Source: Hydrogenophilus sp. (lineage in GTDB: Bacteria > Pseudomonadota > Gammaproteobacteria > Burkholderiales > Thiobacillaceae). From it: a DNA stretch of 61,029 nt. The notes under the pieces are model-generated. The model did no database searches, had not been told where the DNA came from, and was given only the letters and a program-made list of their open reading frames with translations. The position numbers and the translations under genes are program-made. Below, piece by piece: positions 1 to 61,029 of this stretch. The stretch is from the NCBI GenBank assembly GCA_020725265.1, contig DYFK01000020.1, positions 1 through 61,029 of the forward strand, written 5' to 3'. The stretch's first letter is position 1. Each line of letters starts with the position of its first letter.

Positions 1-488
1 ACGAACAATTCGGTTTCCGGCAATCCCGGGAAGTCATACGCCAGCGGCGTCACGTCCTCGGCCACGCGCAGCAGGCGGACGAAGTTGTTGCCGCCGTTTT
101 CACCGCCGCCATCGGCGCCGGCGGCCGGGGCTTCGAGCAGATCGTCGAGGTCGCCGCCCTGTTCGAGGGCCTGGATGACGCGGTCGACTTCCGCGCCGGC
201 AAGCGCGGCGTCGGCGGCGCCGGGGGCGGTGGCCATGCCGGTTTCGGCGCCGAAGGTGAAGCTTTCCTGGGGCAGGATTCGCAGGAGCTGGCCGTCGCTC
301 ATTGCCAGTTCGGCTTGCCCGCCGCCGGCGGCGATCAGGGTTTCGCCCTGGCGGACGCCGTCGCCGGCGGCGAGACGACGGGTGGCTCCGTCGGGCGCGC
401 GGGCGAAGACGTCGCCGGTGACGGTGACGACGGTGGCGACGATGTCGGTGGAGATCGCGGAACCGGGTTCGTTGGCATTGACGGCCAT
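1..488 (-). CDS. Large repeat adhesin, N-terminal retention module (partial, LapA-like)
   Basis: The reading frame starts at ATG 488-486 behind a strong AGGAGG and stays open to the window edge (162 codons visible). The N-terminus reads like the retention module of LapA/BapA-type type I secreted adhesins: a beta-rich VTGDVFARAPDG...L..GD.V..GE.L segment at about residues 25-75, then an acidic linker with DDLLEAPAAG at about residues 114-124. The A-A-G step resembles the site cut by the periplasmic protease LapG in known LapA proteins (family knowledge). Such proteins usually continue for thousands of residues of repeats and end in an RTX secretion signal, none of which is visible here. It lies on the same strand just downstream of the type I exporter genes, which fits its role as their cargo. 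Confidence 0.75.
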   Translation of the reverse strand, partial: MAVNANEPGSAISTDIVATVVTVTGDVFARAPDGATRRLAAGDGVRQGETLIAAGGGQAELAMSDGQLLRILPQESFTFGAETGMATAPGAADAALAGAEVDRVIQALEQGGDLDDLLEAPAAGADGGGENGGNNFVRLLRVAEDVTPLAYDFPGLPETELF

Positions 489-618
489 GACTGCCTCCTG
501 GGGAAATTCAATGGGGTCGCGGCCCTGTTGGGCGCGTCATGATGCAATCTAGGTGATGCCGTCCAAGGCCGGTATTGAACCAAAGGACGATGAGCCGGCG
601 CCGACGGCGGCCAGACCG

Positions 619-1251
619 TCAGTTTCCGGGTTTCGGCAGGCCGTTGATGAGCAGCGAGAGCTGGAGGCGGTCGCGTACTCCGAGGGTTTCGTAGATCGCG
701 CCCAGATGCGCCTTGACCGTCCGCTCGGCGATGCCGAGCCGGTTGGCGATTTCCTTGTTGGCGGCGCCACCGGCGACGGCGAGGGCGACTTCGCGTTCGC
801 GCGGGGTGAGTCGGTCGAGCACGGCCGGCGCGCGGCGGGCGCCATCGCGCGGGGCGATCGCGGCGAGCAGGCGGTCGAGCAGTTCCGGGCCGACCCAGAG
901 GCCGCCGTTTTCGATCACGCTGGCGACCTGGCGCAGCAGTTCCGGCGCGGCCAGCGCGGACAGGTAACCGGAGGCGCCGGCTTCCAGCGCGGCCAGTCCC
1001 TGATTCTGGCCCGGCACGTTGGCGAGCACGATCAGGCGGGCGCCAGGCAGGACGCGCGCGGCGACGCGCACGCGGGCGGCCACGTCGTCGGCCGGACCGA
1101 CGTGGATCCAGGCCAGCCGGACGGCGGTGTCGGTGAACTCGTCGCCGCTGGCGGGATGGGGCCGGACCCGGGCTTCCGGGAAGGCCGCCAGCCAGCCCGG
1201 TAGCGATAGCGAGCGATCGGTGAGGAAGAGGTGTCGATTCATGTCCGTCAT
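619..1251 (-). CDS. LuxR-family transcriptional regulator with atypical receiver domain
   Basis: The protein has 210 residues. The C-terminal part (about 147-205) is a clear LuxR/FixJ helix-turn-helix with LTPREREV, GAANKEIANRLGIAERTVKAHL and a conserved tail. The N-terminal part has the alternating hydrophobic pattern of a response-regulator receiver, but the segment where the phospho-accepting Asp should lie reads LAWIHVGPADD, so normal phosphorylation is doubtful. The start ATG overlaps the stop of the adaptor gene (ATGA), which implies translational coupling. LuxR regulators of this kind accompany LapB/LapC-type exporters in many proteobacteria. I infer that it controls adhesin expression. 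Confidence 0.85.
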   Translation of the reverse strand: MTDMNRHLFLTDRSLSLPGWLAAFPEARVRPHPASGDEFTDTAVRLAWIHVGPADDVAARVRVAARVLPGARLIVLANVPGQNQGLAALEAGASGYLSALAAPELLRQVASVIENGGLWVGPELLDRLLAAIAPRDGARRAPAVLDRLTPREREVALAVAGGAANKEIANRLGIAERTVKAHLGAIYETLGVRDRLQLSLLINGLPKPGN

Positions 1252-2660
1252 CGCTCCGTAAGGGCGTGGGCCTTGGCCCGCAGCACGGGTTTCATCAGAT
1301 AGGCGAGCACGGTTTTCTTGCCGGTCATGATGTCGACCTCGGCGACCATGCCGGGGATGATGGGCAGGTCCTTGCCCAGGCTGGATTTCAGGGTGCGCAC
1401 GCGGACGACATAGAAAGCATTGCCCTTCTCGTCGGTGACGGTGTCGGCGCCGATCTGGTCGAGCACGGCTTCGAGCCCGCCGTAGACCGAGAAATCGTAG
1501 GCGGTGAAGCGGACGGTGGCCGGCTGCTCCGGGCGCAGGAAGGCGATGTCCTTGGGCGCGATGCGGGCTTCCAGCAGCAGGGCGTCCTCGGACGGTACGA
1601 TCTCGACGATCTCGTTGCCGGGCTGAACGACGCCGCCGACGGTGTTGACCAGCAGACGCTTGACCGTGCCCTTGACCGGCGATTTGACCTCGGTGTGCTT
1701 GACCCGGTCGGACAGCGCGGTACTTCCGGCCATCAGCGCGCTGAGTTTGGCGGTGACGTCGGCCAGTTCGATACGGGCCTCGTTGCGGAAGCTGAGGTCG
1801 ACTTCCTGCACCTTGCGCTGGGCCTCGGCGATGGCGGCCTGGATGCGCGGAATCTGCGCGGCGGCCTGGTCGCGTTCGCCGCGATAGCGCGAGACATCGC
1901 GTTCCAGACGCAGCACTTCCACCTCGGAGACCGCGCCGGAGGCGATCAGGGGCTTGGTCGCCTGGAGTTCGCGGTTGGTCAGGTCATGACTCATCGCCGC
2001 CTGGTCGCGCCGGACCCGGATTTCCTCCAGCTCATGGCCGCGCTGGCTGAGCTGCTGACGGGCGATGCTGATCTGGGCGTCGAGCTGGGAACGGCGGGCG
2101 TCGTACAGACTGCGCTCCTGCATGGCCAGTTGCGGCGCTTCGCGCTCGACTTCGGGCGGCACCATGAAGGCGCGGCCTTCGGCGATGGCGCGCAGGCGCG
2201 CGGCCTTGGCCAGCAGGGACAGATATTGCGAGCGGTTTTCCTGGAGCGAGGATTCGAAACGGGTGGCGTCGATGCGCAGCAACAGTTGTCCGGCCTCGAC
2301 CTGCTGGCCTTCGCGAGCGAGCAGTTCGGAGATGACACCGCCGTCCACCGCCTGGATGACCTGGATCTGGCGCGACGGAATCACCTTGCCCTCGCCGCGC
2401 GTGACCTCGTCGATCTCGGCGAAGGCCGCCCAGACCAGCAGGAGGATCAGGACAACGGCCATGCCGCGCAGCAGCGCGCGGGCGCGGATCGGTTCCTGTT
2501 GCAGACGCGCCCATTCGGCGTCGCTGACCCAGTCCAGCTCTTCCGGCGTGCGCGCCGGCACCCAGCGCGAGAACAAGCGGTCGATGAAGGTGCGCGGCCG
2601 CTTGCGGCGCTCGACGAAGCCAGACCGCTTGGAAACCAGATGATCGAGTTTGCCGCTCAT
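1248..2660 (-). CDS. Type I secretion membrane-fusion protein, HlyD family (LapC-type)
   Basis: The protein has 470 residues with a short cytoplasmic N-terminus and one membrane helix at about residues 62-82. A lipoyl half-motif follows (GEGKVIPSRQIQVIQAVDGG), then a long coiled coil (about 150-310) and the second lipoyl/beta-barrel part (VKSPVKGTVKRLLVNTVGG). This is the HlyD architecture that bridges the inner-membrane exporter and an outer-membrane TolC-like channel. The gene overlaps the exporter gene by 4 nt at its start and the regulator gene by 4 nt at its end, so the three form a tightly packed operon. No outer-membrane partner is encoded beside it. Confidence 0.93.
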   Translation of the reverse strand: MSGKLDHLVSKRSGFVERRKRPRTFIDRLFSRWVPARTPEELDWVSDAEWARLQQEPIRARALLRGMAVVLILLLVWAAFAEIDEVTRGEGKVIPSRQIQVIQAVDGGVISELLAREGQQVEAGQLLLRIDATRFESSLQENRSQYLSLLAKAARLRAIAEGRAFMVPPEVEREAPQLAMQERSLYDARRSQLDAQISIARQQLSQRGHELEEIRVRRDQAAMSHDLTNRELQATKPLIASGAVSEVEVLRLERDVSRYRGERDQAAAQIPRIQAAIAEAQRKVQEVDLSFRNEARIELADVTAKLSALMAGSTALSDRVKHTEVKSPVKGTVKRLLVNTVGGVVQPGNEIVEIVPSEDALLLEARIAPKDIAFLRPEQPATVRFTAYDFSVYGGLEAVLDQIGADTVTDEKGNAFYVVRVRTLKSSLGKDLPIIPGMVAEVDIMTGKKTVLAYLMKPVLRAKAHALTER

Positions 2661-4858
2661 TGCGTCGCCCTCCCGACCTGGCCCTGGCGCAGGGCCGCGA
2701 CCACCTTGTCCTTGGCGCCATCGGCGACCACCCGGCCGCCGTCGATGACGATCAGGCGGTCGACCAGATCGAGCAACGAGGTTCGGTGGGTGACCAGGAT
2801 CAGGGTCTTGCGCGCGGCGAACTCGCGCAGTTGCCGCTTGACCTGTTCCTCGCTGCTGTTGTCCATGGCGCCGGTCGGCTCGTCGAGCAGCAGGATGGGC
2901 GGGTTGCCGACCACCGCGCGGGCGATGGCCACGCCCTGGCGCTGGCCGCCGGACAGCGATTCACCGCGCTCGCCGACGGTCATGTCGAAACCGCGCGGAT
3001 GGGTATTGATCAGCTCGCTCAGGCCGCCGATCTCGGCCGCGTGCAACAGATCGGCATCGTCCAGCGCCGGCGCCGCCAGTTCGATGTTCTCGCGCAGGCT
3101 GCCGTAGAACAGGGTGATGTCCTGCGGCACGTAGCCGATGTTCTTGCGCAGTTCGGACGGATCGAGCTGACGGATGTCGACACCGTCGATCCGCACCGCG
3201 CCGGCGGTCGGCTGGTAGAGCCCAAGCATCAGGCGCAGCAGGGTCGACTTGCCGGAACCGACACGACCGAGGATGGCGACGCGTTCGCCCGGGCGAATCC
3301 GGAAGGACACGCCGAGCAGGCTGTCGCGCGCGTTTTCTCCCGGGTAGCTGAAGGACACGTCCTTGAACTCGATCTCGCCCCGCAGATGCGGGCGGCTGAC
3401 GAAGCCGGCCTGTTCCGGCCGCTCGACCTCGCGCGCCATGATCTGGTTGAGCGAGGTCAGCGAGGTCTTGGCGTTCTGGAACTGGGTCATCAGTCCGGCG
3501 ATCTGGCCGAACGGCGCCATCGCCCGCATCGCCAGCAGGTTGCAGGCGATCAGGCCGCCGATACTCAAGGCGCCGTCGCCGATCCGGTAGACGCCGAGCA
3601 CGATCACCGATACCGAAACCAGCTGCTGGGTCCATTGCGCGCTGTTGATGGCGGTCGCCGCGAGCAGGCGCAACTGGGTGGAGATGCGCGCAAGGAAGAT
3701 CGCGCTGCGTTCCCATTTGCGCTGCATGACGCCTTCCGCGCCCATGGCCTTGACCGTCTCCAGGCCGACCAGGCTTTCCACCAGGCTGGCGTTGCGCATG
3801 GCGCCAGCCCGATAGGTGACTTCGGCCAGCTCGTGCATCTTGCCCTGGACCAGCCAGGCATAGCCCATCACCAGCAGCATGCCAACCAGCGCCGGCAGGA
3901 ACATCGGCCAGTCGATCCAGGCGATCACGGCCAGGAACAGCAGGGCGAACGGCAGGTCGACCAGCGCCGTGACCGTGGCCGAGGTGATGAAATCGCGCAC
4001 CGTTTCGAACGAACGCAGGTTGGCGGCGAAAGCGCCGACCGATGACGGCCGGAATTCCAGACGGATACCGAGCACCCGTTCCATGATCCGCGACGACAGC
4101 AGCACATCGACCCGGCGCCCGGCCAGATCAATGAAATAGCCGCGCATGGTGCGCAACAGCAGATCGGCGACCAGTACCACGACCAGGCCGATGGCCAGCA
4201 CCCACAGGGTTTCCACCGCGCGGTTGGGCACCACCCGGTCGTAGACGTTCATGATGAACAGCGGCAGCGCCACCGCGAACACGTTGATCAGCGCGGCCGC
4301 CAGCAGCACGTCGCGGTAGACCGGCAGGTTCTCGCCCAGGGCGCCCCAGAACCAGTGGCGGGCGCGTACGTCGCCGACTTCCGGCGCGCGTCGGTCGAAA
4401 CGGTACGGCGGCCGCGCGAAGATGACCATACCGGTGTAGCGCGCCTGAAGCTCGGCGCGCGGCAGGGTCACGGCGGCATCGCCCAGGTCCGGGAAAATCA
4501 CCCGCGCCATGGCGTCGTCGCCCTCGCCTTCCCAGCCGACCAGCAGACAGGCCAGGTGATCGTGCAACAACAGCACGGCCGGCAGCAGGGCGGTATCGAT
4601 CTGGTCGAGTCCGCGCCGGGTCAGGCGGCTGGACAGTCCGGCCCGCTTGGCGGCGCGCGCGAACAGCGATGGCGTCAGCCGGTTGTCGATCAGCGGAAGG
4701 CCGGCCACCAGGGTATCGCTGGAGTGCGGCAGGCCGTGCAGGCGCACCAGCGCGGCCAGACAGCCCAGGAGTGGATCGTGGATGGCCCGGTCGAGACCGG
4801 ATGGTGACCACCCTGCCCCAGCCGGGGCGGCCACGCCGTCGTTGGCGGTTTCATTCAT
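2657..4858 (-). CDS. Type I secretion ABC transporter, LssB/LapB family
   Basis: The protein has 733 residues. It has an N-terminal C39-peptidase-like domain (about 20-150), a six-helix transmembrane domain (about 170-450) and a C-terminal ATPase. The ATPase shows Walker [12 protein letters not shown] (about 529), signature LSGGQRQ (about 634) and Walker B ILLLDEPTGAMD (about 653). The order and length match the LssB/LapB group that exports large adhesins. The N-terminal domain lacks the usual Q...CGxA peptidase motif, so I expect substrate docking rather than cleavage, although a Cys (LLGCLAAL) and an HDHLACLL segment are present. It is the first gene of the operon and is divergent from mfd. 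Confidence 0.93.
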   Translation of the reverse strand: MNETANDGVAAPAGAGWSPSGLDRAIHDPLLGCLAALVRLHGLPHSSDTLVAGLPLIDNRLTPSLFARAAKRAGLSSRLTRRGLDQIDTALLPAVLLLHDHLACLLVGWEGEGDDAMARVIFPDLGDAAVTLPRAELQARYTGMVIFARPPYRFDRRAPEVGDVRARHWFWGALGENLPVYRDVLLAAALINVFAVALPLFIMNVYDRVVPNRAVETLWVLAIGLVVVLVADLLLRTMRGYFIDLAGRRVDVLLSSRIMERVLGIRLEFRPSSVGAFAANLRSFETVRDFITSATVTALVDLPFALLFLAVIAWIDWPMFLPALVGMLLVMGYAWLVQGKMHELAEVTYRAGAMRNASLVESLVGLETVKAMGAEGVMQRKWERSAIFLARISTQLRLLAATAINSAQWTQQLVSVSVIVLGVYRIGDGALSIGGLIACNLLAMRAMAPFGQIAGLMTQFQNAKTSLTSLNQIMAREVERPEQAGFVSRPHLRGEIEFKDVSFSYPGENARDSLLGVSFRIRPGERVAILGRVGSGKSTLLRLMLGLYQPTAGAVRIDGVDIRQLDPSELRKNIGYVPQDITLFYGSLRENIELAAPALDDADLLHAAEIGGLSELINTHPRGFDMTVGERGESLSGGQRQGVAIARAVVGNPPILLLDEPTGAMDNSSEEQVKRQLREFAARKTLILVTHRTSLLDLVDRLIVIDGGRVVADGAKDKVVAALRQGQVGRATQ

Positions 4859-5140
4859 TCTGGTGTCTCGTCGACCTTGTGGTGATCTCGGGTTGATCCG
4901 CCGGGATGTCGGGGTTTGCCCCCGGAATTCGGGGCGATGCTACGCAACGCGCCGGCGCGCCGCAACCGCGTGGCGCCGCCCACCCGGCCACCACGGGACC
5001 ATTCCCCCGGGGAAAACCCGATGGCCGTCCGCCACCGCCGCGCGGGCTTCCAGGATTGCCCCGGCCGATCTCCCGCGCGTAGACTTGGCCGCCCGCGCAC
5101 GCCGCGCCCCAGCCCGCTCCGCGCCGTTTTCCCCGCCGTC

Positions 5141-8100
5141 ATGACCACTCCCGCCGTGCCCTCCACCGTCTCCAACGCCCTCCCCTCCTCCGCGCCCCCC
5201 TCTTCGTTGTCACCCCCCCCCGGCCAGCGGCGGCGGATCGCGCGTCCACCCGGCTCCGCCGACAGCCGGCTGCTGGCGACGCTGGCGCGCGGGCGTCGCC
5301 TGCTGGTGCTGACCCAGTCGGCGCAGGACGCGGCGCGCATCGCCGAGGAAATGGCCTGGTTCCAGCCCGACCTGGCGGTTCGTCCGTTCCCGGACTGGGA
5401 AACCCTGCCCTGGGATCCGATTTCGCCGCACCCCGATCTGGTCTCCGAACGCCTGTCCGCGCTCTGGCTGGCTTCCACCGGCCAGGTCGACGTGCTGGTC
5501 GCGCCAGCCGCCACCGCCATGCAGCGGCTATGCCCGCCGGCCTTCCTGAACGCCCATGCCTTCCTGCTCAAGACCGGTGACCGGCTCGATGCCGAACGCC
5601 TGCGCGCGCGCCTGGCCGAAGCTGGCTATAGCTGCGTCAGCCAGGTGCTGTCGCCGGGAGAATTCGCGGTGCGCGGCGGCATCATCGACCTGTTCCCGAT
5701 GGGCACCGTACAGCCCTACCGGATCGACCTGTTCGACGACGAGATCGAATCGATCCGGGTGTTCGATCCGGATACCCAGCGCACCTTGTACAAGGTCGCC
5801 GAAATCCACCTGCTGCCGGCGCGCGAAATCCCGCTCGACGAAGCCGGCATCACCCGCTTCCGCCAGAATTTCCGCGACCGTTTCGAGGGCGATCCGTCCA
5901 AGAGCCGGATCTACAAGGATGTCTCCAACAAACTGGCGCCAGCCGGCATCGAGTACTACCTGCCGCTGTTCTTCGACGCCACCGCCACGCTGTTCGAATA
6001 CCTGGCCGCCGACACCACCCTGGTCCTGCACGGCGACATCCAGGAGGCGGTGGAAGGCTTCTGGCGCGAGACCCAGAGTCGGCACCGGCTGTTGCAGGGC
6101 GACCGGCAGCGGCCGTTGCTCGATCCGAACGCGCTGTTCCTGGCGCCGGACGCCTTTTTCGGCGGCCTGCGCCCCTACCCGCGCCTGGAGATCGGTGGCC
6201 GCGCCGAGGCGGAAATCGTTCCGCCCCATCTGCCGGCGCCCGCCGTCGAGGTCGAGCGCAAGGCCGACAACCCCTACCACCGGCTGCAAGCCCACCTTGC
6301 CGGGCAGACCGGCGCCACCCTGCTGATCGCCGAAAGCCTGGGCCGCCGCGAGACCCTGGCCAACGCGCTGGCGGAATACGGCCTGAAACCGGCCCTGCTG
6401 GAAGGCTGGCCGTTCACCGCCGGCGCGCCGGATGTCGACGCCCGCTTCCTGCTCACCACCGGCCCGCTCGCCGCCGGTTTCGTCGATCCCGAGCTCGGCC
6501 TCGCGGTGCTCACCGAAACCGAGCTGTACGCGCGCGCGCCGTCCTCCCGGCGTGCCCGCGACAGCCGACGGGCAAGCACGGCGGAAGGCCTGCTCAAGGA
6601 TCTGTCCGAGCTGAAGATCGGCGACCCGGTGGTGCACGCGCAGCACGGCATCGGCCGTTATCTGGGCCTCACCGGCATGGACATGGGCGAAGGCGACGAG
6701 GAATTCCTGACCCTGGAGTTCGCAGGCGGCGACAAGCTGTACGTGCCGGTCGCGCATCTGCACCTGATCTCGCGCTACCTGGGCGGCGATCCGGACAGCG
6801 CGCCGCTGCATCGGCTGGGTAGCGGCCAGTGGGAAAAAGCGCGCCGGCGGGCCATGGAGAAGGCGCGCGACACCGCCGCCGAACTGCTCAACCTGTACGC
6901 TCAGCGCGCCGCCCGCCAGGGCCACGCCTTCGCGCTGGCGGAGCACGACCTGGATGCGTTCGCCGATGGCTTCGGTTTCGAGGAAACACCGGATCAACTG
7001 GCCGCCATCGAAGCGGTCGTCCAGGACATGACCTCGGGCCGGCCGATGGACCGGCTGGTCTGCGGCGACGTCGGTTTCGGCAAGACCGAGGTGGCCCTGC
7101 GCGCCGCCTTCGTGGCGGTGGCCGGCGGCAAACAGGTGGCGGTGCTGTGCCCGACCACGCTGCTCGCGGAACAGCACTACCAGACTTTTTCCGACCGGTT
7201 CGCGGACATGCCGGTCAGGATCGCCGAACTGTCGCGCTTCCGCTCGCCCAAGGAAGTCGCGAGCGCGCTGGAAGGGCTGGCGAGCGGGCGTGTCGACATC
7301 GTCATCGGTACCCACAAGCTGCTGTCCCGGGATGTCAGGTTCAAGAATCTGGGCCTGACCATCATCGACGAGGAACACCGTTTCGGCGTTCGCCAGAAGG
7401 AGCGCATGAAGGAACTGCGCGCCGAGGTCGACGTGCTCACGCTCACCGCCACGCCGATCCCGCGTACCCTGGCCATGTCGCTGGAAGGCATCCGCGATTT
7501 CTCGGTGATCGCCACCGCGCCGCAAAAGCGCCTTGCGATCAAGACCTTCGTGCAACCGATCTCCGACGGCCTGATCCGCGAGGCCTGCCTGCGCGAGCTG
7601 AAACGCGGTGGCCAGATCTACTTCCTGCACAACGAGGTGGAAACCATCCGCGCCATGTACGAAAAGCTGGTGAAACTGCTGCCGGAAGCACGCATCGAGA
7701 TCGCCCATGGCCAGATGCCGGAGCGCGAGCTGGAACATGTGATGCGCGACTTCACCCATCAGCGCTTCAACCTGCTGCTGTGCACCACCATCATCGAGAC
7801 CGGCATCGACGTACCCAGCGCCAACACCATCCTGATGAACCGGGCCGACCGGTTCGGTCTGGCGCAATTGCATCAGTTGCGTGGGCGGGTTGGCCGCTCC
7901 CACCACCAGGCCTATGCCTATCTGCTGACCCCGCCCGACGGCGCCGGCGTCACCCCCGCCGCCGCCAAGCGCCTGGAGGCCATCCAGAGCATGGAAGACC
8001 TCGGTTCCGGCTTCTATCTGGCCATGCACGATCTGGAGATTCGCGGCGCTGGTGAGGTGCTGGGCGAAAACCAGAGCGGCGAGATGCAGGAAGTCGGCTT

Positions 8101-8614
8101 CAACCTGTTCAACGAAATGCTGGCGGGCGCGGTGAAATCGCTCCGGGAGGGGCGCGAACCGGACATCGACGCGCCGATGGCGGTCACCACCGAGATCGCG
8201 CTGCACGCGCCGGCGCTGTTGCCCGAGGATTATTGCGCCGACATTCACGAGCGCCTGGTGCTGTACAAACGCCTGGCCAGTTGTGAAACGGCGGTCGAAC
8301 TGGAGACGCTCAAGGAGGAGCTGATCGACCGCTTCGGCCTGCCGCCGGAACCGGCCGAGGCCCTGCTGGCGGTGCATCGGCTGCGCCTGGAGACCCGGCC
8401 TTACGGCATCGCCCGCCTGAGCGCCGGACCGGATGGCGCCACCATCCAGTTCGTGCCCAACCCGCCGGTCGAACCGATGAAGCTGATCAAGTTGATCCAG
8501 ACCAAACGCGAATACAAGCTGGCCGGCCAGGACCGGTTGCGTATCGAAAAAAGCTGTCCGACCCTGGACCAGCGCATCCGGCTGGTGCGCGACTTCCTGA
8601 AGGAAATCGCCTGA
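5141..8614 (+). CDS. mfd: Transcription-repair coupling factor Mfd
   Basis: Mfd removes RNA polymerase stalled at DNA lesions and recruits UvrA. I chose ATG 5141, which gives 1157 residues, close to the roughly 1150 usual for the family; the open frame extends further upstream without homology. Visible parts are the UvrB-like N-terminal region (FPDWETLPWDPISPHPDLVSERL), the RNA-polymerase-interacting domain (LKIGDPVVHAQHGIGRYLGL) and a superfamily-2 helicase core. The core has GDVGFGKTEVALRAA (about residue 640), DEEHRFGVRQKE, TLTATPIPRTLAMS and QLRGRVGRS. A C-terminal TRCF domain follows. A run of nine C at 5213-5221 lies in the Pro-rich N-terminal tail and is in frame. Confidence 0.97.
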   Translation: MTTPAVPSTVSNALPSSAPPSSLSPPPGQRRRIARPPGSADSRLLATLARGRRLLVLTQSAQDAARIAEEMAWFQPDLAVRPFPDWETLPWDPISPHPDLVSERLSALWLASTGQVDVLVAPAATAMQRLCPPAFLNAHAFLLKTGDRLDAERLRARLAEAGYSCVSQVLSPGEFAVRGGIIDLFPMGTVQPYRIDLFDDEIESIRVFDPDTQRTLYKVAEIHLLPAREIPLDEAGITRFRQNFRDRFEGDPSKSRIYKDVSNKLAPAGIEYYLPLFFDATATLFEYLAADTTLVLHGDIQEAVEGFWRETQSRHRLLQGDRQRPLLDPNALFLAPDAFFGGLRPYPRLEIGGRAEAEIVPPHLPAPAVEVERKADNPYHRLQAHLAGQTGATLLIAESLGRRETLANALAEYGLKPALLEGWPFTAGAPDVDARFLLTTGPLAAGFVDPELGLAVLTETELYARAPSSRRARDSRRASTAEGLLKDLSELKIGDPVVHAQHGIGRYLGLTGMDMGEGDEEFLTLEFAGGDKLYVPVAHLHLISRYLGGDPDSAPLHRLGSGQWEKARRRAMEKARDTAAELLNLYAQRAARQGHAFALAEHDLDAFADGFGFEETPDQLAAIEAVVQDMTSGRPMDRLVCGDVGFGKTEVALRAAFVAVAGGKQVAVLCPTTLLAEQHYQTFSDRFADMPVRIAELSRFRSPKEVASALEGLASGRVDIVIGTHKLLSRDVRFKNLGLTIIDEEHRFGVRQKERMKELRAEVDVLTLTATPIPRTLAMSLEGIRDFSVIATAPQKRLAIKTFVQPISDGLIREACLRELKRGGQIYFLHNEVETIRAMYEKLVKLLPEARIEIAHGQMPERELEHVMRDFTHQRFNLLLCTTIIETGIDVPSANTILMNRADRFGLAQLHQLRGRVGRSHHQAYAYLLTPPDGAGVTPAAAKRLEAIQSMEDLGSGFYLAMHDLEIRGAGEVLGENQSGEMQEVGFNLFNEMLAGAVKSLREGREPDIDAPMAVTTEIALHAPALLPEDYCADIHERLVLYKRLASCETAVELETLKEELIDRFGLPPEPAEALLAVHRLRLETRPYGIARLSAGPDGATIQFVPNPPVEPMKLIKLIQTKREYKLAGQDRLRIEKSCPTLDQRIRLVRDFLKEIA

Positions 8615-8645
8615 ACCGCGGCGGCATCGCGCCGCCACGCCGCCG

Positions 8646-9182
8646 TCAACCGCCCTGATGAGCCTGTTCGTTGCGTTTCTTGTCGCGCAGCACGTTCACC
8701 GTGATGCCGTTGGACAACACCATGTCGCCCGGCGTCATGCCCGGCTTGCAGGCCCCCAGCCAGCGTGCCTCGAAGTTGACGCTTTCGCCCTGTTTGGCCG
8801 CCGTGAAGCCTCGCGTGAAGCTGACCCGGGTTCGACCCCGGTAAAGCTTGGAAAAATCGCCGGTCATCGCCATCTCGCCGTCGACGTCGCTGTCATGGAC
8901 CTTGCAGCGGGTCTTGATGGTCATGCCCTTGCTGGAACGGATCGCCTCCGGCTTGTCGCAGTTTTCCTGACCGGGCAACAGCGAGAGCATCACGTCGGGC
9001 TCGGATTTGACGTCGCTGCATTGCTGGACGTGGATCGCGCGCATGATGGTCTGGCCATCCTTCCAGATGGCGATGTCCCACAAGCCGGGTTTGCGCCAGT
9101 TTCCGGCATCGGCCAGGGCAGTGCCCGGGCCAGCCAGGACGAGCGCGCCGAGCGCGCCCAGAATTCGTGCGGTAGTGAGCAT
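8646..9182 (-). CDS. DUF3617 family secreted protein
   Basis: The protein has 178 residues with a signal peptide (cleavage after about GTALA). The body has the DUF3617 pattern: a W.PGLWDIAI segment near the mature N-terminus, paired cysteines (QQCSD, ENCDK, TRCKV), a MAMTGDFS segment and a C-terminal WLGACKPGMTPGDM. The function of this periplasmic family is not established. It converges with mfd, with about 30 bp between the stops, and appears to be a single-gene unit. Confidence 0.8.
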   Translation of the reverse strand: MLTTARILGALGALVLAGPGTALADAGNWRKPGLWDIAIWKDGQTIMRAIHVQQCSDVKSEPDVMLSLLPGQENCDKPEAIRSSKGMTIKTRCKVHDSDVDGEMAMTGDFSKLYRGRTRVSFTRGFTAAKQGESVNFEARWLGACKPGMTPGDMVLSNGITVNVLRDKKRNEQAHQGG

Positions 9183-9317
9183 TCGTTTTCCTGAATTTCA
9201 AACGACAATGAATCGGTTCCGGGCATGCGCCGGGATCACGCCGCCACGGACCAACGGTGGAGTGCGCGCATCCGACCGGGTTCCCGCGCCACCAAGGATC
9301 ATCGCCGATCACCCAAC

Positions 9318-9347
9318 AAAAAAGGGTGCCGGTTTGATCCGGCACCC
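9318..9347 (-). terminator. Rho-independent terminator
   Basis: Read on the minus strand, a perfect 9-bp stem (GGGTGCCGG / CCGGCACCC, 6-nt loop) is followed directly by six T. It sits about 60 nt past the stop of the 9406-11034 gene and would end its transcript. Confidence 0.85.
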
Positions 9348-9405
9348 TTCAACCACGCTGTTTGCCGGCCACCTCGCGGCGGCCGGTCATGTTATCGCGC
9401 GAGGC

Positions 9406-11034
9406 TCAGCGCTTGCGGCGGCTCACCCAGCCCATCGCGGCCAGGAAGGCGGCGATCAGACCAAGCAGACCCAGCGGCGACAGCACCGGCACCGGGATCG
9501 CCGGCACGGCGTCGGGCGCGAAGTTGGCGGTCACCGAGACGTCGGCATTGCTGACGTTGACCACGCAGGTCAGGTCGGTACCCGTGCAGGCGCCGGACCA
9601 GCCGGTGAACACGTTGGTGCCACTGGTCACAGCGGTCAGGGTGACGCTGCCGCCACTGGCCACCAGCATGCTGTCGCTGGAACAGCCTTCGGCGCAGGAG
9701 ATGCCGACCGGCGAGCTGATCACGCTACCGACGCCAGCGCCGCCCTTGTTCAGGGTCAGCGTGTAGCTGGCGGCCGGATCGAACAGGGTGGTCTGGAACA
9801 ACGGACCGAGGAACGGCGAGACGCTGTCGGCGGCGATGTGATAGTTGCCGTTGTTCAGGTTGTTGTTCGGCGCGATCACGCTGGCCGTAGGCGGAACCGT
9901 ATAGGTGATCTGGAAGCTGCCGGTCGCGCCGTCGGCCAGCGCGCCGATGTCGCAGGACACGGTGCCGGCGTTACCAACACCCGGATCGGTACAGGTCAGC
10001 CCCGGCGCGTTCAGCGACACGAAGGTGGCATTCAGCGGCGTCGGGCTGGTGTTGTCCATCGGATTGACGGCGTTGACCACCACGCCGGTCGCTGGCACGC
10101 CACTGTTGTTGGCGTAGGTGTAGGTGTAGGTCACCTGGTCACCCTGCATCGCGGTGGTCGGGCCGCTGACGGTGACGTGCAGGCTGGCGAACAGGGAACC
10201 GATGCCGTCGACATACACGTGGCCGTAATGGCCCGACGCGCCTTGCGCGCAACCGGCGGCAATGATTTCCAGGCGGACCTGGTCACCCACGTCGAGCAGA
10301 CCAGCACCCGGCGCGATGTCGAAAGCCTGCCAGTCGGTGTATTGCGTGGAGCCGACGGTGTACCAGGGCACACCAGGCTGGTTGGCGAAATTGAAGGTAT
10401 AGAACAGCTTGGTGCCCTTGGTGATGTTGGTCACCTCGACGTAGAAATAGGGCTGTTGATGGTTGGGATGGCTCGGATTCACCAGGACCGGCGCGATGGC
10501 GAAACGGATGTGCACATTGCCGTCGCTCGCGTCGATATCCCCCGCGGTCATCGTGGCCGTCTGGTCGATGCCGCTCGTCCGATAGCTTCCACCCGTCTGA
10601 TTCACCAATGCGGCGTTATTCCCCCACTTCGGGTAGGCCAAAGCGTTTCCCGTGCCGGCATCGGTACCCACGCCAACGACGATGGTATTGTTGCCGTTGG
10701 CCGCTCCCGTCGTGGTCGTGAGATTGAGATGAGACTTGTCGGTCGGCGGGAAGGTGCTGATGCCACCGTTGGTATTCGAGTAATACGAGACGTTCCAGTC
10801 CGTGAAATCCCCGGTCTCGAAACCCCCGTTGGAGTACCCGGCCTGCGCGACCGGGGCGGCCAGCGTGGCGGCGGCCAGCACGGCGGCCAGCACCCCCTTG
10901 AACAGGGACTGACGTTGGCTGGCGGCGGTTTTCACCCCTTCCAGGCGACGATGCATCCATCCCGACAACCCGCCTTCACCTGGCGAGGCCGCTTGCTGTC
11001 GCGCGGGGGCGACCAACCAACTGAACCTGGACAT
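9406..11034 (-). CDS. Secreted protein with IPTL-CTERM-like sorting tail
   Basis: The protein has 542 residues. The start at 11034 has a good AGGAAAGGG ribosome site. A long signal peptide ends at about VAQA (residue 65), and the mature protein opens with GYSNGGFETGDFTDWNV, a carbohydrate-binding-like or jelly-roll opening seen in surface proteins. A DUF11/CARDB-like beta-sandwich (about 285-390, HVTVSGPTTAMQGDQVTYTYTYAN) follows. Then comes a divergent InlB-type repeat (about 425-505) with GWSGACTGTDLTC. The tail VPVLSPLGLLGLIAAF plus RRKR resembles IPTL-CTERM sorting signals: a Pro-containing motif, a membrane helix and an Arg cluster. The adhesion or surface role is inferred. It has its own terminator. 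Confidence 0.75.
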   Translation of the reverse strand: MSRFSWLVAPARQQAASPGEGGLSGWMHRRLEGVKTAASQRQSLFKGVLAAVLAAATLAAPVAQAGYSNGGFETGDFTDWNVSYYSNTNGGISTFPPTDKSHLNLTTTTGAANGNNTIVVGVGTDAGTGNALAYPKWGNNAALVNQTGGSYRTSGIDQTATMTAGDIDASDGNVHIRFAIAPVLVNPSHPNHQQPYFYVEVTNITKGTKLFYTFNFANQPGVPWYTVGSTQYTDWQAFDIAPGAGLLDVGDQVRLEIIAAGCAQGASGHYGHVYVDGIGSLFASLHVTVSGPTTAMQGDQVTYTYTYANNSGVPATGVVVNAVNPMDNTSPTPLNATFVSLNAPGLTCTDPGVGNAGTVSCDIGALADGATGSFQITYTVPPTASVIAPNNNLNNGNYHIAADSVSPFLGPLFQTTLFDPAASYTLTLNKGGAGVGSVISSPVGISCAEGCSSDSMLVASGGSVTLTAVTSGTNVFTGWSGACTGTDLTCVVNVSNADVSVTANFAPDAVPAIPVPVLSPLGLLGLIAAFLAAMGWVSRRKR

Positions 11035-11160
11035 CTGTTATTCCCTTTCCTGTCTACGAACGCTGAACGGTTTTCCTAGCTGTCAAAACGGTCGAAAACC
11101 TGGATTGACTGGCGGCTGAATATAACGGCAGTCGACTGGAACAAATAGGCCTGAGGACGG

Positions 11161-11195
11161 CCTTGCAAGGTTTCGCAAGGCTTCGCAAGATTCAG
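11161..11195. repeat. Short tandem 10-bp repeat upstream of the secreted-protein gene
   Basis: Three near-identical units of about 10 bp (TTGCAAGGTT, TCGCAAGGCT, TCGCAAGATT) lie back to back in the gap 11035-11267. One helical turn per unit suggests a possible protein-binding array, but nothing else supports this. The rest of the gap holds no gene that I can see. Confidence 0.45.
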
Positions 11196-11267
11196 AGCGG
11201 ATAGAGAGGGAAACCACTCCAATCCCTCAAGGGAAGTTCCTGACATGAAGCCCAGTGCCGCGTGAAC

Positions 11268-12092
11268 TCAGGAGTCGGCCCGTGTCGGGGCCAGAGAATG
11301 CTTGATCAGCGCGGCGATTTCCTCGACCGAGCGATGGGTCGAGTCGACCACCGGGATGCCTTCGGCGCGCATCAGGGCTTCGGCCTGGCGCAGTTCGTCA
11401 CGACAGGTTTCCAGCGCGGCATAGGGACTGTTGCGGCGCCGCTCCGCGCGAATCTGGGCGAGCCGCTCCGGCGCCAGCGTGAGGCCGCGCAGTTTGGCCC
11501 GGTGCGGCTCCAACGATTTCGGCAGGCCGGCCTGTTCGAAATTTTCCGGCGTGAGCGGGTAGTTGGCGACGCACAGGCCATATTGCATGGCCATGTACAA
11601 CGAAGTCGGCGTCTTGCCGCTGCGCGAGACACCGACCAGGATGACATCGGCGCGGTCATATTTCTCCAGGCCAAGGCCGTCGTCCGCGGCGAGCGCGAAA
11701 TTGACCGCGTCGATGCGCGACCGGTAGGAATTGGGATCGGCCATGCCGTGGAAGCGGCCACGCAGCGGTTCCGGCGGATAGCCGATCTCACCGACCATCA
11801 TGCCCAGGAAATGGCCGTAGATGTCCATCACCAGAGCGCCGCAGGCATCCAGCGCGGCGCGCGCGCCGGGGTCCGTCAGGGTCGAGAACACGAATGGTCG
11901 CAAGCTCGATTGCCGCCAGGCTTCGCGCACTTGCTGCGCTGCAAAATTCGCTTTTTCCAGCGTATCGACAAAGGGTAGACTGACGCTCGCGAACGCTTCG
12001 TCGGGGAATTGCGAGAGCAGGCTCTTGCCAATGATCTCGGCGGTGATGCCGGTGTGATCGGAGATGAAGAAGACCGAACGCGCGGGGGTCAT
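11268..12092 (-). CDS. ppsR: PEP synthase regulatory protein (bifunctional kinase/pyrophosphorylase)
   Basis: The protein has 274 residues, the usual size of the DUF299/PSRP family. These proteins inactivate PEP synthase by ADP-dependent phosphorylation and reactivate it by Pi-dependent dephosphorylation. Diagnostic segments are [13 protein letters not shown] at the N-terminus, the P-loop-like [15 protein letters not shown] (about residues 153-167) and [11 protein letters not shown]. The gene is divergent from ppsA with about 45 bp between the starts. That arrangement identifies it as the PEP-synthase type rather than the pyruvate-phosphate-dikinase type. Confidence 0.95.
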
Positions 12093-12136
12093 TGGGGGAA
12101 GGAAGCGGCGCTTCGGTCAATTTTTCGAGGATGGAA

Positions 12137-14506
12137 ATGGACTATATCGCGCGCTTTGAAACGCTGTCCATGCACGACGTGGACAAGGTCGGGGGCAAGA
12201 ACGCATCCCTCGGCGAGATGATTCACAACCTGACCGACAAGGGCGTCCGCGTCCCCGGCGGCTTCGCCACCACGGCCGATGCGTTCCGCGAATTTTTGTC
12301 CGCCAACGGACTTGCGGATCGGATTGCCGATCGACTCACCCACCTGAATATCGAGGATACCCAGGCCCTGGCCGAGGCCGGCCGGGAAATCCGGGGCTGG
12401 ATGATGGCGGCGCCGCTACCGGCCGGCCTGGAAGCCGGCATCCGCCACAATCACCGTCTGATGTGCGCGGAAGCCGGCGAGGATCTGCAATTCGCGGTGC
12501 GCTCCTCGGCCACCGCCGAGGATCTGCCGGATGCTTCCTTCGCCGGTCAGCAGGAAACCTTCCTCAACATCCAGGGCGCCGACAATCTGATCGACGCGGT
12601 CAAGCGCTGCTTCGCCTCGCTGTACAACGACCGGGCGATCGCCTACCGCGTGCACAATCATTTCGAGCACGCCGTGGTCGCGCTGTCGGCCGGTATCCAG
12701 CGCATGGTCCGCTCGGATCTGGGCGTGGCCGGCGTCATGTTCACCATCGACACCGAATCCGGCTTTCCCGACGTGGTCTTCATCAACGCCGCCTACGGCC
12801 TCGGCGAGACCGTGGTGCAGGGCGCGGTCAATCCTGACGAGTACTACGTGCACAAACCCATGCTGCGCGCCGGCCGGCGCGCGGTGGCGCGCAAGAAGCT
12901 GGGCGACAAGGCGATTCGCATGGTGTTCGCCGGCGAATCGGTGGCGGAACGTTCGACCCGGGTCGAGGATGTCCCCACCAGCCTGCGCCACCGCTTCGCG
13001 CTTGATGACGAGGAACTCCTGGAGCTGGCCCGCTACGCGCTGATCATCGAGGAACACTATGGCCGGCCGATGGACATCGAATGGGGCCGCGACGGCATCG
13101 ACGGCAAGCTGTACATCCTGCAAGCCCGCCCGGAAACCGTGAAATCGCGCGCCGGCAACGTGCAGACTCGCTTCAAGCTGCTGGAAAAGGGCCCGGTGGT
13201 CGCCCATGGCCGCGCCATCGGCAGCAAGATCGGCCAGGGGCCGGCCCGGGTCATCACCTCGATCGATCAGATGCACCATGTTCAACCCGGTGACGTGCTG
13301 ATCGCCGACATGACCGACCCGGACTGGGAGCCGGTGATGAAGCGGGCCTCCGCCATCGTCACCAACCGCGGCGGTCGCACCTGCCACGCCGCCATCATCG
13401 CCCGGGAAATGGGCGTGCCGGCCGTGGTCGGCACGGGCAACGCCACGGCCACGGTGAAGGATGGCCAGAACGTCACGGTTTCCTGCGCCGAGGGCGAGGA
13501 CGGCTACGTCTATGACGGCCTGCTCAGGTTCGAGAAGAACGAGCTGGTCATCCGGACCATGCCGGAAATTCCGGTCAAGGTCATGATGAACGTGGGCAAC
13601 CCGGAACAGGCCTTCCACTTCGCCACGCTGCCAAACGAGGGCGTCGGCCTGGCGCGCCTGGAATTCATCATCAACAACGCCATCGGCATCCACCCGAATG
13701 CCGCGCTGGAATACCGCAAGATGCCTGAGGACGTGAAGACCGCCATCGACGCGCGCATCCACGGCTACGGCGACGCGGTCAATTTCTACGTGGAAAAGCT
13801 GGCCGAGGGCGTAGCCACCATCGCCGCCGCGTTCTGGCCCAAGCGCGTGATCGTGCGCATGTCGGACTTCAAGTCGAACGAGTACGCCAATCTGATCGGC
13901 GGCCCCCAGTACGAGCCGCATGAGGAAAACCCGATGCTCGGGTTCCGCGGTGCCGGCCGCTACGCCAGCCCGATGTTCCGGCGCGCCTTCCAGCTCGAAT
14001 GCCGGGCGATCAGCCGGGTGCGCGACGACATGGGTCTGACCAATGTCGAGATCATGCTGCCGTTTGTGCGCACGCTGACCGATGCCGACGCCGCCCTGGC
14101 GGTACTGGCGGACAACGGCCTGAAGCGCGGCGTGAACGACCTCAGGATCGTGATGATGTGCGAGATTCCCGCCAACGTGCTGCTGGCCGACGAGTTCCTG
14201 CAACGCTTCGACGGCTTTTCCATCGGCTCCAACGACCTCACCCAGCTCACCCTGGGCGTCGACCGCGATTCCAGTCTGGTGGCGGCGGCGTTCGACGAGC
14301 GCAACCCGGCGGTCAAGAAGCTGCTGGCCGAGGCCATCGCCGCCTGCAAGCGCAACGGCAAGTATGTCGGCATCTGCGGCCAGGGGCCGTCCGACCATCC
14401 CGATCTGGCCGACTGGCTGATGGAACAGGGCATCGACTCGATGTCGCTGAATCCGGACACCGTGGTCACCACCTGGACGCGGCTGGCGGCACGCCGGGTT
14501 CAGTAG
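12137..14506 (+). CDS. ppsA: Phosphoenolpyruvate synthase
   Basis: The enzyme makes PEP, AMP and Pi from pyruvate, ATP and water for gluconeogenesis. I chose ATG 12137 because GAGG lies 6 nt upstream and it gives 789 residues, as usual; ATG 12131 is possible. The N-terminal ATP-grasp part is clear ([37 protein letters not shown]). The phosphohistidine domain has [19 protein letters not shown], with the swivelling His at about residue 417. The C-terminal PEP-binding barrel has MLPFVRT and [12 protein letters not shown], with the catalytic Cys at about 747. All active-site motifs are intact. It converges with the methyltransferase gene, the stops overlapping by 7 nt. Confidence 0.97.
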
Positions 14507-15372
14507 ACGAAGCGGGCGCGCAGGTCTTCCAGACCGAGCGCGCCCAGGATTTCCTCCTGGCGCGCGCGCGCGTTGCCGCGCGGCGGGCCGCGCCGGCTGG
14601 CGATGATCAGCTCGTTTTTCATGGAGTGCTCCCAACCGATCAGCTCGGTCACGTTGACTTGATAGCCGTGCGACTCCAGCAACAGGCAGCGCAGGACATT
14701 GGTGACCAAACTGCCGAACTCGCGGGTGTGGATGGGATGGCGCCAGAGCTCGGCGAGCGCGCCTCGCGCCAGCGCCGTCTGCTTGTGCTGGCGCAACGTC
14801 GCGGCCACTTCCGCCTGACAGCAGGGCACCAGCACGATGTGCCGGGCGTCGCGGGCCAGCGCGAAGCGGATGGCATCATCGGTGGCGGTATCGCAGGCAT
14901 GCAGCGCGGTGACGATGTCGACCGGGTCCGGCAGCTCGCGGGAAGCGATCGATTCGAGCACCGGCAGGTTGAGGAAGCGCATGCGTCCGAAGCCAAGCCG
15001 TTCCGCCAAGGCCTGTGACCGGGCGACCAGTTCCGCGCGCGTTTCGATGCCATGGACATGGCCGACCGCGCGCTCCTTGAGAAACAGGTCATACAGGATG
15101 AAGCCGAGATATGACTTGCCGGCGCCATGATCGACCAGGGTCAGATCACCCCGGGCGGCCAGCGTCTCGTCAAGCAGCGGTTCGATGAACCCATACAGAT
15201 GGTAGACCTGCTTGAGCTTGCGCCGGCTGTCCTGGTTGAGCTTGCCATCCCGGGTCAGGATGTGCAGTTCCTTGAGCAGCTCGATCGACTGGCCGGGGCG
15301 GATTTCCGCCGGTGGCGCCGGTGCCTGCCCGGCCACCGCCACCGGCACCCGCTTGCCGCGAACACGGCTCAC
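14500..15372 (-). CDS. Class I SAM-dependent methyltransferase
   Basis: The protein has 290 residues from GTG 15372, which overlaps the stop of the DUF1415 gene (GTGA). A helical N-terminal part ([31 protein letters not shown]) precedes a Rossmann methyltransferase fold. The fold has the SAM loop [17 protein letters not shown], the acidic end HGIETR, and [20 protein letters not shown] with a later [10 protein letters not shown] segment. This matches the Methyltransf_32-type group. The [10 protein letters not shown] and PCCQ motifs occur in putative RNA methyltransferases, so a nucleic-acid substrate is possible but unproven. Confidence 0.85.
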
Positions 15373-15923
15373 TCGCCGCGCCCCGCCTTCATGCCGAGCG
15401 CCAGCCAGCCGGCCAGGCCCAGCTTTTTCAAGGTCTCGATATTGCGCTGATAGATCGAATCCGGATCGGGGAAGCCGGCCAGCGCCCGGCTGAGACTTTC
15501 CTCGCGGATCAGGTGGATGGTCGGATACGGCGCCCGGTTGGTGTAGTTGCCGATGTCGTCGGCTTCGGTATCGGCGAACTGGAAGCGCGGATGAAAGCTG
15601 GCGACCTGCAACACGCCTTCCAGGTCGTGCTCCACCACCGCCGCCTCGGCGATGACCATGAAATCGTTGAAATCCTCGAAATCCGGCAACAAGGCCGGAT
15701 GAATCAGCAAAGTGGTGTCGATCTCGTCCGGATCGGCCGCCGCGAGCAGGTCCAGCTCCCGGTCCAGATCCTCCAGCAGGCCGTCCAGATGTGGCGCCTC
15801 GCTGACCACGATGCGAACCTGATTCCTGACGTAGACCGCCTTGGCGAACGGGCACAGATTCAGACCGATGACCGCTTTTTCCAGCCACTCGCGGGTGGCG
15901 GAGATGACTTCCTGTTCGTTCAT
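15369..15923 (-). CDS. DUF1415 family protein
   Basis: The protein has 184 residues. It matches the DUF1415 family over its whole length: WLEKAVIGLNLCPFAKAV near the N-terminus, TTLLIHP, DFNDFMVIAE, VASFHPRFQFADTEADDIGNYTNRAPYPTIHLIREESL and the C-terminal DPDSIYQRNIETL. It is a soluble cytoplasmic protein of unknown function. It is translationally coupled to the downstream methyltransferase gene, which hints at a shared process. Confidence 0.9.
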   Translation of the reverse strand: MNEQEVISATREWLEKAVIGLNLCPFAKAVYVRNQVRIVVSEAPHLDGLLEDLDRELDLLAAADPDEIDTTLLIHPALLPDFEDFNDFMVIAEAAVVEHDLEGVLQVASFHPRFQFADTEADDIGNYTNRAPYPTIHLIREESLSRALAGFPDPDSIYQRNIETLKKLGLAGWLALGMKAGRGE

Positions 15924-15954
15924 GGATTCCTTCGCGGCCGGCTGTCGCGGCCAG

Positions 15955-17193
15955 TCATTGCAACCGGTAGCCGGACGGCGCCCGCAACGGTTTGGCCTCG
16001 GATGGATATTTCTCGCGGAAAGCCGCGTGCAGCCCGGTGAACTGGCTTTGCGTGAAGCCGGCGGCGCGCGACGAGAAATACTCGGACTCCGGGGTGTGGA
16101 TCAGAAAGGCCTGCATCTCGTTGACCAGCAGATCGGGCGCGTTGAGATCGTAGCCGAGCACTTGCAGGTACTTGCTGACACTGCTCCGCTGCGACGCGGT
16201 CATGACGTTGTGCCAGAACCACCACACGTAATTCCGGTAGACCTGATCGGTCACGAAACGGGCGTGGGCCAGTTCGTGGCGCAGGATCAGTTCGCGCCGG
16301 CTTTGCGTGATCACGCAGGCCGGGCAGCCATCCACGGTCGAAACCTGCGGCGCCGAAATCACGATCTGTTCAGGTTCGACGCTCACAAGACCACTGGCCA
16401 CCTCGCGCAGCACACCGAATTCGAACAGGCGATCGAGCAGCCATTTCTCATCCTCGGTGATCGGTTCGTTCTGGAAGCGCGCGGTATTGAAGAACAACGC
16501 GAAATCGTTGGCGCGGATGTTGTTGCCTATGGTCAGCGTCGCCAGGGTTTCCTTGTTGGCGATCCGCCATTTCTTCACTTCCGGAACGCTCAGGATTCGG
16601 TGACGCGGCGCGCTGGCACGCTCGATGAAAATCACCAGGCGTCCAAACACCCGGGATTGATCCTCGACGTTGGGCATGTCCAGCACCAGCACGCGGGCAT
16701 CGTCGTCCAGGCGATAAAACGCCCGGTCGGCGGCCTTCGCCTGGAACACCTCCTCCCTGGACAATATTCTGGGGGGCGCCGGTTCCGGAACCGGCGCGAC
16801 GCTCACCACGGGCTCCGGCGCCACCTCGGCGGTTTTCGCCGGTTCGGCGCCGTTGGCCGGGCCGGCCTTCGCTTCGGTCTTGATTCCCGCGGCCGTCCTG
16901 GCCTGATCAGGTGGCGATTCAAGAATCGGGCTGGAAACCTCGATCGGCGCCGGCTCCGACTTGACCGCGACCGAACGGGTCTTGAGCACGGGCTGTCGCG
17001 CCTCCTTGCCTGTCCGGTTCACCACCGGCGCGTAACGATCCGGCCGTTCGATCTGGATCGAGGGTGGCGCCTCGCCCTCGCCAGCGGCCAGCGACCCCGC
17101 TCCAGCGATGCCGGAGAGCACGACGAACGAGGCGCCGAGCAGATACCCCGCGTACCGATTCCAGCCGCCTGGCATGTCGACGCCCCGGTTCAT
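15955..17193 (-). CDS. Membrane-anchored or secreted HExxH protein of unknown function
   Basis: From ATG 17193 the protein has 412 residues, with a signal or anchor helix (YAGYLLGASFVVLSGIAGAG). A Pro/Ala/Glu-rich, probably disordered segment follows (about 40-145) and then a folded C-terminal half. That half contains LRHELAHARFV, an HExxH zinc-protease-like motif, beside a GCPACVITQSRRE segment and an aromatic YVWWFWHN stretch. Zinc peptidase activity is an inference from this motif alone. It lies 13 bp downstream of the OmpA-domain gene on the same strand, so the two probably form an envelope operon. Confidence 0.65.
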   Translation of the reverse strand: MNRGVDMPGGWNRYAGYLLGASFVVLSGIAGAGSLAAGEGEAPPSIQIERPDRYAPVVNRTGKEARQPVLKTRSVAVKSEPAPIEVSSPILESPPDQARTAAGIKTEAKAGPANGAEPAKTAEVAPEPVVSVAPVPEPAPPRILSREEVFQAKAADRAFYRLDDDARVLVLDMPNVEDQSRVFGRLVIFIERASAPRHRILSVPEVKKWRIANKETLATLTIGNNIRANDFALFFNTARFQNEPITEDEKWLLDRLFEFGVLREVASGLVSVEPEQIVISAPQVSTVDGCPACVITQSRRELILRHELAHARFVTDQVYRNYVWWFWHNVMTASQRSSVSKYLQVLGYDLNAPDLLVNEMQAFLIHTPESEYFSSRAAGFTQSQFTGLHAAFREKYPSEAKPLRAPSGYRLQ

Positions 17194-17206
17194 CCCGCCG
17201 CGCGGG

Positions 17207-17794
17207 TCAGTCTTCAAGAATGATGCGGACCCGGCGATTGATGCCGTCCTCCGGATTGTCCGGGTCGGCGAGTTCGGTGAAGCCCTTGCCAACCGCCTTC
17301 ATCTTGCCGCCGGCGATACGGTGGTTGCTGGCCAGATACTGGCGCACCGATTGCGCCCGACGCAGCGACAGTAGGCGGTTGTAGGAAGCACTGCCCTTGG
17401 CGTCGGTGTGTCCCTCCAGCACGATGCGACGCGCGGAACGCAATTCATCGGACTGCAACGCTTCGCCGAGCAGGTCGAGAACATCCATGCCGTCCTGGGT
17501 CAGTTTGTGCGAGTTGTAATCGAACTGGATTTCCAGGTCGAGCGCGCGGGCGGTGGTCTGCTTCGCGCCAGGCGATGCATCCTGGACGGCGGCGGCGTTG
17601 CCGATCGCCAGTCCTCGGGTACGCACGCGTGGCGATGCCTCGTCGCCGCGGCCGCCGCCGCTCAATGCCTGAATGATCTGCTCCTTGCTGGGTTTTCCGC
17701 GCAGCATGCCGACGTCGTCGGCGATCACCACGCAAGAAAACGCCAGCAGGAAGCCCCCCAAAACGGCTTTCGCCCGGTTGTTCACGATCAGCAT
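17207..17794 (-). CDS. OmpA-C domain periplasmic protein
   Basis: The protein has 195 residues with an N-terminal signal peptide (VLGGFLLAFSCVVIA). A low-complexity spacer precedes an OmpA-type peptidoglycan-binding domain (about 85-193) with LEIQFDYNSHKLTQ, IVLEGHTDAKGSASYNRLLSLRRAQSV and GINRRVRI. The GHTDAKG and N.LS..RA.SV residues contact diaminopimelate in the family. The domain is often found with caspase and DUF4384 proteins in envelope loci. It is divergent from the WD40-caspase gene; the 215-bp gap should hold both promoters. Confidence 0.88.
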   Translation of the reverse strand: MLIVNNRAKAVLGGFLLAFSCVVIADDVGMLRGKPSKEQIIQALSGGGRGDEASPRVRTRGLAIGNAAAVQDASPGAKQTTARALDLEIQFDYNSHKLTQDGMDVLDLLGEALQSDELRSARRIVLEGHTDAKGSASYNRLLSLRRAQSVRQYLASNHRIAGGKMKAVGKGFTELADPDNPEDGINRRVRIILED

Positions 17795-18009
17795 GATCCG
17801 CTCCTGTCCTCGATGGATTCGATTGAAAAAATCACCCTTGCGGTACTACGTTGCCGGTTCTTCCAAGCCGGTTCAAATCAAATTGACCGGAACGGCTTTC
17901 CCATCCCATAACGCTCCGCGCCCGGCGGGCTCGGATATTATCAAGGCAACATGATCCTGGGTCGGTGATTCCCGCGCCTCGACCCGGCACAGCCCGAGGA
18001 ACGACCGTG

Positions 18010-20922
18010 ATGCCATCGATGCCCTGTTTCATCCACGCCTCCGCGAGCCTGCTGATGCTCTTCGCCGCCATCGTCCAGGCCGCGCCGAACGTATCGACGC
18101 AACCGGTCCTGCGCGTCGAAACCGGCAATCATCTGTCCATGTTGACCCGGATCAGCACCGATGGGCGCTATCTGGTGACCGCATCCGAGGACAAGACCGT
18201 GCGTGTCTGGAGCGCCCAGAGCGGAAGGCCGCTCGCGGTGCTGCGCCCCCCGGTTGGCGAGGACAGTCTGGGCGCCATCTATTCGGCGGTCATCTCGCCG
18301 GATGGCGAAACCATCGCGGCGGGTGGCTATTCAGCTTTCGACGGCCGCCAGCACGCGCTTTATCTGTTCGATCGCGCCAGCGGAACGATGCGCAAGAACG
18401 GGGTGCTGCATGGTCTGGAAGCGCCGGTGCAACAGCTCGCCTGGTCGCCGGACGGACGCTATCTCGCGGTCGGCCTGCGCCAGCAGGGCCTGCGCATCTT
18501 CCATGCCAATCTCAAATACCTGGGCGGTGACGAGGCCTACAACGATGCCATTTTCGGCCTCGATTTCGCGCCGGATGGCCGGCTCGCGGCAGCCAGCCTG
18601 GATGGTTCGCTACGGATGTACGAACTATCCGGCAACCGCCTGGAACGTGTCGCCCGCCAACGGCTGCCAGACGATGCCCGCCCCTATGGCGTCGCCTTCT
18701 CGCCGGACGGCCGCATGCTCGCGGTCGGCCACGCCGATGCCGCCCGCGTCGACATTCTCGACAGTTCGCGCCTGTCCGTGCGCCATCGGGCGAGTCATTC
18801 GGGCAGCGGCAATCTCGGCCGCGTCGCCTGGTCCGCCGATGGTCGTCGCCTGTACGCCGGCGGCACCGCTGGCGGCCGCCGGGGATTCAGCCTGCTGGCG
18901 TTCGACGATGGCGGCCGCGCCAGCGCCGACGAGATCGCGCGTTTCGACAACATCATCGTGTCACTGGCGGCAATGCCCGATGGCGGCGTCGCCGTCGGCA
19001 GCGCCGAACCCTCCTGGGCGATCTTCGACGCCGGCGGCAAACTCAGGCTCCAGCAGAAACGCGGCGCCGCCGATTTCCGCGATGCCGAGGACAGCTTCCA
19101 GGTCTCCGACGACGGTCAGATCGTCAGCTTCCCGCTCGAACGCAATGGCCGCGATCGGGTCACCTTCGATGCCCGCACCGGTGAATTAAGTAACCGGGAA
19201 GGAGAAAACCTGCGCGCGCCGCTGGAACGCGCCCGGGGTATCGATGTGCGTGACTGGAAAAATGGCGCCAACCCCAAACTGAACGGCCGCCCGCTTGGCC
19301 TGCCCCCTCACGACCTGGCGCGCAGTCTGGCGGTCAGCCATGCCGGCGACGGTTTCGTGCTCGGCTCGGAATGGTACTTGCGCCATTACGACGGCAATGG
19401 CGGCAAACGCTGGGAGCGGCGCGCGCCGGCGGCGGTCTGGGCGGTCAACATCAGCGCCGACAACCGCTGGGCGATCGCCGGCCTCGGCGACGGCACCATC
19501 CGCTGGTACCGACTGCGCGACGGCGCCGAACAGATCGCGCTGTTCCCTCATCCCGACCGGGAGCGCTGGTTGCTCTGGCTGCCAAGCGGCCACTATGACA
19601 CCTCGGTGGGCGGGGAAGATCTCATCGGCTGGCACGTCAATCTGGCCTTCAACCGGGCATCCGAGTTTTACCCGGTCGGCCGTTTCCGCAAGCATTACTA
19701 CCTACCCGGTGCCCTGCGCGCGACCTTCGCCAGCGCCGACGCGGCCGCCGCGTTGCGCCAGGCGCGCGCGGAAATCGCGCGCGACACCCGTGTCCAGAAC
19801 CCGCCAGCCGAGCCGGCGGTCACGCGAATCCTGCCGCCGACCATCGAATTGCGCGGCGATCGCGAAATCGCCACCAGCGACTCGCGGGTCAAGCTCCGGT
19901 TCGCGTTGCAAAGTCCGGCCGACGCCCCGGCCAGCAACGTCAAGGTCCGCGCCAACGGCCGTCTGGTCAACGACCTGACCGACCGGCAACTGCGCGGCAA
20001 GGGCGATGTCGAGATCACGGTGGCGCTGCCACCCGATCCCGACACCGAAATCACCCTGATCGCGCGCAACCGCCATGGCGCCTCCGAGCCGGCGACCGTG
20101 CACGTCAAACGCGAACCGACGACACCGGTTTCCACCGCGCCTTCCAGACAACCCGACAGCCCGCGGACACCGATGTACCGGAAGCTGTACGTGCTCGCGG
20201 CGGGCATCTCCGATTACCCGAAGTTGCGGCCGGAATTCCAGTTGAAATTTCCGTCCAAGGACGCCAACGACTTCGTCGGCATCCTAGGCAAGCAGGTCAA
20301 CACGCTCTATGGCGATGCCGAAATCCGCCTGCTGGTGAACGCCCAGGCGGATCGCAAGAACGTGCTCGAAGGTCTGAAATGGCTGCGCGAGAAGGTCGGC
20401 CCGGACGACATGGGCGTGCTGTTCCTGGCCGGTCATGGATTCATGCTGCGCAACGGCTATTACTTCGCGCCCTCCGACCTGGATCTGGCCAGCGACGATA
20501 CCGGCATCAAGACCGGCGTGCCCGGCTCGGCGATCCAGGAGACCCTGGCCAATCTGAAGGGGCGCGGAGTCTTTTTCCTGGACACCTGCCATTCCGGATT
20601 CGCCTTGTCCGAACTCCGGATCAATACCGACATGACCGGCGCGCTCAACGACATGGGCGACGAGAAGGCGGTCGTGGTGATGGCGGGCTCGGCCGGCCGG
20701 CAAAGCGCGGCGGAAGCGGATGAATGGAACAACGGCGCCTTCACCAAGGCCATCCTGGAAGGGCTCAAGGGCAATGCCGACTATGCCCGGACCGGACGCA
20801 TCACCCCACCGCTGCTGCATTCCTATGTCAGCACCCGGGTCAAGAAGATGACCGACAATCAGCAAACCCCGAAAATGGTCGGCGCCGTATTCGACGAACC
20901 CATCGCGGTGGTCCGCAAATGA
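18010..20922 (+). CDS. Secreted WD40-repeat protein with C-terminal caspase-family domain
   Basis: From ATG 18010 (GAGGA 9 nt upstream) the protein has 970 residues with a signal peptide (SASLLMLFAAIVQA). About residues 35-520 form WD40-type blades (DGRYLVTASEDKTVRVWSAQSGRPL, WSPDGRYLAVG, FSPDGRMLAVG). Then comes an Ig-like segment with PPTIELRGDREIATSDSRV. The C-terminal peptidase C14 caspase domain (about 720-960) has an intact dyad: His809 in FLAGHGF and Cys860 in FLDTCHSG. Active-site residues argue for a working cysteine protease. The substrate is unknown. It is followed after 28 bp by a lipoprotein gene. Confidence 0.88.
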   Translation: MPSMPCFIHASASLLMLFAAIVQAAPNVSTQPVLRVETGNHLSMLTRISTDGRYLVTASEDKTVRVWSAQSGRPLAVLRPPVGEDSLGAIYSAVISPDGETIAAGGYSAFDGRQHALYLFDRASGTMRKNGVLHGLEAPVQQLAWSPDGRYLAVGLRQQGLRIFHANLKYLGGDEAYNDAIFGLDFAPDGRLAAASLDGSLRMYELSGNRLERVARQRLPDDARPYGVAFSPDGRMLAVGHADAARVDILDSSRLSVRHRASHSGSGNLGRVAWSADGRRLYAGGTAGGRRGFSLLAFDDGGRASADEIARFDNIIVSLAAMPDGGVAVGSAEPSWAIFDAGGKLRLQQKRGAADFRDAEDSFQVSDDGQIVSFPLERNGRDRVTFDARTGELSNREGENLRAPLERARGIDVRDWKNGANPKLNGRPLGLPPHDLARSLAVSHAGDGFVLGSEWYLRHYDGNGGKRWERRAPAAVWAVNISADNRWAIAGLGDGTIRWYRLRDGAEQIALFPHPDRERWLLWLPSGHYDTSVGGEDLIGWHVNLAFNRASEFYPVGRFRKHYYLPGALRATFASADAAAALRQARAEIARDTRVQNPPAEPAVTRILPPTIELRGDREIATSDSRVKLRFALQSPADAPASNVKVRANGRLVNDLTDRQLRGKGDVEITVALPPDPDTEITLIARNRHGASEPATVHVKREPTTPVSTAPSRQPDSPRTPMYRKLYVLAAGISDYPKLRPEFQLKFPSKDANDFVGILGKQVNTLYGDAEIRLLVNAQADRKNVLEGLKWLREKVGPDDMGVLFLAGHGFMLRNGYYFAPSDLDLASDDTGIKTGVPGSAIQETLANLKGRGVFFLDTCHSGFALSELRINTDMTGALNDMGDEKAVVVMAGSAGRQSAAEADEWNNGAFTKAILEGLKGNADYARTGRITPPLLHSYVSTRVKKMTDNQQTPKMVGAVFDEPIAVVRK

Positions 20923-20950
20923 GCCGCTGAACCCCACAAGGAGAATCCGC

Positions 20951-21613
20951 ATGTTGAAAAACACTTCCCGCCCGGCGGTCGCCGCGTTGACGCTGTCCAT
21001 GCTGGCGGCCTGCGCCACCAATCCGGACGGTTCGGTCAGGATGGACCAGCGCGCCAGTGGCGCCATTGCCGGCGCCCTCACCGGCTGCGCGCTCGCGGCG
21101 GTAACCGGCGGTGATTGCGCCAGGGGCGCCGTGGTCGGCGCCATTGCCGGTTTCATCATCGGCTGGCATTTCGAATCGAAGAAGACCGCCGAGGCCAAGG
21201 CGGTGAACCAGAAATACGCCAAGAAACAGAAAATCCCGAAAAACGAGGTCAAGCCCGCTGCCTTCACCAGCAACATCAAGCAGAAACCGGCCAGCGATGG
21301 CCAACGGGAAATCGAGGTCACCTCCAACACCGACCTGATCGGTCATGGTGACAAGGTGCCGGAAGTGAAACAGCGCTACGCGATCTACGACGAAAAGAAC
21401 GAGTTGGTGGAGGAAAAGACCGAAACCCTGGCCGCCGTCGACGGCGCCGGCTCCTATCAGACCAAATCGTCGTTCAAGGCCCCGGCCAGCGCCAAGGGCA
21501 AGAAATATCGGATGGAGACCACGCTGCTGGTGGACGACAAGACCTACCAGAAGAAGAACTACAGCATTTCCTGGCTGGACGACACCGCCGGGTTCCAACT
21601 GGCCCTGCGCTGA
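20951..21613 (+). CDS. Outer-membrane lipoprotein with glycine-zipper segment
   Basis: The protein has 220 residues, with an AAGGAG ribosome site upstream. The signal peptide ends in a lipobox, MLAACAT. A Gly/Ala zipper helix pair follows (SGAIAGALTGCALAAV, GAVVGAIAGFIIGW), then a Lys-rich linker and a beta-rich C-terminal domain of unknown type. It is probably co-transcribed with the upstream WD40-caspase gene. A role as outer-membrane anchor or pore-associated partner is inference. Confidence 0.7.
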   Translation: MLKNTSRPAVAALTLSMLAACATNPDGSVRMDQRASGAIAGALTGCALAAVTGGDCARGAVVGAIAGFIIGWHFESKKTAEAKAVNQKYAKKQKIPKNEVKPAAFTSNIKQKPASDGQREIEVTSNTDLIGHGDKVPEVKQRYAIYDEKNELVEEKTETLAAVDGAGSYQTKSSFKAPASAKGKKYRMETTLLVDDKTYQKKNYSISWLDDTAGFQLALR

Positions 21614-21634
21614 CCGTGACCGGGGGGCGGGTGC

Positions 21635-22486
21635 TCAGTCCCCACCGCAGCCGCCGCGCGGGTCCGGCCTGAAGCAGAACTCGCCCATCAGGCTGCTCGA
21701 CTCCCAGGGAATCTGGGTCAGCTTGGTTTCATGAGCGACCCCGATGCGCACTTGCTTGAGCATCTTCTCGATGGTCTGGCCGGGCTTGTCGATGTTTTCC
21801 AGCAAGTGTTTGGCATAAATGCTGTTGCGCGCGCCCTCGCCGTCCGAAGCCAGTGATCCGGGCGAGGTCGAGAACGCCACCACGGTCCCGCCTGGCGCCT
21901 GCAAGGGCGCGAGCCCGCCCGTTGCCCTTTCGGTCTCCGCCGCCAACCCGCGCGTGCGCGCCCGCCGCGCGTCAGCGAGTTTGGCGGCCCCCCCAGTGAA
22001 TGGATTGTCCCGACAGGCGTCGACGATGATGATGTTGATACCCTTGCGCATGCCGGCAAGACGCTCGACCACTTCGGTCAGATCGATGGCGCGGCTGGCC
22101 AGATCCTCCTCGCCCTGGATTTCGAGATCGACCGGAATCAGATAATTGCGGCCCCGCCATTGCACGCCATGGCCGGCGAAATAGATCAGTCGGACATCGC
22201 TGCGCTCAGCGCGCGCGAGATAGCTCCGAAACGCGGAAACCATGGCCGCCTGATTGGCGTTCTCCTCAAGTCGGACCCGGAACCCCAGCCGGTTCAGCGA
22301 TTCGTTCAACGCGGTCGCGTCCCGCACCGGGGTACGCAGGCGCGCGCCGCGATACTCCGCGTTGCCGATCACCAGCGCGGTCCGGATTTCCTTGCCGCGC
22401 GTAGCCTGCGCCAAGGCATCCGACCACGACATCACCGCCAGCAGGAAAATGCCAAGCCAGGCCGGCCACCACCGAAACACCATCAA
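21635..22486 (-). CDS. Caspase-family (peptidase C14) exported protein
   Basis: The protein has 283 residues with a signal peptide ending near SDALA. The caspase fold covers most of the rest: RTALVIGNAEYRGARLRTPVRDATAL, then IYFAGHGVQWRGRNYLIPVD with catalytic His106, then IIIVDACRDNPF with catalytic Cys158, then VAFSTSPGSLASDG. Both dyad residues are present. Its start lies 2 bp after the stop of the anti-sigma gene, so it is the third gene of a sigma/anti-sigma/caspase operon. The domain resembles metacaspase-like proteins common in multicellular or biofilm bacteria. Confidence 0.9.
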   Translation of the reverse strand: MMVFRWWPAWLGIFLLAVMSWSDALAQATRGKEIRTALVIGNAEYRGARLRTPVRDATALNESLNRLGFRVRLEENANQAAMVSAFRSYLARAERSDVRLIYFAGHGVQWRGRNYLIPVDLEIQGEEDLASRAIDLTEVVERLAGMRKGINIIIVDACRDNPFTGGAAKLADARRARTRGLAAETERATGGLAPLQAPGGTVVAFSTSPGSLASDGEGARNSIYAKHLLENIDKPGQTIEKMLKQVRIGVAHETKLTQIPWESSSLMGEFCFRPDPRGGCGGD

Positions 22487-22487
22487 C

Positions 22488-23096
22488 TCAGTGCCCCTCC
22501 ACCGGCAGGCGCTCGACCAGCGCGACCGCCTCCACCTGATCGTTATTGATCAGCACATCGCGTACCGAGCTGGCGGCCACGCCGGTAACCAGCAGGTAAT
22601 ACTCACCGAGATGGCTGGGACCGGCCACGATCTCCGCGGATACCTCGCGAAGCAACTGGCGCATGTCGAACTCCCGGATATCGGGATTGAAGGACACCCG
22701 CAGGAACGGCTCATGCGCGATATCGCCAGGATGCGCGGTACGGAAGCCCGCGTAATCCTCCTCACCGTGCCGCCCGCCCCAAAGGTTGAAAATGACCACG
22801 GACTGGGCGACCAGCAACACCGCCATCGCGGCGAACACGGGGCGCGACGGCACCAGACCGGCCAACCATGCCCAGGCCGCCTCGAAACCGGATCCGCGCC
22901 GGACCCGACGCTCCTCCGTATCCTGCCGACGAATGCGGGCAACGACATGCCCCAAGCCATCATCTTCCGGCACGTTGGTCATCGCGGTGGCGATCACCGC
23001 GCGCCGAACCGCGTCTTCCCAATCATTGGCTCGGGCCTTGTCCCCGTTCGTGGGGCCGGGTCGTTCAGTTCGCTGTTCCATGTTCGTGATACCCAT
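22488..23096 (-). CDS. Putative anti-sigma factor (single-pass membrane protein)
   Basis: From ATG 23096 the protein has 202 residues; ATG 23081 is an alternative. About 90 cytoplasmic residues are followed by one membrane helix (VFAAMAVLLVAQSVVIFNLWGG) and a periplasmic domain of about 90 residues. This is the topology of membrane anti-sigma factors. It overlaps the end of the ECF sigma gene, the usual genetic pairing. I see no zinc-binding HxxxCxxC motif, so it would be a non-ZAS type. The identification rests on context and topology. Confidence 0.7.
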   Translation of the reverse strand: MGITNMEQRTERPGPTNGDKARANDWEDAVRRAVIATAMTNVPEDDGLGHVVARIRRQDTEERRVRRGSGFEAAWAWLAGLVPSRPVFAAMAVLLVAQSVVIFNLWGGRHGEEDYAGFRTAHPGDIAHEPFLRVSFNPDIREFDMRQLLREVSAEIVAGPSHLGEYYLLVTGVAASSVRDVLINNDQVEAVALVERLPVEGH

Positions 23097-23670
23097 GTCG
23101 TGAGCCCATCGTCGCCTTGACGCAGCGCAACAAATTCGTGCGGGCATAAGCCAGACGGCTCTTCACCGTGCCATCCGGGATGTTCAACAATTCAGCGATC
23201 TCCGCGACCGACATATCCTCGAAGTGCAGCAGATGCAGGCATTCGCGATGCGCCGGTGAAAGTTTCTCGATACAGACCGCCAGCATGGCGCTGGTTTCCT
23301 TGTCCGCCACCTCATCGAAGACGCTGTGTCGTTCGTCCTCGATGACTTCCGCCAGATCGTCGATATCCTCGTGGGCGGCTTCCCGTCGCGACCGGATGGA
23401 CATCAACAATTTGTTTCTGGCGATGCCGAGCACCCAGGTGGAGACTCTTGCCTCGCCCCGATACCGGCCCGCGCTGTTCCAGATTTCATACATCGTGTCC
23501 ATCATGATCTCCCTGGCCACTTCGGGATTGTCGATAGACCGGCATACAAACGCGAACACCCGTCTCGACAGCATCCGGTACAGGGTCTCGAACGAGGTCT
23601 GACAGCCATTGCCCACGCGCAACAACAATCCTCGCGCCTGCTCGTCGTCGATTCGCCGTATCGTGCTCAT
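23065..23670 (-). CDS. ECF-family RNA polymerase sigma factor
   Basis: From ATG 23670 the protein has 201 residues. Region 2 shows FETLYRMLSRRVFAFVCRSI...AREIMMDTMYEIW and STWVLGIARNKLL. Region 4 shows LSPAHRECLHLLHFEDMSVAEIAELLNIPDGTVKSRLAYAR. It is the first gene of the sigma/anti-sigma/caspase operon and lies next to the repeat-protein gene at 23855, a plausible target. A direct repeat AATAGCCGG occurs twice in its upstream region (23703-23711, 23727-23735). It might be an autoregulatory site. Confidence 0.93.
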   Translation of the reverse strand: MSTIRRIDDEQARGLLLRVGNGCQTSFETLYRMLSRRVFAFVCRSIDNPEVAREIMMDTMYEIWNSAGRYRGEARVSTWVLGIARNKLLMSIRSRREAAHEDIDDLAEVIEDERHSVFDEVADKETSAMLAVCIEKLSPAHRECLHLLHFEDMSVAEIAELLNIPDGTVKSRLAYARTNLLRCVKATMGSRHGYHEHGTAN

Positions 23671-23804
23671 AGGTTGCGGTAATCCGGGATTGGGTTCATC
23701 GAAATAGCCGGTTTTTTTCGAACGGCAATAGCCGGCTTGCAAGGAACGGGGAGGATAAATGAAATCGTCGAAACTTTGACCATGCCGACATCCCGCGACC
23801 AGCA

Positions 23805-23835
23805 TGAAAAACGCCGGCATCAGCCGGCGCTTTTC
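23805..23835 (-). terminator. Rho-independent terminator after the 12-repeat protein gene
   Basis: A perfect 7-bp stem (CGCCGGC / GCCGGCG, 4-nt loop) is flanked by A-rich and T-rich runs, so it could act in both directions. It lies about 20 nt past the stop of the minus-strand gene at 23855. Confidence 0.8.
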
Positions 23836-23854
23836 ATTGAAACGAATGACGCGA

Positions 23855-25027
23855 TCAGTTGTTGCCGATGTTGACCTTCTGCGTGTTCAGCATGCCCCCA
23901 CCGCCTTGGATGACCGTGCCCACGGAAACCGCGGTGGAACCGGAGTTGGCATTGCCGATGTTGACCTGCTGGGTATTCAGCAAGCCGGCCTGCCCCTGGA
24001 TCACGGCGCCAACGTTGACGTTCGAGGTTCCGCCCGAAGCATTGCCGATTTTCGCCTGCTGATTGTTCAGCAAGCCCGCCTGACCCTGCACCACGGTACC
24101 GACGTTGACGTTGGAACGACCGCTACCCGAGGCATTGCCCACCTGCATGGTCTGATTGTTCAACAACCCGGCCTGGCCCTGCACCGCCGCGCCCATGTTC
24201 ACGTTCGAGGAGCCCTGGCCGCTGGCCTTGCCGATTTGCATGTCCTGGTTGTTCAGCAGGCCCGCCTGCCCCTGCACCGCCGCGCCGATGGCGACGTTGC
24301 TCTTGGCGTTGCCGGAAACATTGCCGATTTCCATGTTCTGGCGTTGCAGCAATCCGGCCTGGCCCTGCACCACCGCGCCGGCCTTGACGTTGCTGGAACC
24401 GGTGCCGCTGACACCGCCGACGTTCATGTTCTGTGAATTCAACAAGCCGGCCTGACCCTGGATGACCGCGCCGGCGTTGACGTTGGATTTACCGGTACCG
24501 GAGACCGCGCCCAGGTTCATTTCTTGCTTGTTGAGCAGGCCCGCCTGCCCCTGCACGACCGTGCCGACATTGACCGTCGACTTGCCACGATCAGCATCAC
24601 CCACCCGCATCTTCTGGGTATTCAGCAATCCGGCCTGCCCCTGAGTGACGCTTCCCGCCTTGACCGAGGCACTGCCACCCTGATTGGCGTTGCCCAGCGA
24701 CATTTCCTGATTGTTCAGCAACCCCGCCTGGCCTTGGGTAACGTTGCCGACATTGACGCTGGTCTTGCCGCCAGCGGCATTGCCGACCGACATCTTCTGC
24801 TTGTTGAGCAAGCCGGCCTGGCTCTGGTTGACGTTGGAAACATTGACGTTCGACTTGCCTCCCGCGCGGGCATTGCCGAGGTCCATTTCCTGCTTGTTCA
24901 ACAGTCCGGCCTGACTCTGGTTGATATTTTGGGTCTGAACTTTCGACTGAGAACCGGATTGGGCGGCGGCAGTGCCGGAAACGGCAACGGCCAGCGCCAG
25001 TACGATTGCTTTGGTGGTGAATTTCAT
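23855..25027 (-). CDS. Secreted protein of 12 tandem N/Q/G-rich repeats, putative functional amyloid subunit
   Basis: The protein has 390 residues with a signal peptide ending at AAAQ. After a conserved opening (SGSQSKVQTQN) it is built entirely from 12 repeats of 30-31 residues. Their core is Q-G-Q-A-G-L-L-N-x-Q-x-M-x-(L/V/I)-G, followed by a G/S-rich turn and S-N-V-N-V-G. The repeats hold no Cys, Trp, Tyr or Phe. This regular beta-strand/turn pattern with aligned Asn and Gln resembles curli (CsgA/CsgB) subunits in style, though the spacing differs from canonical curlin repeats. A good ribosome site (AAAGGGA) and a following terminator indicate high expression. The paralogue at 28331 shares its N-terminus. 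Confidence 0.75.
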   Translation of the reverse strand: MKFTTKAIVLALAVAVSGTAAAQSGSQSKVQTQNINQSQAGLLNKQEMDLGNARAGGKSNVNVSNVNQSQAGLLNKQKMSVGNAAGGKTSVNVGNVTQGQAGLLNNQEMSLGNANQGGSASVKAGSVTQGQAGLLNTQKMRVGDADRGKSTVNVGTVVQGQAGLLNKQEMNLGAVSGTGKSNVNAGAVIQGQAGLLNSQNMNVGGVSGTGSSNVKAGAVVQGQAGLLQRQNMEIGNVSGNAKSNVAIGAAVQGQAGLLNNQDMQIGKASGQGSSNVNMGAAVQGQAGLLNNQTMQVGNASGSGRSNVNVGTVVQGQAGLLNNQQAKIGNASGGTSNVNVGAVIQGQAGLLNTQQVNIGNANSGSTAVSVGTVIQGGGGMLNTQKVNIGNN

Positions 25028-25152
25028 TTCGCTATCCCTTTCCGCGTGATGCCGGCCTGCGATCTACTCGCGGCCGGACTGAAACCGAAACGGCATCGCC
25101 GTCCTGCCAATAGGTTGCGAGAAACCACCAACCGGTTCAACGCGATGATTGC

Positions 25153-25869
25153 TCAGATGCGATCGATATTGCCGGCGCCATTAATGCTCTTGGTCACCCG
25201 TGCCTTGCCGGCGTATTCGATGTTGCCAGCTCCCTCGATCGAGGCTTTCAGGGTTTCCTCGGCGCGTACGCGGATATCGCCGGAGCCATCGATGCTTGCC
25301 TCGACGCGCCGGGCCGTGAATTTGACGGCATCGATGGTACCCGCGCCATCGATGCTGGCGTTCAGGGTTGTCCCCTCACCAGATACGCTGATGTTTCCGG
25401 AATCGATGATCCTTAGAGTCAGGCCACGTGGCTTCAGGTTGGCGAGATCGATGTTGCCACTACCCCCGGCCTGAATGTCGATATCGCCGCCGCTGAAACC
25501 GCTGACCGATGCATTGCCACTCGACAGGGTTTTCAGCGAGCGAAAACCTCGTATCGTCACCGAGTAGCGAATGCCCTTGTCGGTCCGGAAACTGCCCTTG
25601 GTTTTCAGGGTCAGGGTGTCCCCACGAACCACGGCCTCGAGTTTCGCCAGCACTTTTGGCTCGGCTTCGATGATCACCTTTTCATCCTGGCCGGGACGAA
25701 TGGTCAGCTCACCGGGCGCATCCATGACCACCCTGGTCACACCCGGCGTCGCCGTGGTCATGCGCTCGAGCCCGGCGGCCTGAGACATCCCCGTCAATCC
25801 AAATATCATCGCCATCAAAACGACCCGAAAATTGCTGAAAACCATTCGTGTCCCACTCATCCAGGTCAT
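25153..25869 (-). CDS. DUF2807 (GIN-domain) exported beta-helix protein
   Basis: From ATG 25869, with a strong GAGGAGAG site, the protein has 238 residues and a signal peptide ending at about MSQA. The mature part has the short alternating pattern of the head-GIN (DUF2807) fold: GVTRVVMDAPGELTIRPGQDEKVIIEAEPKVL, then many SGSGDI / GAGNI-like turns (GGSGNIDLANL, SGNISVSGEGTTLNASIDGAGTIDAV). The fold is a right-handed beta-helix whose role is unknown. It sits between the CsgG-like gene cluster and the 12-repeat gene, so it may be a surface or periplasmic accessory of the amyloid-like proteins. Confidence 0.85.
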   Translation of the reverse strand: MTWMSGTRMVFSNFRVVLMAMIFGLTGMSQAAGLERMTTATPGVTRVVMDAPGELTIRPGQDEKVIIEAEPKVLAKLEAVVRGDTLTLKTKGSFRTDKGIRYSVTIRGFRSLKTLSSGNASVSGFSGGDIDIQAGGSGNIDLANLKPRGLTLRIIDSGNISVSGEGTTLNASIDGAGTIDAVKFTARRVEASIDGSGDIRVRAEETLKASIEGAGNIEYAGKARVTKSINGAGNIDRI

Positions 25870-25910
25870 GACGCTCTCCTCGTATCGACTTGAACGCCCC
25901 GGACCGTCGG

Positions 25911-26258
25911 TCAATTGGCGGTCAGGATGCACAAGCCCTGTTTCAGATCCAGCACGGTGATGTCCGAGTCGCCGTTGCGCGGCACGTTGACCGCCACCGA
26001 ACCACCGGAAACCGTGCCCCGGAAGCCGCTGCCCTCGTAGAGCAGGCGACCTTCCTGCCAGCACCGCAGGGTCTGCCCGCCCTGGCGTCGGGTGTCCTGA
26101 ACCACGGGCGAGGAACCGGCATCCTTGAACAAGGGCATCGGCGGCGCCATTTCGACGGCGCCGGCACGCTTGATCTCCGGACCGGCCAAGGCCGGCAGAC
26201 TGATCATGACCAGCGCCGCCGTCATGAACGACAGGGAAACATGTTTTGATGCGCTCAT
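25911..26258 (-). CDS. Small exported protein of unknown function
   Basis: The protein has 115 residues with a GGGAGAG ribosome site and a signal peptide ending at LPALA. The mature part has two cysteines (LRCWQEGRLLYEG and QGLCILTAN) that could form a disulphide bond, and short beta-strand-like segments (GGSVAVNVP, DITVLDL). I do not recognise a family. It is 18 bp downstream of the CsgG-like lipoprotein gene, so it is probably an accessory factor of that system, comparable in size and position to CsgE/CsgF-type helpers. That comparison is positional only. Confidence 0.65.
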   Translation of the reverse strand: MSASKHVSLSFMTAALVMISLPALAGPEIKRAGAVEMAPPMPLFKDAGSSPVVQDTRRQGGQTLRCWQEGRLLYEGSGFRGTVSGGSVAVNVPRNGDSDITVLDLKQGLCILTAN

Positions 26259-26276
26259 ATCGCTCTCCCTGATCGC

Positions 26277-27830
26277 TTACCGGACGATGACCGAGAACTT
26301 GCCGGCACCGAACGATGAACCGGCTGCCTGCTGGAATTCGGCCTCGACCTCGGCCATGGACTTGACGCCCAGCGCCTCGAAGTCCCCGGCGCCGACCTTG
26401 GGCGACAGATCCGCGAACACGTCCCGGTTCGCCGCGTAACAGGCGATTTCCTCGCGCGCGCCGATGCTGTTGGCGTAGATATGGAATTCCCCGCCCTTGG
26501 GCAACCGGATGCCTTTCGCGGAAATGAACGGATCGCGCGCGAAGCGGTTCGGGAAGAAACGCATGATGTCCTTGTTCTCGTCCTGCATGAAGCAATAGAC
26601 AAAGGCATCCCGACTCGGCTTGATGTTCAGGAAGATCTCCTCGCCACGCTTGAAGTTGTTGCCGCTCTTGACCGCGTTCACCGTCAGGTTGATGGGCCGG
26701 GTGTCCTTCTGCGCCTGGGTCGCCGCCTTCGCGGTCGGAGTCTGATAACCGGCCAGGATGCCCTGGGCCTTCTCGGCGACTTCGTAATGGTTGGCGGACA
26801 AGTAGGCGGTGAAGAATTCCAGGTCGAGCTTGGCGTTCTTTTCCATGCCCAGCGCCTCGCGATAGGCCATGATGGCATCGCGCAGACCATCGTCCGGCAC
26901 GCCCGTGACTTCACCGGCGTAGAGGCCGCGGATGCGCATCTGATTCTGCCAGTACGCGACGAATTCGCCCGGCTCGGCGAACAGGCTCTGATACCAGTCG
27001 CTGATCTCCGTGGCGATGGCCTCGTCCTTGACGTCGGCGCCCAGACAGGTCCAGTACGGGGTCTTGGTCAGCTTGCCGAACAGCTCGACGGTGGCCAGTT
27101 GCACCAGATTGCGCAACGCCTGGGCCATGCCGTCGGAACGCGACAGGTTCATCTGATAGTTGATGCCGAACTTCTTGTAGCCGGCTTCGGCTTCCAGACC
27201 GCTGCCGGAACGCATGATGGTGACCGAGTTGTTGGACATGACACCAGGGATGATGGTCAGGTCGGCGGTGTTCATCATGGTCAGGTCCAGGCCGAGGATG
27301 GTCGCCGCCGCCGTCGCCGCCTTGCCGATGCCGCCGAACGGCTCGATGGCGATGCCACCGCCCTCGGTCTTCTTGGCGATGTTCTCGTCGAGTTGGGAAA
27401 TGGAACCGCGGATGCCGAACTGCGGCAGCACCTGGAACATGCTCTTCTGTTCCGCCTGCTGCATGAAGGTGATCAGGTTGGCGGAATCCTGGCCGAAGGC
27501 GATCAGCTTGATGGCGCGGCTGCGCTTGGTCATTTCCGACACGGAGGTGATCAGCATGTCCTTGGTGCCGGCGGAAACCTTCTTGGTCTTGTCCTCGATA
27601 TCCTCGGTGATGACGACGATGTCGCGAATGCCGTACATCAGGAAGGTGTTGTCCATGCAACGCAGGGACGGCGTGAAATTGGTCACGCTGCGCACGGGCG
27701 AGGCTTCCGGCCCAGTCCGCAGATCCTCGGTCATCTTGGTGGTGTCCTGGCGGATCGCCTGCTCGCTTGCGCAGCCGCCCATCAGGATCAGGAAGGTGGA
27801 GGCGAGTAGCGCCAGTTTCTTCTTGTGCAT
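26277..27830 (-). CDS. CsgG-like outer-membrane lipoprotein with C-terminal DUF4384 domain
   Basis: From ATG 27830 (GGGGA 7 nt upstream) the protein has 517 residues with a lipobox LMGGCAS. About residues 45-265 resemble CsgG/HfaB: NTFLMYGIRDIVVITEDIED, VLPQFGIRGSISQLDENI, then a Gly-rich stretch and LTIIPGVMSNNSVTIMRSGSG... VQLATVELFGKL. These have the order of the CsgG barrel-forming hairpins and closing helix. The C-terminal part is a DUF4384 domain (about 375-480: FKRGEEIFLNIKPSRDAFVYCFMQDENKDIMRFFPNRF). CsgG forms the oligomeric pore that exports curli subunits. With repeat-protein genes on both sides, I infer that this is their secretion channel. The CsgG assignment is by pattern, not search. 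Confidence 0.65.
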   Translation of the reverse strand: MHKKKLALLASTFLILMGGCASEQAIRQDTTKMTEDLRTGPEASPVRSVTNFTPSLRCMDNTFLMYGIRDIVVITEDIEDKTKKVSAGTKDMLITSVSEMTKRSRAIKLIAFGQDSANLITFMQQAEQKSMFQVLPQFGIRGSISQLDENIAKKTEGGGIAIEPFGGIGKAATAAATILGLDLTMMNTADLTIIPGVMSNNSVTIMRSGSGLEAEAGYKKFGINYQMNLSRSDGMAQALRNLVQLATVELFGKLTKTPYWTCLGADVKDEAIATEISDWYQSLFAEPGEFVAYWQNQMRIRGLYAGEVTGVPDDGLRDAIMAYREALGMEKNAKLDLEFFTAYLSANHYEVAEKAQGILAGYQTPTAKAATQAQKDTRPINLTVNAVKSGNNFKRGEEIFLNIKPSRDAFVYCFMQDENKDIMRFFPNRFARDPFISAKGIRLPKGGEFHIYANSIGAREEIACYAANRDVFADLSPKVGAGDFEALGVKSMAEVEAEFQQAAGSSFGAGKFSVIVR

Positions 27831-27876
27831 CACGGATTCCCCAAAAAGATCGCGTCAGCCAGACAGCCGCACGGGG

Positions 27877-28215
27877 TTATTTGCAATTGGCCGTGTTGAT
27901 GACCGGCCCGGTGATGATGGTGGTGCTTTGCTTGCCGAACATCTCGCGGATGCCACTGTTGCTCTTCGGCGCATTGTTGCTGTTGATATTGATCGAACAA
28001 TCGCCGCCGCTGCTGCCGTCGGGACCGCGTCCGGAACGCATGCCATCGGCGATGGTGCCGCCACGCCGGGATTTCTCCTTCATGATCTTGGCGGTGATGT
28101 CCATGTCCATGTCCGGCGATTCCGGGTTGGGCACGGGCGGGCTGGCCTGCGCAGCACCGATACCTACCGACAAGGTGGCACTGGCGAGAACGATGAGAAT
28201 GGCGGATTTCTTCAT
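27877..28215 (-). CDS. Small exported protein, possible amyloid accessory/minor subunit
   Basis: From ATG 28215 the protein has 112 residues with a signal peptide ending near AAQA. The mature part has an acidic PDMDMDITAKIM segment, a Gly/Arg-rich turn and a C-terminal Asn/Ser/Thr-rich half (CSININSNNAPKSNSG, TTIITGPVINTANC) with two cysteines. Small size, N/S/T-rich strands and position between a repeat-protein gene and the CsgG-like gene recall HfaA/CsgF-like helpers of hfa and csg loci. I cannot claim homology. Confidence 0.65.
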   Translation of the reverse strand: MKKSAILIVLASATLSVGIGAAQASPPVPNPESPDMDMDITAKIMKEKSRRGGTIADGMRSGRGPDGSSGGDCSININSNNAPKSNSGIREMFGKQSTTIITGPVINTANCK

Positions 28216-28252
28216 GATTTGCCTCTTTTTTGGCCGGCCCATCAGACAGGCA

Positions 28253-28319
28253 CGCCGGACTCCGTAGGCTCAGGCGGAGTCCGGCGCTTGAAGCCCGTGT
28301 CGGGCCGAAGCCCGACACG
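28253..28319 (-). other. Two strong tandem hairpins between the repeat-protein gene and the next gene
   Basis: Read on the minus strand, the first hairpin has a perfect 10-bp stem (CGTGTCGGGC / GCCCGACACG) closed by a TTCG tetraloop, at 28319-28296. The second has a perfect 12-bp stem (CGCCGGACTCCG / CGGAGTCCGGCG, 10-nt loop) at 28286-28253. Neither is followed by a T-run. They lie just past the stop of the 6-repeat gene and before the next gene of the same strand. They may partly stop transcription or protect the 3' end of the subunit mRNA, so that the subunit is made in excess. Confidence 0.6.
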
Positions 28320-28330
28320 TATACCCCACC

Positions 28331-28966
28331 TTATTGCGCGTTACCGATGTTGGCTTTCTGCTCGTTCAGCAAACCGGACTGGGTCTGGTTCACGCTCTTG
28401 ATGTTGACGTTGGACTTGCCACCACCAGACGCGTTGCCGATGTTCATTTCCTGCTTGTTCAGCAGACCAGATTGCTTCTGGTTGATAGTGCCGACAACGA
28501 CCTTCGATTCGCTACCCTTGCCCGAGGCGTTACCCACCGCCATCTTCTGCTCGTTCAGCAAACCGGACTGGGTCTGGTTGACGTTCTTGATATCAACATT
28601 GGACTTGCCGCCAGCGGAGGCGTTGCCCAGCTTCATGTCCTGTTTGTTCAGCAGGCCGGATTGGGTCTGGTTGACAGTGCCAACCGTGACCTTGGACTCG
28701 CTGCCCGCGCCAGCGGCGTTGCCGATCGCCATCTTCTGCTGGTTCAGCAAGCCGGATTGCTTCTGGTTCACGTTCTGGATGTTGACGTTGGACTTGCCAC
28801 CGGCCTTGGCGTTACCCAGGTCCATTTCCTGCTTGTTCAGCAGACCGGACTGGGTCTGGTTCAGGTTCTGCAACTCGACTTTCGACTGCGAGCCGGACTG
28901 CGCGGCGGCGACGGAAGACAGAGTGGCGGCGACGGCGATGGCGATGATTTTGGCGGTGAATTTCAT
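28331..28966 (-). CDS. Secreted protein of 6 tandem N/Q/G-rich repeats, putative functional amyloid subunit
   Basis: From ATG 28966 (GGAAG site) the protein has 211 residues with a signal peptide ending at AAAQ. It consists of six repeats of 31-32 residues with core NQTQSGLLNKQxMxLGNA. Two types alternate: one ends GGKSNVNI, the other GSESKVxVG, so the true unit is a dimer of about 63 residues present three times. There are no aromatic residues or cysteines in the repeats. The opening SGSQSKVELQNLNQ is shared with the 12-repeat paralogue at 23855 and might be a secretion or nucleation signal. It is the first gene of the minus-strand run leading to the CsgG-like gene, so it should be strongly expressed. 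Confidence 0.75.
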   Translation of the reverse strand: MKFTAKIIAIAVAATLSSVAAAQSGSQSKVELQNLNQTQSGLLNKQEMDLGNAKAGGKSNVNIQNVNQKQSGLLNQQKMAIGNAAGAGSESKVTVGTVNQTQSGLLNKQDMKLGNASAGGKSNVDIKNVNQTQSGLLNEQKMAVGNASGKGSESKVVVGTINQKQSGLLNKQEMNIGNASGGGKSNVNIKSVNQTQSGLLNEQKANIGNAQ

Positions 28967-29028
28967 GGTTACTTCCTTTCCCTTAAAAGTGGACGAGAGC
29001 AAAGCGCCCTAGCTGCGACTGCGGTTGA

Positions 29029-29042
29029 ACGCACGTGTGCGT
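29029..29042. promoter_or_regulatory. Inverted repeat in the upstream region of the 6-repeat protein gene
   Basis: ACGCAC-GT-GTGCGT forms a perfect 6-bp inverted repeat about 65 bp upstream of the 28966 start, in the 190-bp gap that must carry this operon's promoter. It could be an operator. No clear -35/-10 pair could be assigned. Confidence 0.3.
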
Positions 29043-29156
29043 CTGATTCTGTGTTGCTCGTCTTCTCCATGCGGTTCAAATAAAAAACAACTTTTTTAAC
29101 GCAGTCCGCAGGCGCGGATTATCGGCCCAACGCGAAGAATCACAAGTGCATTCATG

Positions 29157-29843
29157 TTACGGGCCAATGGAAATTTCGGTGGCCTGATTCAGCAGGTCAT
29201 CGGTATCGAGCCGGACCGGTCCCTGGGGCAGGGTTTTCATCATCTCCTGGACCAGGTAGGCAACCCGCCCCTCGCGCGAGGCGTTGGCGTGCGCGAGTAG
29301 GTTCAGCAACATGTTGATCGGATCCAGTTGCCATTGCCGGTGCGCGGTTCGCCACTGCTCCGTGCGCCAGAGCACCTTGCCGCTGTCGGCATGGACCAGG
29401 CGCAAGGAGGTCGAAACCACCACCGCGTCGTACAGACCGGAATGGATGCTGGCGGATTGTTCGATCTGTCCCATCAGGATGGCGTCGGCCTTGAGTTCGC
29501 GGCCCAGCCGCGCCGGCGAGATACCGGCCAACAGGCCGGGGATGGTGATGCCCAGCTTTTCCATGACGCCGCGGACGTGGTCGGCGGATATCCGGGCATA
29601 GCCTTTCGCCGACAGCCGCTCGTACACCTCTTCGTACAGCGCGTCCTCGATGCCGGGTTCCAGCGAGAAATTGTCCATCGGCGCGACCGCGATCGTGGTT
29701 GGCCGCCAGCGTTCGAACTCGGGGTCGACTTCCCAGATTTCCTCATCCGCCTTCTCGGCCGCGCGGAGCGACCCGCTCATCATCAGCAGGAACAACAGCA
29801 ACAACACCCGCGGGAACGTGGTCATGGCCGATCGATCACTCAT
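29157..29843 (-). CDS. DUF799/GNA1162-like exported protein
   Basis: From ATG 29843 the protein has 228 residues; ATG 29825 is an alternative. It has a signal peptide (FPRVLLLLFLLMMSGSLRA). The body follows the pattern of the DUF799/GNA1162 lipoprotein family: RPTTIAVAPMDNFSLE, ...YEEVYERLSAKGYARISADHVRGVMEKLGI, LGRELKADAILMGQIEQSAS and VVVSTSLRLVHADSGKVLWRTEQW. No lipobox cysteine is visible at the signal peptide, unlike typical members. Family members commonly accompany CsgG-like genes, which fits the neighbourhood. It overlaps the MacB-like permease gene by 8 nt, so it belongs to the exporter operon. Confidence 0.7.
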   Translation of the reverse strand: MSDRSAMTTFPRVLLLLFLLMMSGSLRAAEKADEEIWEVDPEFERWRPTTIAVAPMDNFSLEPGIEDALYEEVYERLSAKGYARISADHVRGVMEKLGITIPGLLAGISPARLGRELKADAILMGQIEQSASIHSGLYDAVVVSTSLRLVHADSGKVLWRTEQWRTAHRQWQLDPINMLLNLLAHANASREGRVAYLVQEMMKTLPQGPVRLDTDDLLNQATEISIGP

Positions 29844-31077
29844 GTCGCAATGCCAGAATAGGATCGAGACGGGAAGCCCGCAACGCCGGATAGGCGCCGA
29901 ACAGCAACCCGGCCAGCAAGGACAGCCCGAGCGCCAGCGCAACCGCCCAGGGCGTGACCACGGCCGGCCAGGCGGCCCAGGCGGCGACGCCGAACACCAG
30001 CAGGATGCCGACCAGCACGCCGATGGCGCCGCCGCTGGTGGTCAACAGCACCGCCTCGGCCAGGAACTGCCGCGCGATGTCGGCGCGGGTCGCGCCGAGC
30101 GCGCGGCGCAGGCCGATCTCGCGGGTCCGCTCGGTGACGCTGACCAGCATGATGTTCATGATGCCGACGCCGCCGACCAGCAGCGACAGCAACGCCACCC
30201 CGGCCAGCAGCATGTCGAAGGTGCGCCTGGCCTGGGCGGCCTGCCGGATCAGTTCGCTCGGCACCACCAGGGTGTAGTCGGCGGCGCCGCGGTGACCGAT
30301 GTCGAGCACCCGGGTAACCAGCGCGACGCCGTCCGGCACCCGTTCCGCCGAGCCCATGTCGACCACCAGTTCGTCGAGCGGTCCGGCCGGCGCGATCGCG
30401 GCTTCGGCGCCGAGCGGCAGCAGGATGGCGCGGTCGAAATCACGCATCGCCACCGGCGCGTTGCCGGCGCGGCCGAGATCGCGCCCGCGCAGTACGCCCA
30501 CCACCCGGCAGATGTCGTGACCGATACGGACGTGACCGCCGGGCCTGCCCTCCTCGCCCAGCTCGGCGGCGACGCGGGCGCCGAGCAGGCAGACCAGCCG
30601 GCGCTCGGCCAGATCGAGCGACTGGAAACCGCGGCCAGACTCGATGCCGAGCTGTTGCAGATCCGGATATTCCAGGCTGACCGCGTACAGCGCGGGCGCG
30701 CTCTCCCGCCCCAGGCCGAAAGTGGCCGCCTTGATTTCGCGTAGTTCAGCCACCGCTTCGATGCCAGGCAGCGCTCGCAGGCGGGCGGCATCCTCCGGGG
30801 TCAGGCCACGCGAACCGCGCAAGCGGGCGGCATTCGCCTGCTCCGGCGCCAGGTTGGCGGCGCGCGCCAGGATGTTGCGGGTGCCCAGGCGCTCGATCTG
30901 GGCCAGGGTCTCGCGCTTGGCGCCCTCGCCCATGCTGACCAGCGCCAGCACCGAAACCACGCCGAACAGGATGCCAAGCATGCTCAGGCCGCTGCGCAGG
31001 CGATGCCGCCAGAGCGATTGCAGCGCGAAGCCGAGCATGCCGCGCCAGTGGCGATGTCGATCAAAGGAAACGGCCAT
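29836..31077 (-). CDS. MacB-like ABC transporter permease (FtsX domain)
   Basis: From ATG 31077 the protein has 413 residues. An N-terminal membrane helix (LSMLGILFGVVSVLALVSMGEGAK) is followed by a large periplasmic MacB_PCD domain (about 60-260). A C-terminal FtsX domain has three helices and the signature VGGVGIMNIMLVSVTERTREIGLRRALGA. This is the stand-alone permease version of MacB. Together with the separate ATPase, the adaptor and the TolC-like protein, it forms a complete tripartite exporter. Overlapping starts with the ATPase gene show an operon. Confidence 0.92.
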   Translation of the reverse strand: MAVSFDRHRHWRGMLGFALQSLWRHRLRSGLSMLGILFGVVSVLALVSMGEGAKRETLAQIERLGTRNILARAANLAPEQANAARLRGSRGLTPEDAARLRALPGIEAVAELREIKAATFGLGRESAPALYAVSLEYPDLQQLGIESGRGFQSLDLAERRLVCLLGARVAAELGEEGRPGGHVRIGHDICRVVGVLRGRDLGRAGNAPVAMRDFDRAILLPLGAEAAIAPAGPLDELVVDMGSAERVPDGVALVTRVLDIGHRGAADYTLVVPSELIRQAAQARRTFDMLLAGVALLSLLVGGVGIMNIMLVSVTERTREIGLRRALGATRADIARQFLAEAVLLTTSGGAIGVLVGILLVFGVAAWAAWPAVVTPWAVALALGLSLLAGLLFGAYPALRASRLDPILALRHE

Positions 31078-31741
31078 CGCGCAGCTCCAGTTGGCGATGC
31101 GCGCGCCGGGCAACCGCCTCGTCATGAGTCACCAGTACCAGGGTGGCGCCCGTCTGATTGATGGTGGCCAGCAAATCCAGAATCTCCCGACCGGTCGCGG
31201 AATCGAGATTGCCGGTCGGCTCGTCCGCCAGCAGCAGGCGCGGTCGGGTGACCACGGCCCGGGCAATCGCGACGCGCTGCATCTCGCCGCCCGACAGCCG
31301 ATTGGGCGCGTGTCCGGCGCGATGGCCGAGGCCGACCCGATCGAGCGCGGCGTCGACCGCCGCATCGATCCGGTCCGGATCGCGAAACTCCGGTTTCTCG
31401 GCATACAGGAACGGCAGCGCGACGTTGTCGCGCGCGCTCAGTTCGGCGAGCAGATGAAAACTCTGGAAGACGAAACCGACGTCGTTGGCGCGAAATCGCG
31501 ACAAGGCTTCATCGTCGAGCCGGTCCATGGCCTGACCGGCGAACCGGTAGCTTCCAGCGCTGGGCCGGTCGAGACAGCCGAGCAAATGCAGCAGCGTCGA
31601 CTTGCCGGAGCCGGAAGCGCCCCGGATGGCGACGAACTCGCCGGCCTCGACGCGCAGATCGAGGCCGGCGAGCACGTCGACCTCGCGCCCGGCCATGCGG
31701 TAGCGCTTGTCCAGCCGTTCGACCTCGATCAGCGCCGCCAT
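31061..31741 (-). CDS. ABC transporter ATP-binding protein (MacB/LolD type)
   Basis: The protein has 226 residues, a single ATPase domain with [23 protein letters not shown] (Walker A), a Q-loop VFQSFHLL, signature [14 protein letters not shown], Walker [14 protein letters not shown] and H-loop LVLVTHD. The LLGCLDRP and FQSFHLL details are those of the LolD/MacB group. It energises the adjacent FtsX permease. The gene overlaps the permease gene by 17 nt and follows the adaptor gene by 28 bp. Confidence 0.93.
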
Positions 31742-31769
31742 GCCCGCCCCGCCGGTCCGGCCGGTCCGC

Positions 31770-33041
31770 TCATCGGGCCAGACTCACCCGCTCGCCAGGC
31801 GCGATGCCGTCGAGGATCTCCACCCAGTCGAGATTGGAACGGCCGACGCGCACCGGCCGCTTCAGCGGCCCGCTGGCTCCGGCGACCCGGCAATAGCTTT
31901 GTCCGGATTCATGGAACACCGCCGGCACCGGCACCGCGACCACGCCCTCGGCGCGCTCGGAAACGATGCCGACGCGCGCGGTCATGCCCGGACGCAACCG
32001 GGCGTCGTGGCCGACGACGTTCAGGATCAACTGAAAATGCTTGCCGGCGGTCTGTTCGCGCGCGGTCTCCATGGCCAGCACGCCGACCCGCTCGACCCGG
32101 CCCTCGAACACCGTGTCCGGGAACGCCTCGACGCGGATGGTCGCCGCCTGTCCGGGCGCGACCTTGCGCAAATCCTCCTCGCGCACGCGCGCCTTGACGA
32201 TCATGCTCGACACGTCGGGCAGATACAACAGCGGCTGGCCCTGCCAGACGCTGTCGCCGGCGCGCGGCTTGCGGCTCTGGTTGTTCTGGAAGACCTCGTG
32301 CAACACGACGAAACCGCCGGCGGGCGCGGTCAGCACGGTCTTGTCCAGTTCCATGCGCGCCTGTTCCAGCGCCGCCCGGGTGGCCGCGACCTCGTTCTCG
32401 GCCTTGTTGTGTTCCGCCATCGCCCGGGCGATCCGGATCAGGTTGTCCTTGTGCAGACGCTCCAGGTCGGATTCGGCCTTCTGCAGGTTGGCGAACGCTT
32501 GCTCGGCCTTGCGCCGGGCCTGAACGATCTCGCTGTCGACCGCGTGCCCCTGCTGGCGCAGCGCCTCCAGATCGCGGATGTAGGCCTGGTAGGGCACGTA
32601 TTCCTGTTGCGCCTTCTTGCGGTCGAACTCGGCCTGTTCATGGGCCCGTTCGGCCTGCGAGCGTTCCATCTCCACGCCCTTGGCGGCGAACTCGGCGGCC
32701 GCCAGGCGGCTGCCGAGTTCGCCCTCCAGTCGCTGGATCTCGGCCTCGAACGGTGACGCGTCGAAGCGCACCAATTCCTCGCCGGCGCGCACCTGGGCGC
32801 CATCCTCGACGATCCGCAGGATCTTGCCCCGGTCGCCGCGCAGGGCCGAGGCGACGTGATAGGCGCGCGCGGCATCGAGCACACCGACGGTTTCGACGCC
32901 GATCTCGAAATCGATGCGCTCGGCGACCGCCCAGCGCGCTTCCGCGACTTCCGGCGCGGGCGCGCGCCATAGCCAGAATCCGGCGGCCGGCAGTGCCACC
33001 AGCAACAGCCCGGCAATCCATTTGTAAGAAGATGGTTTCAT
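31770..33041 (-). CDS. MacA/HlyD-type periplasmic adaptor
   Basis: From ATG 33041 (ATGA overlap with the TolC-like gene) the protein has 423 residues. It has an N-terminal signal anchor (WIAGLLLVALPAAGFWLW), a first lipoyl half (GKILRIVEDGAQVRAGEELVRFD), a coiled coil (about 90-215) and a second lipoyl half (LTAPAGGFVVLHEVF). A beta-barrel and a membrane-proximal domain (RPGMTARVGIVSERAEGVVAVPVPAVF) follow. It would link the MacB-like permease to the TolC-like channel. The substrate is unknown; the setting suggests an envelope protein, lipoprotein or peptide. Confidence 0.9.
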   Translation of the reverse strand: MKPSSYKWIAGLLLVALPAAGFWLWRAPAPEVAEARWAVAERIDFEIGVETVGVLDAARAYHVASALRGDRGKILRIVEDGAQVRAGEELVRFDASPFEAEIQRLEGELGSRLAAAEFAAKGVEMERSQAERAHEQAEFDRKKAQQEYVPYQAYIRDLEALRQQGHAVDSEIVQARRKAEQAFANLQKAESDLERLHKDNLIRIARAMAEHNKAENEVAATRAALEQARMELDKTVLTAPAGGFVVLHEVFQNNQSRKPRAGDSVWQGQPLLYLPDVSSMIVKARVREEDLRKVAPGQAATIRVEAFPDTVFEGRVERVGVLAMETAREQTAGKHFQLILNVVGHDARLRPGMTARVGIVSERAEGVVAVPVPAVFHESGQSYCRVAGASGPLKRPVRVGRSNLDWVEILDGIAPGERVSLAR

Positions 33042-34465
33042 CGCGCGTTTCCGTTTTTCCAGGGCGCGCGTTCCAGCAGCAGGCTGGCCGAGGCCCACAA
33101 CCGGTAGACGCCGACGGCATGGTCGATCTCGCTGCCGAGCAGCGCGGCGCGCGCGCGCTGAAGCTCGATCTCCGCCTCGATCACGTCGAAATTGTTGGCG
33201 AGATCGTGGGTGAACTTGGTTTCCGCCAGCGCCAGCTTGCCCTCGGCGACCCGGATCTGCTCCGCCCGCAGACGCTTGCGCTGTTCGATTTCCCGCAATT
33301 GCAGGCGCTGCTGGCGAATCTGCCGGCGAACCTCCTGGGCGCGGGACTCCAGGCTCAGACGCAGCGATTCCACGCGCAGACGGGCGCGGCGCAGGGCCTC
33401 CTTCTCGGCGCTGCGGTACAGGTCGGTGGAGGCCTGGAGATACACACCCCATTGCCGCTGGGTGCTCGACAGGTTCTGGCTGAGCACCGGGTCGGTGGTA
33501 TAGAACTGGCCGTAATTGACCACCAGATTCAGGTCCGGCAACACCCGGTTCTCCGCGACCACGACGGCGCGTTCGGCTTCCTCGATGTCGGCGCGGGTCT
33601 GGCGCAGGTCCAGACGCCGGTCGAGCGCGGCCGCCTCGATATCCTCGTCCGGCATTGGCGGCGGCGCCGCCGGCAAGGTCTCGAAATCGCGCTCCAGCGG
33701 CCATTCCAGCAACAGCCTGAGCCGGTTCATGGCGTGTTCCCGGGCATTGCGCGCCTGATCGAGTTGCTCCTCGGCATCCTTGAGCCGGATTTCGGCGCGA
33801 TAGGTATCCATCGGACTGGCCAGCCCCACCTTTTCCTTGCCGCGCGCCAGCATGGCATGCCGGGCAAGCCGATCGCGCACCTTGCCGTTGAGCTCCATCA
33901 GACGTTCCTGCCGTAGCGCCTCGTGGTAAATGGCGATGGTTTCCAGCGCGACGTCGGCCGCCGCCTGTTCGACATTCCGGCGCGAGAGTTCCAGTCCATA
34001 TTCCGCGCGACGAACCCCGTCGACACCAATCTCGCGACCGAATCCGCGCAGCAGCGGCTGGTTCAGGCTGGCATTGAGCGTGGTGTTGCTGGTGCCAGCC
34101 GACTGGTTGTAGGACGGCCCCACGCTCAACTGGGTACCGGACTCGAATTTCCTGGCCAGGCTGATGCCGTAGCTGTTGTTGCCGCCGGCGTTGGCGATAT
34201 CGCCGCCCAGGCGCCCGAGCGAAATGGCGGGAACGATGCGGGTATCGAACTCCGAGCGCGCCGAAGCCAGCGCATGTTGCTCGCTTTCCAGCAGCAACCT
34301 GGCGCCGATGATCGTCTTGTTGGCGGACAGCGCGGCATCCACGGCCGCCGACAGGCTCAGTGGTTCGGCATGGGCGTGGGCCAGGCCAAGGCTGGCGCAC
34401 AGCAGCCAAGACCCGATACTCCGGCGCAAGCGACGGAATATCCGGCAACCGGATGTCTGGATCAC
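33038..34465 (-). CDS. TolC-family outer-membrane efflux channel
   Basis: The protein has 475 residues with a signal peptide ending at AHAHA. Two tandem OEP-type halves show the long heptad-rich helices of TolC, such as LDQARNAREHAMNRLRLLLEW and EKEALRRARLRVESLRLSLE. Beta-strand segments lie between them (QLSVGPSYNQSAGTSNTTLNASLNQPLLRGFG, DLNLVVNYGQFY). It is the first gene of the tolC-macA-ATPase-permease-DUF799 operon and supplies the outer-membrane exit. It might also serve the LapB/LapC exporter, which has no local TolC partner. Confidence 0.9.
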   Translation of the reverse strand: MIQTSGCRIFRRLRRSIGSWLLCASLGLAHAHAEPLSLSAAVDAALSANKTIIGARLLLESEQHALASARSEFDTRIVPAISLGRLGGDIANAGGNNSYGISLARKFESGTQLSVGPSYNQSAGTSNTTLNASLNQPLLRGFGREIGVDGVRRAEYGLELSRRNVEQAAADVALETIAIYHEALRQERLMELNGKVRDRLARHAMLARGKEKVGLASPMDTYRAEIRLKDAEEQLDQARNAREHAMNRLRLLLEWPLERDFETLPAAPPPMPDEDIEAAALDRRLDLRQTRADIEEAERAVVVAENRVLPDLNLVVNYGQFYTTDPVLSQNLSSTQRQWGVYLQASTDLYRSAEKEALRRARLRVESLRLSLESRAQEVRRQIRQQRLQLREIEQRKRLRAEQIRVAEGKLALAETKFTHDLANNFDVIEAEIELQRARAALLGSEIDHAVGVYRLWASASLLLERAPWKNGNAR

Positions 34466-34512
34466 GATGGGAAGGGAATCGTTATCTTGGCGAAAAAAAC
34501 GTGATGAACCAT

Positions 34513-34546
34513 CGTCGCCCGGCCCGTCGGTCCGGGCCGGGCGACG
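34513..34546 (-). terminator. Strong hairpin after the Gly-rich protein gene, probable terminator
   Basis: A perfect 13-bp stem (CGTCGCCCGGCCC / GGGCCGGGCGACG, 8-nt loop) lies 14 nt past the stop of the 34560 gene. On the minus strand a run of six T follows only about 13 nt later, so this is not a textbook terminator. Confidence 0.5.
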
Positions 34547-34559
34547 ACACAGCCGGTAC

Positions 34560-35663
34560 TTACTGCGGAGTGAAGCTGTCGCTGGTGTTGCAGATCAGCA
34601 TGGAACTCTCGGTGAAACAGTTCTGGCCGAACTGATCGCAGACCAACGCGCTGGCCATGGTTTCCTCCTGCATGTTCCCGGCGGTACCGGAGAAATTGCA
34701 GAAGTTGCGGCTCCAGGAGCCCACGCTCACGCCTTGCTGCGACAGTTGCGTCGCGATCGGTGTCAGGTTGCTGTTCGGCTGTGGCCGGAAGGTATGGCAA
34801 TAGACATCGCGCGGATCGGAACCGCCCGGCAGGTTCTGGTTGCTCAACGTCGTGGAATAGGAAGGCGGGGTGGACAGCGACGGGCCGCTCCAGGTGCAGG
34901 TGGTCTGCGTCGCCACACTGTACAACTGCTGGCTGGGTGGCGGCGAATCCGGCGTGCTACCGCCGCCGCCACCGCCGCCACCGGCAGCCGCCGCCGCGCC
35001 ACCAACCAGCAGCGCGGCGAGCACGCCACCGCCACCAATGCCACCGGCGCCAGCCAGCGCCACCGAGCCGGCATCGCTCGCGCCAGTCGCCGCCACCGCC
35101 GCCGACGACGAACCGCCGCCGCCGAACAGGCCGGCCACCACGCCGAATCGCGCGCCCGATTCGGCCACGTCCATCGCCACCGAGTCGGCATAGGCACCGG
35201 TCGGCGACGGCACCTCGGGCAGCTCCTTCCAGACCGTCAGCTGGTCGTTGCCGCAACCCATCTGCCAGCTCGGCGCATCCTTGTCGGCGCGCGCCTTGGC
35301 CGTCACCGGCGGCGCCGTCTTCACCACCTGCTTGCCGCCGTTGACCACCAGGAACAGATATTCCATGGTCGCCGTACTCGCCGCCGGTGCCGGCAGACAG
35401 CCGGCGTAACTGTTCGGGTCGGTTCCCAGCGGCTCCATCGGCACGAACAGGTAGTCGGCATGCGCGTCCGACTTGAAGTACGCGCGCACCAGGTTCACGC
35501 CTTTCGGGTCATTCACCCGCGCCTCCACGCGGATGCGCTTCTCCGGCACGAAATGGCCGATCGCCTTGTGGTTCACCTTGGTGTCGGCCTGCGCGGCGAG
35601 CGCGCTTCCGCCCGCCAGCAGCATCGCCGGCAACAACAACAGATATCCGGTTACTCGTTTCAT
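34560..35663 (-). CDS. Exported Gly/Ala-rich protein of unknown function
   Basis: From ATG 35663 (GGGGAAAG site) the protein has 367 residues with a signal peptide ending at SALA. The first part (about 22-125) is beta-rich: EKRIRVEARVNDPKGVNLVRAYFKSDAHADYLFVPME. An extreme Gly/Ala/Ser segment (about 175-245) has two hydrophobic glycine-zipper stretches, GSVALAGAGGIGGGGVLAALLVGGAAAA. The C-terminal part is Ser/Thr/Gln/Cys-rich and could be disulphide-linked. I do not recognise a family. It follows the two caspase-type genes after 88 bp on the same strand and may be their partner or substrate. Confidence 0.65.
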   Translation of the reverse strand: MKRVTGYLLLLPAMLLAGGSALAAQADTKVNHKAIGHFVPEKRIRVEARVNDPKGVNLVRAYFKSDAHADYLFVPMEPLGTDPNSYAGCLPAPAASTATMEYLFLVVNGGKQVVKTAPPVTAKARADKDAPSWQMGCGNDQLTVWKELPEVPSPTGAYADSVAMDVAESGARFGVVAGLFGGGGSSSAAVAATGASDAGSVALAGAGGIGGGGVLAALLVGGAAAAAGGGGGGGGSTPDSPPPSQQLYSVATQTTCTWSGPSLSTPPSYSTTLSNQNLPGGSDPRDVYCHTFRPQPNSNLTPIATQLSQQGVSVGSWSRNFCNFSGTAGNMQEETMASALVCDQFGQNCFTESSMLICNTSDSFTPQ

Positions 35664-35751
35664 GACTTTCCCCTTACTTCGTGAATGGCACATCCGGCCC
35701 CTCGGGCCACCGCGTTGTTCGCCTCCCCGACGTCGCATGGGCGGTCCCTGA

Positions 35752-37452
35752 TCAACCGTCCTCATCCAGGTCGCGATAGCGGCGGACCAGCGTTTTCAAA
35801 GCATCCTGGATGGCATCGTTGAGCGCGGCGTCGCCCGATGCCGGATCCCACGATCCGGTCTGGCCGCCGCTCATGCCGCCGCTGAATTCCTGTTTGTTCT
35901 CGCCCTTGCCGACCGCGGCGGCGAGGTACTCTCCGGTCGACGCGTCCTGCAGGATCAGATCGACGCGCACGTTGGTGGTGTAAACCTTGCGCTTGGACAA
36001 GGCGCTGACTTCCGACTTCAGCGCCACGTTGTACTGGGTGACGGCGCCGCTGACGAAGTATTCGCAGAGCAGGATCTTGCGTGCCTCGGCGCGCTTTTCG
36101 GGGCTTTTCACCAGCGTATTGGTCGATAGCGCGTGCCAGTCGAACAACTGCTTCATCTTTTCCCACTCGACCACGCGGAAGGCGCCGGATTCGAGCAGGT
36201 TGGTGGTCAGCAACTGGCCGGAGGTGTCCCACAGCTTGTCGGCGGAATAGGTGCTCTTGTTCTCGAACCCGGCGATGGCGACCATCGCCCGCTTGGGCTT
36301 GGCCGAAGCCTTGGCGATGGTGGGCTGGGCAAGCGCCACCTGGTGGGCGTGGTCCTGCCTGGGCGGCGCCACCATGGTCAAGGCCGGTGCCGGCTTGTGG
36401 GCCGGCGTCGGTTCGGCATCGACCACTTCCAGAGTCCGCGCGCTTTGAGAGCGCTCGCGCGCCAGCACGGCGAAACGACCGTTGGGGTACTGGCTCAGGT
36501 AAGCCTGGAAATCGCGTGGGTTACGGCTGTCGCGCACGCTTTCCCAGAACGCCAGTTCGACCGCCAGATCGTCGCTGGGTCGGGCTTGCGGCGTGGTCAC
36601 CGGTTTGGCCGCACTGGCGCTGGCGCGGCCCTTGCCGACGAAGTAGAAATCGCCCTCGATACTGCCTTCCATCCAGGGTTCCTGCTGGCCCTTGGAGTCT
36701 CTTTTTACGCCCGAGACGACGCGCTTGAGCATCAGTTCGACCGGCAGATCGGGTTCGTTCATGTTGCGCAGCAGGTGCTCGGTGTAGAGCCCGTGGGTGC
36801 CGTCGCCGTCGTAGGCGGTGCTGCCCGGCCGGGTGGCGAACGAGATCAGCGTGCCCGAGGGCGCGTCGACCTTGGCCAGACCCGCCGCCGTGGAGCGGAA
36901 CGAGCGGGTGAACGGGTTGTTGCGGCAGGCATCCAGGAACACCAGATTCAGACGCGTCTTCGATTCGTCGAGGATGTCGAGCACCCGGTTGACGTCGATG
37001 CTCTGCATGGAGACGTCTTCTTCCGAAGTGATGTCGGCATCCACCGACGGCAGATAGTTGACGCCCTTGATCTGGACACCGTGCCCGGCATAGAAGAACA
37101 GCGCCACCGCGCCCGGCCGAAGCCGGCTCCGGAACTCGCGCAGCGTGGCCGGAATCTCGCGGGTCCTCAGATTGGTGCGCTCGATCACCTCGAACCCCAG
37201 TCCGCGCAGGCGCTCGGACATGGCGCGGGCGTCATTGATCGGGTTCTTCAGCGGCGACGACTTGTAGTCGTTGTTGCCGATCACCAGCGCCACCGCCGGT
37301 TCCGCGCGCGTCGCCGCCAGCACCGGCAGGGCGAGCAGCGCCAGGAACAGCACCATCAGCCAGCGCGTGCTCGAAATGGCGCGATTCGGGAAGGGCGAAA
37401 TGGGCGAGACGGTCGTGGTCATGGTCGGACGCGAAGGTTGAAGCCGGATCAT
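35752..37452 (-). CDS. Fusion of caspase-family domain and CsgG-like domain, exported
   Basis: The protein has 566 residues from the first ATG (10 bp after the upstream stop); ATG 37422 is equally possible. A signal peptide (LMVLFLALLALPVLAA) is followed by a caspase domain (about 52-275) with His124 in FFYAGHGVQIKG and Cys176 in VFLDACRNNPF, both intact. A short helical segment, ELAFWESVRDS...FQAYLSQYPNGRF (about 298-330), and a Pro/Ala linker come next. The end (about 387-560) is CsgG-like: KRAMVAIAGFENKSTYSADKL, TTNLLESGAFRVVEWEKM, YFVSGAVTQYNVA, VRVDLILQDASTGEYLAAAVGKGE. A putative protease joined to a curli-channel-type domain is unusual. No lipobox is present. Confidence 0.8.
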   Translation of the reverse strand: MIRLQPSRPTMTTTVSPISPFPNRAISSTRWLMVLFLALLALPVLAATRAEPAVALVIGNNDYKSSPLKNPINDARAMSERLRGLGFEVIERTNLRTREIPATLREFRSRLRPGAVALFFYAGHGVQIKGVNYLPSVDADITSEEDVSMQSIDVNRVLDILDESKTRLNLVFLDACRNNPFTRSFRSTAAGLAKVDAPSGTLISFATRPGSTAYDGDGTHGLYTEHLLRNMNEPDLPVELMLKRVVSGVKRDSKGQQEPWMEGSIEGDFYFVGKGRASASAAKPVTTPQARPSDDLAVELAFWESVRDSRNPRDFQAYLSQYPNGRFAVLARERSQSARTLEVVDAEPTPAHKPAPALTMVAPPRQDHAHQVALAQPTIAKASAKPKRAMVAIAGFENKSTYSADKLWDTSGQLLTTNLLESGAFRVVEWEKMKQLFDWHALSTNTLVKSPEKRAEARKILLCEYFVSGAVTQYNVALKSEVSALSKRKVYTTNVRVDLILQDASTGEYLAAAVGKGENKQEFSGGMSGGQTGSWDPASGDAALNDAIQDALKTLVRRYRDLDEDG

Positions 37453-37462
37453 CGCGGCGGGT

Positions 37463-39067
37463 TCACTCGATTTCCTGGATCGCGATCAGGTCGGCGCCGT
37501 AACTGTTCACGCAATCAGGCCCGACGGCCGGTTCGGACCGCGCCGGCGCGGCCTCGGCCTCAGCCTCGACGATCTGGAGGGTGCGCATGCCGGCGCGGCG
37601 CGCGCATCCGGGCGTGCTGGCATCAGCCGGGCGCTCGGTCGCCACGCGCAGGCCGCGGGTATTGGCGTGGGTGGCACCGGCGATGGAAAACGGCCCGGCG
37701 GCGCGCAAGGCCAGTCCGGAAAAATCCCTGGGCGTATCGGAAACGATGGCCAGCAGATGATCGGTACCGGCCGGCCCGCCCGGCCGGATACGCCAGCTGG
37801 CGCGCGGCAGATGCATGACCGCGCCGGCCTGGATGTGGTTGTCGGCGTCCTTGCGGTTGGGGAACAGCAGATCGAAGGTCTGGCCGTCGCTGCCGACCAT
37901 CAGCAGATAAACATATCCGGCGTGGCTGGAATGCACCTCGAAGGCGACTTCCTCCTTGCCGATGCGATAGGCCTCCTGACTGGATCGGAGTATGACTCGC
38001 CGGCGCTGATCGGCATTGGCCAGGATGTCCCGCAACGCCGCCACCGGATCGGGGCCGTCGCGACCCTCGGCGACGGTTTCCACCGGCGCGTCGGCGATCA
38101 CCATGGCGGCGTTGCCGGTCACGGTTTCGGCGACCTCGGCGGTCAGCGCGTCCCCGCTCGAGGGGGCCGGATCGAGCGCGGCCGGCAAACGTTCGGCGAC
38201 CAACTGGCGCTGGACCGCGGCCGCGCAGGCCTGCAACTCATGCACGGAAAGACCGCTGGACGCGTCGATGTCCACCGCCCGCCCGGCCAGACACTCGGCC
38301 CAGGCATGGGTGGCCAGGCCGCCCAGTTCGGGACTGTCGTAGGCGGGTTCGCCGTCGGCCACGCCGGTCAGCCTGACGAAATTGCTGCCCGCGTAGGGAT
38401 CCTTGCCGACCGCCAGGCCACGGGTCGCGCCGGCCGGCGCGCAGGTGGCCGGATCATGCCAGTACTTCCCGGTCAGACCAGCGTCGGCGGTTTCCCCGAC
38501 CGGCGCCCAGCCGACATCGATGAAGGCAATGACCCGCCGAGTCTTGCCGGCGAGTTCGCGCAAGCCGCGTTCGAACGCGGACTCGGAAAGGGGCTTGCCA
38601 TCCGCGCCCAGCAGGGCCGGTCTGGACGCCCCATCGGCGCAATCCAGGCCACCCAGCCCGGAGAAGTACACGAAGAGTTCCTCGTCCCCACCCGCCAGCC
38701 GGTTCAGGGCGACGCGCGCGGCCTCGATCCGGTCCAGGGTCAGTTCACCGTCACGCAGCACCGTCATGTGTTCATCGGCGACGCCGAATCCACGCGCGAT
38801 CGCGCGCGCGTTGTCGACATCGCGCGCGCTTCCCCGCAAGCTGGGCAAACCCTCGGGATAGGCGCCGATCACCATGATCAGGGCATGGGCTGCGGCCTTG
38901 GCGCCACCTGCATCGGCATCGGCCGCGGCCACCGACTTGCCGATCGACAGCCCGCGATCCAGGCCGCTCGGACCGGCCGCGACGGCGGTGGCGCCGACCG
39001 CCATGAACATCCCGTAGCCCAGCGCGCGCAGGGCGCCGCGCGCGAGACGATTTTCAAGACAACGCAT
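37463..39067 (-). CDS. Catalytically degenerate caspase-like protein with DUF4384 domain
   Basis: The protein has 534 residues with an N-terminal signal segment. The caspase fold is recognisable (HALIMVIGAYPEGLPSLRGSARDVDNARAIA, EELFVYFSGLGGLD, RRVIAFIDVGWAPVG). However, the catalytic His position of the usual GHG reads GLG (Leu138) and the usual DAC position reads DVG (Gly186). So it should be inactive as a protease. A DUF4384 domain follows (about 355-450): YRIGKEEVAFEVHSSHAGYVYLLMVGSDGQTFDLLFPNRK. The C-terminus is Ala/Glu-rich with several Cys. It is probably co-transcribed with the caspase-CsgG gene 11 bp downstream and may regulate it, as pseudo-enzymes often do (inference). Confidence 0.8.
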   Translation of the reverse strand: MRCLENRLARGALRALGYGMFMAVGATAVAAGPSGLDRGLSIGKSVAAADADAGGAKAAAHALIMVIGAYPEGLPSLRGSARDVDNARAIARGFGVADEHMTVLRDGELTLDRIEAARVALNRLAGGDEELFVYFSGLGGLDCADGASRPALLGADGKPLSESAFERGLRELAGKTRRVIAFIDVGWAPVGETADAGLTGKYWHDPATCAPAGATRGLAVGKDPYAGSNFVRLTGVADGEPAYDSPELGGLATHAWAECLAGRAVDIDASSGLSVHELQACAAAVQRQLVAERLPAALDPAPSSGDALTAEVAETVTGNAAMVIADAPVETVAEGRDGPDPVAALRDILANADQRRRVILRSSQEAYRIGKEEVAFEVHSSHAGYVYLLMVGSDGQTFDLLFPNRKDADNHIQAGAVMHLPRASWRIRPGGPAGTDHLLAIVSDTPRDFSGLALRAAGPFSIAGATHANTRGLRVATERPADASTPGCARRAGMRTLQIVEAEAEAAPARSEPAVGPDCVNSYGADLIAIQEIE

Positions 39068-39282
39068 CGATCACTCATCCATGGGTTGATGATCCAGGGC
39101 CATCGCCAAGGATCCGGATTCCGTTTCCATAATGGGCCGACAATCCCCATCCCGCAATACCGGACATCAAGGTTCGATTCACCTCTTGATCACGCCGTCC
39201 GGCGCGCGCGAAAGAGAAATTTGCATGGCCTCGACCGGGCACATACATTAATCGAATATCCCTGCGTTTGTTCGAGGCCGCC

Positions 39283-39966
39283 ATGAATTTCACATTGCCC
39301 GCCATGGGCTTCTTCACCTTGGCATCCCTGTCGGCGCGGGTGTTCCCGGCGCTGTTCCTGACTGTCCTGACGTCGTTTCCGGCGCTGGCGGAACCGGTCG
39401 CTGAAGTCGTCGCACTACGCGGTTTCGCGCAGGTGGTGACGGCCGGCAGGACCACATCGCTGCGGGTCGGCGCGCGCATCGGCGAAGGCAGCGAGATCCG
39501 CACCGCGACCCCCGGCCGGGCCAAGCTCCGTTTCATCGACGGCTCAGTCATGGTGCTCGGCGACGCTTCCCGGCTGAAGATCGAGAAATTCAGGCCGGAA
39601 ACCGATGGCCGACCGCGCAACGCCAATTTCCTGCTCGACGTCGGCCTGCTCAGCCAGACCGTGGCGCCGTCGACCGACGGCCGCTGGTCGGTGCGCACGC
39701 CGAGCGCGGTCACCGCCGTGCGCGGCACCGAATACGTGGTCGAGGTCACCCCGGACCGGGTCACCGACGTGCACGTGCGTTCCGGCGCCGTCTCCGTGGA
39801 GCCGGTGCGCAAGGTCCGGTTGCGCGGCGAGGCGGCGCCACCGCCGATGCTGCTCGACCGCGCCAATCTCGGCACCTCCTGCGACGCCGCCGGCCAGTGC
39901 CAAGCCAGCCGGGTGTGGAAGGAAGAGCGGGTGCGCGCCCTGCTCGATCGCCTGGACGGCGTCTGA
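39283..39966 (+). CDS. FecR-domain exported protein
   Basis: From ATG 39283 (GAGG 5 nt upstream) the protein has 227 residues with a signal peptide ending at FPALA. A FecR domain (about 45-160) shows LRVGARIGEGSEIRTATPGRAKLRFIDGSVMVLG and the closing VRTPSAVTAVRGTEYVVEV. This periplasmic beta-helical domain often occurs with adhesin and CHASE2 systems, not only with iron sensing. There is a C-terminal DRANLGTSCDAAGQC segment. The stop lies 11 bp before the start assigned to the CHASE2 protein, so they form a two-gene operon. Confidence 0.85.
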   Translation: MNFTLPAMGFFTLASLSARVFPALFLTVLTSFPALAEPVAEVVALRGFAQVVTAGRTTSLRVGARIGEGSEIRTATPGRAKLRFIDGSVMVLGDASRLKIEKFRPETDGRPRNANFLLDVGLLSQTVAPSTDGRWSVRTPSAVTAVRGTEYVVEVTPDRVTDVHVRSGAVSVEPVRKVRLRGEAAPPPMLLDRANLGTSCDAAGQCQASRVWKEERVRALLDRLDGV

Positions 39967-39976
39967 GCCCGCCCCG

Positions 39977-42900
39977 GTGCCGCCGCCGGCCCCCGTCCAC
40001 GCCACCGGCGCCGAGCGACCGCGCGCCGGCGCGGTCTATCTGATCATCGCCCTGCTCGCCGCCAGCCTGGCGGCGGTTGGCTGGGCGTCGCGCGGCCGGG
40101 TGCCGCTGCTGCACAACCTGGAAGGCCAGGTGGTCGACACCCAGTTGCGCGCGCGCGGCCCGATCGCGCCCGGCCAAGCCGCCGGCACGCCGGAGATTGC
40201 CATCCTGATGGTCGATGATAGGAGCATCGAGGAAATCGGCAGCCTGCCGGTGGACCGGCGCATCGTCGCCGGCGTGGTCGACCGCCTGCGCGCCGACGGC
40301 GCCGCCTGGATCGTGTTCGACATGCTGTTCGCGGAACCGGCGCGGCGCCAGCCGGAAACCGACCGCGCGCTGGCGGAAGCGATCGCGCGCGCCGGCAACG
40401 TCCTGCTCGCCTACGCCCTGCCCGACGATGGCCCGCCGGCCGCCACCGACATGCCCGACGCCGTGCTCGACAGCGCCTACCTGCGCTATCGCCATGAGGA
40501 TCTGGGCGCGCGCATCGACTTACGACCGGCTCGGCTGCTGGCGCCGATCGCGCCGCTTGCCGGCGCCGCCGCCGGTCTCGGCCACGTCAGCGTCAAGCCG
40601 GGCGCCGATGGCACCCTGCGTTACGACCTGCCCGCCCTGCCCTACGCCGACGAACTGTTCCCGAGCCTGGCGGTCACCGTCGCCGCGCGCGTCATCGGCG
40701 CGCGCTGGGAGGAAGTCGAGGCGCGCCTGGGCGACAGCATCCGGATCGGGACGCTGGCGCCGCCGCTCGACCCGCTCTCGCGTCAGTGGGTCAACTACTA
40801 TGGCCCGGCCGGCACCTTCGCCACCCATTCCCTGGCCGACTACGCCGCCGGCCGGCTCGACCCAGCCCTGTTCCGCGACCGCGTCGTCCTGATCGGCGGC
40901 ACCGCGCTCGGCAACAGCGACCGCAATCCGTCGCCGTTCGATCCGATGCTGCCGGGCGTCGAACGGGTGGCGACCGTGCTCGACAACATCCTGACCCAAC
41001 GCTGGCTGCAACGGCCGGGCTGGGCGGCGCCGGTGGAACTCGCCGCCATGCTCGCGCTGCCGCTGCTGGCGGTCTGGCTGATCGCGCGGCTGCCGCCGTT
41101 GCCGGCGCTGGGCCTGCTCGGCCTGATCAGCCTGGCGGCCATGGCGGCGGCGCAAGGGGTGTTCGTCCAGCAGCGCCAGTTCCTGTCCATGGCCTTCCCG
41201 CTGTTCGCGCTGCTGGTCGCCAGCGGCCTCGGCCTGACCTGGCGGGCGCGTCTGGATCTGCGCTCGCGCAAACGCGCGGAAGCCGACCTGCGCGCCAGCG
41301 AGCAGCGTTACGCGCTGGCCGCCGCCGGCGCCAACGACGGTCTCTGGGACTGGGACATCGAACGCCATCAGGTCTATTTCTCGGCGCGCGCGCGCCAGCT
41401 CATCGATCTCGGCCGGATCGACGCGAGCGACGACGACGGCGCCATCACCACCGGCTCCTTCAACCTGCTGCTGGACAAGCTCGATCGGGTCGAACGCGAC
41501 CAGTTCCAGCGGGAGCTTGACGAGCATCTGGCCGGCGGCACCCGGCAGTTCAACCACGTCATCCATTTCGAACGCGCCGGCGAGATGCGCTGGCTGCTGG
41601 CGCGCGGCGTCGCCGTGCGCGAGAACAGCCGACCGGTGCGCATGGCCGGCTCGCTCACCGACATCACCGAGCAGAAACGGCTGGAGCGCCAGATCGCCTT
41701 CGACGCCCTGCACGACCGGCTGACCGGGTTGGCCAACCGTGAGCTGTTCACCGACCGGGTCAGCCAGTTGCTGGCGCCGCGCGGCGACCGGGAAGCGCCG
41801 ACGGTGACGCTGATCCTGGTCGACATCGATGGTTTCCGCGCGATCAACGAACAGCACGGCCAGATCGCCGGCAACGCCGTGCTGGTCGAAGCCGCCAGCC
41901 GGCTCGCGGGCTTCAAGCGCGTGGGCTGTCTGGTCTCCCGCCTGGGTGGCGACCAGTTCGCGCTCGCGGTCGCCGGGCCGGATGCCGGCGACGCGCATCT
42001 GGCCGAACGGGTGCGCGGCCTGTTCGACGCGCCCTTCCGGATCGATGCCGGCAAGGAGACGGTGACCGCCACCGTCACCTGGGCGCACACCGGCCAGGGC
42101 CTGTCCAGCACCGACGAACTGCTGGCCGCCGCCACCCTGGCGATCGGCCACGCCCGCCGCCATGGCCCCGGCCAGATCGGGGCGTTCGACCCGGCGGTGC
42201 AGGAACTGGAAAACACCCGCCGCTGGCTGGACGAGAACATCGACCGGGCGCTGGCCGCCGGCGACCAGTTCAAGCTGTACTACCAGCCCTTCGTGCGCTT
42301 GTCGGATCGCCGCCTGATCGGCTTCGAGGCGCTGATCCGCTGGCACCATCCGGAACGCGGCCAGATCATGCCCGGCGATTTCATCCCGCACGCCGAACGG
42401 AGCGGCCGCATCAACGCCATCGGCCGCTGGTGCCTGTTCGAAGTGGCGCGGCAAATGCTGGAATGGAACCGGATCGGCTTCGACGGCGAGATCGCGGTCA
42501 ACCTGTCCGGCCGCCAGTTCACCGAAACCGATCTGGAGGCCGATGCCCGGGAAGTGCTCGCGCTGCTCGGCGACATCCCGCCCAAACGCTACAAGTTCGA
42601 GGTCACCGAAAGCATGGCCATGGAAAACCCGCAGCGCACCACCGAGGTGCTCAAGCGGCTGGCGGCCATGGGTTTCAAGATTTCGATCGACGATTTCGGC
42701 ACCGGCTATTCCTCGCTCGCCTATCTGCACCGGTTCCCGTTCGACACCCTCAAGATCGACCGCTCTTTCGTGATCCGGCTCGGTTCCGGGCGCGAAGCCC
42801 AGGAAATCGTGCGCACCATCGTCGGCCTGGGCGCCGCGCTCGACAAGCAGGTGCTCGCCGAGGGCGTCGAGGACGAGGCCCAGGCCGCCAGCCTGCACGC

Positions 42901-42997
42901 GCTCGGCGTCCACGTCGGCCAGGGCTGGCTGTTCGCGCGGGCGCTGCCGGCGGCCGACGCCGGCGCGCTGATCCTGCGCGACCAACCGCTGCCCTGA
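39977..42997 (+). CDS. CHASE2-PAS-GGDEF-EAL sensor, probable c-di-GMP phosphodiesterase
   Basis: GTG 39977 is the best start that avoids overlap with the FecR gene, giving 1006 residues; this start is tentative. It has an N-terminal helix, a periplasmic CHASE2 domain (about 45-340) and three membrane helices (about 350-425). A PAS domain, a GGDEF domain and an EAL domain follow. The GGDEF motif is GGDQF (about residue 656), so cyclase activity is doubtful. The EAL part is intact: GFEALIRWHHPERG (about 783), VNLSGRQ, FEVTES, DDFGTGYSSL, LKIDRSFV and AEGVED. Lower c-di-GMP would be its likely output. The FecR partner may supply the periplasmic signal. Confidence 0.85.
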   Translation: MPPPAPVHATGAERPRAGAVYLIIALLAASLAAVGWASRGRVPLLHNLEGQVVDTQLRARGPIAPGQAAGTPEIAILMVDDRSIEEIGSLPVDRRIVAGVVDRLRADGAAWIVFDMLFAEPARRQPETDRALAEAIARAGNVLLAYALPDDGPPAATDMPDAVLDSAYLRYRHEDLGARIDLRPARLLAPIAPLAGAAAGLGHVSVKPGADGTLRYDLPALPYADELFPSLAVTVAARVIGARWEEVEARLGDSIRIGTLAPPLDPLSRQWVNYYGPAGTFATHSLADYAAGRLDPALFRDRVVLIGGTALGNSDRNPSPFDPMLPGVERVATVLDNILTQRWLQRPGWAAPVELAAMLALPLLAVWLIARLPPLPALGLLGLISLAAMAAAQGVFVQQRQFLSMAFPLFALLVASGLGLTWRARLDLRSRKRAEADLRASEQRYALAAAGANDGLWDWDIERHQVYFSARARQLIDLGRIDASDDDGAITTGSFNLLLDKLDRVERDQFQRELDEHLAGGTRQFNHVIHFERAGEMRWLLARGVAVRENSRPVRMAGSLTDITEQKRLERQIAFDALHDRLTGLANRELFTDRVSQLLAPRGDREAPTVTLILVDIDGFRAINEQHGQIAGNAVLVEAASRLAGFKRVGCLVSRLGGDQFALAVAGPDAGDAHLAERVRGLFDAPFRIDAGKETVTATVTWAHTGQGLSSTDELLAAATLAIGHARRHGPGQIGAFDPAVQELENTRRWLDENIDRALAAGDQFKLYYQPFVRLSDRRLIGFEALIRWHHPERGQIMPGDFIPHAERSGRINAIGRWCLFEVARQMLEWNRIGFDGEIAVNLSGRQFTETDLEADAREVLALLGDIPPKRYKFEVTESMAMENPQRTTEVLKRLAAMGFKISIDDFGTGYSSLAYLHRFPFDTLKIDRSFVIRLGSGREAQEIVRTIVGLGAALDKQVLAEGVEDEAQAASLHALGVHVGQGWLFARALPAADAGALILRDQPLP

Positions 42998-43025
42998 GCC
43001 CGCCGTCAAACGCGGCGGCGGCCGT

Positions 43026-43532
43026 TCACTCGACCGGAATGGTCACCGACGCCGGCTTGCCCGGCGTGGCCTTGGGCAGTTCCACGCGCAGCACGCCGTT
43101 GCGATAGCCGGCCCTGGCCTGATCGGCCAACACCGCCACCGGCAGTGGCACCACCCGCCGGAAACTGCCGTAGGCGCACTGCATCACCCGCCAGCGGCCT
43201 TCGGTGCTCTCGCGTTCGAAACGTTTCTCGCCGCTGACCACCAGGGCATCGTCGAGCACCTCGATATTGAGGTTTTCCTTCTCCATGCCCGGCACTTCCA
43301 GACGCACGACCAGCCGCTCGCCATCCTCGAACAGATCGCCGCCGAGCATCGCCCAGCTCCGGCTGGGCAGATAGAAATCGTCGTCGACCTGATCACGATC
43401 CGGCAGATTGGCGTTTTCACCCGGCTTGAAGCGGGTCAGCGCGCCGGCGGCGGACTGGGTCAGATGGCGCCAGCCCTCGGACACGTTGTCCCAGAACGAA
43501 GTCAGGTTTTCCTTCAGCGCATCGAATTTCAT
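43026..43532 (-). CDS. Hsp20-family small heat-shock protein
   Basis: From ATG 43532 (AGGAGG site) the protein has 168 residues. The alpha-crystallin domain (about 70-168) shows LVVRLEVPGMEKENLNIEVLDDALVVSGEKRFERE and the closing GYRNGVLRVELPK, with an A-x-x-x-NGVL motif. The N-terminal extension is amphipathic. It is the last of three Hsp20 genes on the minus strand and diverges most from the other two. Small heat-shock proteins hold unfolding proteins for the DnaK/DnaJ and Clp systems. Confidence 0.93.
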   Translation of the reverse strand: MKFDALKENLTSFWDNVSEGWRHLTQSAAGALTRFKPGENANLPDRDQVDDDFYLPSRSWAMLGGDLFEDGERLVVRLEVPGMEKENLNIEVLDDALVVSGEKRFERESTEGRWRVMQCAYGSFRRVVPLPVAVLADQARAGYRNGVLRVELPKATPGKPASVTIPVE

Positions 43533-43602
43533 GATGACCTCCTCATGGGCTTTCCCGGCGCGCGGTTGCCGCCACGCGCCGGAAGCAGGACGGATGCCCG
43601 GC

Positions 43603-43974
43603 TCAGGCGACCTTGATCTCGACCCGGCGCGGCTGCGCGTGTTCGGCCTTGGGAATGCGCAGCTTGAGCACGCCGTGGTTGAACTCGGCGGCCACTTTTT
43701 CGCTGTCGAGCTCCTTGGACAGCGTGAACACGCGCCGGTAGCGGGGCAGATCGACCTCGGCATGGCTGGCCTCCATGCCCTCGGGCATGTCCAGCGCCAC
43801 CTCGCCCTCGATGGTCAGCGTGTCGGACTCCACCTGAAGACTGAGACGGTCCTTGGGCACGCCGGGCAGATCGGCGTACAGGGTGATGCCGGCGGCGTCC
43901 TCGAACACGTCGACCGGCGGCAGCAGCGCGGCCTCGGCGCGCGGGGCTTCGGATTTGCGGGTTGCTTCGGTCAT
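43603..43974 (-). CDS. Hsp20-family small heat-shock protein
   Basis: From ATG 43974 the AGGAGGT site is 7 nt upstream; ATG 43980 is too close to it. The protein has 123 residues, with an alpha-crystallin domain: PPVDVFEDAAGITLYADLPGVPKDRLSLQVESDTLTIEGE and FNHGVLKLRIPKAE. It lies 14 bp after the preceding Hsp20 gene. It is the second gene of the heat-shock operon. Confidence 0.94.
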   Translation of the reverse strand: MTEATRKSEAPRAEAALLPPVDVFEDAAGITLYADLPGVPKDRLSLQVESDTLTIEGEVALDMPEGMEASHAEVDLPRYRRVFTLSKELDSEKVAAEFNHGVLKLRIPKAEHAQPRRVEIKVA

Positions 43975-43988
43975 GGCCATACCTCCTG

Positions 43989-44429
43989 TCACTGGATGCT
44001 GATGCGGCGCGGGCGCGCGGCCTCGCGACGCTGGATGCTGATATGCAGCACGCCGTCCCGGTATTTCGCCTCGACGGCATTGGCGTCGATGTCGTCCGGC
44101 AGCGTCACCACCCGGCGGAAACGGCCGGCGAAACGCTCGTCGATATGGACCGCCGCCTTGGCGTCCTGGGGCGGCAGTTCCACCTTGCGCTCGCCGGCGA
44201 TGGTGAGCACGCCCTTCTCGATCTGCACTTCGATCGCGGCCGGATCGACGCCCGGCGCGAACGCGTAGATTTCCACCGAAGCCGGCGTGCCGCCGACGTT
44301 CATGGCCGGGAAGCCGCCGCGCGTGGCGCCGCGGATGCTCGGTGAAAGATCGAAGGCCTGGCGCATTTCGCGTTGCAGGCGGTCCAGCTCCGCGAACAGA
44401 TCGCGGGAAAACGGGGTTCGATGCATCAT
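43989..44429 (-). CDS. Hsp20-family small heat-shock protein
   Basis: The protein has 146 residues with an AAGGAGG site. The N-terminus is of the IbpA/HspA style (DLFAELDRLQREMRQAFD). The alpha-crystallin domain shows VEIYAFAPGVDPAAIEVQIEKGVLTIAGERK and KYRDGVLHISIQRREAARPRRI. It is the first gene of the three-gene Hsp20 operon and follows a sigma-32-like promoter at 44482-44510. Confidence 0.94.
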   Translation of the reverse strand: MMHRTPFSRDLFAELDRLQREMRQAFDLSPSIRGATRGGFPAMNVGGTPASVEIYAFAPGVDPAAIEVQIEKGVLTIAGERKVELPPQDAKAAVHIDERFAGRFRRVVTLPDDIDANAVEAKYRDGVLHISIQRREAARPRRISIQ

Positions 44430-44481
44430 GCTTGCCTCCTTGGTTCGACGATGGGCGCCGCGACCGGCGCCGGCACTCTCG

Positions 44482-44510
44482 AATTAGGGCTGCCATCGAT
44501 CAATTTCAAG
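44482..44510 (-). promoter_or_regulatory. Sigma-32 (heat-shock) promoter of the Hsp20 operon
   Basis: On the minus strand CTTGAAA, 13 nt, then GCCCTAATT matches the RpoH consensus CTTGAAA-N13-CCCCATNT well. It lies about 55 bp upstream of the first Hsp20 start. Confidence 0.7.
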
Positions 44511-44512
44511 TT

Positions 44513-44541
44513 CTTGATCCACATCCGGCCAGCCCCTATCT
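44513..44541 (+). promoter_or_regulatory. Sigma-32 (heat-shock) promoter of the cbpA operon
   Basis: CTTGATC, 13 nt, then CCCCTATCT fits the RpoH consensus. It lies 28 bp upstream of the cbpA start. Its -35 element is 2 bp from the -35 element of the divergent Hsp20 promoter. Confidence 0.7.
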
Positions 44542-44569
44542 CTAAAAGGGACGAACAAAGGGGAATCCC

Positions 44570-45517
44570 ATGCGATTCAAGGACTACTACCAGACTCTGG
44601 GTGTCCCGCGCGATGCCAGCGCGGACGACATCAAGAAGGCGTTCCGCAAGCTGGCGCGCAAATATCATCCGGACGTATCCAAGGAGCCCGACGCCGAAAC
44701 GCGCATGAAGGAAGTCAACGAAGCGCACGCCGTGCTTTCCGATCCGGAGAAGCGCGCCGCCTACGACCGGCTCGGCCGCGACTACCGGCCCGGCCAGGAT
44801 TTCCAGCCGCCTCCGGACTGGGATGCCGGCTTCGAATTTTCCGGGCACGGATTTTCGCCCGGCGAGGCGGCCGAATTCAGCGACTTTTTCGCCGAACTGT
44901 TCGGCCGCGTGGGCGGCGCCGGATTCCGCGCCAGCGGCGGCCATTACCAGGCACGCGGCGAGGATCATCACGCCAAGGTGCTGCTCGACATCGAGGATGC
45001 CTTCCACGGCGCCGAGCGGCGCGTCAGCCTGCAATCGCCGAGGGTCGACGCCCGGGGCCATGTCCGGCTGGAAACGCGGACGCTCAACGTGCGCATCCCG
45101 CGCGGCGTGCGCGAGGGCCAGGTGATCCGCCTGGCCGGCCAGGGCGCGCCCGGCCAGGGCGGCGCGCCGGCCGGCGACCTGATGCTGGAAATCCGTTTCA
45201 AGCCGCACCCGCGCTATCGGGCCAGCGGCCGCGACCTGCATCTGACGCTGCCGGTGGCGCCCTGGGAAGCGGCGCTGGGCGCGGTGGTCGAAGTCGAACT
45301 GCCGGGCACCCCGGTCAAGGTCCGCATCCCGGAAGGCGCCCAGAGCGGTCGCCAGTTGCGGGTGCGCGGCAAGGGCATACCCGGCGATCCGCCCGGCGAC
45401 CTGCTGCTCGAGCTGAGCGTGGTGCTGCCGCCGGCGGATACCGCCAACGCCCGGCGGCTTTACGAAACCATGGCGCGCGAACTGGCGTTCGACCCGCGCC
45501 GGACGCCGAAGGAGTGA
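44570..45517 (+). CDS. cbpA: DnaJ-class co-chaperone CbpA
   Basis: The protein has 315 residues, with an AAAGGGGA site. The N-terminal J-domain has [22 protein letters not shown] and the essential HPD (residues 33-35). A Gly/Phe-rich linker follows. Then come the two client-binding CTD-I/II domains ([51 protein letters not shown]) without the zinc-finger repeats of DnaJ itself, which identifies the CbpA type. CbpM, its modulator, is encoded 3 bp downstream. It would work with DnaK. Confidence 0.95.
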
Positions 45518-45520
45518 GTC

Positions 45521-45862
45521 ATGCGTGACGACGACGCGTTGATCGGCAGCCTGATGGAGGAAAGCTGGCTGACCCTGGAACAGGTCGCCGCCGCCTGCGC
45601 GGTGGAACCGCTCTGGCTGCGCCGGCACATCGAGGAAGGCCTGTTCCCGTGCGTGGAAAGCGTCGCCGGCGTCTGGCGGTTTTCCGGCGCCAGCCTGCTG
45701 CGCGCGCGGCGCATGCGCCGGATCGAACGCGACTTCGACGCGGCGCCGGAACTGGCCGCGCTGACCGCCGATCTGCTCGAGGAAATCGACCTGCTGCGCG
45801 ACCAGCTCGACCACCACGGGTACAGTCCAGGCTTCCACCGACGACAAGGGCCATCCGATTGA
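45521..45862 (+). CDS. cbpM: Chaperone modulator CbpM
   Basis: The protein has 113 residues and a MerR-like fold: EESWLTLEQVAAACAVEPLWLRRHIEEGLF, then GVWRFSGASLLRARRMRRIERDFD and an EEIDLLRDQL helix. CbpM binds the CbpA J-domain and inhibits its action on DnaK. Its immediate position after cbpA confirms the assignment. Confidence 0.9.
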   Translation: MRDDDALIGSLMEESWLTLEQVAAACAVEPLWLRRHIEEGLFPCVESVAGVWRFSGASLLRARRMRRIERDFDAAPELAALTADLLEEIDLLRDQLDHHGYSPGFHRRQGPSD

Positions 45863-46458
45863 AACAACATCTCGATGAACTCCTGGCGCGCATCCGCGCG
45901 TTGCAGGAGGAAGTGGAGGAAACCTACCGTCAGGCCCAGCTCGAAATCGAGGAGCGCAAGGCGCGCCTGGCCGGAGAATTTCTCAAGCGCCAGCGCGCCT
46001 ACAAGATCGGTCTGGCGCGCTTCATCGCGCGCGCGCGGCCCCTGGTGCTGCTGTCGGCGCCAGTCATCTACCTGGGCTGGATCCCGTTCCTGCTGATGGA
46101 CCTGTTCGTCACCGTCTACCAAGCCATCTGTTTCCCGATCTACGGCATCCCCAAGGCGCGTCGCGCCGACTATCTGGTGTTCGACCGCGAGCGCCTGCCG
46201 TACCTGAACGCCATCGAACGCTTCAACTGCTTCTATTGTTCCTATGGCAACGGCGTCGTCGCCTACGCCCGCGAAGTGGCGGCGCGCACCGAGCAGTACT
46301 GGTGCCCGATCAAGCACGCCCGGCGCCTGCGCGCGGCGCATGACTATTACCCGAAATTCATCGATCACGGCGACGCCGAAGGCTACCGGCGCGAACTGGA
46401 GCGGCTGCGCCGCGATTACGACGCCCTGCGCGCCAGGATGCCGGACGCCGACCGATAG
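45859..46458 (+). CDS. Conserved membrane-associated protein of unknown function
   Basis: The start is TTG 45859, which overlaps the cbpM stop (TTGA), with AAGGG 9 nt upstream. The protein has 199 residues. A coiled-coil N-terminus (LARIRALQEEVEETYRQAQLEIEERKARLAGEF) is followed by a membrane helix pair (LVLLSAPVIYLGWIPFLLMDLFVTVY). The soluble part contains a cysteine-rich motif (IERFNCFYCSYGNGVVAYAREV...YWCPIKHARR) that could bind metal. I cannot name a family function. The operon setting suggests a role in envelope or protein stress. Confidence 0.75.
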   Translation: MKQHLDELLARIRALQEEVEETYRQAQLEIEERKARLAGEFLKRQRAYKIGLARFIARARPLVLLSAPVIYLGWIPFLLMDLFVTVYQAICFPIYGIPKARRADYLVFDRERLPYLNAIERFNCFYCSYGNGVVAYAREVAARTEQYWCPIKHARRLRAAHDYYPKFIDHGDAEGYRRELERLRRDYDALRARMPDADR

Positions 46459-46470
46459 GAAACCACCACG

Positions 46471-47595
46471 ATGCCCGACCGTTTCTACACCCGCCTGTTC
46501 TGGCTGACCGTGGCCGCCGCCGCGCTGATCCTGTTCTGGCGCGCCCTGCCCGACCTGGAAGCCTGGATCGCCGGCCGTCCCGAAGCAACGCCCAGGCTGG
46601 TCAGTCCGCGCGGCGATCTGGCCGCCGACGAACGCGCGATCATCGAACTGTTCGAGAAATCGCGTGACTCGGTGGTGTTCATCACCACCCGCGCGCAGGT
46701 GCGCGACTTCTGGACGCGCAACGTTTTCACGGTGCCGCGCGGCACCGGTTCCGGTTTCATCTGGGACGACGCCGGCCATGTCGTGACCAACTGGCACGTG
46801 GTGGAAAACGCCAGCGAGGCGACCGTGAAACTGGCCGACGGCCGCGACTACCGGGCCGCGCTGGTCGGCGCCAGCCCGGCCCACGACATCGCCGTGCTGC
46901 GCATTGGCGTCGGCTTCCGGCGACCGCCGCCGGTACCGCTGGGCACCAGCCAAGATCTCAAGGTCGGCCAGAAAGTGTTCGCCATCGGCAACCCGTTCGG
47001 TTTGGACTGGACGCTGACCACCGGCATCGTCTCCGCGCTCGACCGCTCGCTTGGCGACGGTCGCGGCACCACCATCGAGCATCTGATCCAGACCGACGCC
47101 GCCATCAATCCCGGCAACTCCGGCGGCCCGCTGCTGGATTCCGCCGGCCGCCTGATCGGCATCAACACCGCGATCTACAGCCCGAGCGGCGCCAGCGCCG
47201 GCATCGGCTTCGCGGTGCCGGTGGATACCGTCAACCGGGTCGTGCCCCAGCTCATCCGCGACGGCAAGTACCTGCGCCCGGCTCTGGGCATCGAGGTCGA
47301 CGAGGGGCTCAACCGCCGGCTCACCGAACTGCTGAAGGTCAAGGGCGTGATCATCCTGCGCGTGGCGCCCGGTTCCGCCGCCGAGGCCGCCGGCCTGCGC
47401 GGCGCCACCATCGCGCGCGACGGCGGCATCGTGGCCGGCGACATCATCATCGCCGTCGACGGCAAACCGGTCGAGGAAGTCGGCAAACTGCTGAGCCGAC
47501 TCGACGACTTCCGCGTCGGCGAAACCGTCCAGGTCACCGTGCTGCGCGACAAGCAGCGCGTCGATCTGCCGGTGACCCTGCAACCGGGCGCCTGA
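46471..47595 (+). CDS. HtrA/DegP-like S1C serine protease, membrane-anchored, one PDZ domain
   Basis: The protein has 374 residues with an N-terminal helix anchor (LFWLTVAAAALILFW). The trypsin-like domain has an intact triad: His109 in TNWHVVENA, Asp139 in HDIAVLRIG and Ser217 in NPGNSGGPLLD. One PDZ domain (about 270-370) includes VIILRVAPGSAAEAAGLRGA and GDIIIAVDGKPV. The DegS-like layout with an anchor and a single PDZ suggests a periplasmic stress protease. It is the last gene of the heat-shock run starting with cbpA. Confidence 0.92.
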   Translation: MPDRFYTRLFWLTVAAAALILFWRALPDLEAWIAGRPEATPRLVSPRGDLAADERAIIELFEKSRDSVVFITTRAQVRDFWTRNVFTVPRGTGSGFIWDDAGHVVTNWHVVENASEATVKLADGRDYRAALVGASPAHDIAVLRIGVGFRRPPPVPLGTSQDLKVGQKVFAIGNPFGLDWTLTTGIVSALDRSLGDGRGTTIEHLIQTDAAINPGNSGGPLLDSAGRLIGINTAIYSPSGASAGIGFAVPVDTVNRVVPQLIRDGKYLRPALGIEVDEGLNRRLTELLKVKGVIILRVAPGSAAEAAGLRGATIARDGGIVAGDIIIAVDGKPVEEVGKLLSRLDDFRVGETVQVTVLRDKQRVDLPVTLQPGA

Positions 47596-47617
47596 ACGCG
47601 CCCGGCCGATCGACCGC

Positions 47618-48841
47618 TCAGGCGGTGGTGGTAGTGGTGGTGGTGGTGCCGGCGGCCGCCGCCACGGCCGGCGGGATGTGGTCGATCAGGCGCGGATCGA
47701 ACGGCTTGGGCAGGATGTAATCGCGGCCAAATTCCAGCTTGTCCAGCTTGTAGGCGGCCAGCACCTCGGCCGGCACCGGCTCGCGCGCCAGCGCGGCGAG
47801 CGCCCTGGCCGCCGCGATCATCATCGGCTGGGTGATGGCCTTGGCGCGGGCGTCGAAGGTGCCGCGAAAGATGTAGGGAAAACCGAGCACGTTGTTGACC
47901 TGGTTGGGATAGTCGGAGCGGCCGGTGGCCATCACCGCGTCGTCGCGCGTGGCGTGCACCTCGGCCGGCGTGATTTCCGGGTCCGGGTTGGCCATGGCGA
48001 ACAGGATCGGCCGGGGCGCCATGGCCGCCACCATGTCGCGGCTGACCAGGTTGGGGCCGGACACGCCGATGAACACGTCGGCATCCTTCATTGCCTCCGC
48101 CAGCGTGCGCGCCGCCGTCTCCTTGGCGAACTCGCGCTTGTGCGCGTTGAGGTCGGTACGGCCGGAATGGATCACGCCCTTGCTGTCGACCAGGGTCATG
48201 TTCTCCTTGCGTCCACCCATCGCGATCAGCAGGCGCATGCAGGCCAGCCCGGCGGCGCCGGCGCCCAGGCAGACCAGCCGGATGTCCTCCAGCTTCTTCT
48301 CCTGCACGTCGAGCGCGTTGAGCAGGCCGGCGCACATGACCACGGCGGTGCCGTGCTGGTCATCGTGGAACACCGGGATGTCCAGGCGCGCCTTGAGCGC
48401 CTCCTCGATCTCGAAGCAATGCGGCGCGGCGATGTCCTCCAGGTTGATGCCGCCGAAGGTCGGCGAGATGTTGACCACGGTCTCGATGAAACCCGCCACC
48501 GACGGTGCCTGGACCTCGATGTCGAACACGTCGATGTCGGCGAAGCGCTTGAACAGCACACCCTTGCCTTCCATCACCGGCTTGGCCGCCAGCGGCCCCA
48601 GGTTGCCCAGGCCGAGGATGGCGGTGCCGTCGGTGATCACCGCCACCAGATTGCCCTTGGCGGTGTAACGGTAAGCGTCGGCCGGGTTCTCGGCGATCCG
48701 GCGCACCGGCTCGGCGACGCCGGGCGTGTAGGCGAGCGACAGCTCGTACTGCGTCGCGCACGGCTTGGACGACTCCACCGAAATCTTCCCCGGGCGCGGA
48801 TGCTCGTGATAGTCCAGGGCCTGCTGATTGAGATCGCTCAT
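47618..48841 (-). CDS. Malic enzyme (short type)
   Basis: The protein has 407 residues. It decarboxylates malate to pyruvate with reduction of NAD(P). Visible motifs are ELSLAYTPGVAEPVRRI, VITDGTAILGLGNLGPLAAKPVMEGKGVL, FDIEVQAPS..., VFHDDQHGTAVV, LGAGAAGLACMRLL and FAMANPDPEITP. It lacks the C-terminal phosphotransacetylase-like domain of MaeB, so it is the short, catalytic-domain-only form. The C-terminus ends in eight consecutive Thr, coded by a GGT-type microsatellite on the plus strand (about 47623-47648), which is odd for this family. Cofactor preference cannot be read from the sequence. Confidence 0.93.
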   Translation of the reverse strand: MSDLNQQALDYHEHPRPGKISVESSKPCATQYELSLAYTPGVAEPVRRIAENPADAYRYTAKGNLVAVITDGTAILGLGNLGPLAAKPVMEGKGVLFKRFADIDVFDIEVQAPSVAGFIETVVNISPTFGGINLEDIAAPHCFEIEEALKARLDIPVFHDDQHGTAVVMCAGLLNALDVQEKKLEDIRLVCLGAGAAGLACMRLLIAMGGRKENMTLVDSKGVIHSGRTDLNAHKREFAKETAARTLAEAMKDADVFIGVSGPNLVSRDMVAAMAPRPILFAMANPDPEITPAEVHATRDDAVMATGRSDYPNQVNNVLGFPYIFRGTFDARAKAITQPMMIAAARALAALAREPVPAEVLAAYKLDKLEFGRDYILPKPFDPRLIDHIPPAVAAAAGTTTTTTTTA

Positions 48842-48955
48842 GATGTCCTCTCGACGACGTGACGGATGATCGTCGGATATTAGCTTGCTGCAATGCGGAA
48901 AGACAGGCGTGGCCGGTCTCCAGGGCGCCGGCCGCCGCCGACCGGCGTCCGCCCG

Positions 48956-51352
48956 TTACTGTTCGAGAAACGGCGGGTGATGGCCGCCGGGCAGCGGCTC
49001 CGGCCGATGCAGCGCGAAACCCTGGGCGTAGTCGACACCCATGTCGCGCAGGATGTCGGCGATCTCGGGCTTGTGCACGAATTCGGCGATGGTGCGCATG
49101 CCATGCACGCGCGCCACTTCCATGATCGACTTGACCACCGCCCGGTCGCGCGGATCGGCATCCAGATTGCGCACGAACAGCGCGTCGATCTTCAGGAAAT
49201 CCACTTCCAGACGGCGCAGGTAGGCGAACGAGGACAGGCCGGCGCCGAAATCGTCGAGCGCCACCGTCGCGCCCATCGCCCGCGCTTTCCGGATGAAATC
49301 GAGCGCGCGATCGAAATTGCCGATCGCCGCCGTCTCGGTGATCTCGAAACAGAGCTGGGTCGGATCGACCGCGTGCCGGGTCAGGCAATCGGCGACATAG
49401 TCGATGAAATCATCGCCGGACAGGGTGAGGCCGGAGAGATTGACCGCGTACACGGTATCCGCCGCCAGACCGCCGCCATGCCGCCCGCCGAGGATGCGGC
49501 AGACCTCGTCGATGACCCAGCGGTCGACCTGCGGCATCAGGTTGAAGCGTTCCGCGGCCGGGATGAACACGCCGGGAGAAATCAGCCGGCCGTTTTCCGC
49601 GACCATGCGCAACAGGATTTCGACGTGATGACCCAAGTCGGGACGCAGCGGCTCGATGCGTTGGTAATGCAGCGACATGCGGCCTTCGCGCAGCGCGCCC
49701 GCGATCCGCGCCACCGACAGGAACTGCGCGCGTTGGGATTGGTAATAGGCATCGTCCGAGACATACACCTCGACCCGGTTGCGTCCCTTGTCCTTGGCCG
49801 CGTAGCAAGCCTGGTCGGCGGCGATCAGCAGCGCGTCGATGCCATGCTCGGGGTGACCGCCGTCAGCGCGGATTTCGACCAGACCGATCGATGCGCCCAA
49901 CTGGAAGTAATGGCCCTCGTAGGAAAACACGTGGGCGTTGATGCCATCGATCAGCTTTTCCGCGCGTCGGCGCGCCTGGTCCAGACTGGTGGCCAGCAGC
50001 AAACCGAATTCATCGCCGCCGAGACGCGCCAGAAAGCCATCGCCGGCGCCCCGGCGCATGATCGCCGCGATCTCCTGAAGCAGATCGTCGCCGGCGGAAT
50101 GGCCGCAGGTATCGTTGACCAGCTTGAACTGGTCCAGATCGATGTACAGCAGCGCGCGCGGCTCGCCGCCCTGCCCGACCTTGCCGAGCGCCTCGGCCAG
50201 ATGGCCCTCGAAGGCGCGCCGGTTGTGCAGACCGGTGAGCGCGTCATGACTGGCCTGAAAGACCAGCTCCTCGCGCGCCATGTGCTCCAGGGAGATGTCG
50301 CGCACGCTCGACCGGTAGCCGAGCGAACGACCGGCGGCATCGAAGATCGGCTGCCAAGACATCGCCACCCAGACCACGTGGCCATCCTTGCGGCGCACCC
50401 GGAATTCGCGATCCTGACCGGTCTGCCCGGCCAGGCCGAGGGCATGGCACTGGCGCACCATGTCGACGTCGTCGCCGAACACCAGCCGCATCGGAAAATC
50501 GGCCATCGCCTCGCATTCCGCCTGGGTGTATCCGGTGACCCGCTCGACCGCCGGATTCACCCAGCGCAGACTGCCATCCGGCGCGAACCAGCTTTCCCAA
50601 CCGTAGGTGTAATCGGCGATGGCCCGAAAACGCTGTTCGCTGTCGGTCAGCGCGTCCATGCGCTCGCGCACCGCGTCGGCCATGCGGTTGAAACGCTTGG
50701 CGAGCTGGCCGACCTCGTCATCCGAATCGACCTTGAGGCGGAAATCGTAATCCCCTTCCGCGACACGGCCGCTGGCCTGCATCAACTGCGACAGATGCCG
50801 CGTCAGCCAGTAACCGATCAACGACAACAGCAACAGCGTGGTGATGATCTCGGCCAGCGCGATCAGCACCCCCTGGGTGAGCAGGGCCGCCTTGGCCTGC
50901 GCGATGAACCGGGTCGACAGACCATATTGGGCATGACCGTAGACCTGTCCCAGATAATCCACCGCGAAGCGGATGTGGACGACATCGCCCTCGCGGCTGC
51001 CGGCGGCGGGCAGTGTTTGACCATCATTCCAGCCGGACGCCGCCAGCACTCGGCCATCGCGATCGATCACGGCCAGATAACCGACATCCTCCGCCTTGCG
51101 CCAACCATCCAGAATGTCGCGCAGGGTGGCGTAATCCCTGGCCGCCAGCGGCGGCGCCAGCGCCGTCTTGTAGGCCAGTTCGATCGCCTGGATGCGCATC
51201 GCCGACTGGTGCTCCATGTGCTGGCCGATCAGGCGCACGCTGTTGCCCAGCAGCAAACCGAGCATGACCACCTCGACCAGCACGCTGGCCAGCAGCAGCT
51301 TGCCGCGCAAGGCCAGATTGCCGAGATAACGGTCGAGTCCGCGTCGAGCCAT
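48956..51352 (-). CDS. HAMP-PAS-GGDEF-EAL membrane c-di-GMP protein
   Basis: The protein has 798 residues. Two membrane helices flank a periplasmic sensor (about 40-160), followed by HAMP (about 185-235), PAS (about 240-365), GGDEF (about 370-530) and EAL (about 540-790). The cyclase motif GGDEF is intact (about residue 444). The EAL signature reads EIL (HVEILLRMV, about 576) but keeps the key Glu. VNLSG, FEITET, DDFGAGLSSF and LKIDALF are present, so either activity is possible. It is 15 bp downstream of a PhnD-like binding-protein gene, so the two probably form a ligand-sensing pair. Confidence 0.9.
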   Translation of the reverse strand: MARRGLDRYLGNLALRGKLLLASVLVEVVMLGLLLGNSVRLIGQHMEHQSAMRIQAIELAYKTALAPPLAARDYATLRDILDGWRKAEDVGYLAVIDRDGRVLAASGWNDGQTLPAAGSREGDVVHIRFAVDYLGQVYGHAQYGLSTRFIAQAKAALLTQGVLIALAEIITTLLLLSLIGYWLTRHLSQLMQASGRVAEGDYDFRLKVDSDDEVGQLAKRFNRMADAVRERMDALTDSEQRFRAIADYTYGWESWFAPDGSLRWVNPAVERVTGYTQAECEAMADFPMRLVFGDDVDMVRQCHALGLAGQTGQDREFRVRRKDGHVVWVAMSWQPIFDAAGRSLGYRSSVRDISLEHMAREELVFQASHDALTGLHNRRAFEGHLAEALGKVGQGGEPRALLYIDLDQFKLVNDTCGHSAGDDLLQEIAAIMRRGAGDGFLARLGGDEFGLLLATSLDQARRRAEKLIDGINAHVFSYEGHYFQLGASIGLVEIRADGGHPEHGIDALLIAADQACYAAKDKGRNRVEVYVSDDAYYQSQRAQFLSVARIAGALREGRMSLHYQRIEPLRPDLGHHVEILLRMVAENGRLISPGVFIPAAERFNLMPQVDRWVIDEVCRILGGRHGGGLAADTVYAVNLSGLTLSGDDFIDYVADCLTRHAVDPTQLCFEITETAAIGNFDRALDFIRKARAMGATVALDDFGAGLSSFAYLRRLEVDFLKIDALFVRNLDADPRDRAVVKSIMEVARVHGMRTIAEFVHKPEIADILRDMGVDYAQGFALHRPEPLPGGHHPPFLEQ

Positions 51353-51367
51353 TTCCGCTCCGGCGCG

Positions 51368-52216
51368 TCAGGGTTGCAACAACTGCTCGGCGAGCGGCAC
51401 ATAAGGCCGCAGCGCCTGGATATCGGTGGCATCGACCGGCTGATAGCCCTGATAGCCGGTATCCCGGAAGAAAGCCTGCCCCTCCGGCGTGCCAGCGAAT
51501 CCGCGCAATGCCTGACGCACCCGCTCGATCACCACCGGCCCCAGCCGCTCATGGGCCAGCGTCATCAGATGCGGCACATCCACCGTGGTCGGCCATTCGG
51601 CGACCTTTTCCCGCACATCCGCCGGCACCTGCCGGAGCGGCGTGTAAGTGGTCAGCGCCGCGTCCAGATCGCCCACCGCCACCGCCGCGATGGCGGCGCC
51701 ATGGGTCGCCTTTTCCACCACCTGGAAATCCGTGCCGGCGCGCAGCCCCTGGTCCGCCAGCCACTTGAGCCCGACGATGGACGACACCGACAGCCGGTTG
51801 GACAAGCCGATGCGCTTGCCCTTCAGCCTGGCCGGCGCGTTCACGCCGGAGCGCGCCGGCACCACGAACACCGGCCGCAACGTGGCCTGATAATGGAACA
51901 GCGGCTGCCAGCCCCGCTCCACCAGCATGACCCCGAAATGCGGCCCGGTGATCAGCAGATCGAACGCCCCCGCCACCGAATCACGGTGAAACGCCGCGTA
52001 ATCGGGGGCGGTATAGATCTCGACCGAACGCCCCAGGGACTTTTCCAGATGCTGGCGCAAGGGCTGATGCGTCTTGATCAGCGCCAGCGTGCTGTTGAAC
52101 GGCAGGATGCCCAGCCGCAATGGCCGCGCCGTCTCGGCGGACTGCGCCCAGACCAACGTCGTCCACATCGCCATCAGGAACAACCCGAAAGACAAACCAA
52201 TCCGCGCGCGCGCCAT
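51368..52216 (-). CDS. PhnD-like periplasmic substrate-binding protein
   Basis: From ATG 52216, with GGAGAG 5 nt upstream, the protein has 282 residues and a signal peptide ending at VWAQ. The body follows the phosphate/phosphonate/ferric-type binding fold: RPLRLGILPFNSTLALIKTHQPLRQHLEKSLGR, AFDLLITGPHFGVMLVERG, RIGLSNRLSVSSIVG and GDLDAALTTYTPL. No transporter genes are nearby. The partner is instead a membrane GGDEF/EAL protein, suggesting that this protein reports a ligand to c-di-GMP signalling. Confidence 0.85.
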   Translation of the reverse strand: MARARIGLSFGLFLMAMWTTLVWAQSAETARPLRLGILPFNSTLALIKTHQPLRQHLEKSLGRSVEIYTAPDYAAFHRDSVAGAFDLLITGPHFGVMLVERGWQPLFHYQATLRPVFVVPARSGVNAPARLKGKRIGLSNRLSVSSIVGLKWLADQGLRAGTDFQVVEKATHGAAIAAVAVGDLDAALTTYTPLRQVPADVREKVAEWPTTVDVPHLMTLAHERLGPVVIERVRQALRGFAGTPEGQAFFRDTGYQGYQPVDATDIQALRPYVPLAEQLLQP

Positions 52217-52337
52217 GAAACTCTCCATGCCGGAAACCGGAAAACCGCATCGACCAGCTCGTCGATACCCGCCTCCCGGACCACGCTCTGACGGTATTTG
52301 TCTTGTGAACCGCATCATCGGCGGTAATGAAAAAAAG

Positions 52338-52566
52338 ATGAAGAGCCATATCCCCACGGCGACGGAAGCAGCGTCGCGCACCACGCAGGGATCCCCTGGC
52401 GCCCCCCCCCCCGGCGGTCGCGCCGAAGCCTATCTATACTCTCCTCATATCACTGTTCCTGCTGATCTTCTCGCTGGTCGGGATCGTCGTCCTGCCGATC
52501 GGATTCGCCGCCGCCATCATTTACGTCGCCTGGCTGTGGTGGCGGATTGTTGTTCGCGGGCGCTGA
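52338..52566 (+). other. Possible phase-variable or frameshifted small membrane-protein ORF
   Basis: An ATG at 52338 opens a frame that continues as Pro-rich codons through an 11-C tract. In the +1 frame after the tract the sequence reads PKPIYTLLISLFLLIFSL, then VVLPIGFAAAIIYVAWLWWR, then stops at 52566. That is a convincing pair of membrane segments without its own standard start codon. A change of tract length by one base would join the two halves into one protein of about 76 residues. The remaining gap to the porin gene (52567-52778) holds nothing that I recognise. Confidence 0.35.
52402..52412. repeat. Homopolymer tract of 11 C
   Basis: Eleven C in a row at the junction of the two reading frames described for 52338-52566. 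Such runs slip during replication and can also be miscounted in sequencing. Confidence 0.9.
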
Positions 52567-52778
52567 ATACCTTCAGCGTCATCCATCGCCACCATGCACT
52601 TGTCTGCCTGATCGCGTTCATCGATCTCGGCCCGCGGCCCGGCTTTTCCATGCATGGCGTTTATTCCGAACTGTTCGCCATCGATGTCCAACTACGCCAA
52701 CAGGTGGATACGCGGGAATGCTGGCGTGATCCGTAATGCCGCATGATGTGGAACAGTACACCGCCCCATGGAGGAAGC

Positions 52779-53834
52779 ATGGCCGTGCCCAACCTGATTC
52801 CGATCGCACTGTTCGCGTCCGCGCTCGGCATCACGCACGCGGCCCCCGTCGGCGCGGGGGATGACGCCGGCGTCGATTTCCACGGTTCCCTCCGCGTCCA
52901 GGTCGAATCGGTCACCCCCGACCGTCGCGACGCGATGGATGACTACAGCGGCATGCGCGACGCCTACTCCCGCCTCGGCGTCAACGCGTGGCGCGGCTTC
53001 GGCGATGGACTCGAACTGTTCGGCCAGCTCGAAATCCCGCTCGACACCGCCAACCTGCGCATCCAGGACCCCTACGACCAGGGCGGATTCGGCCGCGACC
53101 ACCCGGAACGGCTGCGCATCGCGCGCATCGGCCTGCGTGGGGACTTCGGCACGCTGGTCTACGGCCAGCAGTGGATGCCGTATTACAACGCGATCGCCTA
53201 CCCGGTGGACATGTTCAGCAGCTATTACAGCGGTTACGCGACCTATACCGCGTTCCGGCTGCGCGACACGCTTGCCTACGCCAGCCCCGATTGGCGCGGA
53301 TTCGCCCTCTCGGCCTCGCACTCCGGGGCGGCAGGCAATCGGCGATCCAGCTCGCGCATCGATCACAGAAGACTCCAGTTCACCCTGGCCTACACCGCCG
53401 GCGACAGCGTTTTCGCCTTCGGCGTCGACGATCGCGGCGATACCGGCGCGGGCAACAGCCGCCTGATCGGCGTCTCCGCCAGCCATCGCGCGGGCGGACT
53501 CCAACTGGCCGCCAAATTCGAAATCTTCAACAGCGGCAACCGGGCGCCGGGCGGCTTCGACAGCAACGGCAATCGCGCCGTCAACCTGTTCGCCGGCTAC
53601 ACCCTGGGCAGGAATACCTTCAAGCTGATGCTGGCGGATGTGGAGAACTATGGCGAGCGCATCGCGCATCTGGGCATCGATCACCAGTACAACGACGATC
53701 TCAAATTCTTCGTCGAGATCTACCGGGAAGCGGAAACGGCGGCGATCACCGAAAGACGCGGCGGCCTCGATGGCTTCAACGCCGCAGCGAGCGGCGGCCG
53801 GGCCATCGCGGCCGGCCTGCGCTACGACTTCTGA
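52779..53834 (+). CDS. Gram-negative porin
   Basis: From ATG 52779 (GAGGA upstream) the protein has 351 residues with a signal peptide ending at THA. It shows the classic porin opening GVDFHGSLRVQVESV, the strand-turn pattern SRLGVNAWRGFGDGLELFGQLEIPLD, a constriction-loop region (GQQWMPYYNAIAYPVDMFSSYY) and a terminal aromatic residue (GLRYDF). The closing Phe is the outer-membrane assembly signal. It is a single-gene unit. Confidence 0.9.
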   Translation: MAVPNLIPIALFASALGITHAAPVGAGDDAGVDFHGSLRVQVESVTPDRRDAMDDYSGMRDAYSRLGVNAWRGFGDGLELFGQLEIPLDTANLRIQDPYDQGGFGRDHPERLRIARIGLRGDFGTLVYGQQWMPYYNAIAYPVDMFSSYYSGYATYTAFRLRDTLAYASPDWRGFALSASHSGAAGNRRSSSRIDHRRLQFTLAYTAGDSVFAFGVDDRGDTGAGNSRLIGVSASHRAGGLQLAAKFEIFNSGNRAPGGFDSNGNRAVNLFAGYTLGRNTFKLMLADVENYGERIAHLGIDHQYNDDLKFFVEIYREAETAAITERRGGLDGFNAAASGGRAIAAGLRYDF

Positions 53835-53865
53835 AGCGCACCGGGACTTCCGAAGCGCGCCGGCC

Positions 53866-54558
53866 TCAACGTGCCGGCAACGCCACCAGCATCCCGGACA
53901 GCAGCTCGCTGACGCCATCCCAGACGATCTGCACCCCCAGGCACAGCAGGATGAACGCCGACAGGCGCAGGAAAACCACGGTGCCGGCCTCGCCCAGGGG
54001 CTTGAGCAGGCGCTGCGCGTAGCGGAAAGCCAGGTACATGACGACGCCGATGGTCAACAACGCCAGCGCGCCGCCGCCCATGCGCGCCAGCGACAGCGCC
54101 AGCCGTTCGTCGTGCAGCGACACGCCGACGGTGATCGCGGCGGCGATGGAGCCCGGTCCGCAACTGATCGGGAAGGTCAGCGGGTAGAAGGCCTGGCGAC
54201 TCGCCTGTTCCGGTGTGAAGGATTCCGCCAGCACCGCGCGGCGGTCATCCGTGGCGTGACTGGCGTTAAGCAATCGCCAGGCCACCGAGGCGACGATCAG
54301 GCCGCCGCCGACGCGCACGATCGGCAGCGAAATGCCGAAGAAATCGAGGACGTAGGAGCCCACCAGCATCGAGCCGACCATCAGCAACAGCATGTTGCGG
54401 GCGATGCGCCGCGCCAGCAGTTCGCGCGTGGTGGAGGTGGCGCCCTCGGTCAGGCCGAGGAAGATCGGCGCCGTGGCGGCCGGATTGAGGATCGGCAGCA
54501 GGGTCGCCAACACGAACAGGAAGCTTTTGCCCAGCGCGGGCAGCAGTTCGATGATCAT
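53866..54558 (-). CDS. MarC-family integral membrane protein
   Basis: The protein has 230 residues and six predicted helices. Family segments are LLPILNPAATAPIFLGLTEGAT, VGGGLIVASVAWRLLNA and PLTFPISCGPGSIAAAITVG. MarC/UPF0056 proteins were once linked to multidrug resistance, but their function is unsettled. It follows the BCCT gene by 22 bp on the same strand and may be co-transcribed. Confidence 0.9.
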   Translation of the reverse strand: MIIELLPALGKSFLFVLATLLPILNPAATAPIFLGLTEGATSTTRELLARRIARNMLLLMVGSMLVGSYVLDFFGISLPIVRVGGGLIVASVAWRLLNASHATDDRRAVLAESFTPEQASRQAFYPLTFPISCGPGSIAAAITVGVSLHDERLALSLARMGGGALALLTIGVVMYLAFRYAQRLLKPLGEAGTVVFLRLSAFILLCLGVQIVWDGVSELLSGMLVALPAR

Positions 54559-54580
54559 GGCGTCGGCAACAATCGCGGGA

Positions 54581-56134
54581 TCATGATGCGGGCCCGTCGC
54601 CCGGTGGATGCTCGATCAGTTCGCGCACGCGCCGGCGCAGCAGTTTTTCGCGCCGCTGTTCCTCCAGCCAGTCGGCCCGCACGCCCCGCCACAACGCGAG
54701 AGCCATCAGCAGGATCACCACGGTGAACGGCAGCGCGAAGACGATGGTCGCGGTCTGCACCGCCTTGATGCCGCCTGCCAGCAGCAGGCTGATGGCGATG
54801 CCGGAGACCAGCACGCCCCAGATGATCTTCACCCGCGCCGGCGGATTCGGCCGCCCGCCGGTACTCATCATGCCCAGCACCAGGGTGGCCGAATCGCCCG
54901 AAGTCACGAAGAACACCAGCACCAGCACCGTCGCCACCGCCGACATCAGCACTCCCAGCGGCAGCACGTCGAACATCGCGAACAGGGCGGTGGAGACGTC
55001 GGCGTTGACCGCTTCGGCGATCGGCACGCCCTGCATGATCTGCATGTTGAGGGCGGTGCCGCCGAACACCGAGAACCAGACGAAGGCCGCCAGCGTCGGC
55101 GCCAGCACGGTGCCCAGGATGAACTGGCGGATGGTGCGCCCGCGCGAGACGCGCGCGATGAACAGGCCGACGAACGGCGACCACGATATCCACCAGGCCC
55201 AGTAGAACACCGTCCAGCCGCTGACCCAGCCGCTCTCGCGGAACGGCGTCATGCGCAGGCTCATGCGCACGAACTCGCTGAGATAGCTGCCCAGCGTGGT
55301 GGTGAAGGTATCGATGATCGCCACCGTCGGTCCCAGCATGAACAGCACCAGCGCCAGCAGCGAAGCCAGCATCAGGTTGAAGCGGGAAAGCCATTTGATG
55401 CCGCGCGTGACGCCGGTCACCGCCGAGGCCAGGAACAGGACCGTGGTCACCACGATGATGCCGACCTGCGAAACGCCACTCACGGGCAGGCCGACCATCG
55501 CGTTGAGACCGCTGTTGATCTGCAGTGCCCCCATGCCCAGCGAGGCGGCGACACCGAACGCGGTGGCGATCACCGCCAGCACGTTCACCGCCGGCCCCAG
55601 CGAGCGCGCGAATCGCCACGGCAGGGAAAGCACCGCCGTGCTCACCAGCGCCGGACCGCCCTTGCGGAACTGGAAGAAGGCGATGGACAGCGCGACCACG
55701 CTGTACACCGCCCAGGGATGCAGCCCCCAGTGGAAAAAGCTGTAGCGCATCGCCGCGTTCGCCGCCTCCGGCGTATTCGCCTCGATGCCCGGCGGCGGCG
55801 AGGCATAGTGGAACATCGGCTCCGCGACGCCCCAGAACACCAGGCCGATGCCCATGCCGGCGGCGAACAGCATGGCGAACCAGGAGCCGACGGAAAACTC
55901 CGGCTCGTCGTCCTCGCCGCCCAGCTTGAGATCGCCATAGCGGCTGAAGGCCAGCAGCAGCGCCAGTACCACCAGGCCCAGCACCACCCACAGATAGAAC
56001 CAGCCGAAATTACGCGACACGGTCGCCAGCGCGGTGTCGAACACCATCCCCAGCGTCGTCGGCGAAATCACCCCCCAAAGGACGACCGCGAGAATGAAGC
56101 CGGCCGAAACGACGAGTTGCATGGAACGCCCCAT
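54581..56134 (-). CDS. BCCT-family betaine/choline/carnitine transporter
   Basis: The protein has 517 residues with twelve helices. Signature segments are GWFYLWVVLGLVVLALLLAFSRYGDLKLG, MLFAAGMGIGLVFWGVAEPMFHY and the Trp-rich VFYWAWWISWSPFVGLFIARVSRGRTIR. The GMGIG motif and the Trp box form the substrate site for trimethylammonium compounds. It takes up compatible solutes with Na+ or H+. ATG 56122 is an alternative start. It is divergent from the SLC13 gene, and the 108-bp gap should carry both promoters. Confidence 0.93.
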   Translation of the reverse strand: MGRSMQLVVSAGFILAVVLWGVISPTTLGMVFDTALATVSRNFGWFYLWVVLGLVVLALLLAFSRYGDLKLGGEDDEPEFSVGSWFAMLFAAGMGIGLVFWGVAEPMFHYASPPPGIEANTPEAANAAMRYSFFHWGLHPWAVYSVVALSIAFFQFRKGGPALVSTAVLSLPWRFARSLGPAVNVLAVIATAFGVAASLGMGALQINSGLNAMVGLPVSGVSQVGIIVVTTVLFLASAVTGVTRGIKWLSRFNLMLASLLALVLFMLGPTVAIIDTFTTTLGSYLSEFVRMSLRMTPFRESGWVSGWTVFYWAWWISWSPFVGLFIARVSRGRTIRQFILGTVLAPTLAAFVWFSVFGGTALNMQIMQGVPIAEAVNADVSTALFAMFDVLPLGVLMSAVATVLVLVFFVTSGDSATLVLGMMSTGGRPNPPARVKIIWGVLVSGIAISLLLAGGIKAVQTATIVFALPFTVVILLMALALWRGVRADWLEEQRREKLLRRRVRELIEHPPGDGPAS

Positions 56135-56242
56135 CCGGATTTCACGTTACCGAACGTTATACCATCGCGAAACTGACCGGACCGAAAGGCTTGATTAGAC
56201 GCCCGCCCACTTTCCCGCCACGCAAACAATAGCTCGCGCGCC

Positions 56243-58111
56243 ATGACCCACGATCAGCTCCTCATCCTCGGCATCCTCGTCGCCACCGTGGCGATGTTCC
56301 TGTGGGGGCGCTGGCGCCACGACATGGTGGCGGTGGGCGCGCTGCTCGGCTGCGTGCTGGCGGGTCTGGTGTCACCGGCGCAGGCGTTCGCCGGCTTCAG
56401 CCATCCGGCGGTGATCACCGTGGCCTGCGTGCTGGTGCTGAGCCTGGGCCTGCAAACCTCCGGCGCGGTCGACGCGTTGACGCGCCGCGTGCTGCCGGCG
56501 AAGGCCGGACCGACCCTGTCCATCGCGGCGCTGACCGCGCTGGCCGCCGTGCTCTCCGGCTTCATGAACAACGTCGGCGCGCTGGCGCTGCTGATGCCGG
56601 TGGCGATCCAGCTCTCCGCGCGCCTCGACCTGCCGCCGGGCAAGGTGCTGATGCCGCTCGCCTTCGGCTCCATACTCGGCGGCACCACCACGCTGATCGG
56701 CACGCCGCCCAACCTGATCGTCTCCGGCTTCCGCGATACCGCCGGCCTGGGCGGCTATGGCATGTTCGCGTTCACGCCGGTGGGTCTGGCGATCACCGCC
56801 GTCGGCGTGGTCTTCATCGCCCTGGTCGGCTGGCGTCTGGTGCCGGCGCGCAAGCAGGCCGGCGTCGAGGGCTTCGAGACCGGCGCCTACCTCACCGAGG
56901 CACGAGTGCCCGACGACTCCAAGTCGGCCGGCATGACCCTGCGCGAGATCGAGCAACTGCTGGACGAAACCGACGCGCAGGTGATCGGCCTGGTGCGCAA
57001 CGACGTGCGTGTCACCGCGCCGCGCGCGGGCCGGCGGGTGCGCGCCGGCGACATCCTGGTGATCGAGGCGGAAGCGGCGGCGCTGGCCGACGCCCTGTCC
57101 CGCCTCGGCCTGAAGCTGGAGGAAGCCAAGGAGACCAAGCCACGTAAGGAAGTGGAGGAAGGTGAGGCAGCGGCGACCGAGAACGGACAGGCTTCGGCGG
57201 ACACGGACGCGACCGCCGAAACCGGCGACTACGCGGAAAAAACCGAACACTCCGAGGACATCGTGCTGCTGGAACTGGCGGTACTGCCGGGTTCGACCCT
57301 GGCGGGCCGCTCGGCCAGCGACATCCTGCTGCGCACACGCTACAGCATCAACCTGCTGGCGGTTTCGCGCCATGGCCAGCGCTCGATGGCACGCCTGCGC
57401 ACCCTATCGCTGCGCCCCGGCGACCTGCTGCTGACGCAGGGTCCACCGGAGGCGATCTCGGAGTTCGCCGCCAACTTCGGCTGCGTGCCGCTGGCGCAAC
57501 GCGAACTGCGCATACCCGACAAGCGCCGCGCGATCCTTGCCAGCGGCATCATGCTGCTCGCCGTCGCCACCGCCGCCTTCGGCCTGCTGCCGGCGGCGGT
57601 ATCCTTCGCCGCCGGCGTGCTGGCCTCGATGGCGCTGCGCACGGTGCCGCCGCGCGCGGTCTACGACGCCGTCGACTGGCCGGTGGTCGTGCTGCTGGCC
57701 TCGCTGCTGCCGGTAGCCGGCGCCATGCAGGCCACCGGCGCCGCCGACCTGGTCGCGCGCGTGCTGCTCGACCACATCGCCCAAGGCGACGCGGTGCTTG
57801 GCCTGGCCGTGATCCTGGTCACCACCATGATCCTCACCGACCTGATGAACAACGCGGCGACGGCGGCGGTGATGGCGCCGATCGGCCTGGGCGCCGCCAG
57901 CCAACTCGGCGTCAACCCGGACACCTTCCTGATGGCGGTGGCGATCGGCGCCTCCTGCGCCTTCCTCACCCCCATCGGCCACCAGAACAACACGCTGATC
58001 CTTGGTCCCGGCGGCTTCCGCTTCGGCGACTACTGGCGCATGGGCCTGCCACTGGACGCCCTCGTCATCACCGTGACGCTGCCGATGCTGCTGCTGGTCT
58101 GGCCGCTGTGA
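56243..58111 (+). CDS. SLC13-family (DASS) permease with two RCK_C domains
   Basis: The protein has 622 residues. The N-terminal half has helices and the family motif SGFMNNVGALALLMPVAIQL with GTTTLIGTPPNLIVSG. The C-terminal half repeats it (LTDLMNNAATAAVMAP, AFLTPIGHQNNTLILGPGG). Between the halves lie two cytoplasmic TrkA-C/RCK_C domains (about 210-285, 335-415), separated by an acidic Glu/Thr/Ala-rich linker. This architecture is typical of bacterial SLC13 permeases of unknown anion specificity (sulfate, dicarboxylate or others). Confidence 0.92.
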   Translation: MTHDQLLILGILVATVAMFLWGRWRHDMVAVGALLGCVLAGLVSPAQAFAGFSHPAVITVACVLVLSLGLQTSGAVDALTRRVLPAKAGPTLSIAALTALAAVLSGFMNNVGALALLMPVAIQLSARLDLPPGKVLMPLAFGSILGGTTTLIGTPPNLIVSGFRDTAGLGGYGMFAFTPVGLAITAVGVVFIALVGWRLVPARKQAGVEGFETGAYLTEARVPDDSKSAGMTLREIEQLLDETDAQVIGLVRNDVRVTAPRAGRRVRAGDILVIEAEAAALADALSRLGLKLEEAKETKPRKEVEEGEAAATENGQASADTDATAETGDYAEKTEHSEDIVLLELAVLPGSTLAGRSASDILLRTRYSINLLAVSRHGQRSMARLRTLSLRPGDLLLTQGPPEAISEFAANFGCVPLAQRELRIPDKRRAILASGIMLLAVATAAFGLLPAAVSFAAGVLASMALRTVPPRAVYDAVDWPVVVLLASLLPVAGAMQATGAADLVARVLLDHIAQGDAVLGLAVILVTTMILTDLMNNAATAAVMAPIGLGAASQLGVNPDTFLMAVAIGASCAFLTPIGHQNNTLILGPGGFRFGDYWRMGLPLDALVITVTLPMLLLVWPL

Positions 58112-58148
58112 TTCACTCTAGCGCCCTTGCCACGCCAGTACACGCAGC

Positions 58149-58171
58149 TTTCAATCCGCGGGGAACGATGG
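58149..58171. repeat. Solitary CRISPR-repeat-like relic lacking the hairpin
   Basis: TTTCAATCCGCG (58149-58160) is a 12-nt exact match to the start of the array repeat. It is followed by GGGAACGATGG, which resembles the repeat end GGGCGATG. The palindromic middle is missing. It lies about 1.2 kb from the first true repeat. Confidence 0.5.
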
Positions 58172-58180
58172 TTAGAAATG

Positions 58181-58200
58181 AAAAAACCGCCCATGGGCGG
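58181..58200 (-). terminator. Rho-independent terminator
   Basis: On the minus strand a perfect self-complementary CCGCCCATGGGCGG is followed by TTTTTT. It lies about 25 bp past the stop of the 58226 gene. Confidence 0.75.
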
Positions 58201-58225
58201 CCTATCGGAGCGGCTGGCGGCCGGG

Positions 58226-58459
58226 TCAAACGGCCTTTCTTGGGGCATTGAGCAGGGTGTCGAGGTCATAGTCGGCCAAGCCGATCCCATCGAGCGGAAC
58301 ACCCCACGCCTCGGCATTACCCTTGATGCGCGTCAGCGCCGCGTAGGCCAGCAAACCATCCTTCATGCCGGCGTTACGCTCACCCTCATCCTTGAGCAAT
58401 TGAACCACCGACTCCAGACAAATCACGGCGCCGGCCTGCTGCTGTTTACTTGCGCTCAT
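58226..58459 (-). CDS. Small hypothetical protein
   Basis: The protein has 77 residues, with a GGGGGAGTG site and a terminator after the stop. It is soluble and largely helical (GAVICLESVVQLLKDEGERNAGMKDGLLAYAALTRIKGNAEAWGV), ending in an acidic loop. I recognise no family. Its start follows the stop of the short open frame at 58461 by 1 bp, so it was once, or still is, the second gene of a pair. Confidence 0.6.
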   Translation of the reverse strand: MSASKQQQAGAVICLESVVQLLKDEGERNAGMKDGLLAYAALTRIKGNAEAWGVPLDGIGLADYDLDTLLNAPRKAV

Positions 58460-58460
58460 T

Positions 58461-58583
58461 TCACTCCCCCTCGATCACCGCGATCTGCTCGCGCGCATCA
58501 TCAACTTCGACCTGCCAATGTTTCAGTGGATACGCCTGATATTCAGGCGACCGATCCGCCCAGTTGTCACAGCCAGCGCCGGA
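58461..58583 (-). pseudogene. Remnant open frame, C-terminal fragment of unknown protein
   Basis: Forty codons without a start (…CDNWADRSPEYQAYPLKH, then WQVEVDDAREQIAVIEGE) end one base before the next gene. The amino-acid mix looks protein-like and the stop overlaps that gene's ribosome site, so I read it as the tail of a decayed or frameshifted gene. Nothing else is recognisable in 58584-58773. Confidence 0.3.
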
Positions 58584-58773
58584 TCAGCAAGCTTTGCAAA
58601 GTGTAGATCGATATTGGCCTGTCACGATTTCAGAGACCTGCTTATCTGGCGCTCACCCTAGGAAATTGGAGTTCATCCACCAGACGGTGGCGGGACGACG
58701 CACGAAACGGAGCACGGCAGTGCTCAGATTTTGAACATGGTTCCAGGTTGGAGCGCCGGTAATGTTGGGCCGG

Positions 58774-59160
58774 TCAGGGGTTTCTGTCCGGTCTTTTTTT
58801 CGGGTTGAGGTCGCAACGATGGCCGGTGACAACGGCGTGAGGGGATTCGCCGGCGGTGAACACACGGAGCAATGCCCTACCCTGCCCATCCGTGAACCCG
58901 AAAACGCAAGGCGCGGCGCCTGTGCCGGCACAATCGATGGATTCCGCGTAACCGTAGATGTCGCGGTACTCGGAACGGATGATGGATTGATCGCCCTGGG
59001 CGAACAGTGGCATGGCGGGCAGATAACCAGCGTCAATGAGCATGCCGCGCGCGAGGTTGTAACTCTGTTCGACGATCTTCGGGACGGGTATCGGGCAGGG
59101 GTTGGACGCAAAAGCGACGGCGGACACGGAAAAAATCAGGGCAGCAGCCAGGATTTTCAT
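58774..59160 (-). CDS. Small exported protein of unknown function
   Basis: The protein has 128 residues with a clear signal peptide (AAALIFSVSAVAFA). The mature protein has a YNLARGMLIDAGYLP segment resembling a PASTA-like or secreted-helper fold, followed by cysteines at IDCAG, APCVFGF and GHRCDL that could pair. The family is not recognised. Codon use matches its neighbours. Confidence 0.65.
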   Translation of the reverse strand: MKILAAALIFSVSAVAFASNPCPIPVPKIVEQSYNLARGMLIDAGYLPAMPLFAQGDQSIIRSEYRDIYGYAESIDCAGTGAAPCVFGFTDGQGRALLRVFTAGESPHAVVTGHRCDLNPKKRPDRNP

Positions 59161-59347
59161 ACCAGTTTCTCAGGAAGGGGGATTGGTATCGGGATACGGT
59201 AACCGCCTGTTTAGCGGCCGGTCAACCTGGGTGGAAATGCCGTCAACCGCTGGGGGGCAGGCTATGAGGGAACAGGAAATGATTGAAGCGAATAGGAAGC
59301 GTGACCATCGCAACCGTCATGATCTACGCTCCTTGCAGTTTCGCGCC

Positions 59348-61029
59348 GTTTCAATCCGCGCCCGGCCTGATGGCCGGGCGATGCCCCGCCACCGCGCCCG
59401 CGCTACCTCACCGACCAGGTTTCAATCCGCGCCCGGCCTGATGGCCGGGCGATGCCGCGCCTGTGACGCTGTTGATGACGCTGGTGACGATGTTTCAATC
59501 CGCGCCCGGCCTGATGGCCGGGCGATGCGCGTGAGCACCTGCGCTGGCTGATCCTGCTCACGCTGTTTCAATCCGCGCCCGGCCTGATGGCCGGGCGATG
59601 CGTGGAGTATCGAGGATGACCCCAACCCAACTCGCTGTTTCAATCCGCGCCCGGCCTGATGGCCGGGCGATGCCGGCCGCGCGGGTCTTCGGCCACGGCT
59701 CGCCGGAGTTTCAATCCGCGCCCGGCCTGATGGCCGGGCGATGCTTCACCGCCGCGTCCCGCTTCGCCCGCGCCGCCGCGTTTCAATCCGCGCCCGGCCT
59801 GATGGCCGGGCGATGCTTAGCGACTGCGATCCAATCAGACAAATGACCATTTGTTTCAATCCGCGCCCGGCCTGATGGCCGGGCGATGCGAGGTTGTCGT
59901 CATCGAGCAACCGGTGTTCCCGTGTTTCAATCCGCGCCCGGCCTGATGGCCGGGCGATGCAACGGGAGCGCATGGGCATGACCACCTGTCACCGGGTTTC
60001 AATCCGCGCCCGGCCTGATGGCCGGGCGATGCGCCAGACCGCACGCTCGAGACCCGCGTAAACACTGGTTTCAATCCGCGCCCGGCCTGATGGCCGGGCG
60101 ATGCTCATCGCGCGGCCGAATACGGGCAATGACCGGCTGTTTCAATCCGCGCCCGGCCTGATGGCCGGGCGATGCTGACGCCCAACAATCCAGTCAACCG
60201 GACCGCCGGGTTTCAATCCGCGCCCGGCCTGATGGCCGGGCGATGCTCACTCACCCGGGCCGGCCGGGCCGGCTCATGACAGTTTCAATCCGCGCCCGGC
60301 CTGATGGCCGGGCGATGCCGTCGACCGCCTGAGCGCCGAGTTGGCGCGCCTGGGTTTCAATCCGCGCCCGGCCTGATGGCCGGGCGATGCGTGGATGCGG
60401 AGGGCGATCAGGCTGTCCGCGGTGAGTTTCAATCCGCGCCCGGCCTGATGGCCGGGCGATGCGAGCACCGCCGGTAATGGCCAGCTTCTTGCGCGCGTTT
60501 CAATCCGCGCCCGGCCTGATGGCCGGGCGATGCTCCTGGCCGGCCATGGGCGTTCCGAGCGCCGGCTGTTTCAATCCGCGCCCGGCCTGATGGCCGGGCG
60601 ATGCCGCAGCCAGCTTCGCCGCCGGCCGCCTGGCGCTGGTTTCAATCCGCGCCCGGCCTGATGGCCGGGCGATGGGCATGGCGCGCGCGTCACCGTCTGG
60701 CCGGTCGCGGGTTTCAATCCGCGCCCGGCCTGATGGCCGGGCGATGGCCGGTCCAGCCGGTCAGGTCGGCGCCGGCGCCGCGTTTCAATCCGCGCCCGGC
60801 CTGATGGCCGGGCGATGGTTTCCCCGGCCGGCGCCATCACGCACGACGGGATGTTTCAATCCGCGCCCGGCCTGATGGCCGGGCGATGGCCAGTCGGCGT
60901 CAGCCAACCCAATAACCTGTCCAGTTTCAATCCGCGCCCGGCCTGATGGCCGGGCGATGCGCGCCAGATGGCCACGCGGGTCGGCATCGCCATGTTTCAA
61001 TCCGCGCCCGGCCTGATGGCCGGGCGATG
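59348..61029 (-). CRISPR. CRISPR array, 24 repeats and 23 spacers, continuing beyond the window
   Basis: The 36-nt repeat is identical in all 24 copies. On the plus strand it starts GTTTCAATCCGCG and ends GGGCGATG. It contains a perfect 9-bp palindrome (CGCCCGGCC / GGCCGGGCG) with a 4-nt loop. Spacers are 34-37 nt (most 35-36) and all look different. Read on the minus strand the repeat ends ATTGAAAC, the usual 3' end and crRNA handle of type I and III repeats, so transcription is probably minus with the leader beyond 61029. The last repeat ends exactly at the window edge. No cas gene lies in the window, so the subtype is open; I-C or a type III partner is possible. Confidence 0.98.

Follow-up and report, generated by a model that had tools for sequence, protein, structure and literature searches.

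Curli, functional fibres of the bacterial surface, are made by way of the outer-membrane pore CsgG, whose constriction is formed by Tyr66, Asn70 and Phe71 (PMC7304575). A CsgG-like protein with amyloid-like partners also appears in the Caulobacter holdfast anchor HfaABD, as described in an excerpt of PMC6707917, and the Fap system of Pseudomonas builds on stacked imperfect repeats. Here we examine a locus of six genes, all on the minus strand (23855-28966) of a 61,029-nucleotide stretch of Hydrogenophilus sp. DNA, the whole of which we call the window. A search of the literature found no published description of this system. Every open reading frame named in an earlier sequence-only reading was recovered, at the same positions on the minus strand, and all six genes stand in the same order in five further genomes (L015-L018 and L045); this recurrence, together with shuffled controls, rules out chance or artefact as the origin of the locus. 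The features, including probable companions, are as follows.

28331-28966, minus strand: rep6, an exported 6-repeat protein of 211 residues, modelled as a six-rung beta-solenoid
28252-28319, minus strand: two strong RNA hairpins directly 3' of rep6 (z -4.4 over 28240-28340)
27877-28215, minus strand: small1, a small exported protein with C-terminal TIITGPVINxxNCK; the ORF can open at 28242
26277-27833, minus strand: CsgG-like lipoprotein with, in this order, a CsgG fold, a peptidoglycan-binding-like region and DUF4384; GTG start, or ATG 27830
25911-26258, minus strand: small2, a small exported protein with motifs LRCWQxGRLLYEGxGF and GLCIL
25153-25869, minus strand: DUF2807 exported protein (PF10988, 4e-36)
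23855-25027, minus strand: rep12, an exported protein of 390 residues; 11 of its repeats are clean and a twelfth is degenerate
23812-23829: terminator-like hairpin 3' of rep12 (z -5.4)
23065-23820, minus strand: ECF sigma factor, probable companion
22488-23147, minus strand: single-pass membrane protein, anti-sigma-like to judge by position and layout
21635-22486, minus strand: exported peptidase of the caspase family (C14) in which GHG and DAC motifs are present; probable companion

The locus resembles curli in the CsgG fold of its lipoprotein, in a QXGX2N arc, in the beta-solenoid model of its subunit and in having pore and subunit genes side by side. Unlike curli, it has rungs of 30-32 residues, as against the 23 +/- 5 given in an excerpt of PMC10192328; QX10Q is missing, the lipoprotein has gained a peptidoglycan-binding-like region and DUF4384, and the constriction residues of CsgG are deleted. 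Among 13 genomes chosen from the 19 found to carry the pore gene, none had curlin (PF07012), CsgE or CsgF over cut-off, an E. coli control being positive for curlin; there were weak matches elsewhere in those genomes, two to curlin (E 0.12 and 1.0) and one each to CsgF (E 0.03) and CsgE (E 0.5). Canonical curli is thereby ruled out. The small proteins match neither CsgC of E. coli nor CsgE or CsgF, so that helpers related to these three are not supported, and we take a match of small2 to CsgB (E 0.003 among six sequences searched) as noise. The csg-like layout that had been proposed from the sequence thus stands for the pore and the subunits but not for the helpers. With HfaABD the locus would share, by the description cited above, a CsgG-like protein with amyloid-like partners. 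With Fap it would have stacked imperfect repeats in common; it is unlike Fap in its CsgG-like exporter gene, and in carrying 6 and 12 repeats where FapC has three according to an excerpt of PMC12822426.

We consider it probable that these genes encode a dedicated, curli-like CsgG-type system for the export and surface assembly of solenoid fibre subunits, complete with its own helpers. This reading draws on observations made by computation, namely the gene order, the CsgG-like and solenoid models, the co-occurrence of the genes and the scores of curlin, CsgE and CsgF below cut-off. rep6 and rep12 would cross the inner membrane by Sec; their route over the outer membrane would be a ring of the CsgG-like lipoprotein, which the peptidoglycan-binding-like region would tether to the wall. 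Outside, the repeats would fold as beta-solenoids with rungs of about 31 residues, stacking end to end into curli-like fibres, possibly amyloid, or into a surface coat. To judge by their position, small1 and small2 may take roles like those of CsgB/CsgF and CsgE/CsgC, that is, seeding, anchoring and keeping subunits unfolded. If fibres are made, the system would show which elements CsgG-type amyloid export requires (the pore and the QXGXXN arc) and which can be substituted (CsgE, CsgF and the constriction), and would exemplify a differently gated CsgG pore; the product may be a novel version of the bacterial surface fibre.

The repeat proteins

The repeats are spaced 31-32 residues apart in rep6 and 30-31 in rep12, and the counts of 6 and 12 in the sequence-only reading hold exactly for rep6 and, for rep12, if the degenerate copy is included. 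The best self-match was 0.75 at lag 63, or two repeats, and 0.48 at lag 31, as against maxima of 0.23 and 0.19 in 1000 shuffles. F, W, Y, H, C and P are all absent from the mature parts of both proteins, in keeping with the repeat having been described as free of aromatic residues. In the repeat consensus Q-2, Q0, G2, Q7, G12 and a hydrophobic residue at 11 were fixed by the search pattern, while N at +5, which was left free, reached 0.89. The minimal curli motif (X6QXGX2N) occurs 6 times in rep6 and 10 times in rep12, compared with shuffle maxima of 4 and 6, and the X6QX10Q kernel occurs in neither, compared with 7 in E. coli CsgA and 10 in CsgB. At E <= 1 the Pfam curlin model PF07012 matches none of the 16 repeat proteins. 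The repeat had been called not canonical curlin, which is correct as regards QX10Q and PF07012, but its core, QAGLLN or QSGLLN, is itself the minimal motif QXGXXN, and the repeat is therefore closer to curlin than that reading held. A profile of the repeat had no match among PDB sequences, and tblastn of rep6 against plasmids gave none; as a single query against 100 relatives rep6 matched only its own genome, and the profile reached further.

AlphaFold2 gave a confident six-rung beta-solenoid for rep6 (pLDDT 84.4, pTM 0.79), although tandem repeats of any kind may be prone to solenoid predictions by this program. When this model was compared with the PDB by Foldseek, FapC ranked top, a match that is not significant (E 0.025, probability 0.14). 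The N-terminus common to both repeat proteins had been suggested as a possible secretion signal; in the model it looks like the first strand of rung 1, and a separate signal is not supported.

A solenoid prediction does not by itself give polymerisation, and there is a lesser, though serious, chance that the same export system delivers a product other than a fibre, the solenoids remaining single rods that serve as adhesin, spacer or coat. Solenoids that are not amyloid, SufB/D and ice-binding proteins for example, are among the PDB neighbours of the model, and in L018 the repeats are fused to about 500 further residues, whose C-terminal part has no Pfam match. Against single rods, the rungs of rep6 and rep12 are near-identical and lack aromatics, proline and cysteine, as fibre subunits might, and the curli arc motif beside a gene for a CsgG-like pore also recalls fibre subunits. 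Stacking into fibres or a surface coat is the preferred reading.

The CsgG-like lipoprotein and its distribution

The lipoprotein is 518 residues long. Pfam bears out the DUF4384 domain (PF14326, 4e-12) claimed for it from the sequence, as it does the DUF2807 assignment of its neighbour, and gives a sub-threshold match to PG_binding_1 (0.013). PF03783 (CsgG) does not match the window protein, either in a Pfam scan or in a search of its own genome, but is found at E <= 1 in 5 of the 9 family members (best 3.8e-5). A search of PDB sequences with the family profile yielded only weak matches, of peptidoglycan-binding and other types, with CsgG absent at E <= 10. hhalign gave an alignment with E. 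coli CsgG that spans 168 columns (P 4e-5). The structural model, built from nine sequences, is modest (pLDDT 69.8, pTM 0.54), yet in a Foldseek search of 350,542 chains ranks 1-23 were all CsgG (E 3e-6 to 1e-4), with low TM-scores (0.37-0.52 by target length, rmsd 7.5-15). The protein named CsgG-like in the sequence-only reading thus folds as such in the model, although PF03783 misses it.

In the alignment with E. coli CsgG the constriction residues fall in a gap, a deletion in the lipoprotein, and 8 of the 9 family rows have a short loop there. This deletion would suit a periplasmic or outer-membrane scaffold, like other proteins of the fold, that exports no repeats, as would the presence of HpaA and a flagellar-motor ring among the fold matches. 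We consider such a role improbable, since the model has two long strand pairs like those of the CsgG barrel and since, in the sampled genomes, the repeat never occurs without the CsgG-like gene. Neither of the two findings that the sequence-only reading had named as fatal to its export model, a lipoprotein with another fold than CsgG and repeat homologues away from any CsgG-like gene, came up in these tests.

That gene was found in 19 of 399 genomes sampled from the order, three of the matches (G000, G076 and G080) being rows of the query profile, and in 19 of 398 from the phylum. The repeat and small2 occur in the same 8 genomes of the order, all of them within the 19 (Fisher test, with three draws of 399 treated as one sample, their genome lists agreeing, and relatedness ignored). 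The remaining 11 of the 19 lack this repeat, which again would fit a scaffold, but other repeat proteins adjoin the CsgG-like gene at several loci, which speaks against one. The recent curli and Fap survey (PMC12822426) looked for curlin repeats no more than 5 kb away from further curli genes; with no Pfam curlin score and neither CsgE nor CsgF over cut-off, this family would probably be missed by such a survey, and yet its pore gene is present in the numbers given above. The small1 and small2 models were trained partly on loci later counted with them, that of small1 being blurred by an out-of-frame L016 row in the training sets; the locus counts leave out the window row, whose centre is the caspase-DUF4384 ORF next to the locus, and G013 (L011, L019), where a contig end truncates the gene.

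Genes beside the locus

The gene just beyond the locus encodes a GNA1162-like protein (PF05643, 9e-10) and overlaps a MacB gene at the latter's end. The sequence-only reading had noted its product as DUF799-like; none of the 39 relative loci has a homologue beside the CsgG-like gene at E <= 1e-3, and we exclude it from the system. That the repeats leave through the MacB/ABC/HlyD/OEP set encoded directly upstream on the same strand, the CsgG-like gene being incidental, is very improbable, as the repeats bear Sec-type leaders (read from their sequence) and, in the same 39 loci, MacB, HlyD and OEP have no homologue and the ABC ATPase only generic ones in seven.

Seven of 13 genomes have caspase-family genes no more than 13 kb away, where 0.29 would be expected, in a test whose limit was picked after the data were seen and whose genomes include that of the window and were hand-chosen from 19. 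If fibres are made, this proximity would give a testable tie between bacterial caspases and the assembly of surface fibres. One could go further and see here, beside curli and Fap, another class of functional amyloid, with a wall-anchored and differently gated CsgG pore, long-rung solenoids and a loop of quality control, in which the exported caspase would cleave stalled subunits or the anti-sigma factor in the membrane and an ECF sigma factor would thereby sense how fibre export stands; we think this fuller scheme unlikely.

Some smaller features bear on how the genes are read. The hairpins after rep6 may set its level above that of the downstream genes. For small1, the ATG at 28215 (MKKSAIL, with AGAGG upstream) is the more likely start on sequence grounds than 28242. 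L045 has a homologue of the anti-sigma-like membrane protein in the corresponding position. The first ATG of the ECF sigma factor ORF lies inside the hairpin that follows rep12, so that translation probably begins at a later codon.

A conserved gene cluster around a CsgG-like lipoprotein

The sequence-only reading had described six genes, one of them for a CsgG-like DUF4384 lipoprotein, and all six are present on the minus strand between 23855 and 28966, with intergenic spacing of 18 to 125 bp.

Genes of the cluster, in minus-strand order
28331-28966, minus strand, rep6, exported 6-repeat protein
27877-28215, minus strand, small1, small exported protein
26277-27833, minus strand, CsgG-like lipoprotein
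25911-26258, minus strand, small2, small exported protein
25153-25869, minus strand, DUF2807 protein
23855-25027, minus strand, rep12, exported 12-repeat protein

A pair of strong hairpins (z -4.4) lies 3' of rep6, and rep12 has a hairpin resembling a terminator (z -5.4) on its 3' side. Further along that strand come genes for an ECF sigma factor, a membrane protein with a single pass and an exported peptidase of the caspase family.

The cluster is real and conserved. A search through named genomes turned up five loci (one Accumulibacter sp., two Azoarcus sp., two Betaproteobacteria MAGs); among the relatives' loci, L015-L018 have the complete six-gene order, and L014 starts within the CsgG-like gene and then continues in the same order. 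Models built from the window and L011-L018 alone recover the repeat, small1, CsgG-like and small2 genes in L045, L048, L049, L050, L052 and L053; L045 has all six genes in the same order. The L053 copy of the CsgG-like gene is broken across frames, and the small1 match there lies inside a long ORF overlapping the repeat gene. Across 39 relative loci (L012-L018, L045-L063 and L092-L104, three genomes contributing two each and several loci being incomplete at contig ends), models partly trained on these same loci find small1 in 26, small2 in 19, DUF2807 in 13, the window-type repeat in 13, an OmpA-domain gene in 23 (the OmpA model is generic) and a caspase or CHAT gene in 11.

The repeat is also co-inherited with the CsgG-like gene. 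The CsgG-like profile matches 19 of 399 genomes of the order (E <= 1e-15; three of the 19 were rows of the query profile), and the repeat and small2 profiles each match 8, the same 8, all of them among the 19; 11 of the 19 therefore lack this repeat. Fisher's test for co-occurrence gives 5e-12, or 2.5e-7 by genus, both ignoring relatedness. In the phylum, the CsgG-like profile matches 19 of 398 genomes, namely the window's own, 5 of the same order and 13 outside it.

We note two further gene sets in the window: MacB, ABC ATPase, HlyD and OEP genes on the same strand, ended by a GNA1162-like gene (29157-34465), which are not kept next to the CsgG-like gene in relatives, and two adjoining, overlapping Hsp20-family ORFs (43026-44496).

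The candidate pore and its subunits

That the lipoprotein is CsgG-like holds for its modelled fold and not for its Pfam signature: the window protein matches DUF4384 and not PF03783, which matches its own genome at two other places only. Among nine family members (E <= 1), PF03783 matches 5 (best 3.8e-5), PG_binding_1 matches 7 (best 1.1e-9) and DUF4384 matches 6 (best 1.2e-16); a search of PDB sequences with the family profile (E <= 10) recovers no CsgG. An AlphaFold2 model from nine sequences is modest (pLDDT 69.8, pTM 0.54) and runs from helices alternating with strands through two long strand pairs to a long helix, the same order as in CsgG. In a Foldseek comparison with 350,542 chains, ranks 1-23 all go to CsgG chains, with E from 3e-6 to 1e-4, target-length TM of 0.37-0.52 and rmsd of 7.5-15; HpaA and a flagellar-motor ring come next. 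An hhalign alignment to E. coli CsgG spans 168 columns at 19% identity (P 4e-5). The CsgG constriction residues Tyr66, Asn70 and Phe71 (PMC7304575) align to a gap, and the short loop is shared by 8 of the 9 aligned family members. The protein is thus modelled with a CsgG fold, yet a diverged one, and is probably gated differently.

Sixteen repeat proteins were tried and 15 of them gave a total of 89 units, L052 giving none under the pattern used; the repeat consensus is S-N-V-x-[VA]-G-x-V-x-Q-x-Q-[SA]-G-x-x-N-x-Q-x-M-x-[IVL]-G-N-A-x-G. It is indeed not canonical curlin: PF07012 matches none of the 16 repeat proteins (E <= 1) and is above cut-off in 0 of 13 genomes selected from the 19, and a pattern search finds no X6QX10Q, given as the kernel of most curlins (PMC10192328), in rep6 or rep12. 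Even so, rep6 has 6 copies of the minimal curli repeat X6QXGX2N (PMC3521004) and rep12 has 10, where shuffled sequences reach at most 4 and 6, and the degenerate curlin pattern described in PMC10192328 matches 6 and 13 times. AlphaFold2 folds the rep6 repeats (18 in-register rows) into a six-rung solenoid (pLDDT 84.4, pTM 0.79), with strand a mostly of 13 residues and strand b of 6; the first predicted strand, residues 27-39, is the N-terminus common to rep6 and rep12. Against solved structures, FapC ranks top (E 0.025) and E. coli CsgA eighth (E 0.5), neither significant.

Other secreted tandem-repeat proteins, with repeats mostly unlike the window's, adjoin the CsgG-like gene in several loci without the window repeat (L012, L046, L051, L057, L093, L094, L096, L097), and pores of this family may handle a wide range of solenoids; L055, L098, L099 and L104 have no such protein under the filter used. 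In L018 (6760-9170) a repeat head is fused to about 500 further residues without a Pfam match, reaching the contig end, which we read as a large solenoid-tipped surface protein.

Relation to curli

At the level of a CsgG-type pore and QXGXXN subunits the window cluster would work like curli, yet, unlike curli, it is not a csg operon. In none of the 13 genomes (our selection from the 19) does CsgE or CsgF exceed its cut-off, each having one weak match elsewhere in a genome, and small1 and small2 match none of E. coli CsgC, CsgE and CsgF. Most likely, the repeat proteins would first be exported by Sec and then cross a wall-tethered ring of the CsgG-like lipoprotein, their solenoids stacking at the surface; small1 and small2 would act in seeding, anchoring or holding. 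We regard the cluster as a new variant of CsgG-type export with putative fibres and putative amyloid. Within open-licence literature other than bioRxiv preprints, judged by titles and abstract openings among the matches listed, we found no description of the cluster, nor papers treating CsgG together with DUF4384 or with DUF2807, and within that scope it is undescribed. Curli and Fap have recently been surveyed (PMC12822426), and a Flavobacterium curlin is reported from an Accumulibacter enrichment (PMC12019908), in passages that mention nothing resembling this family.

Caspases near the pore gene

Of the 13 genomes, 7 have a C14 gene no more than 13 kb from the CsgG-like gene, against 0.29 expected (P 1e-9), and with one genome per genus the count is 5 of 11 (P 2e-6); for both, the limit was set after the data were seen and the window's genome was included. 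The six remaining genomes show none in the scan of the relative loci, hence 7 of 19 overall. The trio of ECF sigma factor, membrane protein and caspase follows rep12 in the window and recurs in L045, from another family. The window that encodes the CsgG-DUF4384 lipoprotein also holds two adjoining fusions, which argue for a tie between caspase and CsgG/DUF4384 modules.

Caspase fusions in the window
35752-37452, caspase-CsgG fusion, GHG and DAC motifs present
37463-39067, caspase-DUF4384 fusion, without the GHG and DAC dyad motifs

We also note a 985-aa WD40-repeat protein (window 17965-20922) that carries GHG and DTC motifs of the caspase type; a relative lies near the CsgG-like gene in L013 (11098-14052). 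In L016 (7070-10390), the position held by a caspase in other loci is taken by a 1107-aa TPR-CHAT protein, immediately 3' of the second repeat gene.
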